IMG/VR virus record: IMGVR_UViG_3300017788_003308 | Location: 1 to 42,499 of that record | DNA length: 42,499 nt | From: a virus | Reading direction: 5' to 3' (one strand) | Shown: piece after piece, positions 1-42,499 of the stretch | How the letters are laid out: each line of letters begins with the position of its first letter | Numbering within the stretch: the stretch's first letter is position 1 | Translations under genes and position numbers: made by a program | Notes under the pieces: model-generated | Seen by the model: the letters and a program-made list of their open reading frames with translations, nothing else | The model's database searches: none | Told to the model about the DNA's origin: nothing

Positions 1-180
1 CCTCTGACCATAGGTATTGGCGGTGGTATTAGACTGCCAGATATAATTCCAAGCTATGATTTTAGCGTAGGATTTGTGCCAGAAGCCAACATTTTCATAG
101 GCGTTACAGTAACTTATAACCCTGACCCTGTCGTTGGCCCGCCCACTCTAACCCTTTTCAATGTTACGTGGCTTTTCTGA
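1..180 (+). CDS. C-terminal fragment of an unknown protein
   Basis: An open frame runs from the first base to a TGA at 178-180 and gives about 59 residues, so the start lies outside the window. The fragment is rich in Gly, Pro and beta-branched residues (it begins PLTIGIGGGIRLPD and ends FNVTWLF), which suits a beta-rich structural protein. No family is recognised. Its G+C is clearly higher than that of the sequence after position 910, a property shared with the next gene. Confidence 0.5.
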   Translation, partial: PLTIGIGGGIRLPDIIPSYDFSVGFVPEANIFIGVTVTYNPDPVVGPPTLTLFNVTWLF

Positions 181-212
181 TCATCTTTTAAAATCTAGAC
201 GAATATAAATAT

Positions 213-908
213 ATGGACGGAATAACGCGTATGCCTTGGTGGAAGAACCGCAAGCCACGACCTACAAAGTTGAGCTACTCCCAAAACAACGAGGAAGAGG
301 TCATCCTATCCTACTTTGGGGGTAGGATTGGAAGGTTTTTGGATATAGGAGCCAATGACGGGGTTGCCCTGTCCAACACCAGAGCCCTTGCTTTGCTTGG
401 GTGGTCTGGGGTGCTGGTGGAGCCCTGTCCTGAACCTTTTGCCAAGCTGTCTTCCTTATACCCTTCGGGCTATGGTTTGGTTAATGCGGCGATTGGGGGA
501 GAGGAAGGCGAAGTGGAGTTTTATCAAAACACCAATACACTAATATCTACAGCTATTCAGGATGAAATGAATCGGTGGGGTGGCGGTCCTGGAGGAAACC
601 GGGATGGATTTAAGCCTATCAGGGTCAGAATGATGACGGTGGGTGGGTTGCTGGAAAAATACCCTGGTCCGTACGACTTTGTGTCCATAGATTGCGAGGG
701 TTCGGATATTAGAATTCTCAGCGAGCTCGTCAGCTTATTTTCTGTCAAAAATCCACAAAATCTGACCACTACCACTTTTTGCGTAGAACACAATTCTGAC
801 CCATCCAAAAAGGCTACGATTCTGTCCACCCTACCCTACCATCGGGTCATACTTTCTAACTCTGAGAATCTAATTCTTACCCCTGCTAGAACAATGAATC
901 CACAATAA
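213..908 (+). CDS. FkbM-family SAM-dependent methyltransferase
   Basis: The protein has the FkbM pattern: SYSQNNEEEVILSYF near residue 21, then the SAM-binding loop FLDIGANDG at about 42-50, the acidic strand end GVLVEPCPEPF, and a later FVSIDCEG strand. FkbM enzymes are O-methyltransferases, often acting on sugars or polyketides. At 231 residues it is a normal single-domain length. The start at 213 directly abuts a TATAAATA sequence, and a second in-frame ATG at 231 is an equally good candidate. Base composition is much more G+C-rich than the rest of the window, which suggests recent acquisition. The substrate cannot be deduced; a sugar is plausible given the glycan genes nearby. Confidence 0.85.
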   Translation: MDGITRMPWWKNRKPRPTKLSYSQNNEEEVILSYFGGRIGRFLDIGANDGVALSNTRALALLGWSGVLVEPCPEPFAKLSSLYPSGYGLVNAAIGGEEGEVEFYQNTNTLISTAIQDEMNRWGGGPGGNRDGFKPIRVRMMTVGGLLEKYPGPYDFVSIDCEGSDIRILSELVSLFSVKNPQNLTTTTFCVEHNSDPSKKATILSTLPYHRVILSNSENLILTPARTMNPQ

Positions 909-1004
909 TATCTTTTTGATAGATTCAACGTTTTACTTTCAAATCGGTCAAAACCAAACAATATAAATTGAACATAATCTCCATAGTGTAATCTATACCA
1001 AATA

Positions 1005-1538
1005 GTGAATAGAATTAAAAGATTCTTCGCTTGGTTTGGATGGAAAAGTAAACTAACATTAGTGCTTTTGATAAATGGGGCGATAGCCTATTATTCATTA
1101 AATATAGGATTCAATTTAGCAAGAACTCATAGTATATCTAAACTTCCAAACTCTTGTTTCGTTGATTCTGTAGCTTTTGCTTCTAATGCTAATTATATAT
1201 TATCTCAAGAAAATACATGGGCGCAGATTTTTGCTTTTCAATTTCATTATACAGATGAACTAAATAATGTATCAGTTATCTTTGATAAAAGTTTAATAGA
1301 GTATACGGTTTCTATACCTAAATACAGAGGACATGCAATATGCGTTTTTGAGCACAAAGGTATACTTTGGGTTTATGATAGTAATTATGGTACAATGCCA
1401 GTTGGTGTTGCTGGCAATAGAGCGGAGTATCAAATCAGAGTAACAAAATGGATTGAAGATAAATATAAAGCTATAGTTTTTAATAGTATACTAATAGATG
1501 ATGACGCAGAAAGAACTAAGGCATGGATAAAAGAATAA
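1005..1538 (+). CDS. membrane-anchored protein, possible papain-like cysteine peptidase fold
   Basis: The 177-residue protein starts at a GTG. A basic N-terminus (MNRIKRFFAWFGWKSK) is followed by a hydrophobic segment at about 17-36, which looks like a signal anchor. The rest is soluble, with Cys51 in PNSCFVDS, His110 in RGHAICVF and Asp125 in VYDSNYG. This Cys-His-Asp order and the local context are those of papain/C39/transglutaminase-type folds, and the assignment rests on pattern alone. The end overlaps the next ORF by 16 nt, so the three genes from 1005 to 1959 look co-translated. A role in lysis or envelope processing is possible but not shown. Confidence 0.55.
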   Translation: MNRIKRFFAWFGWKSKLTLVLLINGAIAYYSLNIGFNLARTHSISKLPNSCFVDSVAFASNANYILSQENTWAQIFAFQFHYTDELNNVSVIFDKSLIEYTVSIPKYRGHAICVFEHKGILWVYDSNYGTMPVGVAGNRAEYQIRVTKWIEDKYKAIVFNSILIDDDAERTKAWIKE

Positions 1539-1708
1539 CCAAACTAATTAGAGACGTTAAATTAATAGCACCGTCTTGCAATAATACAGAACAATTTATA
1601 GCTGAATTTTGGAAATATCATAAAAGAAAAAACTTCAAAAGAAACATCTTCTGGTTTTCACTTTTAGCTGTAATCTTCTTTATATGTTGGACTTTATCAA
1701 AAAATTAA
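1523..1708 (+). CDS. small protein with one C-terminal membrane segment
   Basis: A 61-residue protein, soluble and basic at first, then a hydrophobic run (about 42-57, FWFSLLAVIFFICW) at the C-terminus. It overlaps the upstream gene by 16 nt and the downstream gene by 25 nt. No family is recognised. Together with its two neighbours it forms a compact set of membrane proteins, the kind of arrangement seen in phage lysis cassettes, but no holin or spanin motif is diagnostic here. Confidence 0.5.
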   Translation: MDKRITKLIRDVKLIAPSCNNTEQFIAEFWKYHKRKNFKRNIFWFSLLAVIFFICWTLSKN

Positions 1709-1959
1709 AGGACTGGTGGAATGGACTTGAGCATTACGAGAAGTTCTTTTTTATTGTTTTTATTCCAGCTATTTTGTTTACAATTTACGGAATCAGCGAT
1801 CTTTACATTAATCATTTTAATCTTCTTACTAAAGAGCACCATATGGGATTTTTTCTTAGGTTCTTTTTTCCGATCTCTCTAGCTCTTTTAGTTACTAGTT
1901 TAGAGCGCAGAAGAAGAAATAAGCTAGTTAAAGATATTAAAGATTATTTGGATAAATAA
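1684..1959 (+). CDS. small protein with two membrane segments (holin-like topology)
   Basis: A 91-residue protein that starts inside the end of the previous gene. It has two hydrophobic segments, about 21-40 (FFFIVFIPAILFTIYG) and about 55-70 (FFLRFFFPISLALLV), separated by a short polar loop, then a strongly basic stretch ERRRRNK and a charged tail. This topology and size are compatible with a holin but also with many unrelated small membrane proteins. No enzymatic motif is present. Confidence 0.5.
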   Translation: MLDFIKKLKDWWNGLEHYEKFFFIVFIPAILFTIYGISDLYINHFNLLTKEHHMGFFLRFFFPISLALLVTSLERRRRNKLVKDIKDYLDK

Positions 1960-1982
1960 ATATATTGAGTGTAATTAATATT

Positions 1983-2255
1983 ATGGAAAAATTTGCAATA
2001 AATGATAAAATATTATTTAAGATGGCAGGCAACCCCATAATAAGTAGAGACGACGTCGTGAGGCCAGAAGTCCTTGCAGAAGGAAAAATTTTTGAAGTTT
2101 TGCCATATGGCGAATACGGAATAGAATTACTGACAGCCTTACCCCCTCAAGAGCAAGGAGTCTGCCTAAATGAATATCTTCCACCTTGTCCAGGAATTGC
2201 TGCCGGAACTAAAATAAAAATACGAGAAGAAAAAATTTTAGAAAAAATAATATAA
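1983..2255 (+). CDS. hypothetical protein
   Basis: The frame could open at a TTG at 1965, but the ATG at 1983 gives a more natural start (MEKFAINDKILF) and a 90-residue product. It has no membrane segment. The sequence mixes short hydrophobic strands with Pro/Gly turns (FEVLPYGEYGIELL), which suggests a small beta-barrel such as an SH3-like fold. No family is recognised. Confidence 0.55.
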   Translation: MEKFAINDKILFKMAGNPIISRDDVVRPEVLAEGKIFEVLPYGEYGIELLTALPPQEQGVCLNEYLPPCPGIAAGTKIKIREEKILEKII

Positions 2256-2273
2256 TATTAATATATTATATTA
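2248..2273 (+). promoter_or_regulatory. AT-only promoter-like element before the 2OG oxygenase gene
   Basis: The bases before the ATG at 2274 are entirely A/T, with TATATTAT at 2262-2269 (4 nt before the start) and a further TATAAT at 2251-2256 overlapping the previous stop codon. There is no Shine-Dalgarno sequence. It resembles the TATATAAT elements found before genes in the glycan block, but is one base off and closer to the ATG. Confidence 0.35.
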
Positions 2274-3200
2274 ATGATAGACGAAGGCTTCATCAATGTA
2301 CTAAAATCTCACCCTTATATATCAAAAGATGTAAAAGTAAAAGCATTTAAAAATCCATATAATATATTAATTTTAGATGATTTATTCAAAGAAGATATAG
2401 AGGATCAAATATCTATAAAATTCTATAAACTCATAAGTAGGGTCAAAAAACCTCACGGAGAAGTAGGAGAAAAGTCTGGATTAATTTACAACGCATGGAT
2501 ATATGGCATGAATGAAGAAGACTGCACGGAAGGATACGACTTTTTTGTATCAAAAGAATGGAGAAGCTATGTAGAAAAAACTTTTGGTTTAAATTTTAAT
2601 CAACATGTAGCTTATAGCGTTCATTACCATTTAGGAAGTAAATTTAAAAAATCAGAATCTGGATGGGCCCACTCAGATTCAGCTTACTGCACCGCAATAG
2701 ATGACCCAAATAAAGAATGGAAAATACCAGGAAGAGAAACTGAATATGCAGATGATAACGAACAGAAGGAAGGCTCAAAAACGACCAAAATAGCAAGGGC
2801 CGTAGCAGTGCTTTATTATTTTAATAATAAGAAAAAATTTGGCTTAGATGATGGTGGAGGAACAGAAATTTTTGGAAAAGATAGAGAAGCGCCCTTATTT
2901 GAAGTAGAGCCTAAAAATAATAGAGCGCTAGTATTCGAAATAAATCCCTTTTCGTATCACGGTTTTAAAGGCGCAAACTTTAATAGAAGCGCAATAGTGC
3001 ATTGGTTTCACTCAAGTCCGCCAGAATGGGTTCACAGAAATATAGATCTGCTCAAAGAAAAAATGAAACTTATGCCCACGGCTAGTATAGTCGATAGATG
3101 GAAAAAAGACAAATTGTGGAGGCTAGATAATCATCCGGATTATAAAAAATTTTTTAATAAATCTTACGAAGATTTACTAAAAGAAATAGAAGGCAAATAA
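2274..3200 (+). CDS. 2-oxoglutarate/Fe(II)-dependent dioxygenase
   Basis: The 308-residue protein carries the double-stranded beta-helix signature: H133 and D135 in GWAHSDSAYC as the HxD pair, H229 in PFSYHGFKG as the distal His, and R238 in NRSAIVHW as the likely 2OG-binding Arg. The glycine-rich segment LDDGGGTEIFG before the distal His is also typical. Enzymes of this kind hydroxylate proteins, nucleobases or small molecules. It is followed after 2 nt by two further oxygenase-like genes, so the three probably form one operon. The substrate is unknown. Confidence 0.8.
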   Translation: MIDEGFINVLKSHPYISKDVKVKAFKNPYNILILDDLFKEDIEDQISIKFYKLISRVKKPHGEVGEKSGLIYNAWIYGMNEEDCTEGYDFFVSKEWRSYVEKTFGLNFNQHVAYSVHYHLGSKFKKSESGWAHSDSAYCTAIDDPNKEWKIPGRETEYADDNEQKEGSKTTKIARAVAVLYYFNNKKKFGLDDGGGTEIFGKDREAPLFEVEPKNNRALVFEINPFSYHGFKGANFNRSAIVHWFHSSPPEWVHRNIDLLKEKMKLMPTASIVDRWKKDKLWRLDNHPDYKKFFNKSYEDLLKEIEGK

Positions 3201-3202
3201 AC

Positions 3203-3931
3203 ATGAGCTCTCAAAGAGATACAATTATTGTTGAAAACTTCTACGATAGAGTAGATCTGGTCAGGGCTTTCGCTATAAATCAATTAACTAATAATTATTA
3301 CGACGCCTATCCAAGAGAGGAAAAACCCATATGGATTACAAGCAAATGGAGATCTGCAAAAAAATGTCCATTTAAATCATCTAAAGATTTAATACAAAAA
3401 CTAGAATTTTATACAGGAGAAAAAATTAATATCGATCAATGGAACGCAGATTTTCCGGAAGGCTGGCCAATATACGAAGATCATCCAAGATATAAAGAAT
3501 ACGAAAAACTTGCTTACGAAGGAAAGATTAGTTGTAAATGGAACTGCGCTTTTCATTTAAAGCTTAAGGTAAATCAAAAAACAGAAAAAACTAGCGTACA
3601 TACTCACGCCGGAAAACTTTGGGAAGATGTTACAGAATATGGATGGGCTGGAATAATTTATTTAAATCCGGGCATACATGAAGATGGCGGAATGTATACA
3701 TGGCGCAATAAGCTGGGAGATGATTCCAGGTATATGACACCGGCAGAAGAATGGCAAAGAGAAGATGTATACGCTCCAATATTTAATAGATTAATTTTAA
3801 TTAGAGGTAAAAAACCTCATAGCGGAGCAGATGGAATCTGTCCAGATCCTGAAATGGGCAGGCTCTTTCAAACTTTTTTCTTCAGAACTCAGCCAGCTTT
3901 TACAAGTCCAGTAAAAATATTTAATGAATAA
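3203..3931 (+). CDS. DUF6445-like putative 2OG oxygenase-fold protein, copy 1
   Basis: A 242-residue protein with the order H133-T-H135 (SVHTHAG), a strand GWAGIIYLNP, the GGMYTWRNK loop, H206 in GKKPHSGADG and R220 in GRLFQTFFFRT. This is the metal- and 2OG-binding layout of the DSBH fold, and the whole pattern fits the DUF6445 type of phage and bacterial proteins (family name from memory). It is 3 nt from the next gene, a clear paralogue. An HxH rather than HxD pair is used, so activity should not be assumed. Confidence 0.65.
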   Translation: MSSQRDTIIVENFYDRVDLVRAFAINQLTNNYYDAYPREEKPIWITSKWRSAKKCPFKSSKDLIQKLEFYTGEKINIDQWNADFPEGWPIYEDHPRYKEYEKLAYEGKISCKWNCAFHLKLKVNQKTEKTSVHTHAGKLWEDVTEYGWAGIIYLNPGIHEDGGMYTWRNKLGDDSRYMTPAEEWQREDVYAPIFNRLILIRGKKPHSGADGICPDPEMGRLFQTFFFRTQPAFTSPVKIFNE

Positions 3932-3934
3932 AAA

Positions 3935-4675
3935 ATGAAAAGAGATATTATTACAGTAGATAATTTTTATAAAAACCCTGATGTAATTAGAAAATACGCA
4001 GTGGATAGATTAAAAGATAAATCTTATAGCCCATTCACCGCAGCAGCGCTTCAGACTCCAGGGCACAAAAGCGTTTGGAAAACAACATGCTTTCAAGAAG
4101 CAAAAGATTGCCCATTTAAATCATCGGAGGAACTTATAAGCAAACTTCAATTAATAGTCAATGAGGAGATTGATTTAGGAGCTTGGAATGCTACTTACCC
4201 AACTGACGAAAAAGGAACTACCCTCACAGATAACAATGACTGTGTTCAGGGCATGAAAGATGGTAAATATTCCTCGAAGTGGAATTGTTGTTTCCACTGG
4301 AAAGCTCACCAAGGGCATGCTCTTGGTCATGGAGTCCATACGCATAGCAATAATGATGGTTGGAGCAATGTTGGGGACAATGGATGGGCAGGTTTAATAT
4401 ATTTAAATCCTCGTGCGCCAATAGATAGTGGTTTAAACCTTTTTAGAAATAAACTAGGAAGAGACCACAGGTATATGACGCCGAAAGAAGAATGGCAGTT
4501 AGAAGATTCTTTCGGGGCAATTTATAATAGACTTATCTTATGCAGAGGAAAGAAGCCTCATTGTGGAGCAGACGGATTCCATGAGTCTATAGAAGTAGGA
4601 AGAATATTTCAGACATTCTTTTTTAGAACAAAAAATAATCAACCGCAAGAATGTGATTCAGTTAAAATATTTTAA
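3935..4675 (+). CDS. DUF6445-like putative 2OG oxygenase-fold protein, copy 2
   Basis: This 246-residue protein is a tandem paralogue of the preceding gene. They share the start (DxIxVxNFY), CPFKSS near residue 60, SxKWNCxFH, VHTH, GWAGxIYLNP, RYMTPxEEWQ, GKKPHxGADG and GRxFQTFFFRT. The region before VHTH differs most: here it is His-rich (HWKAHQGHALGHG). The ATG is 3 nt after the previous stop, and the stop overlaps the following ATG in TAATG. The duplication is old, because only the core motifs are conserved. Confidence 0.65.
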   Translation: MKRDIITVDNFYKNPDVIRKYAVDRLKDKSYSPFTAAALQTPGHKSVWKTTCFQEAKDCPFKSSEELISKLQLIVNEEIDLGAWNATYPTDEKGTTLTDNNDCVQGMKDGKYSSKWNCCFHWKAHQGHALGHGVHTHSNNDGWSNVGDNGWAGLIYLNPRAPIDSGLNLFRNKLGRDHRYMTPKEEWQLEDSFGAIYNRLILCRGKKPHCGADGFHESIEVGRIFQTFFFRTKNNQPQECDSVKIF

Positions 4676-5262
4676 TGAAATTTTTAATACTTGGCGGTAC
4701 ACAAATGCTTGGAAGAGCTTTTGTAGAAGATTTAAAGCAAAAATATCAAAATATTACCCTGGCAAACAGAAATATAACTAATCCATTTTTGTTTTGTGAT
4801 TTAAAAAAAATTATCATAGATCGCAATAAAATAGAAACATGTTCGAGACTAGGAAAAGAGAAGTACGATTTAACGATAGATTTTTCATGTTATAATGTAG
4901 AACAATTTAAAAATGTTTATAATAATTTAAAAACAGACAAATATATTTATATTTCAACAATGTCTGTTCTAAATATAGATCAAGAAAGTAAAGAGTATGA
5001 CTATGCATTAAATAAACTTTTAGTTGAAGAATATATAAAAAAAAATTTAAAAAAGTGTTTAATTATTAGACCATGCGCAGTTTACGGAGAATACGATTAT
5101 ACGGATAGGTTTTATAAAAAAGATAATATATTTTTTTGGAAGGATACATTAGAGAAAGCAACAGCGGGATGCGTTTCTGTTGAAACATTTGTTGACTTTT
5201 TAAATAAAAATTTACCAATTAACTCTGATTTAAATGATATAAAGACGTTAAATGTCATATGA
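4675..5262 (+). CDS. short NAD-dependent epimerase/dehydratase-like (SDR) protein
   Basis: The N-terminus MKFLILGGTQMLGRAF is a Rossmann dinucleotide-binding motif of extended SDR sugar epimerases. IYISTMSV followed by YDYALNK provides the Ser and YxxxK catalytic elements, and IIRPCAVYGE is the conserved strand after them. At 195 residues it is about 100 shorter than usual, so the C-terminal substrate-binding part is reduced. It opens the glycan block and overlaps the next gene by 4 nt. It could supply the reductase or epimerase step for a nucleotide sugar, which is inference. Confidence 0.7.
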   Translation: MKFLILGGTQMLGRAFVEDLKQKYQNITLANRNITNPFLFCDLKKIIIDRNKIETCSRLGKEKYDLTIDFSCYNVEQFKNVYNNLKTDKYIYISTMSVLNIDQESKEYDYALNKLLVEEYIKKNLKKCLIIRPCAVYGEYDYTDRFYKKDNIFFWKDTLEKATAGCVSVETFVDFLNKNLPINSDLNDIKTLNVI

Positions 5263-6086
5263 AAAAATATGATTTATGTATACCAGTAATAAAATCAGGA
5301 TGCAAATATAGAAAATTAGCTTTAGATTATATTAAGGAATATTATTCTGAATATTTCAATATAATTGCACCAGAAATAGAAGAATATAACCCTAGTAAAG
5401 CTAGAAATCTAGCCGTAAATACAAGCACGAATGATATAGTAATACTATTTGATGGTGATTTTTTAATTGATAAAGAATATATATATGAATCGATAGAATA
5501 TGCGAAAAAATACGATATACTTGTAAGACCTTTTGGAAGATTAATATGGTTAAACAGATCTACTTCAGAAGATTTATACATGTCAAAATATAAACCGTCT
5601 TTCTGTAATGAAATAAACAAAAGCCAACTTGAGGCGCCATTTATATCATATGCCCCAGGGTTTAGTATGGTTAGTCAAAAATGCAGAGATCTTATATTAA
5701 AAAATCCAGAATATAAACGAAAAGTAACATGGGGAGCAGCTTATATTTTAAGCAAAAAACTATTTATTGAATTAAAAGGATTTGACGAAAGAATAAAAAA
5801 ATATGGATGGGAAGACCTCGCGTTTTGCAGAAAGATTGAATTAATGAATATAAAAACTAAAATATTATATTCAGACGCACATCATCTTCACCACACAAGG
5901 TCTATGGATCTTGATCATAGTATAATTGGTTCGGAAGCCGAGATAATAAAGCACGAATACTATAATGATAATTTAAAAATCTTAAGCGAAGCCCCGTATA
6001 ATCTTGAAATAATATACGACAATCAAACTAAAGACCTCAAATATATAGAGTTACCAAAAATCTTATTATTTGATTCTCTCTTTTAA
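5259..6086 (+). CDS. glycosyltransferase, GT-A fold (GT2/GT7-like)
   Basis: A 275-residue protein with YNPSKARNLAVNTST, then the metal-binding DxD in VILFDGDFLID, and the acceptor-side motif GWEDLAFCRKI after GFDERIKK. The last is the GT7 C-terminal type motif found in galactosyl- and polypeptide GalNAc-transferases. The start codon overlaps the stop of the SDR gene. The nucleotide sugar used cannot be told from sequence. Confidence 0.8.
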   Translation: MKKYDLCIPVIKSGCKYRKLALDYIKEYYSEYFNIIAPEIEEYNPSKARNLAVNTSTNDIVILFDGDFLIDKEYIYESIEYAKKYDILVRPFGRLIWLNRSTSEDLYMSKYKPSFCNEINKSQLEAPFISYAPGFSMVSQKCRDLILKNPEYKRKVTWGAAYILSKKLFIELKGFDERIKKYGWEDLAFCRKIELMNIKTKILYSDAHHLHHTRSMDLDHSIIGSEAEIIKHEYYNDNLKILSEAPYNLEIIYDNQTKDLKYIELPKILLFDSLF

Positions 6087-6192
6087 GTAAAGAACATAAA
6101 GCAACACAACAGCGCATAATAGCCAAGAAGTTAATGTCATATAAAAGTATTACACTTAGCGCCAAGATTTGAACTTGACGCCAAGATTATTA
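6087..6192. other. convergent intergenic region with a CGCCAAGATT direct repeat
   Basis: This stretch lies between two genes that end facing each other and has no ORF. It contains CGCCAAGATT twice, at 6160-6169 and 6179-6188, a 19-bp period or about two helical turns. No strong stem followed by a T-run is seen, so a classical terminator is not supported. Confidence 0.5.
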
Positions 6193-6549
6193 TTAGTCTA
6201 TTTTAATTTTATTTAGTAGTTTTTTATTTTCTTTACCGAAGGTAATTGTTAGCAAACCATCTTCATGCTTTGCCTTTACCTCAGAAAGATCTACTTTTCT
6301 AGGCAAGTAAAAAGATTTTTCATATTTTACTTTGCCTTCTTTTCTAGTTGCCTTAATTGTTAGATATTCTTGATTTGTAGTAATATCAATATTCTCCTTC
6401 TTAAATCCTGCAAGAGGAATTTCAAGAGAATACTGATCATTTTCTAAAACAAAGTCAGAATATCCCCTATCATAATTAAATATAGAATCATTAAATATAT
6501 TTTCAAATATATCTAATGGTCTATGTCCATTTCTTAATGTTAATAGCAT
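6193..6549 (-). CDS. hsp20: small heat-shock protein, Hsp20/alpha-crystallin family
   Basis: The 118-residue protein is an almost pure alpha-crystallin domain: YSLEIPLAGFKKENIDI, then YLTIKATRKEG, KSFYLPRKVDLSEVKAKHEDGLLTI (residues about 78-102 include the conserved GLL turn). Such chaperones hold unfolding proteins, and hsp20 genes are common in T4-like cyanophages. It is on the minus strand with its own promoter and a strong Shine-Dalgarno AAAGGAGG 9 nt before the ATG, unlike the leaderless replication genes. It is probably regulated separately from its neighbours. Confidence 0.92.
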   Translation of the reverse strand: MLLTLRNGHRPLDIFENIFNDSIFNYDRGYSDFVLENDQYSLEIPLAGFKKENIDITTNQEYLTIKATRKEGKVKYEKSFYLPRKVDLSEVKAKHEDGLLTITFGKENKKLLNKIKID

Positions 6550-6558
6550 ATTTTTATG

Positions 6559-6596
6559 CCTCCTTTGTTTATATTTATATGCAAGATCTATGCCAA
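6559..6596 (-). promoter_or_regulatory. sigma70-type promoter and Shine-Dalgarno of hsp20
   Basis: Reading the minus strand: TTGGCA at 6596-6591, a 17-bp spacer, TATAAA at 6573-6568, and the ribosome-binding sequence AAAGGAGG at 6566-6559, 9 nt before the ATG at 6549. Transcription would start about 11 nt upstream of the ATG, leaving a very short leader that contains the core of the Shine-Dalgarno. Confidence 0.6.
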
Positions 6597-6599
6597 GTT

Positions 6600-6684
6600 T
6601 CTACAGAGACAAAATAGTAATATAGAGACAAAATAGCACAATATAAAATTTAATAGTATTGACAAAATGACTCATCTCTACAGA
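6600..6684. repeat. cluster of short direct repeats between hsp20 and the 6712 gene
   Basis: AGAGACAAAATAG occurs at 6605-6617 and 6624-6636 with a 19-bp period. A shorter GACAAAAT recurs at 6661, where it overlaps a TTGACA. TCTACAGA occurs at 6600-6607 and 6677-6684. The cluster lies between two divergent genes, so it may be an operator or iteron-type protein-binding region. Confidence 0.5.
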
Positions 6685-6688
6685 TAAA
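6659..6688 (+). promoter_or_regulatory. possible sigma70-type promoter for the 6712 gene
   Basis: TTGACA at 6659-6664 is a perfect -35. The best -10 is GATAAA at 6683-6688 with an 18-bp spacer, which is only a partial match. The ATG at 6712 is 23 nt beyond, with no Shine-Dalgarno. This promoter is less convincing than those in the replication module. Confidence 0.35.
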
Positions 6689-6711
6689 TATTTTATGTGT
6701 ATATATATTAT

Positions 6712-7692
6712 ATGCCTATTCCTAATCCTAAAAAGAAAGAAAAAGAGAGCGATTATATGGGTCGCTGTATGCCAGCAATAAAAGAAGAGTTTACAAGTCA
6801 GGATCAAAGAGTAGCCGTTTGCTTGACTACCTTTAGAAAAGGCAAAGAGAAAAAGGCAAAAGCTATGGAAATTGATTCTTCTCAGATTAAAGCTCAAAAA
6901 GAAAAAAAGAAGGCTCCACTAAATAAACCATTTAGACTTCCATCTGGAAGCAAAAAGAAATTTGGCGTTTATGTAAAAAACGATAAAGGCAATATCGTAA
7001 TGGTTAAATTTGGTGATCCAAACATGTCTATTAAAAGAGATAATCCAGAAAGGCGCAAAGCTTATAGATCTCGCCATGGTTGCGATAATCCTGGTCCAAA
7101 GTATAAAGCAAATTATTGGAGCTGTAAAATGTGGAGCGCAAAACCAGTTAGCAAGATAACCGGAAGCGAAGAAGAGATAACTTTAGAAGCAGAAATTCAA
7201 GCTAAAGGCAAAGGCCTTTGGTATAATATTCAACAAAAGAAAAAAAGAATGGGCAAAAATTATCGCCCAGCTAAACCAGGATCGCCAGATCGCCCAAGTC
7301 AAGAAGCTCTTAAAAAAGCTCAAGGGTCGGATTATGAAAATGAAAATTATGAATGGGATGGTGAAACAGAATTTGATCAAAATGAACTTCTAAAAATGGA
7401 CGCCTCATTAGCTCAAGTAGAAGAAGTAGAAGAAGAGGACGCCGAAGTAAAAGCATCTACAATGTTTGAAGTTGGTGATAAAATAAGAAATATTAATGGT
7501 AGTTGTAGGCACTATGGCAGCGAAGGAATTGTTAAAGAAATCTTAGATCTCAGTATTCGTGTCGAAGGTCAATCTCAAGGGATTCTAGAAGATATAGGAT
7601 ATGCAGTAGTTTATGAATGTACAAACGAGGGAATCACTTGGAAAAAAGGTGATCTTTTAGGCAAAACAGAAATACAACTCAAAAAGATCTAA
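6712..7692 (+). CDS. conserved phage protein with FGDP...RHxCDNPGP...YWSC motif
   Basis: The natural start is the ATG at 6712 (MPIPNPKKKEKES), five codons inside the longest frame. Residue order: an N-terminal piece YMGRCMPAI...QRVAVCL that recurs in phage proteins, a Lys-rich linker, then VMVKFGDPNMSIKRDNPERR followed by RHGCDNPGPKYKANYWSC, a combination I recall from phage head-associated or internal proteins (DUF5872-like, not certain). An acidic stretch (VEEVEEEDAE) and an SH3/KOW-like segment FEVGDKIRN...GSEGIVKEI end the protein. No enzymatic role is claimed. The stop is 2 nt before the DUF192 gene. Confidence 0.65.
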   Translation: MPIPNPKKKEKESDYMGRCMPAIKEEFTSQDQRVAVCLTTFRKGKEKKAKAMEIDSSQIKAQKEKKKAPLNKPFRLPSGSKKKFGVYVKNDKGNIVMVKFGDPNMSIKRDNPERRKAYRSRHGCDNPGPKYKANYWSCKMWSAKPVSKITGSEEEITLEAEIQAKGKGLWYNIQQKKKRMGKNYRPAKPGSPDRPSQEALKKAQGSDYENENYEWDGETEFDQNELLKMDASLAQVEEVEEEDAEVKASTMFEVGDKIRNINGSCRHYGSEGIVKEILDLSIRVEGQSQGILEDIGYAVVYECTNEGITWKKGDLLGKTEIQLKKI

Positions 7693-7694
7693 TT

Positions 7695-8060
7695 GTGTTT
7701 AGTAATAATTTAATTAGAAATATAAAAGTTAATAATATAGAACTAATAGTAGAAATTGCGGATACGCTTCCCCAACAAGTAACGGGATTAAAAAATCGTA
7801 GATTTTTAGGAGAAAATTACGGAATGCTTTTTATTTTTAAAAATCCTCAAAAACTAAACTTTTGGATGCAAGATACATTTATTCCTTTAGATATCGCTTA
7901 CATAGATCAAGATAAAAAAATTAAAGAAATTTATTCGCTAAACCCATTAGATACAAAAATGATTTATAGTAAATCTGAAAATATACGCTACGCCTTGGAA
8001 GTAAATCAAGGTTGGTTTAAAACAAATAATATAAATATAGATGATAAAATAGAATTTTAG
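7695..8060 (+). CDS. DUF192 family protein
   Basis: A 121-residue protein starting at GTG. The DUF192 pattern is clear: QVTGLKNRRFLGENYGMLFIF, then LNFWMQDTFIPLDIAYID, and YALEVNQGWF near the end. DUF192 proteins are small beta-rich proteins found in many bacteria and phages, with no established function. It lacks the signal peptide that many cellular members have, so it probably acts in the cytoplasm. The next gene starts directly after the stop. Confidence 0.85.
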   Translation: MFSNNLIRNIKVNNIELIVEIADTLPQQVTGLKNRRFLGENYGMLFIFKNPQKLNFWMQDTFIPLDIAYIDQDKKIKEIYSLNPLDTKMIYSKSENIRYALEVNQGWFKTNNINIDDKIEF

Positions 8061-8756
8061 ATGAAAGTTTTATTTGACCATATTAACGGTTTTGGTAAAA
8101 TTGCTCATCAAGACTTTGTATACTCAAATCCCGAAGGAACTTTAGAAAAGAATGAGAAACCAGATCAAGCCTTAGAAGAAGGATGGATTCCCTGGAAAAA
8201 CAAATGGTACAATCATAGATCTGTAAGAATTAATTTGAAAAAATATTATCCAAGTAAAAGTACAAAAAAAGATTATAAAAAAATAGAATGTAATTTTAAA
8301 TCAATTTCTGAACTTAAAGATTATGAACTAACAGATAAAATATACAGAGCTTATTGTGATAAAAATAACTTTAATAGAAATATTCCTATAGAAGAAATTA
8401 TAAATAACTCAAGTCATTATTTTGAATTTAAAAAAAATAATGAGATTAAAGGGTATACTTTTTCTACAGTTTATGAAAAGTCTATGGTAAGTTATGAATT
8501 TTTACAGGACTTTAGTTGCCCCAAGATATCTTTAGGATCCATATCTCAACATTACGAATGCATAACCGCCCGAGCCTTAGATAAAAAATATGTATATTTA
8601 TTGGGCGGGTACGAGACAAGCTGCGTATATAAGTGTAAATTCCATGGTATGCAATGGTGGACAGGAAAAGAGTGGGTAGAGGATAAAGATCTTTTCGTAA
8701 GATTATGTGAAAAAGATAGTAATATAAAAATTAACGGATATGATAACGATTTTTGA
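8061..8756 (+). CDS. hypothetical protein, possibly GNAT-like
   Basis: A 231-residue protein beginning MKVLFDHINGFGKIAHQDFVYSNPEG. The C-terminal part has ISQHYECITARALDKKYVYLLGGYE and a YKCKFHGMQWWTG strand, which distantly recalls GNAT-fold arginyl/leucyl-tRNA-protein transferase or acetyltransferase domains. The evidence is weak and no catalytic residue is identified. It sits in a compact row of small genes (7695-9234) with little spacing. Confidence 0.5.
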   Translation: MKVLFDHINGFGKIAHQDFVYSNPEGTLEKNEKPDQALEEGWIPWKNKWYNHRSVRINLKKYYPSKSTKKDYKKIECNFKSISELKDYELTDKIYRAYCDKNNFNRNIPIEEIINNSSHYFEFKKNNEIKGYTFSTVYEKSMVSYEFLQDFSCPKISLGSISQHYECITARALDKKYVYLLGGYETSCVYKCKFHGMQWWTGKEWVEDKDLFVRLCEKDSNIKINGYDNDF

Positions 8757-8946
8757 ACCAACCAACCAAATGGAAGTAGAAACGCCCAAAGGAAGGGGAT
8801 CGATTTGGTTAGTAACAGAATATGGAACTGAAACAGAAAAAATTTTTACTTGTATTATAAAAGATACGGGTGAAATATGGGAATACAGACCCAAAGATAT
8901 CCGAATAGTTAATAACTTAACATTTGGAAGAATAAAAAAGGAATAA
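8740..8946 (+). CDS. small hypothetical protein
   Basis: A 68-residue protein that starts 17 nt inside the end of the upstream gene. It reads as a short beta-rich domain (GRGSIWLVTEYGTETEKIFTCI, then GEIWEYRPKDIRIV), compatible with a single SH3-like barrel. No family is recognised. The next ATG is 3 nt after its stop. Confidence 0.55.
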   Translation: MITIFEPTNQMEVETPKGRGSIWLVTEYGTETEKIFTCIIKDTGEIWEYRPKDIRIVNNLTFGRIKKE

Positions 8947-8949
8947 AAA

Positions 8950-9234
8950 ATGAAGAAAACCATAAACATAACAAATAAAAATATATTAGAAGGAGAAAAA
9001 GCTAATCCACAAAATTGCGCTATAGCAAGAGCTTTAAAAAGCCAATTTAGACAAGATATAAAAAACTTGTCAGTACTTCCTTCTCACGTAGCTATTTCTT
9101 TAAAAAATAATAAAGAATTATTCGCTGAGATGCCAAAAGAGGGAGTCGAATTTATAAAGAGATTCGATAGAGGATTAGCGGTAAATAGATTAAAATTAAA
9201 TTTAAATTTTAAGAAACAATTTTCTTTAATTTAA
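8950..9234 (+). CDS. small hypothetical phage protein
   Basis: A 94-residue basic protein. It contains NPQNCAIARALKSQ, then VAISLKN and a closing VEFIKRFDRGLAVNRLKLNLNF. The CAIARAL and FIxxFDxG elements recur in small phage proteins of unknown function. It has no membrane segment or enzymatic motif and ends the row of accessory genes. Confidence 0.55.
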   Translation: MKKTINITNKNILEGEKANPQNCAIARALKSQFRQDIKNLSVLPSHVAISLKNNKELFAEMPKEGVEFIKRFDRGLAVNRLKLNLNFKKQFSLI

Positions 9235-9261
9235 TAAAATTAGATTTAGGTTATATTTAAT

Positions 9262-9278
9262 TATATAATTAGATATAA
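9262..9278 (+). promoter_or_regulatory. TATATAAT element before the 9279 gene
   Basis: TATATAAT at 9262-9269 lies 9 nt before the ATG at 9279. No -35-like hexamer is found 16-18 bp upstream and no Shine-Dalgarno is present. It is one of several identical octamers close to gene starts in this window. Confidence 0.5.
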
Positions 9279-10013
9279 ATGAGTCATATAAAAATCACAG
9301 CAATAATAACTGCCGTGGAAAAGAAAGATAGTCTAGATAATCAAATATCAAAAATTTTCGATTATACAGTAGGTAAAAATTTAAATCAGATTGACGAGTT
9401 TATAATCGCTACGGACTACCAAAGTTTAGAAGTAGAAAGAATTTGTCAAAAATATAATATAAAGTTTATAAAAACAAATGGGTTTTATGAAAATAATGCT
9501 CAATTTGATCGAGGCAAAGTGGTATCAGCTATACTTAAAAGTATAAAGTCTGGATGGATACTTCATATGGACGCAGACATATTATTACCCAAAGATTTTA
9601 AACAAAAAATTAATACAATAAATTTTAATAAAAATAAACTTTATGGAGCAAGAAGGATTCTGTTTTCTAATTTAACGAAAGTCAAAAGGTGGTTTGATAT
9701 GGATGAAGATCCGGAAGCCGTATCAGATTACATACCGTATGGATATTGTTGGGGATATTTTCAACTTTTTAATATGGAAAGCCCTCAAGTACAAACTTCA
9801 GACCCAGAGAATATATATCCATCTACAGGAACAGTTTATGAACAAGACGGATGGTTTAGAAATAAATGGGGATTGATGAAAGAGAATTATTATAAAAAAG
9901 GCAAACTTTTCCCTGATCAAGAAGATCTTATAGTAAAAGGAAATATAGAAGAACTACCTTTCTTCGTAGGTCATCTCGGCGGCAAAGACGGAGAAGGTTT
10001 TAGTTTAAGTTAA
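9279..10013 (+). CDS. glycosyltransferase, GT-A fold
   Basis: A 244-residue protein with a GT-A start (ITAIITAVEKKDSLDNQI) and a DxD-type metal site in GWILHMDADILLP. The second half has acidic and aromatic segments (YGYCWGYFQLF, NKWGLMKENYY) without a known subfamily signature. The end overlaps the convergent sulfotransferase-like gene by 9 nt, so the two stop codons are interlocked. Confidence 0.7.
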   Translation: MSHIKITAIITAVEKKDSLDNQISKIFDYTVGKNLNQIDEFIIATDYQSLEVERICQKYNIKFIKTNGFYENNAQFDRGKVVSAILKSIKSGWILHMDADILLPKDFKQKINTINFNKNKLYGARRILFSNLTKVKRWFDMDEDPEAVSDYIPYGYCWGYFQLFNMESPQVQTSDPENIYPSTGTVYEQDGWFRNKWGLMKENYYKKGKLFPDQEDLIVKGNIEELPFFVGHLGGKDGEGFSLS

Positions 10014-10676
10014 ATCAACACCCTTTTCTTTCGCTTGAAAATTTTCATGAAACAGTTTTACAGGGGGGCTCATCTCTTTATTAACGTCCGCCCTTTGCCA
10101 AAATTGCTTATCTAAACCCTTTATATTGACTTCTTCAGCTTTTTTTATAAAATCTTCGATGCGGTCAGTCTCAATATTAAACTCTATTAGTCTATTAGGT
10201 TTATCTTTAAAATAATCTTTTACATTTCTTGAGTGCGCCAAGTAATGGTTCATCCAAAGATTTATGACTTCATCGTATGTTAAATCATAATATTTCTGAT
10301 AAACTAGGAGATATGTTCTATCGAATGTAAGCCTAGAGTTAATCCACGATTCTAGAGGGCGAGTATTGAATATAAATAATGAGTTCTCATTTTCCTTGTC
10401 AAGTCTTTCAAATAGAGTATACCCCTGAAGAACTAATTGTCGTTTTGGTAAAACAACCTCCATATCTCCATAATAACTATAGTTCTCTATTCCGAAAAGT
10501 AAGCTTTTATTATTTTTTAGATTAAAATCAAAAGTTTCTGCAATCGGAATCATTTTCCTATAATTTTTATTATAAGCGATATTATGAGTAGCTCTATATC
10601 CGGACATTAAGAAGAACGCACGAAGAGCTTGAGTAGCGGTTCTATTAAATCCAATCTGAAATATCTTTCGATTCAT
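10005..10676 (-). CDS. sulfotransferase-like P-loop protein
   Basis: A 223-residue minus-strand protein. The N-terminus MNRKIFQIGFNRTATQALRAF fits the 5'-phosphosulfate-binding loop of PAPS sulfotransferases (usually xxxKxGTT; here FNRTAT). SLFIFNTRPLESWINSR matches the 3'-phosphate-binding segment. It likely transfers sulfate to a sugar or other acceptor, in keeping with the glycan context. The loop lacks the canonical Lys, with Arg in its place, so activity is not certain. It sits 2 nt after a small ORF on the same strand. Confidence 0.7.
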   Translation of the reverse strand: MNRKIFQIGFNRTATQALRAFFLMSGYRATHNIAYNKNYRKMIPIAETFDFNLKNNKSLLFGIENYSYYGDMEVVLPKRQLVLQGYTLFERLDKENENSLFIFNTRPLESWINSRLTFDRTYLLVYQKYYDLTYDEVINLWMNHYLAHSRNVKDYFKDKPNRLIEFNIETDRIEDFIKKAEEVNIKGLDKQFWQRADVNKEMSPPVKLFHENFQAKEKGVDLT

Positions 10677-10678
10677 TC

Positions 10679-10861
10679 TTAAATATACTTTTTAGTCCGA
10701 AAATCTACTTTTCCTATTTCTCCTCTTTTTATCTTTCTAAAGACCTCTTTAAGAATAGTTTTGTTAAGCTCTTTAGGATCTTGAGATAATTCAATATCTA
10801 CTTCTTGTCTTACAATAAACCCAAGATCTACTCGAGATAAAATATTAATTTTTTCTTCCAT
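10679..10861 (-). CDS. small hypothetical protein
   Basis: A 60-residue charged protein (MEEKINILSRVDLGFIVRQEV...) that precedes the sulfotransferase-like gene on the minus strand by 2 nt, and probably shares its transcript. No family is recognised. It is preceded by a TATATAAT element 8 nt before its ATG, which supports it being a real gene. Confidence 0.55.
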   Translation of the reverse strand: MEEKINILSRVDLGFIVRQEVDIELSQDPKELNKTILKEVFRKIKRGEIGKVDFRTKKYI

Positions 10862-10948
10862 AATATCATATTATATAATTAAGATTAATAATTTCAAATC
10901 TTTTAAAGATTAGAATTACTACTTAAAAGATCTATAATATATTAATTT
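10862..10948. promoter_or_regulatory. divergent promoter region with a palindrome
   Basis: This 87-bp gap separates the minus-strand 10861 gene and the plus-strand 10949 gene. On the minus strand TATATAAT (10877-10870) is 8 nt before the ATG. On the plus strand TATAAT (10933-10938) is 10 nt before the ATG. Between them lies a near-perfect palindrome with arms AATCTTT (10897-10903) and AAAGATT (10905-10911) around one T, which could be an operator for both genes. Confidence 0.5.
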
Positions 10949-11791
10949 ATGTTTTCGATTTATTCTTCTGCTTTCAATATAGAAAAGAACTCATTTGACT
11001 TTAAAACGGCTTTTGAGAATTATCTATCTTTTGCGGACGAGGTTGTAATATCTACAATAAACGATAACGAAGACTCCACAATTTCAATACTAAAAGATTA
11101 TTCAAACAAATATAAAAATTTTAAATTCTGCGTATCAAATCTAAAAAGAAAAGACCCACTATTTTGGGGAAAATTAAGAAATGAAGCTCTTGAAATATGC
11201 AAAGAAGAATTCTGTATAAGCCTAGACCTAGATGAGTATATACCAAATTGGCAAAAATATAATTGGATTAATTTTGCGAGGAATCTATCCTTTTCAGACT
11301 ACGATGCTTATTTAGTCCCGCTTTTAAATCTATGGGCAGATAAGTCTACTATAAGATGGGATACCTCAACAAATTATTTATTTAAATGGGTATTACATAA
11401 AAATTTAAAATTTCCAAAAAAATTAAAAAGAGGAGCCGTAAATTTTGCGAAAAAAAATGATGGAACAGTAGATATTACCAAAAGTGATACGAATGAATTA
11501 ATTTACGAAGACGGAGAACTAGTAAGATCTAAAAATATTATAACAGATTTTTCTTTAAATCCTGAAAACTATATCCAAGAGTGCACAAGCAAGATATTTA
11601 TATACCATACAGGATATCTAAATTTCGAAAATAGATTAACAAGAAATAAAAATTTTTGGAATGAACAATTTAAAATTCAAGCGGGGCACGCTCAAGAAGA
11701 AGCTGCAAATAAGTTCGCACCCTTAAACATTAAAGATTTAGAAAACAAAAGTTTAATTAAACATGGGCTTAAACTCTGGAACGAAAAATGA
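10949..11791 (+). CDS. GT2-like glycosyltransferase
   Basis: A 280-residue protein with the GT-A order: SIYSSAFNIEKN at the start, FADEVVISTINDNEDST, KLRNEALEICKEEFCISLDLDEY. The last contains the DxD-type metal site. The C-terminal half (YHTGYLNFENRLTRNKNFW) resembles the His-containing end of GT2 enzymes. It begins a plus-strand run of overlapping genes that reaches 13532, with its stop overlapping the next ATG. Confidence 0.75.
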   Translation: MFSIYSSAFNIEKNSFDFKTAFENYLSFADEVVISTINDNEDSTISILKDYSNKYKNFKFCVSNLKRKDPLFWGKLRNEALEICKEEFCISLDLDEYIPNWQKYNWINFARNLSFSDYDAYLVPLLNLWADKSTIRWDTSTNYLFKWVLHKNLKFPKKLKRGAVNFAKKNDGTVDITKSDTNELIYEDGELVRSKNIITDFSLNPENYIQECTSKIFIYHTGYLNFENRLTRNKNFWNEQFKIQAGHAQEEAANKFAPLNIKDLENKSLIKHGLKLWNEK

Positions 11792-12537
11792 AGCTGGGAA
11801 TTTTATATACAGGATTTAATAATTTTAAATACGCAAAAAAAAGCATCTTACCCTGGATCGTCTTAAAGAATCTTTATCCAAATAATTTTTTTATTACAGC
11901 AGTATCTATTCCATTCTTAGAGTATAAGAATGAAAATCTAGAAACAGACAATACAAATGAATTTTTAAAAACTCTTGAAAAAGCCGAGTTTATCGACAAA
12001 TGCTTTGATGGCCCTAAATTTTTAAAAGAGAATGACGCAAGAAATCTAGGGCTATTTGAATTACTTAAAAATAATTTAGATTATATTATGATTGTAGATT
12101 CTGACGAACTTTATTCAATAGAAAATATACAAAATATTATAAAGTATATACAAGATACCGATTCTGATCTCTATAAAATAAATTTTAAAAATTATATATT
12201 TGATGGTAAATCATATATTGATAAATTCTGTCCCCCTAGAATATATAAAACAAAAATTAATGATGGAATAAATAGTTTTTATTGGGATAATGAAATTGTA
12301 TATAACAATGGAATTACGGATAAACAATTAAAAACGATAGAGATACCAAAAGAGGTGGCTTATATAAAACACATGACATGGCTAAACGAAAATGGTAAAC
12401 AAAAAGTTGAGTATCATAAAAAACATTTTGGGGCATGTTCATACATATGGGATGAAAACAAACAAGAGCTCAAGCTAGATTTGGAATATTACGACCGAAT
12501 GGGCTATGAAAGACCAATCGTATATAAAGAAAAATAA
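11788..12537 (+). CDS. GT-A-type glycosyltransferase
   Basis: A 249-residue protein starting MKLGILYTGFNNFKYAKKSI. NDARNLGLFELL followed by YIMIVDSDELYS provides the nucleotide-sugar/metal DxD-type site. VAYIKHMTWLN and KVEYHKKHFG near the end are in the position of the distal His seen in GT-A enzymes. It overlaps the previous gene by 4 nt and the following one by 1 nt, as expected for coupled translation. Confidence 0.7.
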   Translation: MKLGILYTGFNNFKYAKKSILPWIVLKNLYPNNFFITAVSIPFLEYKNENLETDNTNEFLKTLEKAEFIDKCFDGPKFLKENDARNLGLFELLKNNLDYIMIVDSDELYSIENIQNIIKYIQDTDSDLYKINFKNYIFDGKSYIDKFCPPRIYKTKINDGINSFYWDNEIVYNNGITDKQLKTIEIPKEVAYIKHMTWLNENGKQKVEYHKKHFGACSYIWDENKQELKLDLEYYDRMGYERPIVYKEK

Positions 12538-13532
12538 TGAAAATTGCATATATTGATTTGCATAAAAATGAAATTCATGAAGATTACTCTATATGTCCTA
12601 AAAGATATGGTGGCGCCGCAACGCTAGCAAGGCACGCCAAACAAGCCTTAAATGAAAATGGAAACTTTTTTAAAATATTCGCTATGGAAGATTCATTTTC
12701 TTCTTATACAGAAAAAGATATAAAAAATATATATAAATTATCACAAGAAGAAATAAATAAATTTAATAATTTTTTTCCAGCCGTAGAAATAATTCCAGAA
12801 TTAAAAGATTTTGATATATTCATGTTTCATCATGATGGTTTTACTATTAATAAAGCGGGAAGCAAAGCAAAGAATATATACTGGCCATTAGTAAGCAATT
12901 CGTCCTGTCATCCGAACAATGATTTACTATTATTATATTCTTCAGATTTACAATGTTATTATTCTCCAGAATATACTAGAAAAGAAATATTTAAAATTGG
13001 GGTGGATGTTGATTTAAATTTTACAGAATACGAAAAAGAACCTTTCATTTTCCAATGCACTCAGCACACGGATTCATTTGGTTCTATCGAAGTAGCGAAA
13101 GAATGTTTAGCTCATAAATATAAATGTTTTTTCGCTGGACCAATATTTAATTCTTATAATTTATTAGACTTTATAGATAATAAAAGTACTTTTTATCTTG
13201 GTCAAATCTCTCAAACTAAAAAAGTAGAACTATATAAAAAGGCTACTTTTGCCACATTTTTTCATAAACATGAAACGCCATTTAATTTGTCTTTAATAGA
13301 AGGACTTGGATATGGAGTCGTGCCAATATGTTCAAGTAATATTTTCTTTAATAAAATTATAAAAAATGAATATAATGGATTTATATTTAAAAATAATTTT
13401 AAAGAAATAATTAATCACTCTAAGCTAAAAGAAATGCAAAGAAATTGTTTTAATACAGCTCAACTCTTTTCAAAAGAAGAGATGATCCATTCATTTATTC
13501 GTGCTGTGAATATTAATTTAAATATATATTAA
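12537..13532 (+). CDS. GT-B-type glycosyltransferase (GT4-like)
   Basis: A 331-residue protein. The N-terminus MKIAYIDLHKNEIHEDYSICPKRYGGAATLARH contains the glycine-rich loop of GT-B enzymes. The C-terminal half has QCTQHTDSFGSIEVAKE, FYLGQISQTKKVELYKKA, and ETPFNLSLIEGLGYGVVPICSS, which is the GT4 nucleotide-sugar site with the acidic residue in the usual place. No exact donor can be given. Its ATG overlaps the upstream TAA in TAATG. Confidence 0.72.
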   Translation: MKIAYIDLHKNEIHEDYSICPKRYGGAATLARHAKQALNENGNFFKIFAMEDSFSSYTEKDIKNIYKLSQEEINKFNNFFPAVEIIPELKDFDIFMFHHDGFTINKAGSKAKNIYWPLVSNSSCHPNNDLLLLYSSDLQCYYSPEYTRKEIFKIGVDVDLNFTEYEKEPFIFQCTQHTDSFGSIEVAKECLAHKYKCFFAGPIFNSYNLLDFIDNKSTFYLGQISQTKKVELYKKATFATFFHKHETPFNLSLIEGLGYGVVPICSSNIFFNKIIKNEYNGFIFKNNFKEIINHSKLKEMQRNCFNTAQLFSKEEMIHSFIRAVNINLNIY

Positions 13533-13537
13533 ATTTT

Positions 13538-13550
13538 TATATAATTATTT
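13538..13550 (+). promoter_or_regulatory. TATATAAT element before the 13551 methyltransferase
   Basis: TATATAAT at 13538-13545 is 5 nt before the ATG at 13551. The sequence 17 bp upstream (TTTAAA) is a poor -35 and there is no Shine-Dalgarno. Confidence 0.45.
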
Positions 13551-14195
13551 ATGAACAATAAAAATAGAATGTCTATAAATGGTAAATATCAAGAAATATA
13601 CGGTCATTTTGATTTTGAAAGCGTTTACGACATTATTGCGGACAATTTAAACTCAGGCGATACATTCGTTGAGATCGGGAGCGCTTGGGGAAAATCAGCA
13701 GTATACATGATGGAGAAACTATATGCCCAAAATAAACCTATAGATTTTTATTGCGTTGATATATTTACTCAAGAAGACGATATCGATAACATAGAATTTC
13801 CATTTGGGAATGGTAAAGAATATAGAATGAAATTTAAAAATCAAACGCTGTACTATGATTTTATATATAATATATTTCATTCTTACGCTAAAAATTTTAA
13901 ACCAATACCAATAAGAACCTATTCCGACCTAGCAGCAAATCTATTTGATGATAATAGTTGTAAGGCTATATTCTTAGACGCAGCTCACGATTATGAATCT
14001 GTTGCTAAAGACCTAGAAGCTTGGTGGCCTAAAATAAAAAATGGAGGAATTTTATCTGGGCACGATTTTTATGGTAAAGAAAACGGCTTCTCCGAAGAGA
14101 ATGGCGTAGCGAAAGCTTTAAATATATTTGTAAAAGAAAAAAATCTAAAAATTGATCGCATAATACATACGACATTTATTATAAATAAAAAATGA
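13551..14195 (+). CDS. class I SAM methyltransferase (Methyltransf_24-like)
   Basis: A 214-residue protein with the SAM loop FVEIGSAWGKSAVYM, the acidic strand FYCVDIFTQED, and CKAIFLDAAHDYESVAKDLEAWWPKIKNGGILSGHDFYG. The DAAHDYE and GGxxxGHDF motifs are typical of Methyltransf_24 enzymes, often found in carbohydrate clusters. The stop overlaps the next gene, another methyltransferase, by 4 nt. Confidence 0.85.
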   Translation: MNNKNRMSINGKYQEIYGHFDFESVYDIIADNLNSGDTFVEIGSAWGKSAVYMMEKLYAQNKPIDFYCVDIFTQEDDIDNIEFPFGNGKEYRMKFKNQTLYYDFIYNIFHSYAKNFKPIPIRTYSDLAANLFDDNSCKAIFLDAAHDYESVAKDLEAWWPKIKNGGILSGHDFYGKENGFSEENGVAKALNIFVKEKNLKIDRIIHTTFIINKK

Positions 14196-14983
14196 ACAAC
14201 GACCTAAGTCAAGAAGAGAAAAGGCATTGGAGCCTATCAGATGTAGCTCGCCGGAGGAATAGAGAGCAGGAGGTTTTAGAAGTAAGAGTGTACGATAAAT
14301 ATAACCTCATATTTAACAAAAATAAAGACCTTACTTTCATGAACCATGGATATTATCCAGTTCACCCAAAATGCGCAGATATGCTTCTTGATACACCCGC
14401 TTCAATGTATTGCTATTTTGCAGATAAATTTGGCGAAGTAAAAGGCAAGAGTTTACTTGATATTGGCTGCGGGCGAGGAGGAGGAACTAAAATCCTAAAA
14501 AAGCTGTACGATTTTTCCGAAGTTTTTGGGTGCGATTTAAATGCAGCAAATATTGATAGGTGCAAATTAGAACCTATGGGGTGTTTTTTTAAAATTGATG
14601 ACGCGCAATATCTAAGAAAATTTAAAAGCGGAGCTTTTGATTTTATTATTAATATTGAATCTTCGCATTGCTATGCTGATAAAGACAGATTTTTTAATTC
14701 TGTCAAAAGAGTTTTAAAGAGGGATGGGCTATTTATAACAGCAGATATTATAGCCCCGGCATACTGTTCGGATTATTTTAATTCTATTCGTCAACATTTT
14801 GAAATCAAAGAAGTAGAAGATATAACTTCCAACGTTGAAAAATCCTGCGAACATCTATTAAAAAAATTCTCAAACGCACAACTTGAAGAAGAGCTTGTAA
14901 TAAAAAACATCGCAGAGAGAAAACTTGAGCTTTATTCTAAAAGAGAAACCCTGTTCTTTGTTTCACTTTTAGCACAAAAATGA
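14192..14983 (+). CDS. class I SAM methyltransferase (Methyltransf_11/25-like)
   Basis: A 263-residue protein. The SAM site is SLLDIGCGRGGGTKIL, followed by VFGCDLNAANIDRC, then FDFIINIESSHCYADKDRFF and VKRVLKRDGLFITAD, the classic motif I-IV order of small-molecule methyltransferases. About 90 residues precede the Rossmann domain (MNHGYYP...), resembling sterol or natural-product methyltransferases. The acceptor is unknown. Confidence 0.85.
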   Translation: MNNDLSQEEKRHWSLSDVARRRNREQEVLEVRVYDKYNLIFNKNKDLTFMNHGYYPVHPKCADMLLDTPASMYCYFADKFGEVKGKSLLDIGCGRGGGTKILKKLYDFSEVFGCDLNAANIDRCKLEPMGCFFKIDDAQYLRKFKSGAFDFIINIESSHCYADKDRFFNSVKRVLKRDGLFITADIIAPAYCSDYFNSIRQHFEIKEVEDITSNVEKSCEHLLKKFSNAQLEEELVIKNIAERKLELYSKRETLFFVSLLAQK

Positions 14984-15810
14984 AAAAATTATTTGGAGTA
15001 AGAATGGGCCAAGTTAAAGACATTGTAATGTCATTACCCGCATTGGATATTTTAGAAGAAAATATAGGGAAAACTTACAATATATTCTCTGTAGCAAAAT
15101 CTTGTAAAGATATCGTCCCAATAATTAAAAATCATGAAAAAATACAAGAGATTAAAATTTCCGATTACGAAAATGATTTAGGAGAGAAAGATTTTAAAAT
15201 AATTCAAGAATGCGATTATTACATTAATCCAAAGCCATTACATCCTAAAGAAAAAGATTGGTACAACTATAGGTCTAGTTTGGAAGAAGCATGCTTTATG
15301 GCAACCCTAGACTATAAACTATTAAAAACAATGCCTAAAATAATTTATAAAAAAAAAGAAAAATTTAAAAAAACATCTTGTTTTATTATATCTAAATATT
15401 TTGATCAAGAATTAAAAAGTTGGTTCGGCCCACCAGATAGTTGGTGGGAGAAATTATTACAAAATAACGATAAATATATTGAAGATATTTATGGCGTTTT
15501 TGATTTAAAATTAAGTAAAAAATATATTAATCTAAAGCATAAACCGTTAGAAGAACAAGTGGAAATTATGTCGAAATGCCATTTAATTATTGGTGTGCCA
15601 TCAGATTTGACATGGATTTCTTCAGCAATTGGGCAAACAGATCAAATTAATATTTTGAGTAATGAAATAAAAGACCACAGAACAAACCATAATGCTTTTG
15701 CACCAATTGGAGAAAATACAAAAAGTATTTTTTTTAAAAATTACTATGACGATAGTGAAGCATTAGAAAAACTTGAATTAGTAATTAAAGGTGGATATCA
15801 TATATTATGA
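14980..15810 (+). CDS. GT9/heptosyltransferase-like glycosyltransferase
   Basis: A 276-residue protein whose start (KKLFGVRMGQVKDIVMSLPALDIL) matches the GT9 N-terminal motif RxGxxGDxxxxLPxxxxL, with K-D-I where most have G-D-x. The C-terminal half has MSKCHLIIGVPSDLTWISSAIGQ, the GT9 donor-site segment that usually reads GxDSGxxHxA; here Ser-Asp replaces Asp-Ser and the His is Trp. The fold seems clear, but donor chemistry may be altered. It overlaps both neighbours by 4 nt. Confidence 0.7.
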   Translation: MKKLFGVRMGQVKDIVMSLPALDILEENIGKTYNIFSVAKSCKDIVPIIKNHEKIQEIKISDYENDLGEKDFKIIQECDYYINPKPLHPKEKDWYNYRSSLEEACFMATLDYKLLKTMPKIIYKKKEKFKKTSCFIISKYFDQELKSWFGPPDSWWEKLLQNNDKYIEDIYGVFDLKLSKKYINLKHKPLEEQVEIMSKCHLIIGVPSDLTWISSAIGQTDQINILSNEIKDHRTNHNAFAPIGENTKSIFFKNYYDDSEALEKLELVIKGGYHIL

Positions 15811-16661
15811 AAGGTATTTTTTTAGGATACAGAGGGGCCGCAGGCCAAGTAGAAAGAATAGAGCTTGGCTGGGTGGAGAATGGCAATACATTATCCAAAG
15901 AAAATGAACCCCCAGATTTAATCTATTGTAACGATGGCGGGGTTTATGATATAGGATTAAATTTAAAACATCAATTTCCCAAAGCAAAACTCATATTTAA
16001 TGTACTTGATATACCGAAGAAATACTATCCAGAGATAAATTTAGAAGAGTTAAAATCTAAATTAACAAAAGCAAATATTATAACAACCATAAGTAAGTTC
16101 TCACAAGATCAAATTAAATATTATTTAGATTTAAATTCAATTATTATCTTTAATCCTGTAAAAAATGTTCATAATATGAACTTAAAAAGAGACATTAATT
16201 TTCTATATGTAGGAAGATTATATGAACCAAATAAAAGATTTTCTTTAGCTTTACAAAGCTTAAGTCTTTTAAATATTAATCGAAATGAATTTTTGATTGC
16301 TGGACCAGACGATCCAGGCGATAACTTGAATTACATCGGATGCGTAAATGACGAAACCTTAAATTTACTATATAATAAATCTAAATTTTTAATTTGTCCA
16401 ACAGAATATGGAGTTCTCGGGTTGCCCCCAATTGAGGCTATAATTTGTGGGTGCATACCAATACTTTGCAATGATAATCCCGCAGCAAAAGAATTTGGAC
16501 TGGAAGACTTTGCTTTTTCTCCTGATCCAAATATAATTGCTAAAGCTATAAAAGATGTAAAAATAGAAGAATTACATAATAAAATAGAAGCTTTAGGAGA
16601 AAAACTATTCGCACTCTTAAATAAAAATGATATAGCTAAAAATATTGAAAGGTTAATTTAA
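15807..16661 (+). CDS. GT4-family glycosyltransferase
   Basis: A 284-residue GT-B protein, shorter than usual. It has the N-terminal loop GYRGAAGQVERIE, the interdomain segment NFLYVGRLYEPNKRFSLAL and the donor-site motif CPTEYGVLGLPPIEAIICGCIPILC, with E-x7-E style acidic residues (TEYGVLGLPPIE). GT4 enzymes are retaining transferases using nucleotide-sugar donors. It probably acts with the GT9-like genes on either side. Confidence 0.82.
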   Translation: MKGIFLGYRGAAGQVERIELGWVENGNTLSKENEPPDLIYCNDGGVYDIGLNLKHQFPKAKLIFNVLDIPKKYYPEINLEELKSKLTKANIITTISKFSQDQIKYYLDLNSIIIFNPVKNVHNMNLKRDINFLYVGRLYEPNKRFSLALQSLSLLNINRNEFLIAGPDDPGDNLNYIGCVNDETLNLLYNKSKFLICPTEYGVLGLPPIEAIICGCIPILCNDNPAAKEFGLEDFAFSPDPNIIAKAIKDVKIEELHNKIEALGEKLFALLNKNDIAKNIERLI

Positions 16662-16662
16662 A

Positions 16663-17442
16663 ATGCTAGGGATCACAATGGCAGGACAAGCTAGAAGCTT
16701 ATTGGGGTTAGGAGATCAACTTCAATTCACCTCTTTTCCTGAGAATTTTTTTAAAAGCACAGGAGAAAAATTAATAGACGTTGATAATAATGAGTTATTT
16801 AATTATAATCCATACGTAATCCGTGGGGTAGAACCCAAATCTGTATTGGATCTTTGGCGGATGACAGATGTAGCTCAAGGAGGAATTTCCTATGACAAAA
16901 ACAAATGCATTCTTTCGCTTTCAGAAAAAAATATATATATCGCTAATAAAATTTTAAATATGAACCTACAAGTATTCTTAAGAACCCCAAGGTTATATAT
17001 ACATGAAGATTTAAAAATAAAAAGTAATCAAATAGTTGTGCATTTTTTTGGGAAAAGCCATAAACCAATACCTGAAAAAGTTATATATAAAATAAAAGAA
17101 AATTATAAAGATTTTAATATTATTCAAGTGGGAGGGGAAAACCAAAAAAAGTATGATATTTTTGAGAACGGCATGGGATTATCAATTTTTGACACAGCGA
17201 AAATAATTGCGGAGTCAATTCTATTTATAGGTATTAATAGCGGCATGTTAAACATAGCTTTGTGCTATCCAAAAGTCAACAAAAGAATGATCCTAAATTA
17301 CGATGATAAAGGATATGATTTAGAAAATATGATACCAATGGATGCACAAAATGGACACTATCATTGGTTAGATTTTGGGGTACCGATATTTAATACATCA
17401 GAACAAGACGTAGGCGTAACAAAAAGCTATATTTACATATAA
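16663..17442 (+). CDS. GT-B fold protein, GT9-like
   Basis: A 259-residue protein that starts 1 nt after the previous stop. The N-terminal half is atypical. The second half has QIVVHFFGKSHKPIPEKVI, FNIIQVGGENQKKYD and DTAKIIAESILFIGINSGMLNIA, the last corresponding to the GT9 donor-site segment (GxxSGxxxxA). The His that normally follows is absent. It looks like a diverged GT9 member. Confidence 0.6.
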   Translation: MLGITMAGQARSLLGLGDQLQFTSFPENFFKSTGEKLIDVDNNELFNYNPYVIRGVEPKSVLDLWRMTDVAQGGISYDKNKCILSLSEKNIYIANKILNMNLQVFLRTPRLYIHEDLKIKSNQIVVHFFGKSHKPIPEKVIYKIKENYKDFNIIQVGGENQKKYDIFENGMGLSIFDTAKIIAESILFIGINSGMLNIALCYPKVNKRMILNYDDKGYDLENMIPMDAQNGHYHWLDFGVPIFNTSEQDVGVTKSYIYI

Positions 17443-17468
17443 ATTTATTAGGTTTTCAATTTTATTAA

Positions 17469-17483
17469 TATATAATATTAAAT
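17469..17483 (+). promoter_or_regulatory. TATATAAT element before the DegT-fold gene
   Basis: TATATAAT at 17469-17476 lies 7 nt before the ATG at 17484, in a 41-bp gap after the previous gene. No -35 hexamer or Shine-Dalgarno is evident. The element starts a new plus-strand gene set. Confidence 0.5.
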
Positions 17484-18662
17484 ATGGATTGGTATTTAAA
17501 TGTAAATCAATTTACGTTTTTTGATAAGATTAAGATATGTAAATTTATCCTTAACCGCAAGAACAGATGGACGCAGGATTATCAAGTAAAATCTTTTGAA
17601 AAAGAAATGGCAGAGGCAATAGGTTCAAAATATGCAGTTTTTCTATCTAGTGGATCTACGGCTAATACTTTACTCGCTCAATATATTAAAGATTCTTCAA
17701 AAAATTTTAATAAAAGAAATCTTATAGTCTTGCCTTCAACAACGTGGCAAACTTCATGCTCACCCTGGATCAGAGAAGGATTTATCCCTAAATTTATAGA
17801 TATATCTTTAGACAACTTTTGCGTGGATAAAAATAAACTGTTAAAATATGTAAAAGAAAATCACCAGAAAATAGCCTGCATATTTCCTACATCTTTGATA
17901 GGTTTTGTGCAAGACATACCCTTTTATCAAAATCTCGAAAAGAAATATAACGTAAAAATTTGCTTTGATAATTGCGAGAATACTTTAGGCAATTTTAATC
18001 AAAAGAATATTTCTTCATATTTTACATCTACAACATCCACATATTTTGGTCATCAGATACAATCTGTAGAGGGCGGCTTCATATTTACTAATTCGGAAAA
18101 AGAATATGATTATTTTTTAATGAATAGAAATCACGGGATGGTTAGATCTTTAGGAATGTATGGAAGAGATGCAAAAGAATATAATAATAAAAATGTAGAT
18201 CCACTTTTTGATTTTTACTCTTTAGGGAATAACTTCAGAAACTCAGATATTCACGCCTTTATTGGAAGGTTAGATTTAAGAAGATTCCGAGAGTATAAAA
18301 AAACCAGAAGAAAATTATATGAACTATTTAGGAGTAAATTAAATTCAAAAAAATTTTACTTACCAAAAGAAAAAGATGCAAAAAAAGAGGCGGTCCCATT
18401 CTGTTTGCCAATAATAGTTAAAGACAAAAATTTAAATCTTATAAATAGATGTAAAGATTTTTGTAAAAAGTCAAATATAGAGTATCGGCCGATTATCTCT
18501 GGGTTCTTAGGCTACCAAACCTGTTATAAAGATTTTTTCGAAAATGAAAAAGAGTACAAAAATTCAATCTATATTCATAGATATGGATTCTACGTAGGCC
18601 TTCACCCAAAAGTAAAGGAAAAAGATATATTATATTTAACTAATATCTTAAATTCACTATGA
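17484..18662 (+). CDS. DegT/DnrJ-fold PLP enzyme with catalytic Lys replaced by His (ColD/E1-like 3-dehydratase candidate)
   Basis: A 392-residue fold-type I enzyme. FLSSGSTANTLL is the PLP phosphate-binding turn, and CFDNCENTLG contains the Asp that pairs with the pyridine nitrogen. The position that holds the Schiff-base Lys in sugar aminotransferases (pattern SFxPxKxxxxGEGG) reads STYFGHQIQSVEGG, so His190 stands in for Lys. His at this site is the hallmark of ColD (GDP-4-keto-6-deoxymannose 3-dehydratase) and of the E1 3-dehydrases, which remove the 3-hydroxyl instead of transaminating. Gmd, which makes the ColD substrate, is encoded at 20535. The stop overlaps the next ATG. Confidence 0.8.
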   Translation: MDWYLNVNQFTFFDKIKICKFILNRKNRWTQDYQVKSFEKEMAEAIGSKYAVFLSSGSTANTLLAQYIKDSSKNFNKRNLIVLPSTTWQTSCSPWIREGFIPKFIDISLDNFCVDKNKLLKYVKENHQKIACIFPTSLIGFVQDIPFYQNLEKKYNVKICFDNCENTLGNFNQKNISSYFTSTTSTYFGHQIQSVEGGFIFTNSEKEYDYFLMNRNHGMVRSLGMYGRDAKEYNNKNVDPLFDFYSLGNNFRNSDIHAFIGRLDLRRFREYKKTRRKLYELFRSKLNSKKFYLPKEKDAKKEAVPFCLPIIVKDKNLNLINRCKDFCKKSNIEYRPIISGFLGYQTCYKDFFENEKEYKNSIYIHRYGFYVGLHPKVKEKDILYLTNILNSL

Positions 18663-19309
18663 AAATTTGTATGGCGACATTATTTAATGAAGGCTATAAT
18701 AAAATAGCAGAAATTACAACTCCTAATATGGCCGAATACGCAAGAAAGCATGGTTATGATTTTTTGAGTTCAATGAAAAAATATGACGATAGACCAACTG
18801 CGTGGCAAAAAATACCATTGATTTATGACTTATTAAAAATGTACGATTGGGTAATATGGCTGGACACAGATTGTCTAATAGTAGATTTTTCTTATAAACT
18901 AGAAGATTTTATAGACGAAAATTATTCTTTAATATTGGGGTATTCTCACCAAATTGAAACTGGCGTTTTCTTTATGAAAGATGCTGAGGCAAGTAGACAG
19001 ATTTTAGAAATGACTTATAATAAAACCCAATTTATTAATGATGGCGCCTGGGAACAAACGGCAATGAAGCATCTACTAGAAGAATCCCCCGACTTAAATA
19101 AATTAACTAAAAAAATTTCTATGGACCCAATCAATCTAGACCCTAATTTTAAAAATCCTCCTTCTATACATCCTTTAGCAAGAGCGCCAGGGATGGTAAA
19201 ATATTGGGAATCTAAAAAACCATTTATAATTCATGCAGGATGGGGGCAAGAAGGAAACGATAGAAAATTCTTAATATTAAAAGAATATCTAAATAAAGTT
19301 AAAAAATAA
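18659..19309 (+). CDS. GT34-like galactosyl/mannosyltransferase
   Basis: A 216-residue protein. KICMATLFNEGYNKIAEITTPNMAEYARKHGYDFL, then WQKIPLIYDLL and YDWVIWLDTDCLIVD match the galactosyltransferase GMA12/MNN10 pattern, with DTD as the metal site. GVFFMKDAEASRQIL and NDGAWEQTAMKHLL follow in the expected order. The ending FIIHAGWGQ supplies a late His. It overlaps the upstream gene by 4 nt and the downstream gene by 1 nt. Confidence 0.8.
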   Translation: MKICMATLFNEGYNKIAEITTPNMAEYARKHGYDFLSSMKKYDDRPTAWQKIPLIYDLLKMYDWVIWLDTDCLIVDFSYKLEDFIDENYSLILGYSHQIETGVFFMKDAEASRQILEMTYNKTQFINDGAWEQTAMKHLLEESPDLNKLTKKISMDPINLDPNFKNPPSIHPLARAPGMVKYWESKKPFIIHAGWGQEGNDRKFLILKEYLNKVKK

Positions 19310-20127
19310 TGAGAGTTTTAGGTTTTAATCAAGGGCAAATAGGGGATTTGGTTATGAACCTAATTCCCTGCAAAGCCTTAAAAGAAAAAAATCCAAATAT
19401 CAATATAACATTTGGCATCAATAAAAAATATGAATCAATTAAACCAATATTTTATTATAATAATTTGATAGATGATTTTAAAATTTGGGAAAACTATGAG
19501 AATTGGCCAAGCGAAAATGATCAAAATTATATTAATGAAAGCCAATTCGATAAGATTTTTAACCCTATGCCAAAACATAAATATGATAATTGGTATGTAA
19601 AGTATCATCACACAGAAGCAGTATGCATGATGCACGATATAATACCGCCCACAGATCTTCAAATACAATTAAATCCATGGTTCGAAAAACAATCTAATTA
19701 TAAAAATTATATAGCAATAAGTCCATTCGCAAGCTCTGCGGTCCCGAACAGAAATATACCCATGGATTTATTATCAGAAATTATAGATTTTATTCATTCA
19801 TTAGGGTATAAAACAATTCAATTGGGGCTTAAAACTGATCCAAAAACAAAGGCTTCTATATCCCCGAGAGGAGAATCTATTTTTGAAGATGTGAAAATCG
19901 CTTATTCTTGTAAAATGTTAATTACTGTAGATACAGGGATGAATTGGATCATGTCTGGTTATAAACATAAGATCTTAGGGCTTCTTTCTGCTCGTTCATA
20001 TCCTATGTACGCACCAATTTTAAATAGAATGCCAGTAAATCCAAATGCAGTATATCTAGAAAATTATGATATGCATGATATAAAAATGAATATAATAAAA
20101 AACAATATTATTAAACTAGTTTCATAA
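19309..20127 (+). CDS. GT9/heptosyltransferase-like glycosyltransferase
   Basis: A 272-residue protein with the GT9 start RVLGFNQGQIGDLVMNLIPCKAL (GxxGD and the following Pro), the interdomain strand YIAISPFASSAVPNRNIP, GYKTIQLGL and the donor-site segment SCKMLITVDTGMNWIMSGY. DTG replaces the usual DSG and Trp stands where His is common. It resembles the 14980 gene more than ordinary LPS heptosyltransferases. Confidence 0.78.
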   Translation: MRVLGFNQGQIGDLVMNLIPCKALKEKNPNINITFGINKKYESIKPIFYYNNLIDDFKIWENYENWPSENDQNYINESQFDKIFNPMPKHKYDNWYVKYHHTEAVCMMHDIIPPTDLQIQLNPWFEKQSNYKNYIAISPFASSAVPNRNIPMDLLSEIIDFIHSLGYKTIQLGLKTDPKTKASISPRGESIFEDVKIAYSCKMLITVDTGMNWIMSGYKHKILGLLSARSYPMYAPILNRMPVNPNAVYLENYDMHDIKMNIIKNNIIKLVS

Positions 20128-20135
20128 TTATAAAA

Positions 20136-20516
20136 ATGAACACTATTGAAATATCCGATGGGGAACTTTTAGATAAATACTCTATACTCTGTATAAAATT
20201 TAAAAATATTAAAGATATTAAAAAAAAGAAAAATATAAGAAAAGAACTCAACTATATAAATAAAAAAATTAATAAATTTAAAAAAGATAGAAAGTACGCA
20301 AAACTTTTAAAAACCCTAATAGACACTAACCAAAAACTTTGGAAAATAGAAGATGACATTAGAGATAAGGAAAGACTAAAGCAATTCGACAACGATTTTA
20401 TAACCCTCGCAAGAAAAGTATATTTCACAAATGATTTTAGATTTAAAATAAAAAACCAAATTAATAACCTAAGCAAATCTTCATTTAAAGAAGAAAAAAG
20501 TTATAAAAAGTACTAA
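20136..20516 (+). CDS. DUF6165-like helical protein
   Basis: A 126-residue Lys-rich, helical protein. MNTIEISDGELLDKYSILCIK at the start, NQKLWKIEDDIRDKERLKQFD in the middle and LARKVYFTNDFRFKIKNQIN near the end match a pattern I recall for DUF6165, a small domain found with glycosyltransferases and nucleotide-sugar genes in bacteria. Its function is unknown. It comes 8 nt after the GT9-like gene. Confidence 0.65.
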   Translation: MNTIEISDGELLDKYSILCIKFKNIKDIKKKKNIRKELNYINKKINKFKKDRKYAKLLKTLIDTNQKLWKIEDDIRDKERLKQFDNDFITLARKVYFTNDFRFKIKNQINNLSKSSFKEEKSYKKY

Positions 20517-20534
20517 TATCTCATAATATATAAT

Positions 20535-21602
20535 ATGAAGAACGTTATAATCACGGGAGTTACAGGCCAAGATGGATCTTATATGGTCGATTTTTTATTA
20601 AAAGAAACGGACTGTATGATTTATGGAGTTAGAAGAAGAAGCTCTAATCCAAATTTAAAAAATATAGAACATAATATTAATAATCCTAGATTAAAGATTA
20701 TTATCGCTGATCTATGCGATAGCAATTCTATAGACGAAATAGTAAAAGATATTAAACCAGACTATTTTATTAATTTTGCCGCCCAATCTTTTGTAGGGAG
20801 CAGTTGGCAAATACCACTGCAAACATTTGATGCAACTGCCCTTGGAGTTTTAAGATGTCTAGAAGCTGTAAGGAAATACGCCCCTAATTGTAGGTTCTAT
20901 TCCGCTGGCTCTAGTGAAGAAATGGGAGATGTATTATACAGCCCACAAGATTTAAAACATCCTATACGCCCAAGAAGTCCTTATGGAGCCGCCAAAGCTG
21001 CGGCAAGACACATTACAAAAGTCTATAGAGATTCTTACAATTTATTTGCAATACACTCCATACTTTATAATCATGAAAGCGAACGCAGGGGCGAAGAATT
21101 TGTAACAAGAAAAATTACTAAAGGAGTAGCAAGAATCTTTAAGGCAATTAGAGATAATAAAACTTTTAAGCCAATTGAATTAGGTAATCTAGATTCAAAA
21201 AGAGACTGGAGCCACGCAGAAGATTTTATTGAAGGCATCTGGTTGATGTTGAACCAAGATAAGCCTAAAGAATATATACTTTCCTCCGGCGAAGCTCATA
21301 CTATTAAAGAGTTCGTGGAAAAAGCTTTTAAATCAGCAGGAATATTAGGTCATTGGTCATATTCTTCTAACGAAGAAATTCCAGAAAGTCTAGAATATAA
21401 AACTGCAATTAATTCCACGCTAAGATATATGCCATTAACTTTAGTTAAAATAAATAAACAATTTTATAGGCCTGCAGAAATAGATCTTTTGCTAGGAGAC
21501 TCCTCGGAGGCAAGAAAAAATTTAAATTGGGTACCAAAAAATTCTTTTGACAATTTGGTTAAAAGAATGGTAACATCAGATATTAAAGATGAGGCAACAT
21601 AA
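20535..21602 (+). CDS. gmd: GDP-mannose 4,6-dehydratase
   Basis: A 355-residue extended SDR, the normal length for Gmd. ITGVTGQDGSYMVDFL is the NADP-binding motif, YGVRRRSS the cofactor-specificity loop, INFAAQSFVGSSW a Gmd-typical segment, SAGSSEEMG the Ser-Glu catalytic site, SPYGAAKAAA the YxxxK pair and YNHESERRGEEFVTRKIT a family signature. It converts GDP-mannose to GDP-4-keto-6-deoxymannose, precursor of GDP-fucose, rhamnose, perosamine and colitose. With the ColD-like enzyme at 17484 it suggests a dideoxy-sugar route. A CATAAT (20522-20527) lies 7 nt before the ATG. Confidence 0.92.
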   Translation: MKNVIITGVTGQDGSYMVDFLLKETDCMIYGVRRRSSNPNLKNIEHNINNPRLKIIIADLCDSNSIDEIVKDIKPDYFINFAAQSFVGSSWQIPLQTFDATALGVLRCLEAVRKYAPNCRFYSAGSSEEMGDVLYSPQDLKHPIRPRSPYGAAKAAARHITKVYRDSYNLFAIHSILYNHESERRGEEFVTRKITKGVARIFKAIRDNKTFKPIELGNLDSKRDWSHAEDFIEGIWLMLNQDKPKEYILSSGEAHTIKEFVEKAFKSAGILGHWSYSSNEEIPESLEYKTAINSTLRYMPLTLVKINKQFYRPAEIDLLLGDSSEARKNLNWVPKNSFDNLVKRMVTSDIKDEAT

Positions 21603-21930
21603 ACTTTGTCAACTAATCGTAAAGAAATATGTAAATGGCAATATAAATTGGCCAAGAGAAATTAAAATTGCTCAAAGACTAATTAAAAAGTTTAATAGTT
21701 TTAACTTTTGGAATGGCTTAAAAGAATTAAAAAATCCTCCACCTTCTCTAGCGTGGTTTCTTAAACCAGAGGGCAAAGCTTTTCTTCTAATGGAATATGA
21801 AAACTTTAAGTTGTGTTTTAATAAAAACAAGATTTATTTAGGTGCATCTAAAATAGGAGAAGATAAAAAAATAAATTTTAAACCAAAAACATTATTATCT
21901 TTTATAAAGAGGGGGTTTGGGCAAAAATAA
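21589..21930 (+). CDS. small hypothetical protein
   Basis: A 113-residue basic protein whose start lies 14 nt inside the end of gmd. NINWPREIKIAQRLIKKFNSFNFWNGL and PPSLAWFLKPEGKAFLL suggest a small mixed alpha/beta domain. No family is recognised. It ends the continuous gene block, before an AT-only gap. Confidence 0.5.
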   Translation: MRQHKLCQLIVKKYVNGNINWPREIKIAQRLIKKFNSFNFWNGLKELKNPPPSLAWFLKPEGKAFLLMEYENFKLCFNKNKIYLGASKIGEDKKINFKPKTLLSFIKRGFGQK

Positions 21931-21951
21931 TTCGAATTTTATAATTTAAAC

Positions 21952-21982
21952 TATATAATATATAATATACAATATATAATCT
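21952..21982 (+). promoter_or_regulatory. three TATATAAT copies before the 21983 oxygenase gene
   Basis: TATATAAT occurs three times, at 21952-21959, 21959-21966 and 21973-21980, the last only 2 nt before the ATG. No -35 box is seen. The repeated octamer makes this the densest instance of the element in the window. Confidence 0.45.
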
Positions 21983-22699
21983 ATGAAAAATCTTAAAGAT
22001 TTACCAGACTCTGTGGAGCAAGCTTTAAATGAATCGCATCTCTCTCCGAGATTTGTTTGTGGCCCAATGAAAATTAAATTAACAAAAGATCTAATGATTC
22101 ATTTAACAGAAGTAACCGAGAGAGAGATAGCCGATGTAAAAAATCGAAAAAATCTTAACAGTGATGTTATAGTTCGTGCCTTTGATAGTATTGGATCGTT
22201 CTCTGTGTATCATAGAGTAAATCAAGAGTTTAAAGATTTTCTTAAAGCATGTGCAGTAAAATATGCAGAGCTACTAGATATAAAAGAATTACTTGAAGGT
22301 AGAGGAAGCACGGCTCCATTTGGGAGCCAAAACAAAGAGAGAGGTGAAATAAAAATAACTGGCATATGGGGGATCTCAAATAGAGAATACGATTATAACC
22401 CCGTGCACTGGCATTACGGAAAACTATCAGGAGTCATTTATATAAAAGTGCCCGAACAGATTATCGATGGCACGAGAGAAAAAGAGTTCGGTATTGCAAA
22501 ACAACACGGGGTAGCTGACGGCAAACTAGAGATTATATATGGATCTTCTTGGCCTTTCGCTTTTCACAGCGTTGGAAACGCTAAAATATGTCCAATCGAA
22601 GGAAATATGTATTTGTTCCCAGCGTGGCTGCTACACACTGTTTATCCCTTTAAAGGAGAAGGCGAAAGAAGGATAGTCAGTTTTAATTTAGATTGGTAA
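21983..22699 (+). CDS. 2OG-Fe(II) oxygenase (2OG-FeII_Oxy_5-like)
   Basis: A 238-residue protein. NPVHWHYGKLSGVIYIKVP gives H142/H144 with the following strand, FPAWLLHTVYPF gives distal H218, and RRIVSFNLDW gives the 2OG-binding Arg. This layout, with HxH and a late LFPxWLxHxVxP, is that of the oxygenase family widespread in cyanophages. The substrate is unknown. It stands alone between the glycan block and the recombination genes. Confidence 0.82.
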   Translation: MKNLKDLPDSVEQALNESHLSPRFVCGPMKIKLTKDLMIHLTEVTEREIADVKNRKNLNSDVIVRAFDSIGSFSVYHRVNQEFKDFLKACAVKYAELLDIKELLEGRGSTAPFGSQNKERGEIKITGIWGISNREYDYNPVHWHYGKLSGVIYIKVPEQIIDGTREKEFGIAKQHGVADGKLEIIYGSSWPFAFHSVGNAKICPIEGNMYLFPAWLLHTVYPFKGEGERRIVSFNLDW

Positions 22700-22716
22700 A
22701 TTTTAAAAAAAAAAAC

Positions 22717-22745
22717 TTGCCAAAAGTATAAAAACTTCTTATACT
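22717..22745 (+). promoter_or_regulatory. sigma70-type promoter of the RecA/UvsX-like gene
   Basis: TTGCCA at 22717-22722, a 17-bp spacer and TATACT at 22740-22745. The ATG at 22756 is 10 nt after the -10, so the leader would be at most a few nt. There is no Shine-Dalgarno. Confidence 0.65.
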
Positions 22746-22746
22746 T
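22724..22746. promoter_or_regulatory. inverted repeat overlapping the -10 box (operator candidate)
   Basis: Perfect 8-bp arms AAGTATAA (22724-22731) and TTATACTT (22739-22746) flank a 7-bp centre. The right arm covers the -10 hexamer, so a protein bound here would block transcription of the recombinase gene. The same 8-7-8 geometry, with different sequence, occurs at 39164. Confidence 0.45.
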
Positions 22747-22755
22747 AATAAAATT

Positions 22756-23904
22756 ATGGGAAGAAAACCAAAAGAAGAAAATCCTGCGATGGAAACCTCT
22801 GGTCCATCAGCTAAATCAAGGTTAATTTCTTTTTTAAAAGAAAATAAAGAAGATCATTATAACTTTGAAGAAGAAATTTATTATAAAGTTTCAACTGGTA
22901 GTTTAAATTTAGATATTGCTACAGGAGGTGGACTAACCCCTGGATTGCATAGATTCTTGGGAATGAATGAAGGAGGAAAAACCTCAGAAGCATTAGAAGT
23001 GGTTAAAAATTTTCTTAAGTCTATTAAAGACTCAAGAGCCTTGCTTTTTAAAGCAGAGGGGAGATTGAGTAAAGAAATACAAGAAAGATCTGGAGTAAAA
23101 TTCGTTACAAATCCAGAGAATTGGGAGGACGGAACATGTTTTGTATTTGAATCAAATATTTTTGAAACTGTTTCTGAACTTATGAAAGATCTTGTTCAAA
23201 ATAATGATGAAAATAAAAGATATATTTTTGTTTTAGATTCTGTCGATGGTTTAATGACTAAAAGCGATAGCTTAAAAAGTTTATCTGAGGCAACAAAAGT
23301 GGCCGGTGGAGCAGTGATATCTTCTATGTTAATGAAAAAAATTTCTCTTGCCCTTTCTAAAAGAGGGCATATGGCCATATTTATTAGCCAAGTCAGATCA
23401 GACATTAAGTTAGATCCTTATGCTGCAAATAAAGAAATAAGACAAACTTCGGCCACAGGTGGAAATGCGCTCCTACATTTTGCAAATTGGATTCTTGAAT
23501 TTGAGCCTCGTTATAATAAAGACCTTATTCTTGAAAAACCAAATGAAAAATATGATTCTATTAAAAATAAAATTATTGGACATAATGTAAAAATTATTAT
23601 AAAAAAATCTACAAATGAATCCACAAATTCAAAAGTCCAATATCCAATTAAATATGGTAAAAAAGAAGGCTCTTCAATTTGGAAAGAATATGAAATTATA
23701 GACCAAATTCTTTCTTGGGAATTTGCTACAGCTAAAGGCGCTTGGGTCGCTTTCTCTGACGAAATTATAGAAGAACTTAAAAAATCTAATTTAGAAGTCA
23801 AGAAGCAACATCAAGGCATTGATAATTTAAGACTATATTTAGAAGAAAACCCGAAAATTGTTGATTATTTTTATAATAAATTTATAAAAACTCTTGCTTC
23901 ATGA
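22756..23904 (+). CDS. RecA/UvsX-like recombinase
   Basis: A 382-residue RecA-fold ATPase, about the length of T4 UvsX. VSTGSLNLDIATGGGLTPGL precedes the Walker A motif GMNEGGKT at 69-76; the Walker B strand is RYIFVLDSVDGL, and IFISQVRSDI followed by TSATGGNALLHFANWIL matches the DNA-binding loop region of RecA/UvsX. It should catalyse strand exchange in recombination-dependent replication and repair. Its stop overlaps the nuclease gene that follows by 4 nt. Confidence 0.88.
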   Translation: MGRKPKEENPAMETSGPSAKSRLISFLKENKEDHYNFEEEIYYKVSTGSLNLDIATGGGLTPGLHRFLGMNEGGKTSEALEVVKNFLKSIKDSRALLFKAEGRLSKEIQERSGVKFVTNPENWEDGTCFVFESNIFETVSELMKDLVQNNDENKRYIFVLDSVDGLMTKSDSLKSLSEATKVAGGAVISSMLMKKISLALSKRGHMAIFISQVRSDIKLDPYAANKEIRQTSATGGNALLHFANWILEFEPRYNKDLILEKPNEKYDSIKNKIIGHNVKIIIKKSTNESTNSKVQYPIKYGKKEGSSIWKEYEIIDQILSWEFATAKGAWVAFSDEIIEELKKSNLEVKKQHQGIDNLRLYLEENPKIVDYFYNKFIKTLAS

Positions 23905-24320
23905 GACTATTAAATATTAACGGAAAACTCGTTAATAAGAATGTCAAAAGATACTCAATAGATTGGCAAGGAAAGAGCCGTAGCAAGCTACAATTTAAAT
24001 TTAAACAATTTTTTTATCCTTATTGGAAAAATCATATTGTTTATGAAGAGTTTCCTGTGTATGGAACGATGCTTAAAGTTGATATATTAAATGCGACAAA
24101 AAAGATAGCAATTGAGGTACAGGGCAATCAACATGAATCCTTTAATGAATTTTTTCATGATCATTCTAGACTAAAATATCTTCAAAGCATAAAAAGAGAT
24201 GTCAAAAAAGAAAAATGGTTAGACATGAATGGATTTAAATTTTTAGAATTGTATGAAAATGATTTAAAAAATTTATCGCCCCAATATATAGAAGAAAAAA
24301 CTGGAATTCTAATTATTTAA
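23901..24320 (+). CDS. PD-(D/E)XK nuclease-like protein
   Basis: A 139-residue protein. LKVDILNATKKIAIEVQGNQH has the D-x(n)-ExQ arrangement of a Vsr/PD-(D/E)XK active site, followed by HDHSRLKYLQSI and GFKFLELYEND. The ending (LxLxxND) is common in Vsr-like and homing-type endonucleases. It overlaps the recombinase gene by 4 nt, which suggests a role in recombination or repair. Confidence 0.68.
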   Translation: MRLLNINGKLVNKNVKRYSIDWQGKSRSKLQFKFKQFFYPYWKNHIVYEEFPVYGTMLKVDILNATKKIAIEVQGNQHESFNEFFHDHSRLKYLQSIKRDVKKEKWLDMNGFKFLELYENDLKNLSPQYIEEKTGILII

Positions 24321-24335
24321 GTGTAAAATTATTTG

Positions 24336-24602
24336 GTGACAAATAAAAAGAAACCATTTAAAATACCAGATTCTTTACTAAAGCAAATTGACGAATGTAG
24401 TTTTGGAGGATATGTTTTATTTAATTTTTCAAACAAAGGAGAACCTCAAGTTTTCACCAAGTTTGATAATCAGATAAATGCCATGGCTATTTTATATTAT
24501 ATTAATACATGGAGCCAAAGCGTAGACCAATTAAATCTTGAAGCGACAACAAATTTAATATCCAAAATAGAAGACGAAGAAGACGAAGAAGACAAAGATT
24601 GA
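24336..24602 (+). CDS. small hypothetical acidic-tailed protein
   Basis: The product is about 88 residues. The start is either GTG at 24336 or the adjacent TTG at 24333; GTG is preferred. FKIPDSLLKQIDECSFGGYVLFNF is followed by a helix and a strongly acidic tail (IEDEEDEEDKD), which recalls phage ssDNA-mimicking or protein-binding tails. No family is recognised. It precedes the helicase gene. Confidence 0.55.
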   Translation: MTNKKKPFKIPDSLLKQIDECSFGGYVLFNFSNKGEPQVFTKFDNQINAMAILYYINTWSQSVDQLNLEATTNLISKIEDEEDEEDKD

Positions 24603-24612
24603 TTTATCTTTC

Positions 24613-24641
24613 TTGACTTTTAATTTTTAATTTAGTATCAT
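24613..24641 (+). promoter_or_regulatory. sigma70-type promoter of dnaB
   Basis: TTGACT at 24613-24618, a 17-bp spacer and TATCAT at 24636-24641. Only 6 nt separate the -10 from the ATG at 24648, so transcription should begin at or beside the start codon. No Shine-Dalgarno is present. Confidence 0.7.
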
Positions 24642-24647
24642 ATATAT

Positions 24648-26132
24648 ATGATATACTCCTTGCAAGTGGAAAGACACGCTTTAAGTGGTTTATTAAAATA
24701 TCAAGAGCTTTTCCCAGATATAGATATATTTTTGACGGAAAAAGATTTTTATAATGATGTTCATTCTACGATATATAGTGTTTTTAAAAATATTAAATAT
24801 AAAGGAGAAAACGCAGATAAAATCTTGCTAGCAGAGAAGATTAAAAATTTAGGAATATCATTCAAAGACGAGATAAACATATTTGATTACATTGATAACT
24901 TAAGTTTTTCACAGATCACAGAACAAGCTACTGTTGAAGCATGCAAAGAACTAATTAAATTAAGGATCCGAAGAGAGATAATTCAAACAACGGATAAATT
25001 AAAAGATTATATTAATAAAAACCCAGATGATTCTGTAGACCAAATTATAGGTCAAATAGATCAAATCTACAACAAGAAAATCTCATCATATTCAGAAAAT
25101 GATTCTCCAATTAACATATTTGAAGAGGTGGAAGATTTAATTGAAGAAATTGGAAACGCCCCAAAAGAAGATACAGGATTAATTACTCCTTATCAAGAAT
25201 TTAACAGAATGTATGGAGGTTTAAAAAACGGAAATATTTATGCAATAGCAAGCCGTCCAGGTCAGGGAAAATCCACCTGGCTAAATGATATTTGTTTTAA
25301 AACCTCTATCAACCCAAAAAATAAAACTAAAACATTAATTCTAGATACAGAAATGCAAACAATTGATATTCAATTGAGAATGGTTGCATCGTTGACAGAT
25401 GTCCCCGTTTGGTATTTGGAAACCGGAAATTGGAGAAAAAATGAAGAGATGACAAAAAAAGTAAGAGCAGCTTGGGCGAAAGTAAAAACTTATGAATATT
25501 TTCATTACCATGTTGGAAATAAAAATATAGATCAAGTGTGCTCTATGATTAGAAGATGGTATTTATCTAAAGTCGGAAGAGGAAACCAGGCTATGATCGC
25601 TTATGATTATATTAAATTAACTGGTGAAAAAGTTGGCCAAAATTGGGCAGAGCATCAGGCGATTGGAGAAAAAATTGATAAATTAAAAAGAATCTCAGAA
25701 GAGATTAAATGTCCAATTATTACCGCCATGCAATTAAACAGAACCGGAGAGAGTTTTAACAGAAACTCTAATAATATAGTGGATGATAGTTCAGTCATAT
25801 CTCTTTCTGATAGGCTTCAATGGTTTGCTTCGTTCGTGGCAATCTTCAGAAGGAAAACTCTTGATGAAATTACCTTAGACGGCCAAGCTTTTGGCACGCA
25901 TAAATTGATACCAACTAAAACTAGATTTCAAGGCAAAGACGCAGCAGGACATCAAGATATAGTTAGAAGACTTGACTCATCAGGCAAAGAAACATGGGCT
26001 CAAAATTATTTAAATTATCAAATAACAAATTTTAATATTGAAGAGCGAGGTTCTTTGAGAGACGTAGCCGAAAGACAAAGAGAGCAATATGAACTAAATG
26101 ATTCTAATAGAAATGATGGAGAGTTATTATGA
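24648..26132 (+). CDS. dnaB: DnaB-family replicative helicase
   Basis: A 494-residue protein of normal length. The N-terminal helical domain (VERHALSGLLKYQELF) is followed by a linker, then GGLKNGNIYAIASRPGQGKST with Walker A at about 202-210, ILDTEMQTIDIQLRMVAS, the Walker B strand MIAYDYIKL and ITAMQLNR. This is the ring helicase that unwinds the fork. It overlaps thyX by 4 nt and the primase follows, so helicase and primase are probably co-expressed. Confidence 0.93.
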   Translation: MIYSLQVERHALSGLLKYQELFPDIDIFLTEKDFYNDVHSTIYSVFKNIKYKGENADKILLAEKIKNLGISFKDEINIFDYIDNLSFSQITEQATVEACKELIKLRIRREIIQTTDKLKDYINKNPDDSVDQIIGQIDQIYNKKISSYSENDSPINIFEEVEDLIEEIGNAPKEDTGLITPYQEFNRMYGGLKNGNIYAIASRPGQGKSTWLNDICFKTSINPKNKTKTLILDTEMQTIDIQLRMVASLTDVPVWYLETGNWRKNEEMTKKVRAAWAKVKTYEYFHYHVGNKNIDQVCSMIRRWYLSKVGRGNQAMIAYDYIKLTGEKVGQNWAEHQAIGEKIDKLKRISEEIKCPIITAMQLNRTGESFNRNSNNIVDDSSVISLSDRLQWFASFVAIFRRKTLDEITLDGQAFGTHKLIPTKTRFQGKDAAGHQDIVRRLDSSGKETWAQNYLNYQITNFNIEERGSLRDVAERQREQYELNDSNRNDGELL

Positions 26133-26785
26133 ACGTTGAATTAATGTCTATTACAAAACCAGAAATTAAAGACATAAAAAAAGCAGAAGATTTAGTAGCT
26201 TATTGCGCTAGAGTAAGTAATCCTTCTAATCAATTAAATTTAGATACTGCGCCTAAATTATTAAAATTTTTAATAAACCATAAACATTGGTCACCATTCG
26301 AGATGGTCGATATGTGCGTAGAGATTAAAACTAGTAGAGCTATCGCAACTCAAATCTTAAGGCATAGATCATTTTCATTTCAAGAGTTTAGCCAAAGATA
26401 TAGCAACGCTACAGAGCACGAAGATATAGAATTAAGACTACAAGGCAATAAAAATAGACAGGTTGGAGAAAATTTAATACCCATTACTCATCCAGCTTAT
26501 GAAGAGATAAATCATTTAATAGCCGAATCAATCTCTATATCTCAACATTGCTACGAGACAATGATCGACAATGGCATAGCAAAAGAAGTCGCAAGAATGG
26601 TATTGCCATTGAATACTCAAACAACACTATACATGAAAGGCACCCTGAGAAGCTGGATTCATTATATCCAATTAAGAACAGAACAAAATACTCAAAAAGA
26701 ACATCGACAAATTGCTGAAAAATGTAAAAAAATATTTGTTAAAGAATTTCCAATAATTAGCGAGGCATTAGAATGGACCAAATAA
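26129..26785 (+). CDS. thyX: flavin-dependent thymidylate synthase ThyX
   Basis: The 218-residue protein contains the ThyX motif RHRxxSxxxxSxRY as RHRSFSFQEFSQRY, residues 78-91, and a late LRSWIHYIQLRTEQNTQKEHR block. ThyX makes dTMP from dUMP using FAD, methylene-tetrahydrofolate and NADPH, and is common in aquatic phages. Its ATG is 6 nt after a GGAGA Shine-Dalgarno inside the helicase gene. The stop lies within the start of the primase gene. Confidence 0.95.
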   Translation: MNVELMSITKPEIKDIKKAEDLVAYCARVSNPSNQLNLDTAPKLLKFLINHKHWSPFEMVDMCVEIKTSRAIATQILRHRSFSFQEFSQRYSNATEHEDIELRLQGNKNRQVGENLIPITHPAYEEINHLIAESISISQHCYETMIDNGIAKEVARMVLPLNTQTTLYMKGTLRSWIHYIQLRTEQNTQKEHRQIAEKCKKIFVKEFPIISEALEWTK

Positions 26786-27693
26786 ATATTTATCAAATCT
26801 TAACAGATCTAGGCTATAAATTAAAAGATTACGGCAAAGAATATAGAGCTAAACCTTTGTATAGAGATAGCGACAACGATACAGTTTTAAAAATCTATAA
26901 GGATTCCGGCCACTGGTTTGATTTTAAAGAGAATATAAGCGGAGATTTTAGCGCATTAGTTGGCATGACTTTAAAATTAGAGAGCCCAGAAAAAGCTAAA
27001 GAGTGGCTTAAAGATAAAAATTTTAATTTTTCTAGTCATCAAGAACGAACAAAACCATTATTAAGATCAATAAAAAAATTTGATTTAGATCTCCTAAAAA
27101 ATCTAGAGACAGATGATCAAACTTATTGGAATAAAAGAGGAATTACAAATGAAACTCTTAAAGAATTTAAGGGAGGAGTAGTTAAAGCCGGAAAAATGAA
27201 AAATAGATATGTATTTCCTATATTTAATATTGACAATAATATAAATGGATTTTCTGGTAGAGACACGACTAATCTTTCTAAGATAAGGTGGAAACATATA
27301 GGAGAAAAAAACGATTTTTTATACCCGCTTTTTTTAAATGAAAAATATATTTTAGATTCTAAACAAGTATTTATTATAGAGAGCATAGGCGACATGCTTT
27401 CCCTTTGGCAGGCAGGTATAAGAAATACTATCGTTCTATTTGGTGTTAATATGAATTTAAAAATTCTAAACTATCTTCTAAAAATAGACGTAAATAAAAT
27501 ATATATATCATTAAACAATGACTTTTTAAATAAGGGAGAAGGATATGGATGCGGCAACGTGTCTTCTCGAAAAATATATAATAAATTAACAAGATACTTT
27601 GACCATAAACAACTAAAGATTAGTTTGCCGATAAAAAAAGATTTTGGAGAAATGAACGCACAGGAAATTTTACAATGGAAAAACAATCTTTAA
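26773..27693 (+). CDS. DNA primase with Toprim domain
   Basis: A 306-residue protein. Its N-terminus (YRAKPLYRDSDNDTVLKIYKDSGHWFDF) resembles the zinc-binding domain of phage primases but lacks the Cys ligands. The core has WNKRGITNETLKEF, NRYVFPIFN, GFSGRDT, the Toprim Glu in FIIESIGDMLSLW and a second acidic motif ISLNNDFLN, where the first Asp of the usual DxD is Asn. It is T4 gp61-like in size. A GAGG Shine-Dalgarno lies 7 nt before the ATG, inside thyX. Confidence 0.82.
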   Translation: MDQINIYQILTDLGYKLKDYGKEYRAKPLYRDSDNDTVLKIYKDSGHWFDFKENISGDFSALVGMTLKLESPEKAKEWLKDKNFNFSSHQERTKPLLRSIKKFDLDLLKNLETDDQTYWNKRGITNETLKEFKGGVVKAGKMKNRYVFPIFNIDNNINGFSGRDTTNLSKIRWKHIGEKNDFLYPLFLNEKYILDSKQVFIIESIGDMLSLWQAGIRNTIVLFGVNMNLKILNYLLKIDVNKIYISLNNDFLNKGEGYGCGNVSSRKIYNKLTRYFDHKQLKISLPIKKDFGEMNAQEILQWKNNL

Positions 27694-28619
27694 AAGTTTT
27701 ATCTGCTTCCAGAATTAAAACTCTCGAAACTTGCTCTTGGGTCTATTGGAATAACTATCATAGCAAGATTCCACAGACCCAAAATGATGGCGCCCTTAGA
27801 GGCACGATTTGCCATACGATCTTTGAATTACTTTTAAACCCAAGACACAAACATAATTATAAAAAAATTATAAAAAAGAATTCTATTCGGGGTAGTAAAT
27901 CTATAGTAAGACTTATTAAAAAATTAAAGACCAAAGTAGGTCTAAGTGAATCAAATTTTGAAATATTAGACGAAATGATTATGGTTGGTCTAAAACATGA
28001 CTTTTTTGGAGAAGGCGGTACAATAATCAAGCCAGAGTACCCATTCGAAATAAAGAATGATAAACCTAAATATCATATTAAGGGCTTTATTGATAAGCCT
28101 ATTAAAAAGAAAAAAGAAATGCATATAATTGATTACAAGAGCTCCAAATATAAATTTAGAGGTGATGACTTTGAAGCTAATATTCAAGCCATGATGTATA
28201 GCCTTGCGAGCTTAAAACTATGGCCTAAGCTAAAACCTATTGTTAAATTTTTATTTCTAAGATTTCCAAAACAACCAATACAAGAACTATCATTTGACGA
28301 AAATGAAATCAAGGGATTTGAGCATTATCTTGAGCATATTAACGATTATATTAATAAATTTGATGAAAAATCTGCAGAAGCTAATTTCGCCGCAGACAAT
28401 GAAAAAAATAGATGGATGTGTCAAACTGGAGGATGGAAATGTCCATATAAAGACCCTTATGAATACTATGTAAAATTAAATAAAGATAATGAGATTATAG
28501 AATCTAATTTAGATGGAAATTTTAAAAATACCGAAGGATTTAATATTGAAAAAAGGAAATATTCTGGGTGCCCAAAATTTAATGTTAAAAATAAAAAAAT
28601 AGATGATTTTTTAGATTGA
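27675..28619 (+). CDS. Cas4/RecB-like PD-(D/E)XK exonuclease with four conserved-type Cys
   Basis: A 314-residue protein. SASRIKTLETCSWVYWNNY and GTICHTIFELLL give the N-terminal RecB motifs. KGFIDKPI followed by MHIIDYKSS carries the metal-binding Asp and the DxK. Cys20 together with Cys249, Cys256 and Cys299 (WMCQTGGWKC and SGCPKF) has the one-plus-three layout that holds an iron-sulfur cluster in Cas4, AddB and Dna2. It likely trims DNA ends during recombination or replication. Confidence 0.82.
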   Translation: MEKQSLKVLSASRIKTLETCSWVYWNNYHSKIPQTQNDGALRGTICHTIFELLLNPRHKHNYKKIIKKNSIRGSKSIVRLIKKLKTKVGLSESNFEILDEMIMVGLKHDFFGEGGTIIKPEYPFEIKNDKPKYHIKGFIDKPIKKKKEMHIIDYKSSKYKFRGDDFEANIQAMMYSLASLKLWPKLKPIVKFLFLRFPKQPIQELSFDENEIKGFEHYLEHINDYINKFDEKSAEANFAADNEKNRWMCQTGGWKCPYKDPYEYYVKLNKDNEIIESNLDGNFKNTEGFNIEKRKYSGCPKFNVKNKKIDDFLD

Positions 28620-28624
28620 GAATT

Positions 28625-28858
28625 ATGATTTACAATTATCAATTAAATCTTTTATCAGAAGACGAATTTATTTTTTTAGTATTTTGCCTTTCAAAAGAAT
28701 GGGAAAAAACATCACGGACAGAATTTAATATTAAATATATTAATTTATTTAAAGAACAAGCTGTGATATATATCGTTAATAAATACAAAAATATGCTAAA
28801 AGATGAGTATTTATTATTACCAGAAAAGATTTTAGACAAAATGTTCTTGACAAAGTAG
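28625..28858 (+). CDS. small hypothetical protein
   Basis: The frame opens at a TTG (28616) that overlaps the previous stop, but the ATG at 28625 (MIYNYQLNLLSEDE) is preferred, giving 77 residues. It is helical, with FIFLVFCLSKEW and KEQAVIYIVNKYKNML. No family is recognised. It comes immediately before the polymerase promoter. Confidence 0.5.
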   Translation: MIYNYQLNLLSEDEFIFLVFCLSKEWEKTSRTEFNIKYINLFKEQAVIYIVNKYKNMLKDEYLLLPEKILDKMFLTK

Positions 28859-28875
28859 TTTAATTATTTTATACT
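28847..28875 (+). promoter_or_regulatory. sigma70-type promoter of the split DNA polymerase operon
   Basis: TTGACA at 28847-28852, a 17-bp spacer and TATACT at 28870-28875. The ATG at 28885 is 9 nt after the -10. There is no Shine-Dalgarno, so the transcript is leaderless or nearly so. The -35 overlaps the 3' end of the preceding gene. Confidence 0.75.
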
Positions 28876-28884
28876 GTTACACAG

Positions 28885-29631
28885 ATGATACCTTTATTTA
28901 AATCGCATTATTCTCTTGGCAGATCAATCCTTACGCTAGAAGACAAAGATCAATCCGATGATTATCCAGACTCGATTATCCAAATAGCAAAAGAGCATAA
29001 ATTAAAAGAAATATCTATTGTAGAAGATAATATGTCGTCTTTTTTAGAGGCATATACTAATACAAAAAATAATAATATTAAATTAAATTATGGATTAAGA
29101 ATTTCTATCACCGAATCAATAACCGAAAAGAACGAAGAATCAATACAAAAAACATCAAAAATAATACTATTTGTTAAGAACAAAAATGGCTATGAAAAAT
29201 TAACTAAACTATTTAGTATTGCTGCAAAATCTGGTTTTTATTATGGTCCTAGACTTGATTACAAGATTTTAAAAGAGAATTGGAACGAGGATTTAATTTT
29301 AGCTATACCATTTTATGATTCATTTATATTCAATAATACTTTAAAAAATATGATTTGCATACCTCAATTTGAATTTACAAAACCAATTATATTTATTGAA
29401 GAGAATGATTTACCGTTCGAGGATATTATTAAAAATAAAGTAAAAAAATATGCAGAAGAAAATTCTTTAGAAGTCTATAGAGTCAAAAGCATATACTACA
29501 ATAAAAAGAAAGACTTCAAATCTTACTTAACATTTAGATGCATTAATAATAGAAGCATATTAAACAAACCAGAACTAGAACATATGTCTAGCAATGATTT
29601 TTCTTTTGAAAGCTATATGAGGACAAGATAA
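28885..29631 (+). CDS. PHP domain of DNA polymerase III alpha, as a separate protein
   Basis: The 248-residue protein is colinear with the N-terminal PHP domain of DnaE: PLFKSHYSLGRSILTL, SIIQIAKEHKLKEISIVEDNM, LNYGLRISI, GYEKLTKLFSIA and SGFYYGPRLDYKIL are recognisable. It stops where DnaE passes from PHP into polymerase (SSNDFSFESYMRTR). The N-terminal HxH metal ligands of active PHP domains are not evident, so it is probably structural. The polymerase core is a separate gene at 30467. Confidence 0.82.
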   Translation: MIPLFKSHYSLGRSILTLEDKDQSDDYPDSIIQIAKEHKLKEISIVEDNMSSFLEAYTNTKNNNIKLNYGLRISITESITEKNEESIQKTSKIILFVKNKNGYEKLTKLFSIAAKSGFYYGPRLDYKILKENWNEDLILAIPFYDSFIFNNTLKNMICIPQFEFTKPIIFIEENDLPFEDIIKNKVKKYAEENSLEVYRVKSIYYNKKKDFKSYLTFRCINNRSILNKPELEHMSSNDFSFESYMRTR

Positions 29632-30269
29632 TGGACGAACACTTATTAAGATATGATAAGAAAAAGACTTTAGTTTTTATTGATTGCGAGACTTTTAATT
29701 TATGTTTAAATTTTTGCCATAATTTACCTTGGCAAATAGCAATGATTAAAGTAATAGGAGATAAAAAAGTTGATGAGAAAAATTTTTATCTTAAATGGCA
29801 AACAGATTTAAAAATTAGTCAAGACGCAGCAAGAATAACAAGATATGATCATAAAAAAGTTCAGAAAGAAGGTCACGATCCAAAAGAAATATTTCCTACT
29901 ATAAAAGATTGGCTTGATCATGCTGATTATATCGTAGGGCATAATGTCCTAGGGTTTGATATTTATCTTATAAAAGAATATTATAGATTCATGGGCTGGA
30001 ACTGGAAACATCTTATTCATAAATTTATAGACACAAATGCCGTCGCTAGAGGATTAAAATATAATATGCCTTACAAGCCTTTAGATAATTTAACGGAATA
30101 TCAGTACAAGATTTACCATACAAGAAAGAAAAATATAAAAAGCTCTTTAACTACTCTAGGCAAAGAAAATGGTATAGATCATGATTACGAAAAATTGCAT
30201 GACGCTATTAATGATCTTGACTTAAATTTAAAAGTATGGAATAAATTGAAGTGGCAAATAGAGGTATAA
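29631..30269 (+). CDS. DnaQ-like 3'-5' exonuclease (proofreading subunit candidate)
   Basis: A 212-residue DEDDh-type exonuclease. TLVFIDCETFN gives the Asp-Glu pair, IVGHNVLGFDIYLIKEY the ExoII Asp, and HDAINDLDLNLKVW the ExoIII His and Asp. It lies between the two halves of the polymerase, with a Shine-Dalgarno-like GAGGA 7 nt before its ATG, and most likely proofreads for that polymerase. Confidence 0.88.
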   Translation: MDEHLLRYDKKKTLVFIDCETFNLCLNFCHNLPWQIAMIKVIGDKKVDEKNFYLKWQTDLKISQDAARITRYDHKKVQKEGHDPKEIFPTIKDWLDHADYIVGHNVLGFDIYLIKEYYRFMGWNWKHLIHKFIDTNAVARGLKYNMPYKPLDNLTEYQYKIYHTRKKNIKSSLTTLGKENGIDHDYEKLHDAINDLDLNLKVWNKLKWQIEV

Positions 30270-30270
30270 T

Positions 30271-30486
30271 ATGGCTTCGCTAGATGATATATATGATATG
30301 ATTCAAAAATTAGATGATTCTAATATTGAATATCTCCTGATCACTATTCAAAAAGGAAAAAAAAATGGAAAGGCCGACGTTTTCTATTCTTTAAAAGACA
30401 GAAATTCAATGAAAATTTTAACTGAAGGATTAAAAGAATTTACAAAAGAAGTAGATAGGATAGACGATGAAGGCAAATTTGATTAA
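30271..30486 (+). CDS. small protein between exonuclease and polymerase genes
   Basis: A 71-residue acidic, helical protein (MASLDDIYDMIQKLDDSNIEYLLITI). The ATG is 1 nt after the exonuclease stop and has a good Shine-Dalgarno (GAGG, 6 nt away). The last 20 nt overlap the polymerase gene. Unrecognised; conserved position could point to a link between exonuclease and polymerase. Confidence 0.6.
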   Translation: MASLDDIYDMIQKLDDSNIEYLLITIQKGKKNGKADVFYSLKDRNSMKILTEGLKEFTKEVDRIDDEGKFD

Positions 30487-33073
30487 TTATTCAGGAGACA
30501 AATCTTTCTTTTCTAAGTTCGAAGATATAGACTTAGGGCTTCACGGCGTAAGATTGCCAGAATTTAATATTGATAGTTCAGCAAAAAGACATTTAAATCT
30601 AAGTGAAGATGTATCAAATTATGAGTTTTTAAGAGCTTTATCTTTAAATGGATTTAAAGAACTAAAAATAGATAAGAATCAACCAGAATATAAAAAATAT
30701 ACAGATCGAGCAAAGCACGAACTAGAAACTTTAAAAGAGTTAGGATTTATAGATTATATATTACTGGTTTGGGATGTTATTAATTTCTGCAAAACCAACA
30801 ATATCCCAGTTGGGCTAGGTAGAGGTTCTGCGGCCGGATCATTAATATTATATTTAATTGGAGTCACAAGGATAGACCCAGTTAAATACAACCTTTATTT
30901 TGAAAGATTTATATCTAAGATTAGAGCTAAAAAGCAAGTTATTAATAAGATAACATACCTGGATGGCAGTTTAATGTGCGACGTAGATCTTGATATATGT
31001 TATTATAATAGACACAAAGTTCTTGAATATCTTGAGAATAAATTCAAAGGTAAAACCAGTAAAATATTAACTTTAAATACTCTTAGCGGAAAACTTCTTA
31101 TAAAAGAATGCGGTAAAATTGTTGCAGAAAAATCAGAAGAAGAAATGACAACAATCTCATCATTAATCCCTAAGATATTTGGTCAAGTAAAAGACATTAC
31201 GTCTGCGTATGAAGAAATACCCAAATTCAAAGAATGGTGTGATGATAATAAAGAAGCATACGAAATAGCTTTAAAGTTAAGAGATTTAATTAAAAATAAG
31301 GGAGTCCATCCTTCTGGAGTATTGTTGTCTTATGATGACCTAGAAAAAGTTTGCCCAACAGAACTCTCTTCAGATAAAGAGGCGGTCTCCAGCTTTGATA
31401 TGAATTGGGTCTCTTTATTTAATATTAAATTAGATATCTTAGGCTTAAGAAGTGTCTCTGTTGTTGACGATGTGTGCAAAAGAATAAACATAAAAATATC
31501 AGACATTGATCTTAATGATCCATCTATATATAGAGCCCTACAAGACCTAAGAAGTCCTCATGGTTTGTTTCAAATAGAAGCAGATACAAATTTTAAAGTC
31601 TGCCAAAAGGTAAAGCCTAAAAATTTAGAAGAGTTAAGCGGAGTATTAGCTCTTGCAAGACCTGGCGCTTTACAGTTTGTTGATAAATATGCAGCACATA
31701 CAAATCTTCAACAATCAGAGAGTATACACCCATTCTTTGATGATATTCTAAAACAAACTGGCGGTGTAGCGCTTTATCAAGAGCAGCTTATGCAAATGGC
31801 AAATAAGATTGGTTTTACTTTGGATGAAGCAGAAATTTTAAGAAGGATCGTAGGCAAAAAGAAGACTGACGAAATTAAAACTTGGCAGAAAAAAATTGAA
31901 ACAAAAGTAAAAGAAAATAAATTGCCAAAAGAAGTCGGAGATATTCTATGGAAAATTTTAGAAGATTCAGCAAATTATTCTTTCAATAAATCTCATTCGC
32001 TTGCCTATGCAGCTTTAGCGGCAGTTACAATTTATCTTAAATTTAATTATCCACAAGAATTTTTCTTATCTTTATTAAAAATGAGCAGAAATGAGCCAGA
32101 TCCAATTGGCGAAATATCTAAAATTCAGAAAGAGATGCATGAGTTTAATATTGAGCTTTTGCCTCCTCATATTATTAAATCCGACATGGATTTTTCAATT
32201 CAGCAAAACGACATTAGGTTCGGCCTACTTTCAATTAAAGGTATTAGCGATAAATCAATAGAAAAATTGAATAATTTTAGAAACAAATACTCTAATAAAT
32301 TTGAAATATTTCAAGCTGCAGAAGAATCCGATCTAAACATCGGAGCATTATCAGCGTTGATTCAAGCGGGAGCATTGAGCGGGTTTAAACAATCAAGAAG
32401 TAAAATAGTTTTAGAAGCCCAACTATGGAATATTCTTACTATTAAAGAAAAAAAGTATGCGATATCTTTCTCAGAAAAATTTGATTACGATTTAATTAAA
32501 ATAATTAAATATTTAAATACTTTTACGGATGAAAAGAATAACAAGATAATAAAAGACCAAAGGCTCAAGACAATTAAAATAAAATATGAACCATATTTGC
32601 AAATATATAATCAGAATAATAAAAGCGAAAGTTTTGCAAATTGGTATTATGAAAAAAAGCTATTAGGATATACATATAATAAATCATTAAAAGAAATATT
32701 TCTAGAAAAGAGAGCAAATTTAATTCATATTTCAGAAATAAGAGATGTTCCGTTAAACCATAAAATAGCATTTGTCGGTCAAATTGATGATATATTTTCC
32801 GGCGTATCTAAAAGCGAAAAGAAAACTAGATATGTTAGGCTTAAGGTTTCAGATGAAACAGGATATATAAACGCCTTAATATTCAATGATAATATAGAAA
32901 ATAATAAATTATTAAATAATAGAAACTTTGAAGAAGGTAATATTGTAATAGTTAAAGGCCTAAAAAAAGATGATTGTATTTTTGGAGACCTAGTGGCTAT
33001 TCAAGATCAAGAAATATATATGAAATTAAATGATCTAAAGAAAATAATTGACAAAACAGCGAATAATGATTAG
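30467..33073 (+). CDS. dnaE: DNA polymerase III alpha subunit, polymerase core without PHP domain
   Basis: An 868-residue C-family polymerase lacking the N-terminal PHP domain. VGLGRGSAAGSLILYLIGVT (about 115-134) is the palm signature; CDVDLDIC (171-178) supplies catalytic D174 and D176; FNIKLDILGLR supplies the third Asp. The fingers (GVALYQEQLMQMA, LRRIVGKKK, SFNKSHSLAYAALA) and a C-terminal OB domain (IAFVGQIDDIFSG...TRYVRLKVSDETG) follow. AGGA 6 nt before the ATG serves as Shine-Dalgarno. It should work with the PHP protein at 28885 and the exonuclease. Confidence 0.93.
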   Translation: MKANLINYSGDKSFFSKFEDIDLGLHGVRLPEFNIDSSAKRHLNLSEDVSNYEFLRALSLNGFKELKIDKNQPEYKKYTDRAKHELETLKELGFIDYILLVWDVINFCKTNNIPVGLGRGSAAGSLILYLIGVTRIDPVKYNLYFERFISKIRAKKQVINKITYLDGSLMCDVDLDICYYNRHKVLEYLENKFKGKTSKILTLNTLSGKLLIKECGKIVAEKSEEEMTTISSLIPKIFGQVKDITSAYEEIPKFKEWCDDNKEAYEIALKLRDLIKNKGVHPSGVLLSYDDLEKVCPTELSSDKEAVSSFDMNWVSLFNIKLDILGLRSVSVVDDVCKRINIKISDIDLNDPSIYRALQDLRSPHGLFQIEADTNFKVCQKVKPKNLEELSGVLALARPGALQFVDKYAAHTNLQQSESIHPFFDDILKQTGGVALYQEQLMQMANKIGFTLDEAEILRRIVGKKKTDEIKTWQKKIETKVKENKLPKEVGDILWKILEDSANYSFNKSHSLAYAALAAVTIYLKFNYPQEFFLSLLKMSRNEPDPIGEISKIQKEMHEFNIELLPPHIIKSDMDFSIQQNDIRFGLLSIKGISDKSIEKLNNFRNKYSNKFEIFQAAEESDLNIGALSALIQAGALSGFKQSRSKIVLEAQLWNILTIKEKKYAISFSEKFDYDLIKIIKYLNTFTDEKNNKIIKDQRLKTIKIKYEPYLQIYNQNNKSESFANWYYEKKLLGYTYNKSLKEIFLEKRANLIHISEIRDVPLNHKIAFVGQIDDIFSGVSKSEKKTRYVRLKVSDETGYINALIFNDNIENNKLLNNRNFEEGNIVIVKGLKKDDCIFGDLVAIQDQEIYMKLNDLKKIIDKTANND

Positions 33074-33076
33074 TAT
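33048..33076 (+). promoter_or_regulatory. sigma70-type promoter of the 33085 gene
   Basis: TTGACA at 33048-33053, a 17-bp spacer and TAGTAT at 33071-33076, 8 nt before the ATG at 33085. No Shine-Dalgarno is present. The -35 lies inside the end of the polymerase gene. Confidence 0.65.
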
Positions 33077-33084
33077 TATCATAT

Positions 33085-33618
33085 ATGATATCATTTTATA
33101 AACCTAATAGTAAAAATAGCGGTACAGCTTGTAGTTTTAGCGTAAATACTAAGGATGAATCTATCTGGTGTTCGCTTATAAAACAAAGTTCTTGGAATGA
33201 AAAAACTAAGACAGGTTCATTTATAGACAACAAAGATAATCCGCAAAAAAGCGCCAAGGTTAAATTTTCTTTGGTAGAAGTGGCCGGTCTTCTAGAATCT
33301 TTAGAAAAAAATGTAGAGTTTTCAGCTTATCATTCTTCAGATAAACAAATTACTAAAATTAAACTCTTACCTTATGTAAAAGAAGAAAAGCAAGTAGGCT
33401 TCTCTTTCTCTGTAAATAAAGAGAATAAAGAGAACTCTGAAAATAAGCAGTCCTTTTTGATAGGGTTTTATTTTAATGAAGCAAGGCTTCTTAAGGAATT
33501 TTTATTATATACTTTGCAAGCTACCTTTGACTCTCAAAGAGTCGAGCTAATAAAAAAAATAAAAAATAATGTTAAAGAAAAATCTTCTTCTGATCAAGCA
33601 GAAGGCGAAATTTGGTGA
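33085..33618 (+). CDS. putative ssDNA-binding protein (PC4/whirly-like)
   Basis: A 177-residue protein with two similar beta-beta-beta-helix blocks: ACSFSVNTKDESIWCSLIKQ with KVKFSLVEVAGLLESL, then GFSFSVNKEN with SFLIGFYFNEARLLKEFLLYTL. The layout suggests a PC4/whirly-type nucleic-acid-binding fold, and its place after the polymerase with its own strong promoter suits a replication ssDNA-binding protein. The C-terminus (SSSDQAEGEIW) is acidic and ends in an aromatic residue, as in SSBs. Inference, moderate at best. Confidence 0.5.
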   Translation: MISFYKPNSKNSGTACSFSVNTKDESIWCSLIKQSSWNEKTKTGSFIDNKDNPQKSAKVKFSLVEVAGLLESLEKNVEFSAYHSSDKQITKIKLLPYVKEEKQVGFSFSVNKENKENSENKQSFLIGFYFNEARLLKEFLLYTLQATFDSQRVELIKKIKNNVKEKSSSDQAEGEIW

Positions 33619-35528
33619 TGCAAAAAAAGAAGATATTAATTCAAACAGACTTTTGCTTAGCCAAAACTGGTTTCGGAAGAAACGCTAAAGCAATTCTTAA
33701 ATATTTATATAGTTTAGAAAAATATGATATTGTCCAATATTGTTGTGGAATAACATGGTCAAATCCAGAATTACAAAAAGTTCCATGGAAGTCTTTCGGC
33801 ACATTACCAGATACTCAAGAAGAAATTAATTCAATTAATAGAGATCCAAATGTGGCAAGACAAGCTAGCTATGGGGGTTATAATTTAGATAAAATTATTT
33901 TACAAGAAAAACCAGATGTATATTTTGCAATACAAGATATTTGGGGAGTAGATTTTGCTATAGAAAAGCCTTGGTTTGAAAAGATAACGTCTGTAATTTG
34001 GACGACCCTTGATTCTTTACCCATATTAGATAGCGCTGTCGCTGCAGCCCCAAAAGTTAAAAATTATTGGATTTGGAGTGATTTCGCTACTAAAGCTTTA
34101 AATTCGATGGGTTTTAATCATGTAAAAACTGTTCGTGGAGCAATAGAAGACGAGTTATTTTTCCCATTATCTTCTTCCAAAAAAATGGAAATAAGAAAAA
34201 AATATAATATTCCACAAGACGCATTTATCGTTGGATTTGTTTTTAGAAATCAATTAAGAAAAAGTGTCCCTAATTTATTAGAGGGATATGCTTTGTGGAA
34301 AGCTAGAAATCCAGAAGTAAAAAATACATTTTTACTTCTGCATACTTCTTGGGAAGAAGGATGGAATATACCAAAATTAGCTCAAGAATATGGGATTGAT
34401 TTGAATGAAATTCTAACAACATATATCTGTAAAAACTGTAAAGAATTTTTTATTTCTAGGTTTTGTGGGCCAAATCCAGACTGCCCATCCTGCGGCGCTA
34501 AAAAAAGTTGCGCTACAACAAGCGTAGGTTATGGAGTAACAGAAAATCAATTAAATGAAGTATATAATATAATGGATGTTTACTGTCACCCTTTTACAAG
34601 CGGTGGGCAAGAGATTCCAATACAAGAAGCAAAATTAGCAGGCTTGATAACTTTAGTTACAAATTATAGTTGTGGAGAAGATTTATGCGCCCCAGAAGCA
34701 GAAAGCCTACCATTAGAATGGTCCGAGTACAGAGAACACGGCACAGAATTCAGAAAAGCTTCGACTTTGCCAGGGTCAATCGCTAAACAACTTCATAAAG
34801 TATGGAAAATGCCAAAAGACAAACGAGAAAAACTGGGGCTAATTGCGAGGGACTGGACAATAGAAAATTTTTCAATTAAAAATATCGGTAAAAAAATAAC
34901 AGATCTTATTGACGCTTCGCCAAAGGTCAATTGGGATAATATAGATCTTAGTTCAGATAACGAAAAAAATCCGGATTGCATTATACCTAACATAAATGAT
35001 GATAAAGATTGGTTAATATTTATGTATCATAATATTCTTAAGATGAAGAATGTAGACGAAAATGACAATGGTTATAAATATTGGATGCATGAATTGAACC
35101 GAGGAGCAAAAAGAGAAGATATCGAAAACTACTTTCGAAAAGTAGCTGCACAAGAAAATGCAAATAATAAAAAAATAGATTTTAGTAGCCTTTTAAGTTC
35201 AAATCCAAAAAGAATTTTAATTGTTATACCCGAGAGCGCAGGCGATGTTTTTATGGTTTCATCGCTTTTTGAATCAATAAAAAATATTTATCCAGAGCAT
35301 GATCTATATGTTGCAACAAAAAATCAATATTTGGATATATTAATAAATAATCCATATATTCATAAAGTTCTACCTTTTACGCCAGAGATGGATCAATTAT
35401 TACTTATGGAGGGGGCAGGAACACATCCTGGTTTTTTTGATATAGCATTTATGCCCCACGCAGGCACTCAAAGATTTTTAAATTATCTGCATAACGCTAA
35501 AGATAAAATTGAATTTGATATAAAATAA
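33618..35528 (+). CDS. composite protein: GT4-like transferase with zinc-ribbon insert, DUF4214-like domain and N-terminal half of a GT9 domain
   Basis: The ATG at 33618 overlaps the previous TGA. Four parts are visible in 636 residues. A GT-B/GT4 transferase (about 1-430; LAKTGFGRNAKAIL, VGFVFRNQLRKSVPNLLEGYALWK, YCHPFTSGGQEIPIQEAKLAG). Inside it a zinc ribbon with C271, C274, C289 and C292. A DUF4214-like segment at about 461-513 (LIFMYHNILKMK...GYKYWMHELNRG). Last, a GT9 N-terminal half (RILIVIPESAGDVFMVSSLF...DLYVAT) that ends abruptly after FNYLH-type residues at two TAA codons. The missing C-terminal half is the next gene. It has no close counterpart among the other transferases here. 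Confidence 0.75.
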   Translation: MQKKKILIQTDFCLAKTGFGRNAKAILKYLYSLEKYDIVQYCCGITWSNPELQKVPWKSFGTLPDTQEEINSINRDPNVARQASYGGYNLDKIILQEKPDVYFAIQDIWGVDFAIEKPWFEKITSVIWTTLDSLPILDSAVAAAPKVKNYWIWSDFATKALNSMGFNHVKTVRGAIEDELFFPLSSSKKMEIRKKYNIPQDAFIVGFVFRNQLRKSVPNLLEGYALWKARNPEVKNTFLLLHTSWEEGWNIPKLAQEYGIDLNEILTTYICKNCKEFFISRFCGPNPDCPSCGAKKSCATTSVGYGVTENQLNEVYNIMDVYCHPFTSGGQEIPIQEAKLAGLITLVTNYSCGEDLCAPEAESLPLEWSEYREHGTEFRKASTLPGSIAKQLHKVWKMPKDKREKLGLIARDWTIENFSIKNIGKKITDLIDASPKVNWDNIDLSSDNEKNPDCIIPNINDDKDWLIFMYHNILKMKNVDENDNGYKYWMHELNRGAKREDIENYFRKVAAQENANNKKIDFSSLLSSNPKRILIVIPESAGDVFMVSSLFESIKNIYPEHDLYVATKNQYLDILINNPYIHKVLPFTPEMDQLLLMEGAGTHPGFFDIAFMPHAGTQRFLNYLHNAKDKIEFDIK

Positions 35529-35562
35529 TAATATAATTTAGCATTATGGAAAAGATTAGGAC

Positions 35563-36714
35563 ATGCATATATTAGAACAATATGCTCTTGGTTGTGGCGT
35601 TAAAATTAAAAGGCCTTACATATACAGCAAGTATTATCCTTTGCCTTTTGAAAAATACATAATATTACATGCACCTAATAAATTTCAATCAAGAACTTAT
35701 GATTATTGGTCAGACGTTTTAGATTTTTTAAAACCATATTTAATTGAAAATGATATAAAGATTGTCCAAATAGGAGATAAAACAGAGACGCTATTTACCC
35801 GAGATTGTTACGTTACAAATGGCCAAACAGATTTTAATCAATTAAGCTATTTAATTAAACATGCGAAATTATTATTAGGCATAGATAGTTTTCCTATACA
35901 TTTAGCGGGATATCATAATATCAATATTGTTGGTTTATATTCTAATATGTACAAAGAACATTCTATGCCATATTGGGGCGATAAAGATAAGCAAGCCTTA
36001 ATCGAAAGTCATCGGAATGGCATGAAGCCTTCTTATACCCAGAATGAAATTATAAAAACTATAAATTTAATAAATCCAGAAGATATAGCTAATAAAGTTT
36101 TGCATCTTTTAGACATTAGGTCTAATATAAAACTAAAAACTCTTTTCGTGGGAAGACATTACAATAATCAAATCGTGGAGATGATACCTTCTCATCCGGT
36201 TAATATTACTAGTTTAAATATTCCTCATATAAATGTTAGGATGGATAAAGAATTTAATTTAGAAGTATTACAGCATCAATTAAATATTTCAAAAGTTGCA
36301 ATTATAACTAATAAAGCTTTACCAATAGATCTCTTGAAATTCTACAAAGAAAACATCGTTAGAATTACGTTCTTTATATCATCTAGTTTTGATCATACCT
36401 TTTTTGAAGAATTTGTAAAATTAGGAATACAATTTGATTTAGCCTCAGAAGAGGACGATGTCCATTTAAATAAATTAAAAATCAAATATATGGAATTTGG
36501 TAATATTATTAAAATAAGTCATGAAGATTTATCAAATGAAATAAAAAGTCGTAAAAATCTAAAGTTTAAATCAAATAAAAAAACTTTTTATAATAATAAA
36601 GTATATCCCACGCATTATCACGCTCTAAAAGATAAACCTTACGACGCAGATGATTTTGAATTTAGTAATTCCATTAGCGAAGAAGACATAAATTTTATAA
36701 GAATATTTGAATAA
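35563..36714 (+). CDS. C-terminal half of a GT9 domain plus an unknown domain
   Basis: The first ~190 of 383 residues are the C-terminal half of a GT9 enzyme: EKYIILHAPNKFQSRTYDYW, KIVQIGDKTETLF, and SYLIKHAKLLLGIDSFPIHLAGYHN with the His of GxDSxPxHLA intact. About 190 residues without a recognised family follow. The N-terminal GT9 half is the end of the previous gene. Reading the upstream frame through its stops gives ALWKRLGH, which joins smoothly to MHILEQYALGCGV here, so the two are either separate subunits or a frameshifted gene. Confidence 0.7.
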   Translation: MHILEQYALGCGVKIKRPYIYSKYYPLPFEKYIILHAPNKFQSRTYDYWSDVLDFLKPYLIENDIKIVQIGDKTETLFTRDCYVTNGQTDFNQLSYLIKHAKLLLGIDSFPIHLAGYHNINIVGLYSNMYKEHSMPYWGDKDKQALIESHRNGMKPSYTQNEIIKTINLINPEDIANKVLHLLDIRSNIKLKTLFVGRHYNNQIVEMIPSHPVNITSLNIPHINVRMDKEFNLEVLQHQLNISKVAIITNKALPIDLLKFYKENIVRITFFISSSFDHTFFEEFVKLGIQFDLASEEDDVHLNKLKIKYMEFGNIIKISHEDLSNEIKSRKNLKFKSNKKTFYNNKVYPTHYHALKDKPYDADDFEFSNSISEEDINFIRIFE

Positions 36715-36718
36715 TTTA

Positions 36719-36747
36719 TTGACAAATATATAAATATATTATATAAT
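36719..36747 (+). promoter_or_regulatory. perfect consensus sigma70 promoter of the 36754 gene
   Basis: TTGACA at 36719-36724, a 17-bp spacer and TATAAT at 36742-36747 match the consensus at all twelve positions. Six A residues separate the -10 from the ATG at 36754, which places the expected transcription start on or next to the A of ATG. Confidence 0.8.
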
Positions 36748-36753
36748 AAAAAA

Positions 36754-37554
36754 ATGGAAACTAATATATCAGAATCAATGGTTATTCAACCAAATATAAG
36801 ATACTATTCTGAAGATGAAGATATTCAAGGCGAATTATTTAATAAACCAAATGTCACTTTAAAAAAGAATAAATATGGGCTAATTGAAGACAAGAATATT
36901 AAATATATATTTAATAATGATGGCACTATAAATTGGAGAAAGATGGTAAAACAAGAGTATCTTGTAGCGAATCGTCAAAAAACACAAGAATCAGATGTTA
37001 CAAAATTAGAAGATAAAGATTTATTAATACTTCTGGGAGGAATAAAAGAATTAGCCCAAATCCGTGGCTACTCTAAAGTAGAATATAAAGTAGTTGCCGC
37101 ATCCGAAAACTATTTCGCCACAAGTTGTAGAATTACATGGCTTCCAAATTATGAAACAGACAATAGAGAAGTTATTTTTGAAGCCTTGGCAGACGCTTCG
37201 CACTTTAATACAAAAAGTTTTGCAAAATATTTCTTGGCTGCAATAGCAGAAAATAGAGCTTTTGTTAGATGCGTTAGGAATTTTTTAAAAATTAATATTG
37301 TATCCCAAGAAGAACTTGGAGATGTAAAACTATTAGAAGAATCAGGCCCAACAGAAAATCCAACTTCTCCATATTCTTTACTCGAAAAAGTCATGAAAGA
37401 TAAAAGCATATCTTTTGAACAGCTTAAAAATAAATTAATTAAAGAAAATTTTGATGGGGCAGAAAAAATAAATTTAATTACTGATATTCCAAAATTAAAA
37501 ATTTTTGAATTAGTAGAAAGGATAAAAAAAGTAAAAAATGAAAAAAATCTTTAA
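36754..37554 (+). CDS. conserved phage protein, possible recombination or annealing function
   Basis: A 266-residue protein. LLILLGGIKELAQIRGYSKVEYKVV, CRITWLPNYE, FEALADASHFNT and AAIAENRAFVRCVRNFLKINIVSQEELG make up the core, followed by a helical C-terminus. The pattern ADA...AxAENRAFVRxVRNFL recurs in phage proteins that sit near replication genes and reminds me of single-strand annealing proteins, but no diagnostic motif confirms this. The perfect promoter just upstream indicates strong early expression. Confidence 0.5.
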   Translation: METNISESMVIQPNIRYYSEDEDIQGELFNKPNVTLKKNKYGLIEDKNIKYIFNNDGTINWRKMVKQEYLVANRQKTQESDVTKLEDKDLLILLGGIKELAQIRGYSKVEYKVVAASENYFATSCRITWLPNYETDNREVIFEALADASHFNTKSFAKYFLAAIAENRAFVRCVRNFLKINIVSQEELGDVKLLEESGPTENPTSPYSLLEKVMKDKSISFEQLKNKLIKENFDGAEKINLITDIPKLKIFELVERIKKVKNEKNL

Positions 37555-38350
37555 TCTTTTCAAAAAAAATAAAAAGATAGAATTTCAATGCTTGATCGAG
37601 AATTTAGATCCAGATGTTTTGTATCCCCCCATAGGATCTTCGGAACTGCCTTTACCAAAGTGGTATAAAGAAAGGGCAAAGGCTTATAAAAGTCAATTAG
37701 AAGTTGCAAAATGTCCATTTAAATCTCATCCAGCCGTTGGGGATGTAGTTCGATGCCCAGGAATAAAAGATTTAGTTAACTCAGGTATTACAATAAGAAT
37801 GTGGTCAGATTTTTTTGTAGATTTACCTAAAACACATCCTCAAGGCTCGAAAGAATTAAACTGTGGCTTTGGTCGAGGCTTAGAAACCTGTCCTGAATTA
37901 AGAAATTACGCGAGAATATCTCACCATCATTCTTCTCAATTCCCAGAAATCTTTGATAAAGGCAAAATATATCCTTTAATTATTAAGTTGAGTTTTCCGT
38001 GGAAAGTTAAAGCTCCTAGAGGCGTAGCTTTTTATATGTTACCAGTTTATTACGGTGATCAAAATGATTTTTCAATAACTCCTGGTGTATACGATCCAAC
38101 CTATATCAATCATGTTATCGTAAACATGGTGGTTTATATGCAAGAAGGTAGATTGCTAATTCCAGGTGGCACCCCAATGTGTAAATTAATCCCTTTTCAT
38201 AAAGAAGAAAAGCATGATCTTTCCGTTCTACCTTTTCAAAAAAATGACACTCGACTTTCAGAACAAGTTCATCTCTTGCATCGTTTTAGGTTTGATTACG
38301 ACGCTTTGGTCAAAGAAAGAGAACAAAAATTTAATTTATTTACAGATTAA
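37538..38350 (+). CDS. DUF6065-like conserved phage protein
   Basis: A 270-residue protein whose start overlaps the previous gene by 17 nt. LPLPKWYKE near residue 40, KLSFPWKVKAPRGVAFYMLPVYY, YDPTYINHVIVNMVVY and IPGGTPMCKLIPFHK are in the order I recall for DUF6065, a family common in marine phages with unknown function. Two CP motifs (KCPFKSHP and RCPGIKD) lie near the N-terminus. It is convergent with the next gene, overlapping by 4 nt. Confidence 0.6.
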   Translation: MKKIFNLFKKNKKIEFQCLIENLDPDVLYPPIGSSELPLPKWYKERAKAYKSQLEVAKCPFKSHPAVGDVVRCPGIKDLVNSGITIRMWSDFFVDLPKTHPQGSKELNCGFGRGLETCPELRNYARISHHHSSQFPEIFDKGKIYPLIIKLSFPWKVKAPRGVAFYMLPVYYGDQNDFSITPGVYDPTYINHVIVNMVVYMQEGRLLIPGGTPMCKLIPFHKEEKHDLSVLPFQKNDTRLSEQVHLLHRFRFDYDALVKEREQKFNLFTD

Positions 38351-39159
38351 TTATCACCAGATAAAATTAATCCTACAAATCCTAATGTGCCCATACCTTC
38401 TTCATTAGAATCTAAAGTCGTAGACTGGTTATCTAAAATAAAATTATTAAATGTAAAAATATTTTTTATTGCAGTCGAAGAGAAATCTCTTAATCTTAAA
38501 CTCAAAGAGTTATAGTCCACAGTATTTATATTTTTTCTTATATCGTGAAAATCAAATTCATCTAATTTAAAGTTAAAATTTAACCCTAATAAAACAGGAT
38601 AAACTAACTGAATATCTTTTGGCAAATATTGACCAATTTCATATATATCATTTCTATCTGTAGAAATTACCAACTCTAAGGAGGTAACATCATTTTTATT
38701 AAAGTTATTATTAAAATTAACGTCTAAATAATTAAAATTATAGATAGGCAAAAGCCCAGAGTTTTTAATTAAAGTATAATTACCAGTATTATTAAGGCTA
38801 GCCATATCTCCATAAACAGTGCATTTTACGCCTATGCCTATTGGACTGCCGTATTGATAGCTTAAACTATATCTATTTAATGCCCCACTATAAAAATTTA
38901 GATACCTATCTCCATACTGGATAGACCCAGAGAATATTTTATTTCCTGTATAATTAATAAACGGATCATGCGCATTTCCGTAAAAATTAACAGATAAATC
39001 TGCACGAACTGGGCCAGAGGTAAACTCATTAACGCCGGAGCAATCAATTTCATATCTTAAATTAGTATTACTTCTATAAGAAATATCTAAACTAGAAATT
39101 CCAGAGACTAATCTGCCGTCAATATACAGATTTTGATTAAAATTTTCGCTATACATCAC
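38347..39159 (-). CDS. putative virion or tail-tube-like protein on the opposite strand
   Basis: A 270-residue protein on the minus strand, between plus-strand genes. It is beta-rich and low in Lys: NLYIDGRLVSGISSLDISYRSN, VRADLSVNFYGN, GNKIFSGSIQYGDRYLNFYSGALNRYSLSYQYGSPIGIGVK. The order (signature strand, then sGxIxxG, then yLxsYSVS and GxxI) resembles siphovirus major tail or tail-tube proteins. This is pattern-based and not secure. Another in-frame ATG follows the first directly (MMYSENF). Confidence 0.5.
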   Translation of the reverse strand: MMYSENFNQNLYIDGRLVSGISSLDISYRSNTNLRYEIDCSGVNEFTSGPVRADLSVNFYGNAHDPFINYTGNKIFSGSIQYGDRYLNFYSGALNRYSLSYQYGSPIGIGVKCTVYGDMASLNNTGNYTLIKNSGLLPIYNFNYLDVNFNNNFNKNDVTSLELVISTDRNDIYEIGQYLPKDIQLVYPVLLGLNFNFKLDEFDFHDIRKNINTVDYNSLSLRLRDFSSTAIKNIFTFNNFILDNQSTTLDSNEEGMGTLGFVGLILSGDN

Positions 39160-39163
39160 GTAA

Positions 39164-39186
39164 TATTACACTTATAAGGTGTAATA
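39164..39186. promoter_or_regulatory. inverted repeat in the divergent tail-gene gap (operator candidate)
   Basis: Perfect 8-bp arms TATTACAC (39164-39171) and GTGTAATA (39179-39186) flank TTATAAG. The 47-bp gap separates the minus-strand 39159 gene and the plus-strand 39207 gene, so the site could control both. Reading toward the minus gene, TAATAT ends 6 nt before its ATG. The plus gene has AAGG and AAAGG runs that could serve as a Shine-Dalgarno. Confidence 0.45.
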
Positions 39187-39206
39187 AATATTAAGGTAAA
39201 AGGTGT

Positions 39207-39740
39207 ATGCCAAGCATTAATGATGTAATAACTGGATGGAGGCCCTCTGTAACGTATCCAAGATTTGGAATTACTTCTGGGGATAATGGTAGATATTATT
39301 ATTCTATAAGAGATAATAATTTAAATAAGACTCCGGATTCTAGCTTGGGTACATTTTGGGACGGCTACATAGTTATCAATTCTAGATATGTACCAGATTT
39401 CTTTTGGCAAGCCTCTTATACTTCCGTTGTACAATCGAACCCAAGAATCGCTAAAGTACAATTTGGTAACGGGTATCAAAAAAGAATACCAGACGGATTT
39501 AATACTAATTTATTAACTTTTCAATTAAATTTTGAAGCTAGAAAAGAAAATGAAATAAATAGTATTGTACATTTTTTGCAACAAATGAATGGCCAGAGAT
39601 CTTTTATATATAATCCTCCCGCAGTTTATGGTAAAACTTCAAACTATAACACTAGATATATTTGCCCAAATTGGGAAGTTTCTTACAATTTTTATCAAAA
39701 TTATACATTAAGAGCAACATTCGAAGAGGTTTCTGCGTAA
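39207..39740 (+). CDS. lambda gpM-like tail tip protein
   Basis: A 177-residue protein. The pattern RIAKVQFGNGYQKRIPDGFN, then FQLNFEARKENEINSIVHFLQQMNGQRSFIYNPP, and YTLRATFEEVSA at the end matches the minor tail protein M family of lambda (PF05939 type). In lambda gpM belongs to the tail tip. It is 1 nt before the gpL homologue. About 60 additional N-terminal residues (ITGWRPSVTYPRFGITSGDNG...) precede the conserved domain and recall carbohydrate-binding repeats. Confidence 0.85.
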   Translation: MPSINDVITGWRPSVTYPRFGITSGDNGRYYYSIRDNNLNKTPDSSLGTFWDGYIVINSRYVPDFFWQASYTSVVQSNPRIAKVQFGNGYQKRIPDGFNTNLLTFQLNFEARKENEINSIVHFLQQMNGQRSFIYNPPAVYGKTSNYNTRYICPNWEVSYNFYQNYTLRATFEEVSA

Positions 39741-39741
39741 T

Positions 39742-41571
39742 ATGAATGATCAAATTTACCCACCTCCTACGCTTGGGCTACCTCCTTTCGGAGGAGAAGG
39801 AGAAGGGGAACCCATAGAATTAAATACTTCAGAGGGGTCAAATGTATTCGCTCTTATAGTTTCCGGTACTCAACAAATTAATGAGGAAGTAGCATCTTTA
39901 ACTCCATCAGCCCCAGTATACTTGTATGAAATAGATTTTGGAGAAATATATCCTCAAGCCAAAAATATTACAGCGATTAATCAACCTTTAAGTAATGGAG
40001 TATTAAGAATATATAATGATTATAATATATTTAATTCTGCGGCAATTAGAGGAAGAGTGATATGGCAAGGAAATCATTATTATCCATTTCCAATAGCAGC
40101 AGAAGGATTTGATTTAAATTCCGCAGGAACACTACCGACTCCAAGATTTGTGCTTGCAAATATAAGCCCAGATGATGATAATAATTCTTTTTATAAATAC
40201 ATAAGGATGCAAATACAATCATTAGGAGATTTGGCGGGATGTAAATTTACTAGAATTAAAACATTTTTAAAGTACTTACACCCCAGTAATTTTACAAATA
40301 ATCAAAATCCATATAACGTTAATGGCAGACTTTTTGAGATGGAATTACCTAGAGACATTTACTACATAGATAGAAAAAGTGTAGAAAATAAAACTAGCAT
40401 AGAATATTCGCTAAGTTCTATACTAGATCTAGAAAATGTTAATCTACCCGCAAGAACTTTTTTAGCCGAAAAGTGTCCTTTTCAATATCGAGGAGAAGGT
40501 TGTTGTTACGAATATAATAAAAGGAAAACAAATCAACATAGTGGAGTTTATGGAGGATGCGAAAATGTACCAGAAAGCTATGTTTTGCTTCCTTTAGAAG
40601 CCCCACCAGTAACTACAGATAATGATGAAGTTTTCTTAGAGAAAGTTTTCACTGGCAGTTTATCTAATGGATGGAGAGATAATTTTAGATTTAGCGGTAT
40701 AGGGTATTCAAGAATAACTAGTCCAACGTTAACAAATTCTAATTTTACTAGTTTTAGTCAAGCTAATTTACTAGATAGCAGTTACGCAGCGGTTGGCGCA
40801 ACATCAGCCGCAGCGATATGTAGTATATCGGTTGCTCTTACTGATCCTGCAGAAATAACAGCTGTAAGAATTAATTCTTCGACAGCAATAGTCAATAATT
40901 TTAATGTTGACTACTCTACAAATGGAGGGGCTACTTGGAATCCAGTTATTGATCGATCTGGAGCTTCTAGAGATTGGGTACTTAATGGTAGACCAGCAGG
41001 AACATATTCTTCTGGATGGCACAGCGTTGGTTTTCATAGAAATTGGAGGATAAGGACTACTAATTCTGTAGCTGGAACAAGTTTAACTGAACTTGAATTT
41101 AGTGGCCAATTTAGGATTGGTGATAGTGGTATTTGGCAATTAGGAAATCTTTATTCAAGAGGAGAATTCATATATTTAGAGAAATTGGGAATAAAATATT
41201 ATTACGTTTGTCTATCTGCACACACATCTAACGCATTTAACGCTCCGCCTAATAAGATTTTCTGGGGTAGTGATCATTGCTCAAAAAGCATTTGGGCTTG
41301 TAGAAAAAGATGGCAATTAAATCCATATTTTAGACCAGTCTTATGGCCGTTAAATCGTGGGGGTTGGGATAGAGAATATACAAGATTAATGTTAACTAAT
41401 TATGTTTTAGCATATACGGGTCCAGAAGATCCTTTATCATGGCCAAGAAGACCACACGTTATGAATCCATTTACTGATAAGGCTTGGGGTCTTCCGAAGG
41501 ATATTACTGGACAATATCTAAATGGATTTTTACCATTTGGAGGATTTCCTGGGGCAAATAGAAGGACGTAA
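39742..41571 (+). CDS. lambda gpL-like tail tip protein with large carbohydrate-binding-like insertion
   Basis: A 609-residue protein, far longer than lambda gpL (about 230). The four Fe-S cysteines of gpL appear as C245-x8-C254 (KCPFQYRGEGC) and C513-x6-C520 (DHCSKSIWAC), the same spacings, and the C-terminal LPFGGFPG motif is present. Between the two Cys pairs lambda has 22 residues, here 258. The insertion contains a discoidin/F5-8C-like segment (about 325-455) and a CBM5/12-like one (about 464-509; IWQLGNLYSRGEFIYLEK with CLSAHTS). In lambda gpL is part of the tail tip, so the insertion probably projects from it and binds a host glycan. Confidence 0.85.
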   Translation: MNDQIYPPPTLGLPPFGGEGEGEPIELNTSEGSNVFALIVSGTQQINEEVASLTPSAPVYLYEIDFGEIYPQAKNITAINQPLSNGVLRIYNDYNIFNSAAIRGRVIWQGNHYYPFPIAAEGFDLNSAGTLPTPRFVLANISPDDDNNSFYKYIRMQIQSLGDLAGCKFTRIKTFLKYLHPSNFTNNQNPYNVNGRLFEMELPRDIYYIDRKSVENKTSIEYSLSSILDLENVNLPARTFLAEKCPFQYRGEGCCYEYNKRKTNQHSGVYGGCENVPESYVLLPLEAPPVTTDNDEVFLEKVFTGSLSNGWRDNFRFSGIGYSRITSPTLTNSNFTSFSQANLLDSSYAAVGATSAAAICSISVALTDPAEITAVRINSSTAIVNNFNVDYSTNGGATWNPVIDRSGASRDWVLNGRPAGTYSSGWHSVGFHRNWRIRTTNSVAGTSLTELEFSGQFRIGDSGIWQLGNLYSRGEFIYLEKLGIKYYYVCLSAHTSNAFNAPPNKIFWGSDHCSKSIWACRKRWQLNPYFRPVLWPLNRGGWDREYTRLMLTNYVLAYTGPEDPLSWPRRPHVMNPFTDKAWGLPKDITGQYLNGFLPFGGFPGANRRT

Positions 41572-41572
41572 T

Positions 41573-41923
41573 ATGTTAGATTTAAATTTAAAGAATTTTA
41601 TAATAAATCACGCAAAAGAATCTTTTCCTAAAGAATGCTGTGGATTTGTCATTGAAAATAAAGATAAAATATTAGAATGTATATCTGTGAAAAATATATC
41701 AAATCAAAAAGATCATTTTATTATTGACCCAATTGATTATCTTAATATAAAATATAATTTTAATATAAAATATATGTATCATAGCCATGAATTTGAAGAA
41801 AGTTTTTCTACGCTAGATATAAATTGCGCAAAACATTTAATTTTAGATTTAATCGTTTATATTATTGATAAAAATATGTTTAAAATTTATAAATATAAAA
41901 CTGGAGAAACAGTTTATGGTTAA
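41573..41923 (+). CDS. lambda gpK-like JAB/MPN domain protein
   Basis: The ATG at 41573, 1 nt after the gpL stop, gives 116 residues beginning MLDLNLKNFIINHAKESF. A JAMM metal site is complete: E21 in KECCGFVIE and H70-S-H72 with S79 and D82 in YHSHEFEESFSTLD. In lambda gpK a JAB domain is fused to an NlpC/P60 peptidase; only the JAB part is present here. It should be a metallopeptidase of tail assembly. It overlaps the gpI homologue by 8 nt. Confidence 0.8.
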   Translation: MLDLNLKNFIINHAKESFPKECCGFVIENKDKILECISVKNISNQKDHFIIDPIDYLNIKYNFNIKYMYHSHEFEESFSTLDINCAKHLILDLIVYIIDKNMFKIYKYKTGETVYG

Positions 41924-42499
41924 AATAAAACTACATGGTAAACTTGGTGAAGATTTAGGAGAAAATTGGGAGTTAGCTGTTGATAGCGTCGCAGAAGCGA
42001 TGAGAGCAATAGAAGCCAATACAAAAAAATTTAAAAAATGGATTATAGATAGCAGAAAAGATAATTGCGTATATGTTACTTTAATAAATAATGAGATCGT
42101 TAGATACGAGAAAACTGATGAATTTTATATAACGAAATCAGATGTATTTGTATCTTTTAAAAATAAATTAAAGTCTATAGATATAATTCCTATTCCGGAA
42201 GGAGCTCAATATTATAGAGATTTTAGCAGATCTATAGGTAGCAGCGTCGGGGGAGGAAGTCGGTATACCACGCCAGTAAATACGAATAATAATTATAGTA
42301 CTTCTACTTACCAACAACAAGTGAACGCTGCAAATAAAGCAAGAGCTGATCAAGAAAGAGCAGCTGCCGCCGCAGCAAAGAGAGCTGCTGACGCAGCAGC
42401 AAAAAATAAAGGCAGCGGCGGAAGCAGCGGCGGAAGCAGCGGCGGAAGCAGCGGCGGAAGCAGCGGCGGAAGCAGCGGCGGAAGCAGCGGCGGAAGCAG
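41916..42499 (+). CDS. lambda gpI-like tail assembly protein with Ala/Lys and Gly/Ser extension (runs off window)
   Basis: The ATG overlaps the end of the preceding gene and the frame is open to the window's end (194 complete codons). VKIKLHGKLGEDLGENWELAVDSVAEAMRAIEA, then IIDSRKD and later VFVSF match the ubiquitin-like gpI (PF06805-type) domain. After about residue 95 comes SxGSSVGGGS, a Gln/Asn/Thr-rich stretch, an Ala-rich helix (AAAAAAKRAADAAAK) and a Gly-Gly-Ser-Ser repeat starting at residue 166. The gene order M-L-K-I is lambda's, and a gpJ homologue should follow outside the window. Confidence 0.82.
   Translation, partial: MVKIKLHGKLGEDLGENWELAVDSVAEAMRAIEANTKKFKKWIIDSRKDNCVYVTLINNEIVRYEKTDEFYITKSDVFVSFKNKLKSIDIIPIPEGAQYYRDFSRSIGSSVGGGSRYTTPVNTNNNYSTSTYQQQVNAANKARADQERAAAAAAKRAADAAAKNKGSGGSSGGSSGGSSGGSSGGSSGGSSGGS
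42417..42499 (+). repeat. 12-bp GC-rich tandem repeat encoding Gly-Gly-Ser-Ser
   Basis: GGCGGAAGCAGC is repeated in frame six times without a mismatch from 42417 to 42488, and an 11-base partial copy ends at the window edge, so the array continues. It lies in the gpI-like gene. Its perfect identity and high G+C contrast with the AT-rich surroundings, which suggests recent slippage expansion. It encodes a flexible linker. Confidence 0.95.

Follow-up and report, generated by a model that had tools for sequence, protein, structure and literature searches.

Gene organization of the locus

The window, namely the whole 42.5-kb stretch of DNA that was analysed, is a virus fragment with phage genes encoding a UvsX-like recombinase, a DNA polymerase and minor tail proteins. 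Positions 10949-21602 hold a run of sugar-related genes, all in the same direction. The features of interest are as follows.

4675-5262: short-chain dehydrogenase/reductase (SDR), 195 aa
10949..17442, + strand: upstream part of the sugar cassette, with GT2-like and GT4-like glycosyltransferases, a methyltransferase-like and a GT9-like protein (Pfam matches at 11788, 12537 and 15807)
17484..18662, + strand: ColD-type (His-for-Lys) DegT-fold enzyme of 392 aa, predicted GDP-4-keto-6-deoxymannose 3-dehydratase
18051..18053, + strand: codon of His190, at the position of the Schiff-base Lys of aminotransferases
18659..19309, + strand: glycosyltransferase-like protein (GMA12/MNN10, GT34; Pfam PF05637, E=3e-16), its gene overlapping the colD-like gene by 4 nt; order matched in the related locus L011
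19309..20127, + strand: conserved cargo protein with no Pfam match and with homologues in nine related loci
20136..20516, + strand: small DUF6165-like protein (Pfam PF19662, E=3e-4, under its cut-off); order matched in L011
20535..21602, + strand: Gmd, GDP-mannose 4,6-dehydratase, 355 aa
22756..26132, + strand: phage replication block of UvsX/RecA-like (PHROG 97), VSR-like nuclease and DnaB-like helicase genes, syntenic in about 14 loci

The three genes from 18659 to 20516 thus separate the colD-like gene from gmd. The methyltransferase, GT9, nuclease and helicase labels are readings of the sequence only. In relatives, the replication block borders the sugar cassette. This phage group has a cargo hotspot, in which glycan genes of varying content immediately precede the gene for a conserved 112-aa protein and the UvsX-like/nuclease/DnaB-like block; it is seen in the window at 10949-26132 and in about 14 related loci, including L002, L003, L011, L012, L021, L023, L030, L035, L038, L040, L041 and L043. 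In addition, the opposite strand encodes a putative HSP20-like small heat-shock protein (6193-6549) and, adjoining the sugar cassette, a putative sulfotransferase-like protein (10005-10676), and several 2OG-Fe(II) oxygenase lookalikes are located at 2274-4675 and 21983-22699, among which Pfam backs that at 21983 only.

The enzyme at 17484 has a predicted ColD-like fold with His190 at the Schiff-base position

The protein encoded at 17484-18662 matches the Pfam family DegT_DnrJ_EryC1 over residues 25-387 (E=5e-42), and a phmmer search against the PDB revealed that its closest solved relative is ColD (PDB 2gms), the E. coli GDP-4-keto-6-deoxy-D-mannose 3-dehydratase also called WbdK, with an E-value of 4e-35. 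An AlphaFold model, with 34 viral rows in the input, has a pLDDT of 93.8; together with Pfam, it indicates that the DegT/AAT fold spans the full length of the protein. Structural similarity search of this model against the PDB using Foldseek gave ColD for all of the first 12 matches (TM 0.86-0.90), followed by E1 and then by Lys aminotransferases. In BFVD, the only matches were remote PLP enzymes from phages and giant viruses. The fold alignment with ColD has an identity of 26%.

An earlier note on this DNA had read the protein as a DegT-fold enzyme with His190 in place of the PLP-binding Lys. The open reading frame is indeed intact, and alignment with the ColD structures places His190 exactly on ColD His188, in a column at which the mutant chains 3b8x (H188N), 2r0t and 3gr9 (both H188K/S187N) all differ. 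The residue is invariant in all 34 viral proteins. Moreover, of 107 aligned proteins, 100 have His in this column and the seven with Lys are ordinary aminotransferases, so His190 is no chance substitution. Compared to the Lys aminotransferases GDP-perosamine synthase and PseC, which share the fold and the cofactor family and keep the Schiff-base Lys, the window enzyme has His.

Both E1/RfbH (CDP-4-keto-6-deoxyglucose 3-dehydrase, PDB 3bcx) and ColD are His-type 3-dehydrases. A four-cysteine [2Fe-2S] motif is found in E1 and SpnQ but not in ColD, a difference for which the mechanistic meaning has also been given (PMC8987622). Across the 107 aligned proteins, all four cysteines are retained in the E1 group, whereas the window enzyme has only one, which is also common to ColD; because three of the four are absent, it belongs to the ColD type. 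Residues Trp88, Glu165, His217, Arg252 and Gly368, among others, recur in bacterial ColD as well as in the window and cyanophage clades but are different in E1, where Phe takes the position of Trp88. In agreement, a maximum-likelihood tree of 88 rows strongly supports the separation of the Lys aminotransferases, the E1-type enzymes, bacterial ColD and the viral ColD-like proteins from one another; the viral enzymes and bacterial ColD group together at 100/96, apart from E1 and the Lys aminotransferases (100/99). The window enzyme is sister to bacterial ColD rather than within it; its separate, mainly viral clade comprises 21 viral proteins and two encoded on Hydromonas chromosomes, 23 in all.

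Gmd is present, whereas no Fcl/ColC reductase is found in the fragment

As the earlier note had stated, a full-length Gmd is encoded downstream of the colD-like gene, at a distance of 1.87 kb. It aligns over its full length with solved GDP-mannose 4,6-dehydratases (E=3e-82), matches PF16363 (E=2e-104) and conserves the GMD catalytic and GDP-mannose motifs (SSE, YxxxK and NHE..RRG). The NCBIfam gmd model covers residues 3-351 with 344.6 bits, under its curated equivalog cut-off of 415.

The note had further proposed that a reductase, perhaps the SDR at 4675, completes a colitose-like sugar. We found no Fcl/ColC homologue within the 42.5-kb fragment, which may be incomplete. The SDR is unlikely to be a ColC reductase: at 195 aa it is short, a PDB search at E<=0.01 yielded nothing, its Pfam matches are weak, and it occurs in only one of 16 related viral records. 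In relatives that do bear a reductase, the enzyme is an Fcl/ColC-like protein of 304-310 aa encoded next to colD, as in L003 and L035. The L003 protein matches GDP-fucose synthases (E=2e-63), and the Fcl-like set retains the Cys, His and YxxxK residues, which we take to be catalytic from established knowledge of Fcl. The SDR upstream of ColD in L041 and L023 was also rejected as the reductase, being nearest to UDP-glucose 4-epimerases and not to Fcl. With Fcl/ColC absent from the fragment and the SDR at 4675 a poor candidate, the final sugar of the window phage, which might be colitose, is therefore not callable as such; the pathway of this phage may end with GDP-4-keto-3,6-dideoxymannose if neither the host nor a gene beyond the fragment supplies the remaining step.

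The Gmd-ColD pair is widespread in phages

The cyanophages S-CAM7 (KU686213; host Synechococcus) and ACG-2014f (NC_047714) carry adjacent gmd, fcl/colC-like and His-type colD genes under other names, in the gmd-fcl-colD order of bacterial ColD loci. As in the window, a phage-encoded Gmd and a His-type ColD-like enzyme stand among glycosyltransferases, but the identity is 32-34%, an Fcl/ColC-like gene is adjacent, and the cassette lies just upstream of the tail fibre genes. A DNA-level search of the window cassette against isolated phages gave no match; thus its relatives there are found at the protein level only.

We collected IMG/VR and isolate sequences, collapsed them at 95% identity and scored neighbours within 6 kb, which yielded 59 non-redundant viral loci. 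The cyanophage-type clade has gmd at 33 of 33 loci and fcl at 31. Among the 26 window-type loci, gmd is a neighbour at 14 and fcl at seven, with both at two and neither at seven. Extended to whole records of the window clade, the counts are 20/26 for gmd, 5/26 for a strong or true fcl and 2/26 for both; the six records with no gmd match include three long ones (117-120 kb for two, 140 kb for the third). The full trio of fcl, colD and gmd is adjacent in L003-L005, just ahead of the UvsX block. In L028, L031 and L036, the Fcl-like gene overlaps the ColD-like one and no gmd is found in the record (120-140 kb for L028 and L031), the complement of the gmd without fcl seen in the window.

The pair is therefore real and widespread in phages, usually with the third pathway enzyme. 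The earlier note was unaware of such a pair in a phage; it stands, differently labelled, in public records of cyanophages and also occurs in dozens of viral contigs, so that of the window is not a first. The genes gmd, fcl, rmd and rfbH have already been reported from phages (PMC9602691, PMC11295528, PMC12911398); neither the enzyme type, the pathway nor the carriage of nucleotide-sugar genes by phages is new. Our search of freely accessible article texts found no paper on colitose or ColD in phages.

Two further observations concern the family at large. Phages also carry E1-type four-cysteine 3-dehydrases (L008, L009, L010, L035:27-1352, L037:3198-4514 and L085:9708-11030), sometimes beside a ColD-type one at the same locus. 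In addition, two Hydromonas chromosomal contigs (L091 and L092) have a ColD-like gene nested in the viral clade and flanked by housekeeping genes. It is followed by a glycosyltransferase-like gene that is also found in phage L002, and a gmd homologue of 43% identity is located on another contig. The nesting and the shared glycosyltransferase-like gene suggest exchange between phage and host.

Proposed substrate and reaction

Altogether, we consider it probable (roughly 0.8) that the enzyme at 17484 is a ColD-type, PMP-dependent and Fe-S-independent 3-dehydratase that uses GDP-4-keto-6-deoxymannose and belongs to a phage cassette for glycan modification, as predicted from its sequence and model. 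Weighing against this are the low identity to ColD (26%), the change from Ser187 to Gly189, the lack of Fcl/ColC in the fragment, the window-clade records that have no gmd match and the Gmd score under the equivalog cut-off. Thus the core of the earlier reading, a 3-dehydratase rather than an aminotransferase that is coupled to Gmd, is retained on the basis of His190, the tree, the fold, the missing Fe-S motif and the co-occurrence of gmd, whereas the novelty of the pair and the role of the SDR at 4675 are not.

It is rather unlikely that the enzyme performs the same 3-dehydration on a CDP-, dTDP- or UDP-linked 4-keto-6-deoxy sugar while Gmd feeds a separate pathway, for example to fucose or rhamnose. 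In line with such a substrate, the best named NCBIfam model is RfbH, at 113.6 bits against a cut-off of 423, Gly189 stands at the position of ColD Ser187, and gmd is missing from the six records mentioned above. Nevertheless, the lack of the E1/SpnQ motif and the placement with ColD by both tree and fold argue for the GDP-linked substrate, as does the recurrence of gmd as a neighbour, since E1-type loci have a different dehydratase adjoining; moreover, we recognised no second enzyme in the window that would consume the Gmd product.

Less probable still is an aminotransferase with His for Lys, or an inactive or repurposed DegT protein. The DegT fold is common to transaminases, and SpnQ, itself a His-type 3-dehydratase, transaminates when its reductase is left out, but ColD does not under those conditions (PMC8987622). 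The window enzyme groups with 3-dehydratases away from the Lys enzymes, and its His is invariant in the viral proteins; compared to relatives, the gene and gmd are under purifying selection (dN 0.15-0.26, dS 1.3-1.7), with dN/dS near 0.1. That the contig is host DNA and the pathway bacterial, for which one might cite the 50% relative within the same clade on Hydromonas chromosomes, is already contradicted by phage synteny, since about 14 viral contigs share the arrangement with the replication block. The window's own genes for a UvsX-like protein, a phage DNA polymerase and minor tail proteins speak against it too, as does the related trio in isolated cyanophages.

For a ColD-type 3-dehydratase paired with Gmd, we infer the substrate, chemistry, final sugar and target as follows. 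The phage Gmd would convert host GDP-mannose to GDP-4-keto-6-deoxymannose, with which the ColD-like enzyme would form a Schiff base. His190 would then act as base and acid to expel the C3 hydroxyl, hydrolysis would release GDP-4-keto-3,6-dideoxymannose, an activated intermediate on the way to a rare colitose-type 3,6-dideoxy sugar, and glutamate would regenerate PMP. In relatives, the adjacent Fcl/ColC-like epimerase-reductase would yield GDP-colitose or a colitose-like sugar; in the window phage, the last reduction would have to come from a host Fcl-type enzyme, from a gene that lies beyond the fragment or from a reductase not recognised as such. The glycosyltransferases encoded around the pair would then transfer the sugar onto a host surface glycan or the virion.

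Implications

A modest point of interest is the mainly viral ColD clade from which the reductase is frequently missing. Tentatively, this clade, often accompanied by Gmd and without ColC/Fcl even in records of 70-150 kb, might feed a non-colitose 3,6-dideoxy nucleotide sugar, with the last step left to the host or to a phage reductase that escapes recognition. Deposited phage genes of the ColD-like family labelled ‘aminotransferase’ or ‘CDP-4-keto-6-deoxy-D-glucose-3-dehydrase’ probably code for ColD-type 3-dehydratases instead. 3,6-Dideoxy sugars strongly determine the serotype of surface polysaccharides in bacteria, and phages with the first committed enzymes for such sugars could remodel the surface glycans of their hosts, with consequences for superinfection exclusion and host range, or glycosylate their own virions.

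Follow-up and report, generated by a model that had tools for sequence, protein, structure and literature searches.

In phage T4, late promoters are used with the gp55 sigma factor and carry TATAAATA at the -10 position, no -35 box and a leader with a Shine-Dalgarno (SD) sequence. Leaderless expression is known from both phages and bacteria. Lambda cI is reported to be leaderless, and the work on TA-led genes by Zheng et al. 2011 (PMC3160421) cites lambda as the earliest leaderless example. Leaderless translation is resistant to kasugamycin (PMC5230787). Most middle and late transcripts of the Thermus phage phiYS40 are reported to be leaderless (PMC3594737), and in Deinococcus a -10 box located 6–7 bp before the open reading frame accompanies leaderless mRNA (PMC12340547).

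Here, a 42,499-nt stretch of viral DNA (IMG/VR record IMGVR_UViG_3300017788_003308, positions 1 to 42,499; hereafter the window) was compared with these systems. A preliminary description had proposed that its replication-module operons are transcribed as leaderless mRNAs from five promoters.

Promoters and start codons in the window

Re-reading of the sequence confirmed all five promoters, including their 17-bp spacers and their -10-to-ATG distances of 10, 6, 9, 8 and 6 nt (Table 1). They are of the sigma-70 type, with TTGACA- and TATAAT-like hexamers 16–18 bp apart. Genes of the window all lie on the same strand, with short gaps between them. The contrast in SD sequences drawn earlier was reproduced as well: none of the five starts showed anti-SD pairing (dG >0), and each of the named internal genes carries an SD, with dG values of -6.4 (26129), -6.4 (26773), -6.0 (29631), -7.1 (30271) and -4.0 kcal/mol (30467).

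A fixed promoter rule applied to the window, with its 55 starts, returned 17 promoter-like sites, compared to approximately 10 expected in shuffled sequence. Five of these sites lay 4–11 nt before starts versus 0.06 expected (P ~7e-9), a clustering beyond chance. This set of sites misses the promoter of gene 33085, whose -10 box is TAGTAT, and includes a weak extra site at 10861(-).

Table 1. Promoter elements and associated genes in the window
Feature	Position	Strand	Basis or remark
recA/uvsX-like gene -35 box TTGCCA	22717..22722	+	sequence
recA/uvsX-like gene -10 box TATACT	22740..22745	+	17-bp spacer; 10 nt before ATG
RecA/UvsX-like recombinase, predicted near-leaderless	22756..23904	+	PHROG 97 E 2e-33; Pfam RecA E 2e-11; no SD
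dnaB -35 box TTGACT	24613..24618	+	sequence; spacer 17 in relatives
dnaB -10 box TATCAT	24636..24641	+	17-bp spacer; 6 nt before ATG
DnaB replicative helicase	24648..26132	+	start set by N-terminal conservation; Pfam DnaB domain begins at residue 3
thyX, operon-internal, SD present (control)	26129..26785	+	family match; SD; no promoter in relatives
DNA primase, operon-internal, SD present (control)	26773..27693	+	family match; SD
PHP-domain gene -35 box TTGACA	28847..28852	+	sequence
PHP-domain gene -10 box TATACT	28870..28875	+	17-bp spacer; 9 nt before ATG
PHP domain of split pol III alpha, predicted near-leaderless	28885..29631	+	Pfam PHP E 2e-14
Gene 33085 -35 box TTGACA	33048..33053	+	sequence
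Gene 33085 -10 box TAGTAT	33071..33076	+	17-bp spacer; 8 nt before ATG
Conserved 177-aa protein, no family match, predicted leaderless	33085..33618	+	sequence, orthologs
Gene 36754 -35 box TTGACA	36719..36724	+	sequence
Gene 36754 -10 box TATAAT	36742..36747	+	17-bp spacer; 6 nt before ATG
Conserved 266-aa protein, no family match, predicted leaderless	36754..37554	+	sequence, orthologs
GTGTAA(T) motif	1969..1974	+	8 nt before ATG 1983
GTGTAA(T) motif	39166..39171	-	9 nt before ATG 39156(-)

Conservation of the arrangement among relatives and across contigs

The promoters were conserved in orthologs, counted as distinct sequences (40–56 per gene). The dnaB promoter retained its 17-nt spacer in 56/56 relatives and stood 7–10 nt from the ATG in all 56, none of which has an SD (0/56). 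For gene 33085, a distance of 6–10 nt together with the 17-nt spacer was found in 40/40 relatives (SD in 1/40). A promoter was present 6–11 nt before the ATG of recA in 39/44 relatives and 6–10 nt before that of the PHP gene in 40/45, with SD counts of 0/44 and 0/45, respectively. The -10 box of gene 36754 lies 6–9 nt before the ATG in 36 of 41 distinct orthologs despite 13 different N-terminal lengths, across which start codon and promoter shift jointly; the same joint displacement was seen for the PHP gene in one subclade. In one remote relative, 50% identical in pol III, the PHP start is preceded by AAAGGAG and no promoter.

The recA promoter sits within an overlapping upstream reading frame in most relatives, and codon constraint could explain its conservation. 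Most dnaB and recA relatives have 9–10 nt between the -10 box and the ATG, which predicts a leader of 2–4 nt rather than zero if +1 is 7 nt past the -10 box.

Among the operon-internal genes, thyX had a promoter in 0/54 and an SD in 52/54 relatives, and primase in 0/56 and 56/56. SD sequences were moderately frequent before the exonuclease gene (25/46), infrequent before pol III alpha (4/26) and present in 6/51 relatives of the PD-(D/E)XK gene.

Across the window and four large relatives, 238 sigma70-like promoters were examined independently of gene calls. An ATG occurred at offset 6 in 44 cases versus 3.9 expected (P 8e-31); the excess extended to offsets 7–9 and was absent at offsets 12–44. 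GTG and TTG showed no enrichment at offset 6 in the same set. Permuted -35 or -10 motifs gave much weaker clusters near ATG or none. The -10 box lies about 6–8 nt before the start, which would put +1 on or next to it, and the start codon is AUG rather than GUG or UUG, as in leaderless genes; a few GTG starts persist in the GTGTAAT class described below. Within the phage family of the window, the test for a -10 box close to the start gave 30% near versus 8% far. Over half of the operon-leading starts assigned by a simple gene caller had no recognised signal.

Control phages differed in the number of sites 4–11 nt from a start: 0/14 in T4, 1/27 in HTVC008M and 0/36 in Staphylococcus phage K, where the promoter-to-start distance peaks near 30 nt. 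In phiYS40, a -10 box was near the ATG in 17% of operon-leading genes versus 4% at a control distance. This phage was taken in place of P23-45, which was dropped as a control (57% GC, no matches in the consensus scan).

A second promoter motif and phage-encoded factors

A second motif, GTGTAAT, was found mostly 7–8 nt before ATG, without an SD, and probably represents a late class. It does not follow the T4 late type: GTGTAAT stands in place of TATAAATA, mostly with no leader. SD frequency depended on distance: 0/52 with GTGTAA 6–12 nt before the ATG and 11/20 (55%) with GTGTAA 16–35 nt before it. For promoters 5–11 nt from the ATG the value was 0/60, compared to baselines of 25% for internal genes and 5% for random ATGs. 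The lack of an SD before these starts, another property of leaderless genes, is partly forced, because a -10 box 6–10 nt from the ATG fills the SD position.

Several large relatives encode two sigma-70-like genes. Phage sigma factors are probably the candidate readers of the TTGAC-16-TATATT and GTGTAAT classes, a pairing we infer.

Phage-encoded help for leaderless translation was considered and rejected: IF3 was not found in the phages, and tRNA-Met(CAT) of two relatives, judged by eye, shows no initiator-type GGG/CCC anticodon stem. Searches for hosts and kin yielded no DnaB relatives in 84,980 GTDB genomes. Megablast against the phage collection gave no match, and DnaB and pol III had only remote matches there. 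One 50% match to pol III came from a Flavobacteriaceae metagenome bin, weak evidence for the host, and the PHP gene there has an SD.

Probable leaderless expression: interpretation and comparison with known systems

These observations most probably reflect a genome-wide leaderless strategy (leader of 0–4 nt) in a widespread lineage of uncultured phages, with 5' ends predicted from promoter geometry. The distance peak at 6 nt, the ortholog conservation and the co-movement with the start codon strongly support the leaderless part of the original proposal. Its restriction to the replication module was too narrow. A leaderless mechanism reserved for replication operons is extremely improbable: the five window sites do mainly head replication and recombination genes, but relatives show this geometry also ahead of DNA ligase, UvdE-like endonuclease, IMP dehydrogenase-like, DUF932 and numerous small genes, and the second motif heads other operons. 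Chance matches have a negligible probability. The DNA has 30% GC, TATAAT-like hexamers are numerous, and promoter-like sites are expected in the shuffled window as well, but the P values for the window and for the five contigs, the weakness of permuted motifs and the retention of spacers and distance in dozens of relatives refute this explanation.

It is very unlikely that the real start codons lie further downstream, behind an ordinary leader. Within the 40 codons after the start, genes 28885 and 33085 contain no further ATG, GTG or TTG, the other three have no SD-bearing alternative start, the DnaB domain begins at residue 3 with the first residues invariant, and first codons are conserved in orthologs. 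This possibility, named at the outset as one that would overturn the proposal, is nearly refuted; recA and 36754 each keep one weak alternative, an in-frame ATG at codons 12 and 9, respectively. A more substantial, though still unlikely, alternative is that the promoters are real but most translation proceeds from upstream read-through transcripts, being SD-independent without being leaderless (unstructured AU-rich starts, S1, coupling). The same-strand layout with short gaps agrees with it, as do the many internal genes without an SD in relatives, such as pol III alpha and PD-(D/E)XK. However, if leadered copies did the work, the fixed promoter-AUG distance and the co-movement would be left unexplained, and it is the leadered GTGTAAT operons that have SD sequences, while the near ones have none.

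Under the favoured leaderless reading, promoter placement would make RNA polymerase start at the start codon or within ~4 nt of it, so that AUG is 5'-terminal or near-terminal in the mRNA. The TTGACA/TATAAT class would be transcribed by the host RNA polymerase, and the TTGAC-16-TATATT and GTGTAAT classes probably by the host polymerase with phage-encoded sigma factors. Ribosomes would initiate the first cistron as a leaderless message and later cistrons via SD or translational coupling, while a minority of operons, the tape-measure gene among them, retain a 16–35 nt leader with an SD. Leadered copies of the first-cistron genes could also arise by read-through from operons further upstream. More tentatively, and with slightly more doubt than belief, we suggest that the lineage runs most genes, early to late, leaderless via at least three promoter classes, the latter two read by phage sigma factors, with SD leaders confined to internal cistrons and a few operons, and that the same 6–8 nt arrangement in many unrelated environmental phages marks a common, overlooked phage strategy.

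If transcripts do start at AUG, this phage group would allow leaderless translation to be studied in a natural setting, on the scale of whole genomes, beyond Thermus and the Actinobacteria, and would raise the question of whether such phages alter host ribosomes or initiation factors. In practice, a promoter 6–8 nt upstream can mark the real start codon and the head of an operon in phage genomes from metagenomes, in which gene finders that rely on SD sequences may place starts wrongly. Together, GTGTAAT and the two candidate sigma factors offer testable late-transcription parts for uncultured phages.

The expectation that such a system would be unusual for a phage was only partly right, given the precedents of lambda cI and phiYS40 and the sampled IMG/VR contigs, most of them unrelated, in which promoters quite often stand 6–8 nt from ORF-opening ATGs. 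As in lambda cI, whose leaderless transcript comes from PRM, the predicted phage mRNA begins at AUG and is translated without an SD; cI, however, is one gene of a temperate phage, whereas the pattern described here spans dozens of operons in a large phage genome. With T4, the combination of a phage sigma-like factor and a short late motif ahead of structural genes is a plausible parallel for the GTGTAAT class, although GTGTAAT replaces TATAAATA and most copies lie 7–8 nt from ATG, which is not so in T4. The distance of 6–7 bp (~12 bp from the first T of the -10 box) is that of Deinococcus-Thermus genes with a -10 box adjacent to the reading frame and of the TA-led genes of Zheng et al., and there as here SD-less genes stand beside SD genes; those cases are on bacterial chromosomes, and here many -10 boxes have a near-consensus -35 box at 16–17 bp. 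Like the phages of the window's group, phiYS40 is a large AT-rich phage whose internal genes use SD; genome-wide leaderless transcription is reported there and predicted here. It was not among the listed tblastn matches of DnaB and pol III, and no GTGTAAT was found near its starts. PhiYS40 infects a thermophile in which leaderless genes are abundant. In phiYS40 it is the middle and late genes that are reported as leaderless, whereas the window's group appears to extend this arrangement to replication genes and to small, probably early genes.

Promoters next to start codons and chance expectation

The window, taken from a virus collection, is a 42.5-kb uncultured phage fragment of 30% GC. Five genes carry a promoter with a 17-bp spacer at exactly the sites listed in the preliminary description: the RecA/UvsX-like recombinase (start at 22756), the DnaB helicase (24648), the PHP domain of a split pol III alpha (28885) and two conserved proteins without a family match (33085 and 36754), with -10 boxes lying 10, 6, 9, 8 and 6 nt before the ATG, respectively. 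The Shine-Dalgarno (SD) sequences described for operon-internal genes were likewise found at thyX, primase and exonuclease.

The proposed scan against expectation applied one set rule (TTG followed by ACA or a one-mismatch variant of it, a spacer of 16-18 bp, and TA...T with no more than one other mismatch). It returned 17 sites on both strands of the window, five of them 4-11 nt before a gene start versus 0.06 expected (P ~7e-9). Gene starts came from our own simple gene caller, and the sequences are fragments, not complete genomes. In addition to the window, a test independent of gene calls covered four large relatives of 172, 134, 132 and 78 kb. Of 238 rule-matching sites, 44 were followed by ATG at offset 6 (3.9 expected), with 15, 9 and 8 at offsets 7, 8 and 9. 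No overall ATG excess was observed at offsets 12-44, and GTG and TTG were flat at offsets 6-9. With permuted hexamers, clusters near ATG were much weaker or absent.

Conservation in orthologs

Counts refer to distinct upstream sequences; for DnaB, 80 relatives of 78-92% identity were fetched. The promoter precedes dnaB in 56/56 sequences, always with a 17-bp spacer and 7-10 nt from the ATG, and the 33085 gene in 40/40 (6-10 nt). It was found in 40/45 sequences for the PHP gene (6-10 nt) and in 39/44 for recA (6-11 nt). Upstream of thyX and primase no such promoter was present in the relatives, and SD sequences occurred in 52/54 and 56/56 sequences, respectively. In most of the relatives L002-L081, recA overlaps the upstream frame by 17 nt, with a nested TTGCNA-17-TAGAAT 9 nt before the ATG, so conservation of the promoter there is ambiguous.

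For gene 36754 (66 relatives fetched, 41 distinct), the promoter lies 6-9 nt before each protein's own ATG in 36/41 orthologs despite 13 different N-terminal lengths. In one PHP subclade the protein starts two codons earlier, and the promoter has shifted along, keeping 6 nt. This co-movement indicates that selection acts on the distance to the AUG rather than on the DNA as such. At the PHP start of a distant relative whose pol III is 50% identical, AAAGGAG is present and the promoter is missing.

Since RNA polymerase usually starts ~7 nt past the -10 box, it would be expected to begin these mRNAs at the AUG or 1-4 nt upstream. The first cistron would then most likely be translated via a leaderless route, and later cistrons through SD sequences or coupling. 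The 9-10 nt found in most dnaB and recA relatives suggests "near-leaderless" mRNAs.

Gene classes and a second motif

The preliminary description framed the arrangement as specific to replication genes, which proved too narrow: it also occurs at DNA ligase, UvdE-like endonuclease, IMPDH-like and DUF932 genes and at many small genes, the latter usually with a 16-bp spacer. A second motif, GTGTAAT, was found in 50 copies within 45 nt upstream of operon-leading genes versus 1.1 expected, mostly 7-8 nt before the ATG. Where it lies near the start, SD sequences were found in 0/52 genes, compared with 11/20 where it lies 16-35 nt away (e.g., the tail tape-measure gene); this contrast inside a single promoter class further supports the near class lacking a leader. 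We take the GTGTAAT class to be late, judging from the tape-measure gene and the large ORFs that follow it; most other genes headed by the motif lack a family match. In several large relatives, genes for two sigma-70-like factors (~200 and 228 aa) are present; these factors are candidate readers of the non-standard promoter classes. The tmRNA of relatives has an odd, conserved tag peptide, AKTAKYKGHxSARxSLVExxxSVA.

Locations of features in the window and in fetched relatives (L and G numbers)
Feature	Location (strand)	Remark
GTGTAAT motif	upstream of many genes in L082-L108; window 1969-1974 (+), 39166-39171 (-)	candidate phage late promoter
Two different sigma-70-like genes	G003:17395-18078 (-), 89104-89703 (+); G001:141968-142651 (+), 78837-79436 (-)	
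tmRNA gene	L085:10335-10725 (-), L095:17160-17548 (+), L102:14725-15112 (-), L105:1514-1899 (+)	Rfam RF00023, E ~1e-45 in L085
Split pol III alpha	window 28885-33073	separate genes for PHP domain, 3'-5' exonuclease, 71-aa ORF, polymerase core
GC-rich end	window 1-950	44-51% GC vs 30% elsewhere; chimeric contig end or transferred gene (ORF 213-908)
Tandem repeat closing the record	window 42400-42499	GGCGGAAGCAGC; probably assembly break point

Comparison with other phages and leaderless systems

By the same scan, the near class comprised 0/14 promoters in T4, 1/27 in HTVC008M, 2/9 in P-SSM2 and 0/36 in Staphylococcus phage K, whose promoters peak near 30 nt. IMG/VR contigs chosen only for a mismatch-free TTGACA-17-TATAAT and an ATG no more than 30 nt from it (L129-L208), most without detectable similarity to the window phage's family, gave a bimodal distribution of ORF-opening ATGs: 15 at 6-8 nt, 7 at 12-20 nt and 26 at 21-30 nt.

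Operon-leading genes were also compared for a -10 box 5-10 nt versus 25-30 nt before the start. The window phage's family (30% near, 8% far) and phiYS40 (17% and 4%) were both positive, unlike T4 (2% and 23%). Middle and late phiYS40 mRNAs are reported to be mostly leaderless (PMC3594737), lambda cI is a known leaderless phage mRNA (PMC3160421), and AR9 work describes phage transcripts as "often leaderless" (PMC5312081). The preliminary description considered systematic leaderless translation of replication genes unusual for a phage; leaderless phage mRNAs have precedents in lambda cI and phiYS40. The novelty lies in a lineage whose recognisable sigma70-type promoters are nearly all of the near kind, with dozens of orthologs behind them, and in the late-type motif GTGTAAT. 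The distance matches that in Deinococcus, where ORFs with leaderless mRNAs have their -10 box 6-7 bp upstream (PMC12340547).
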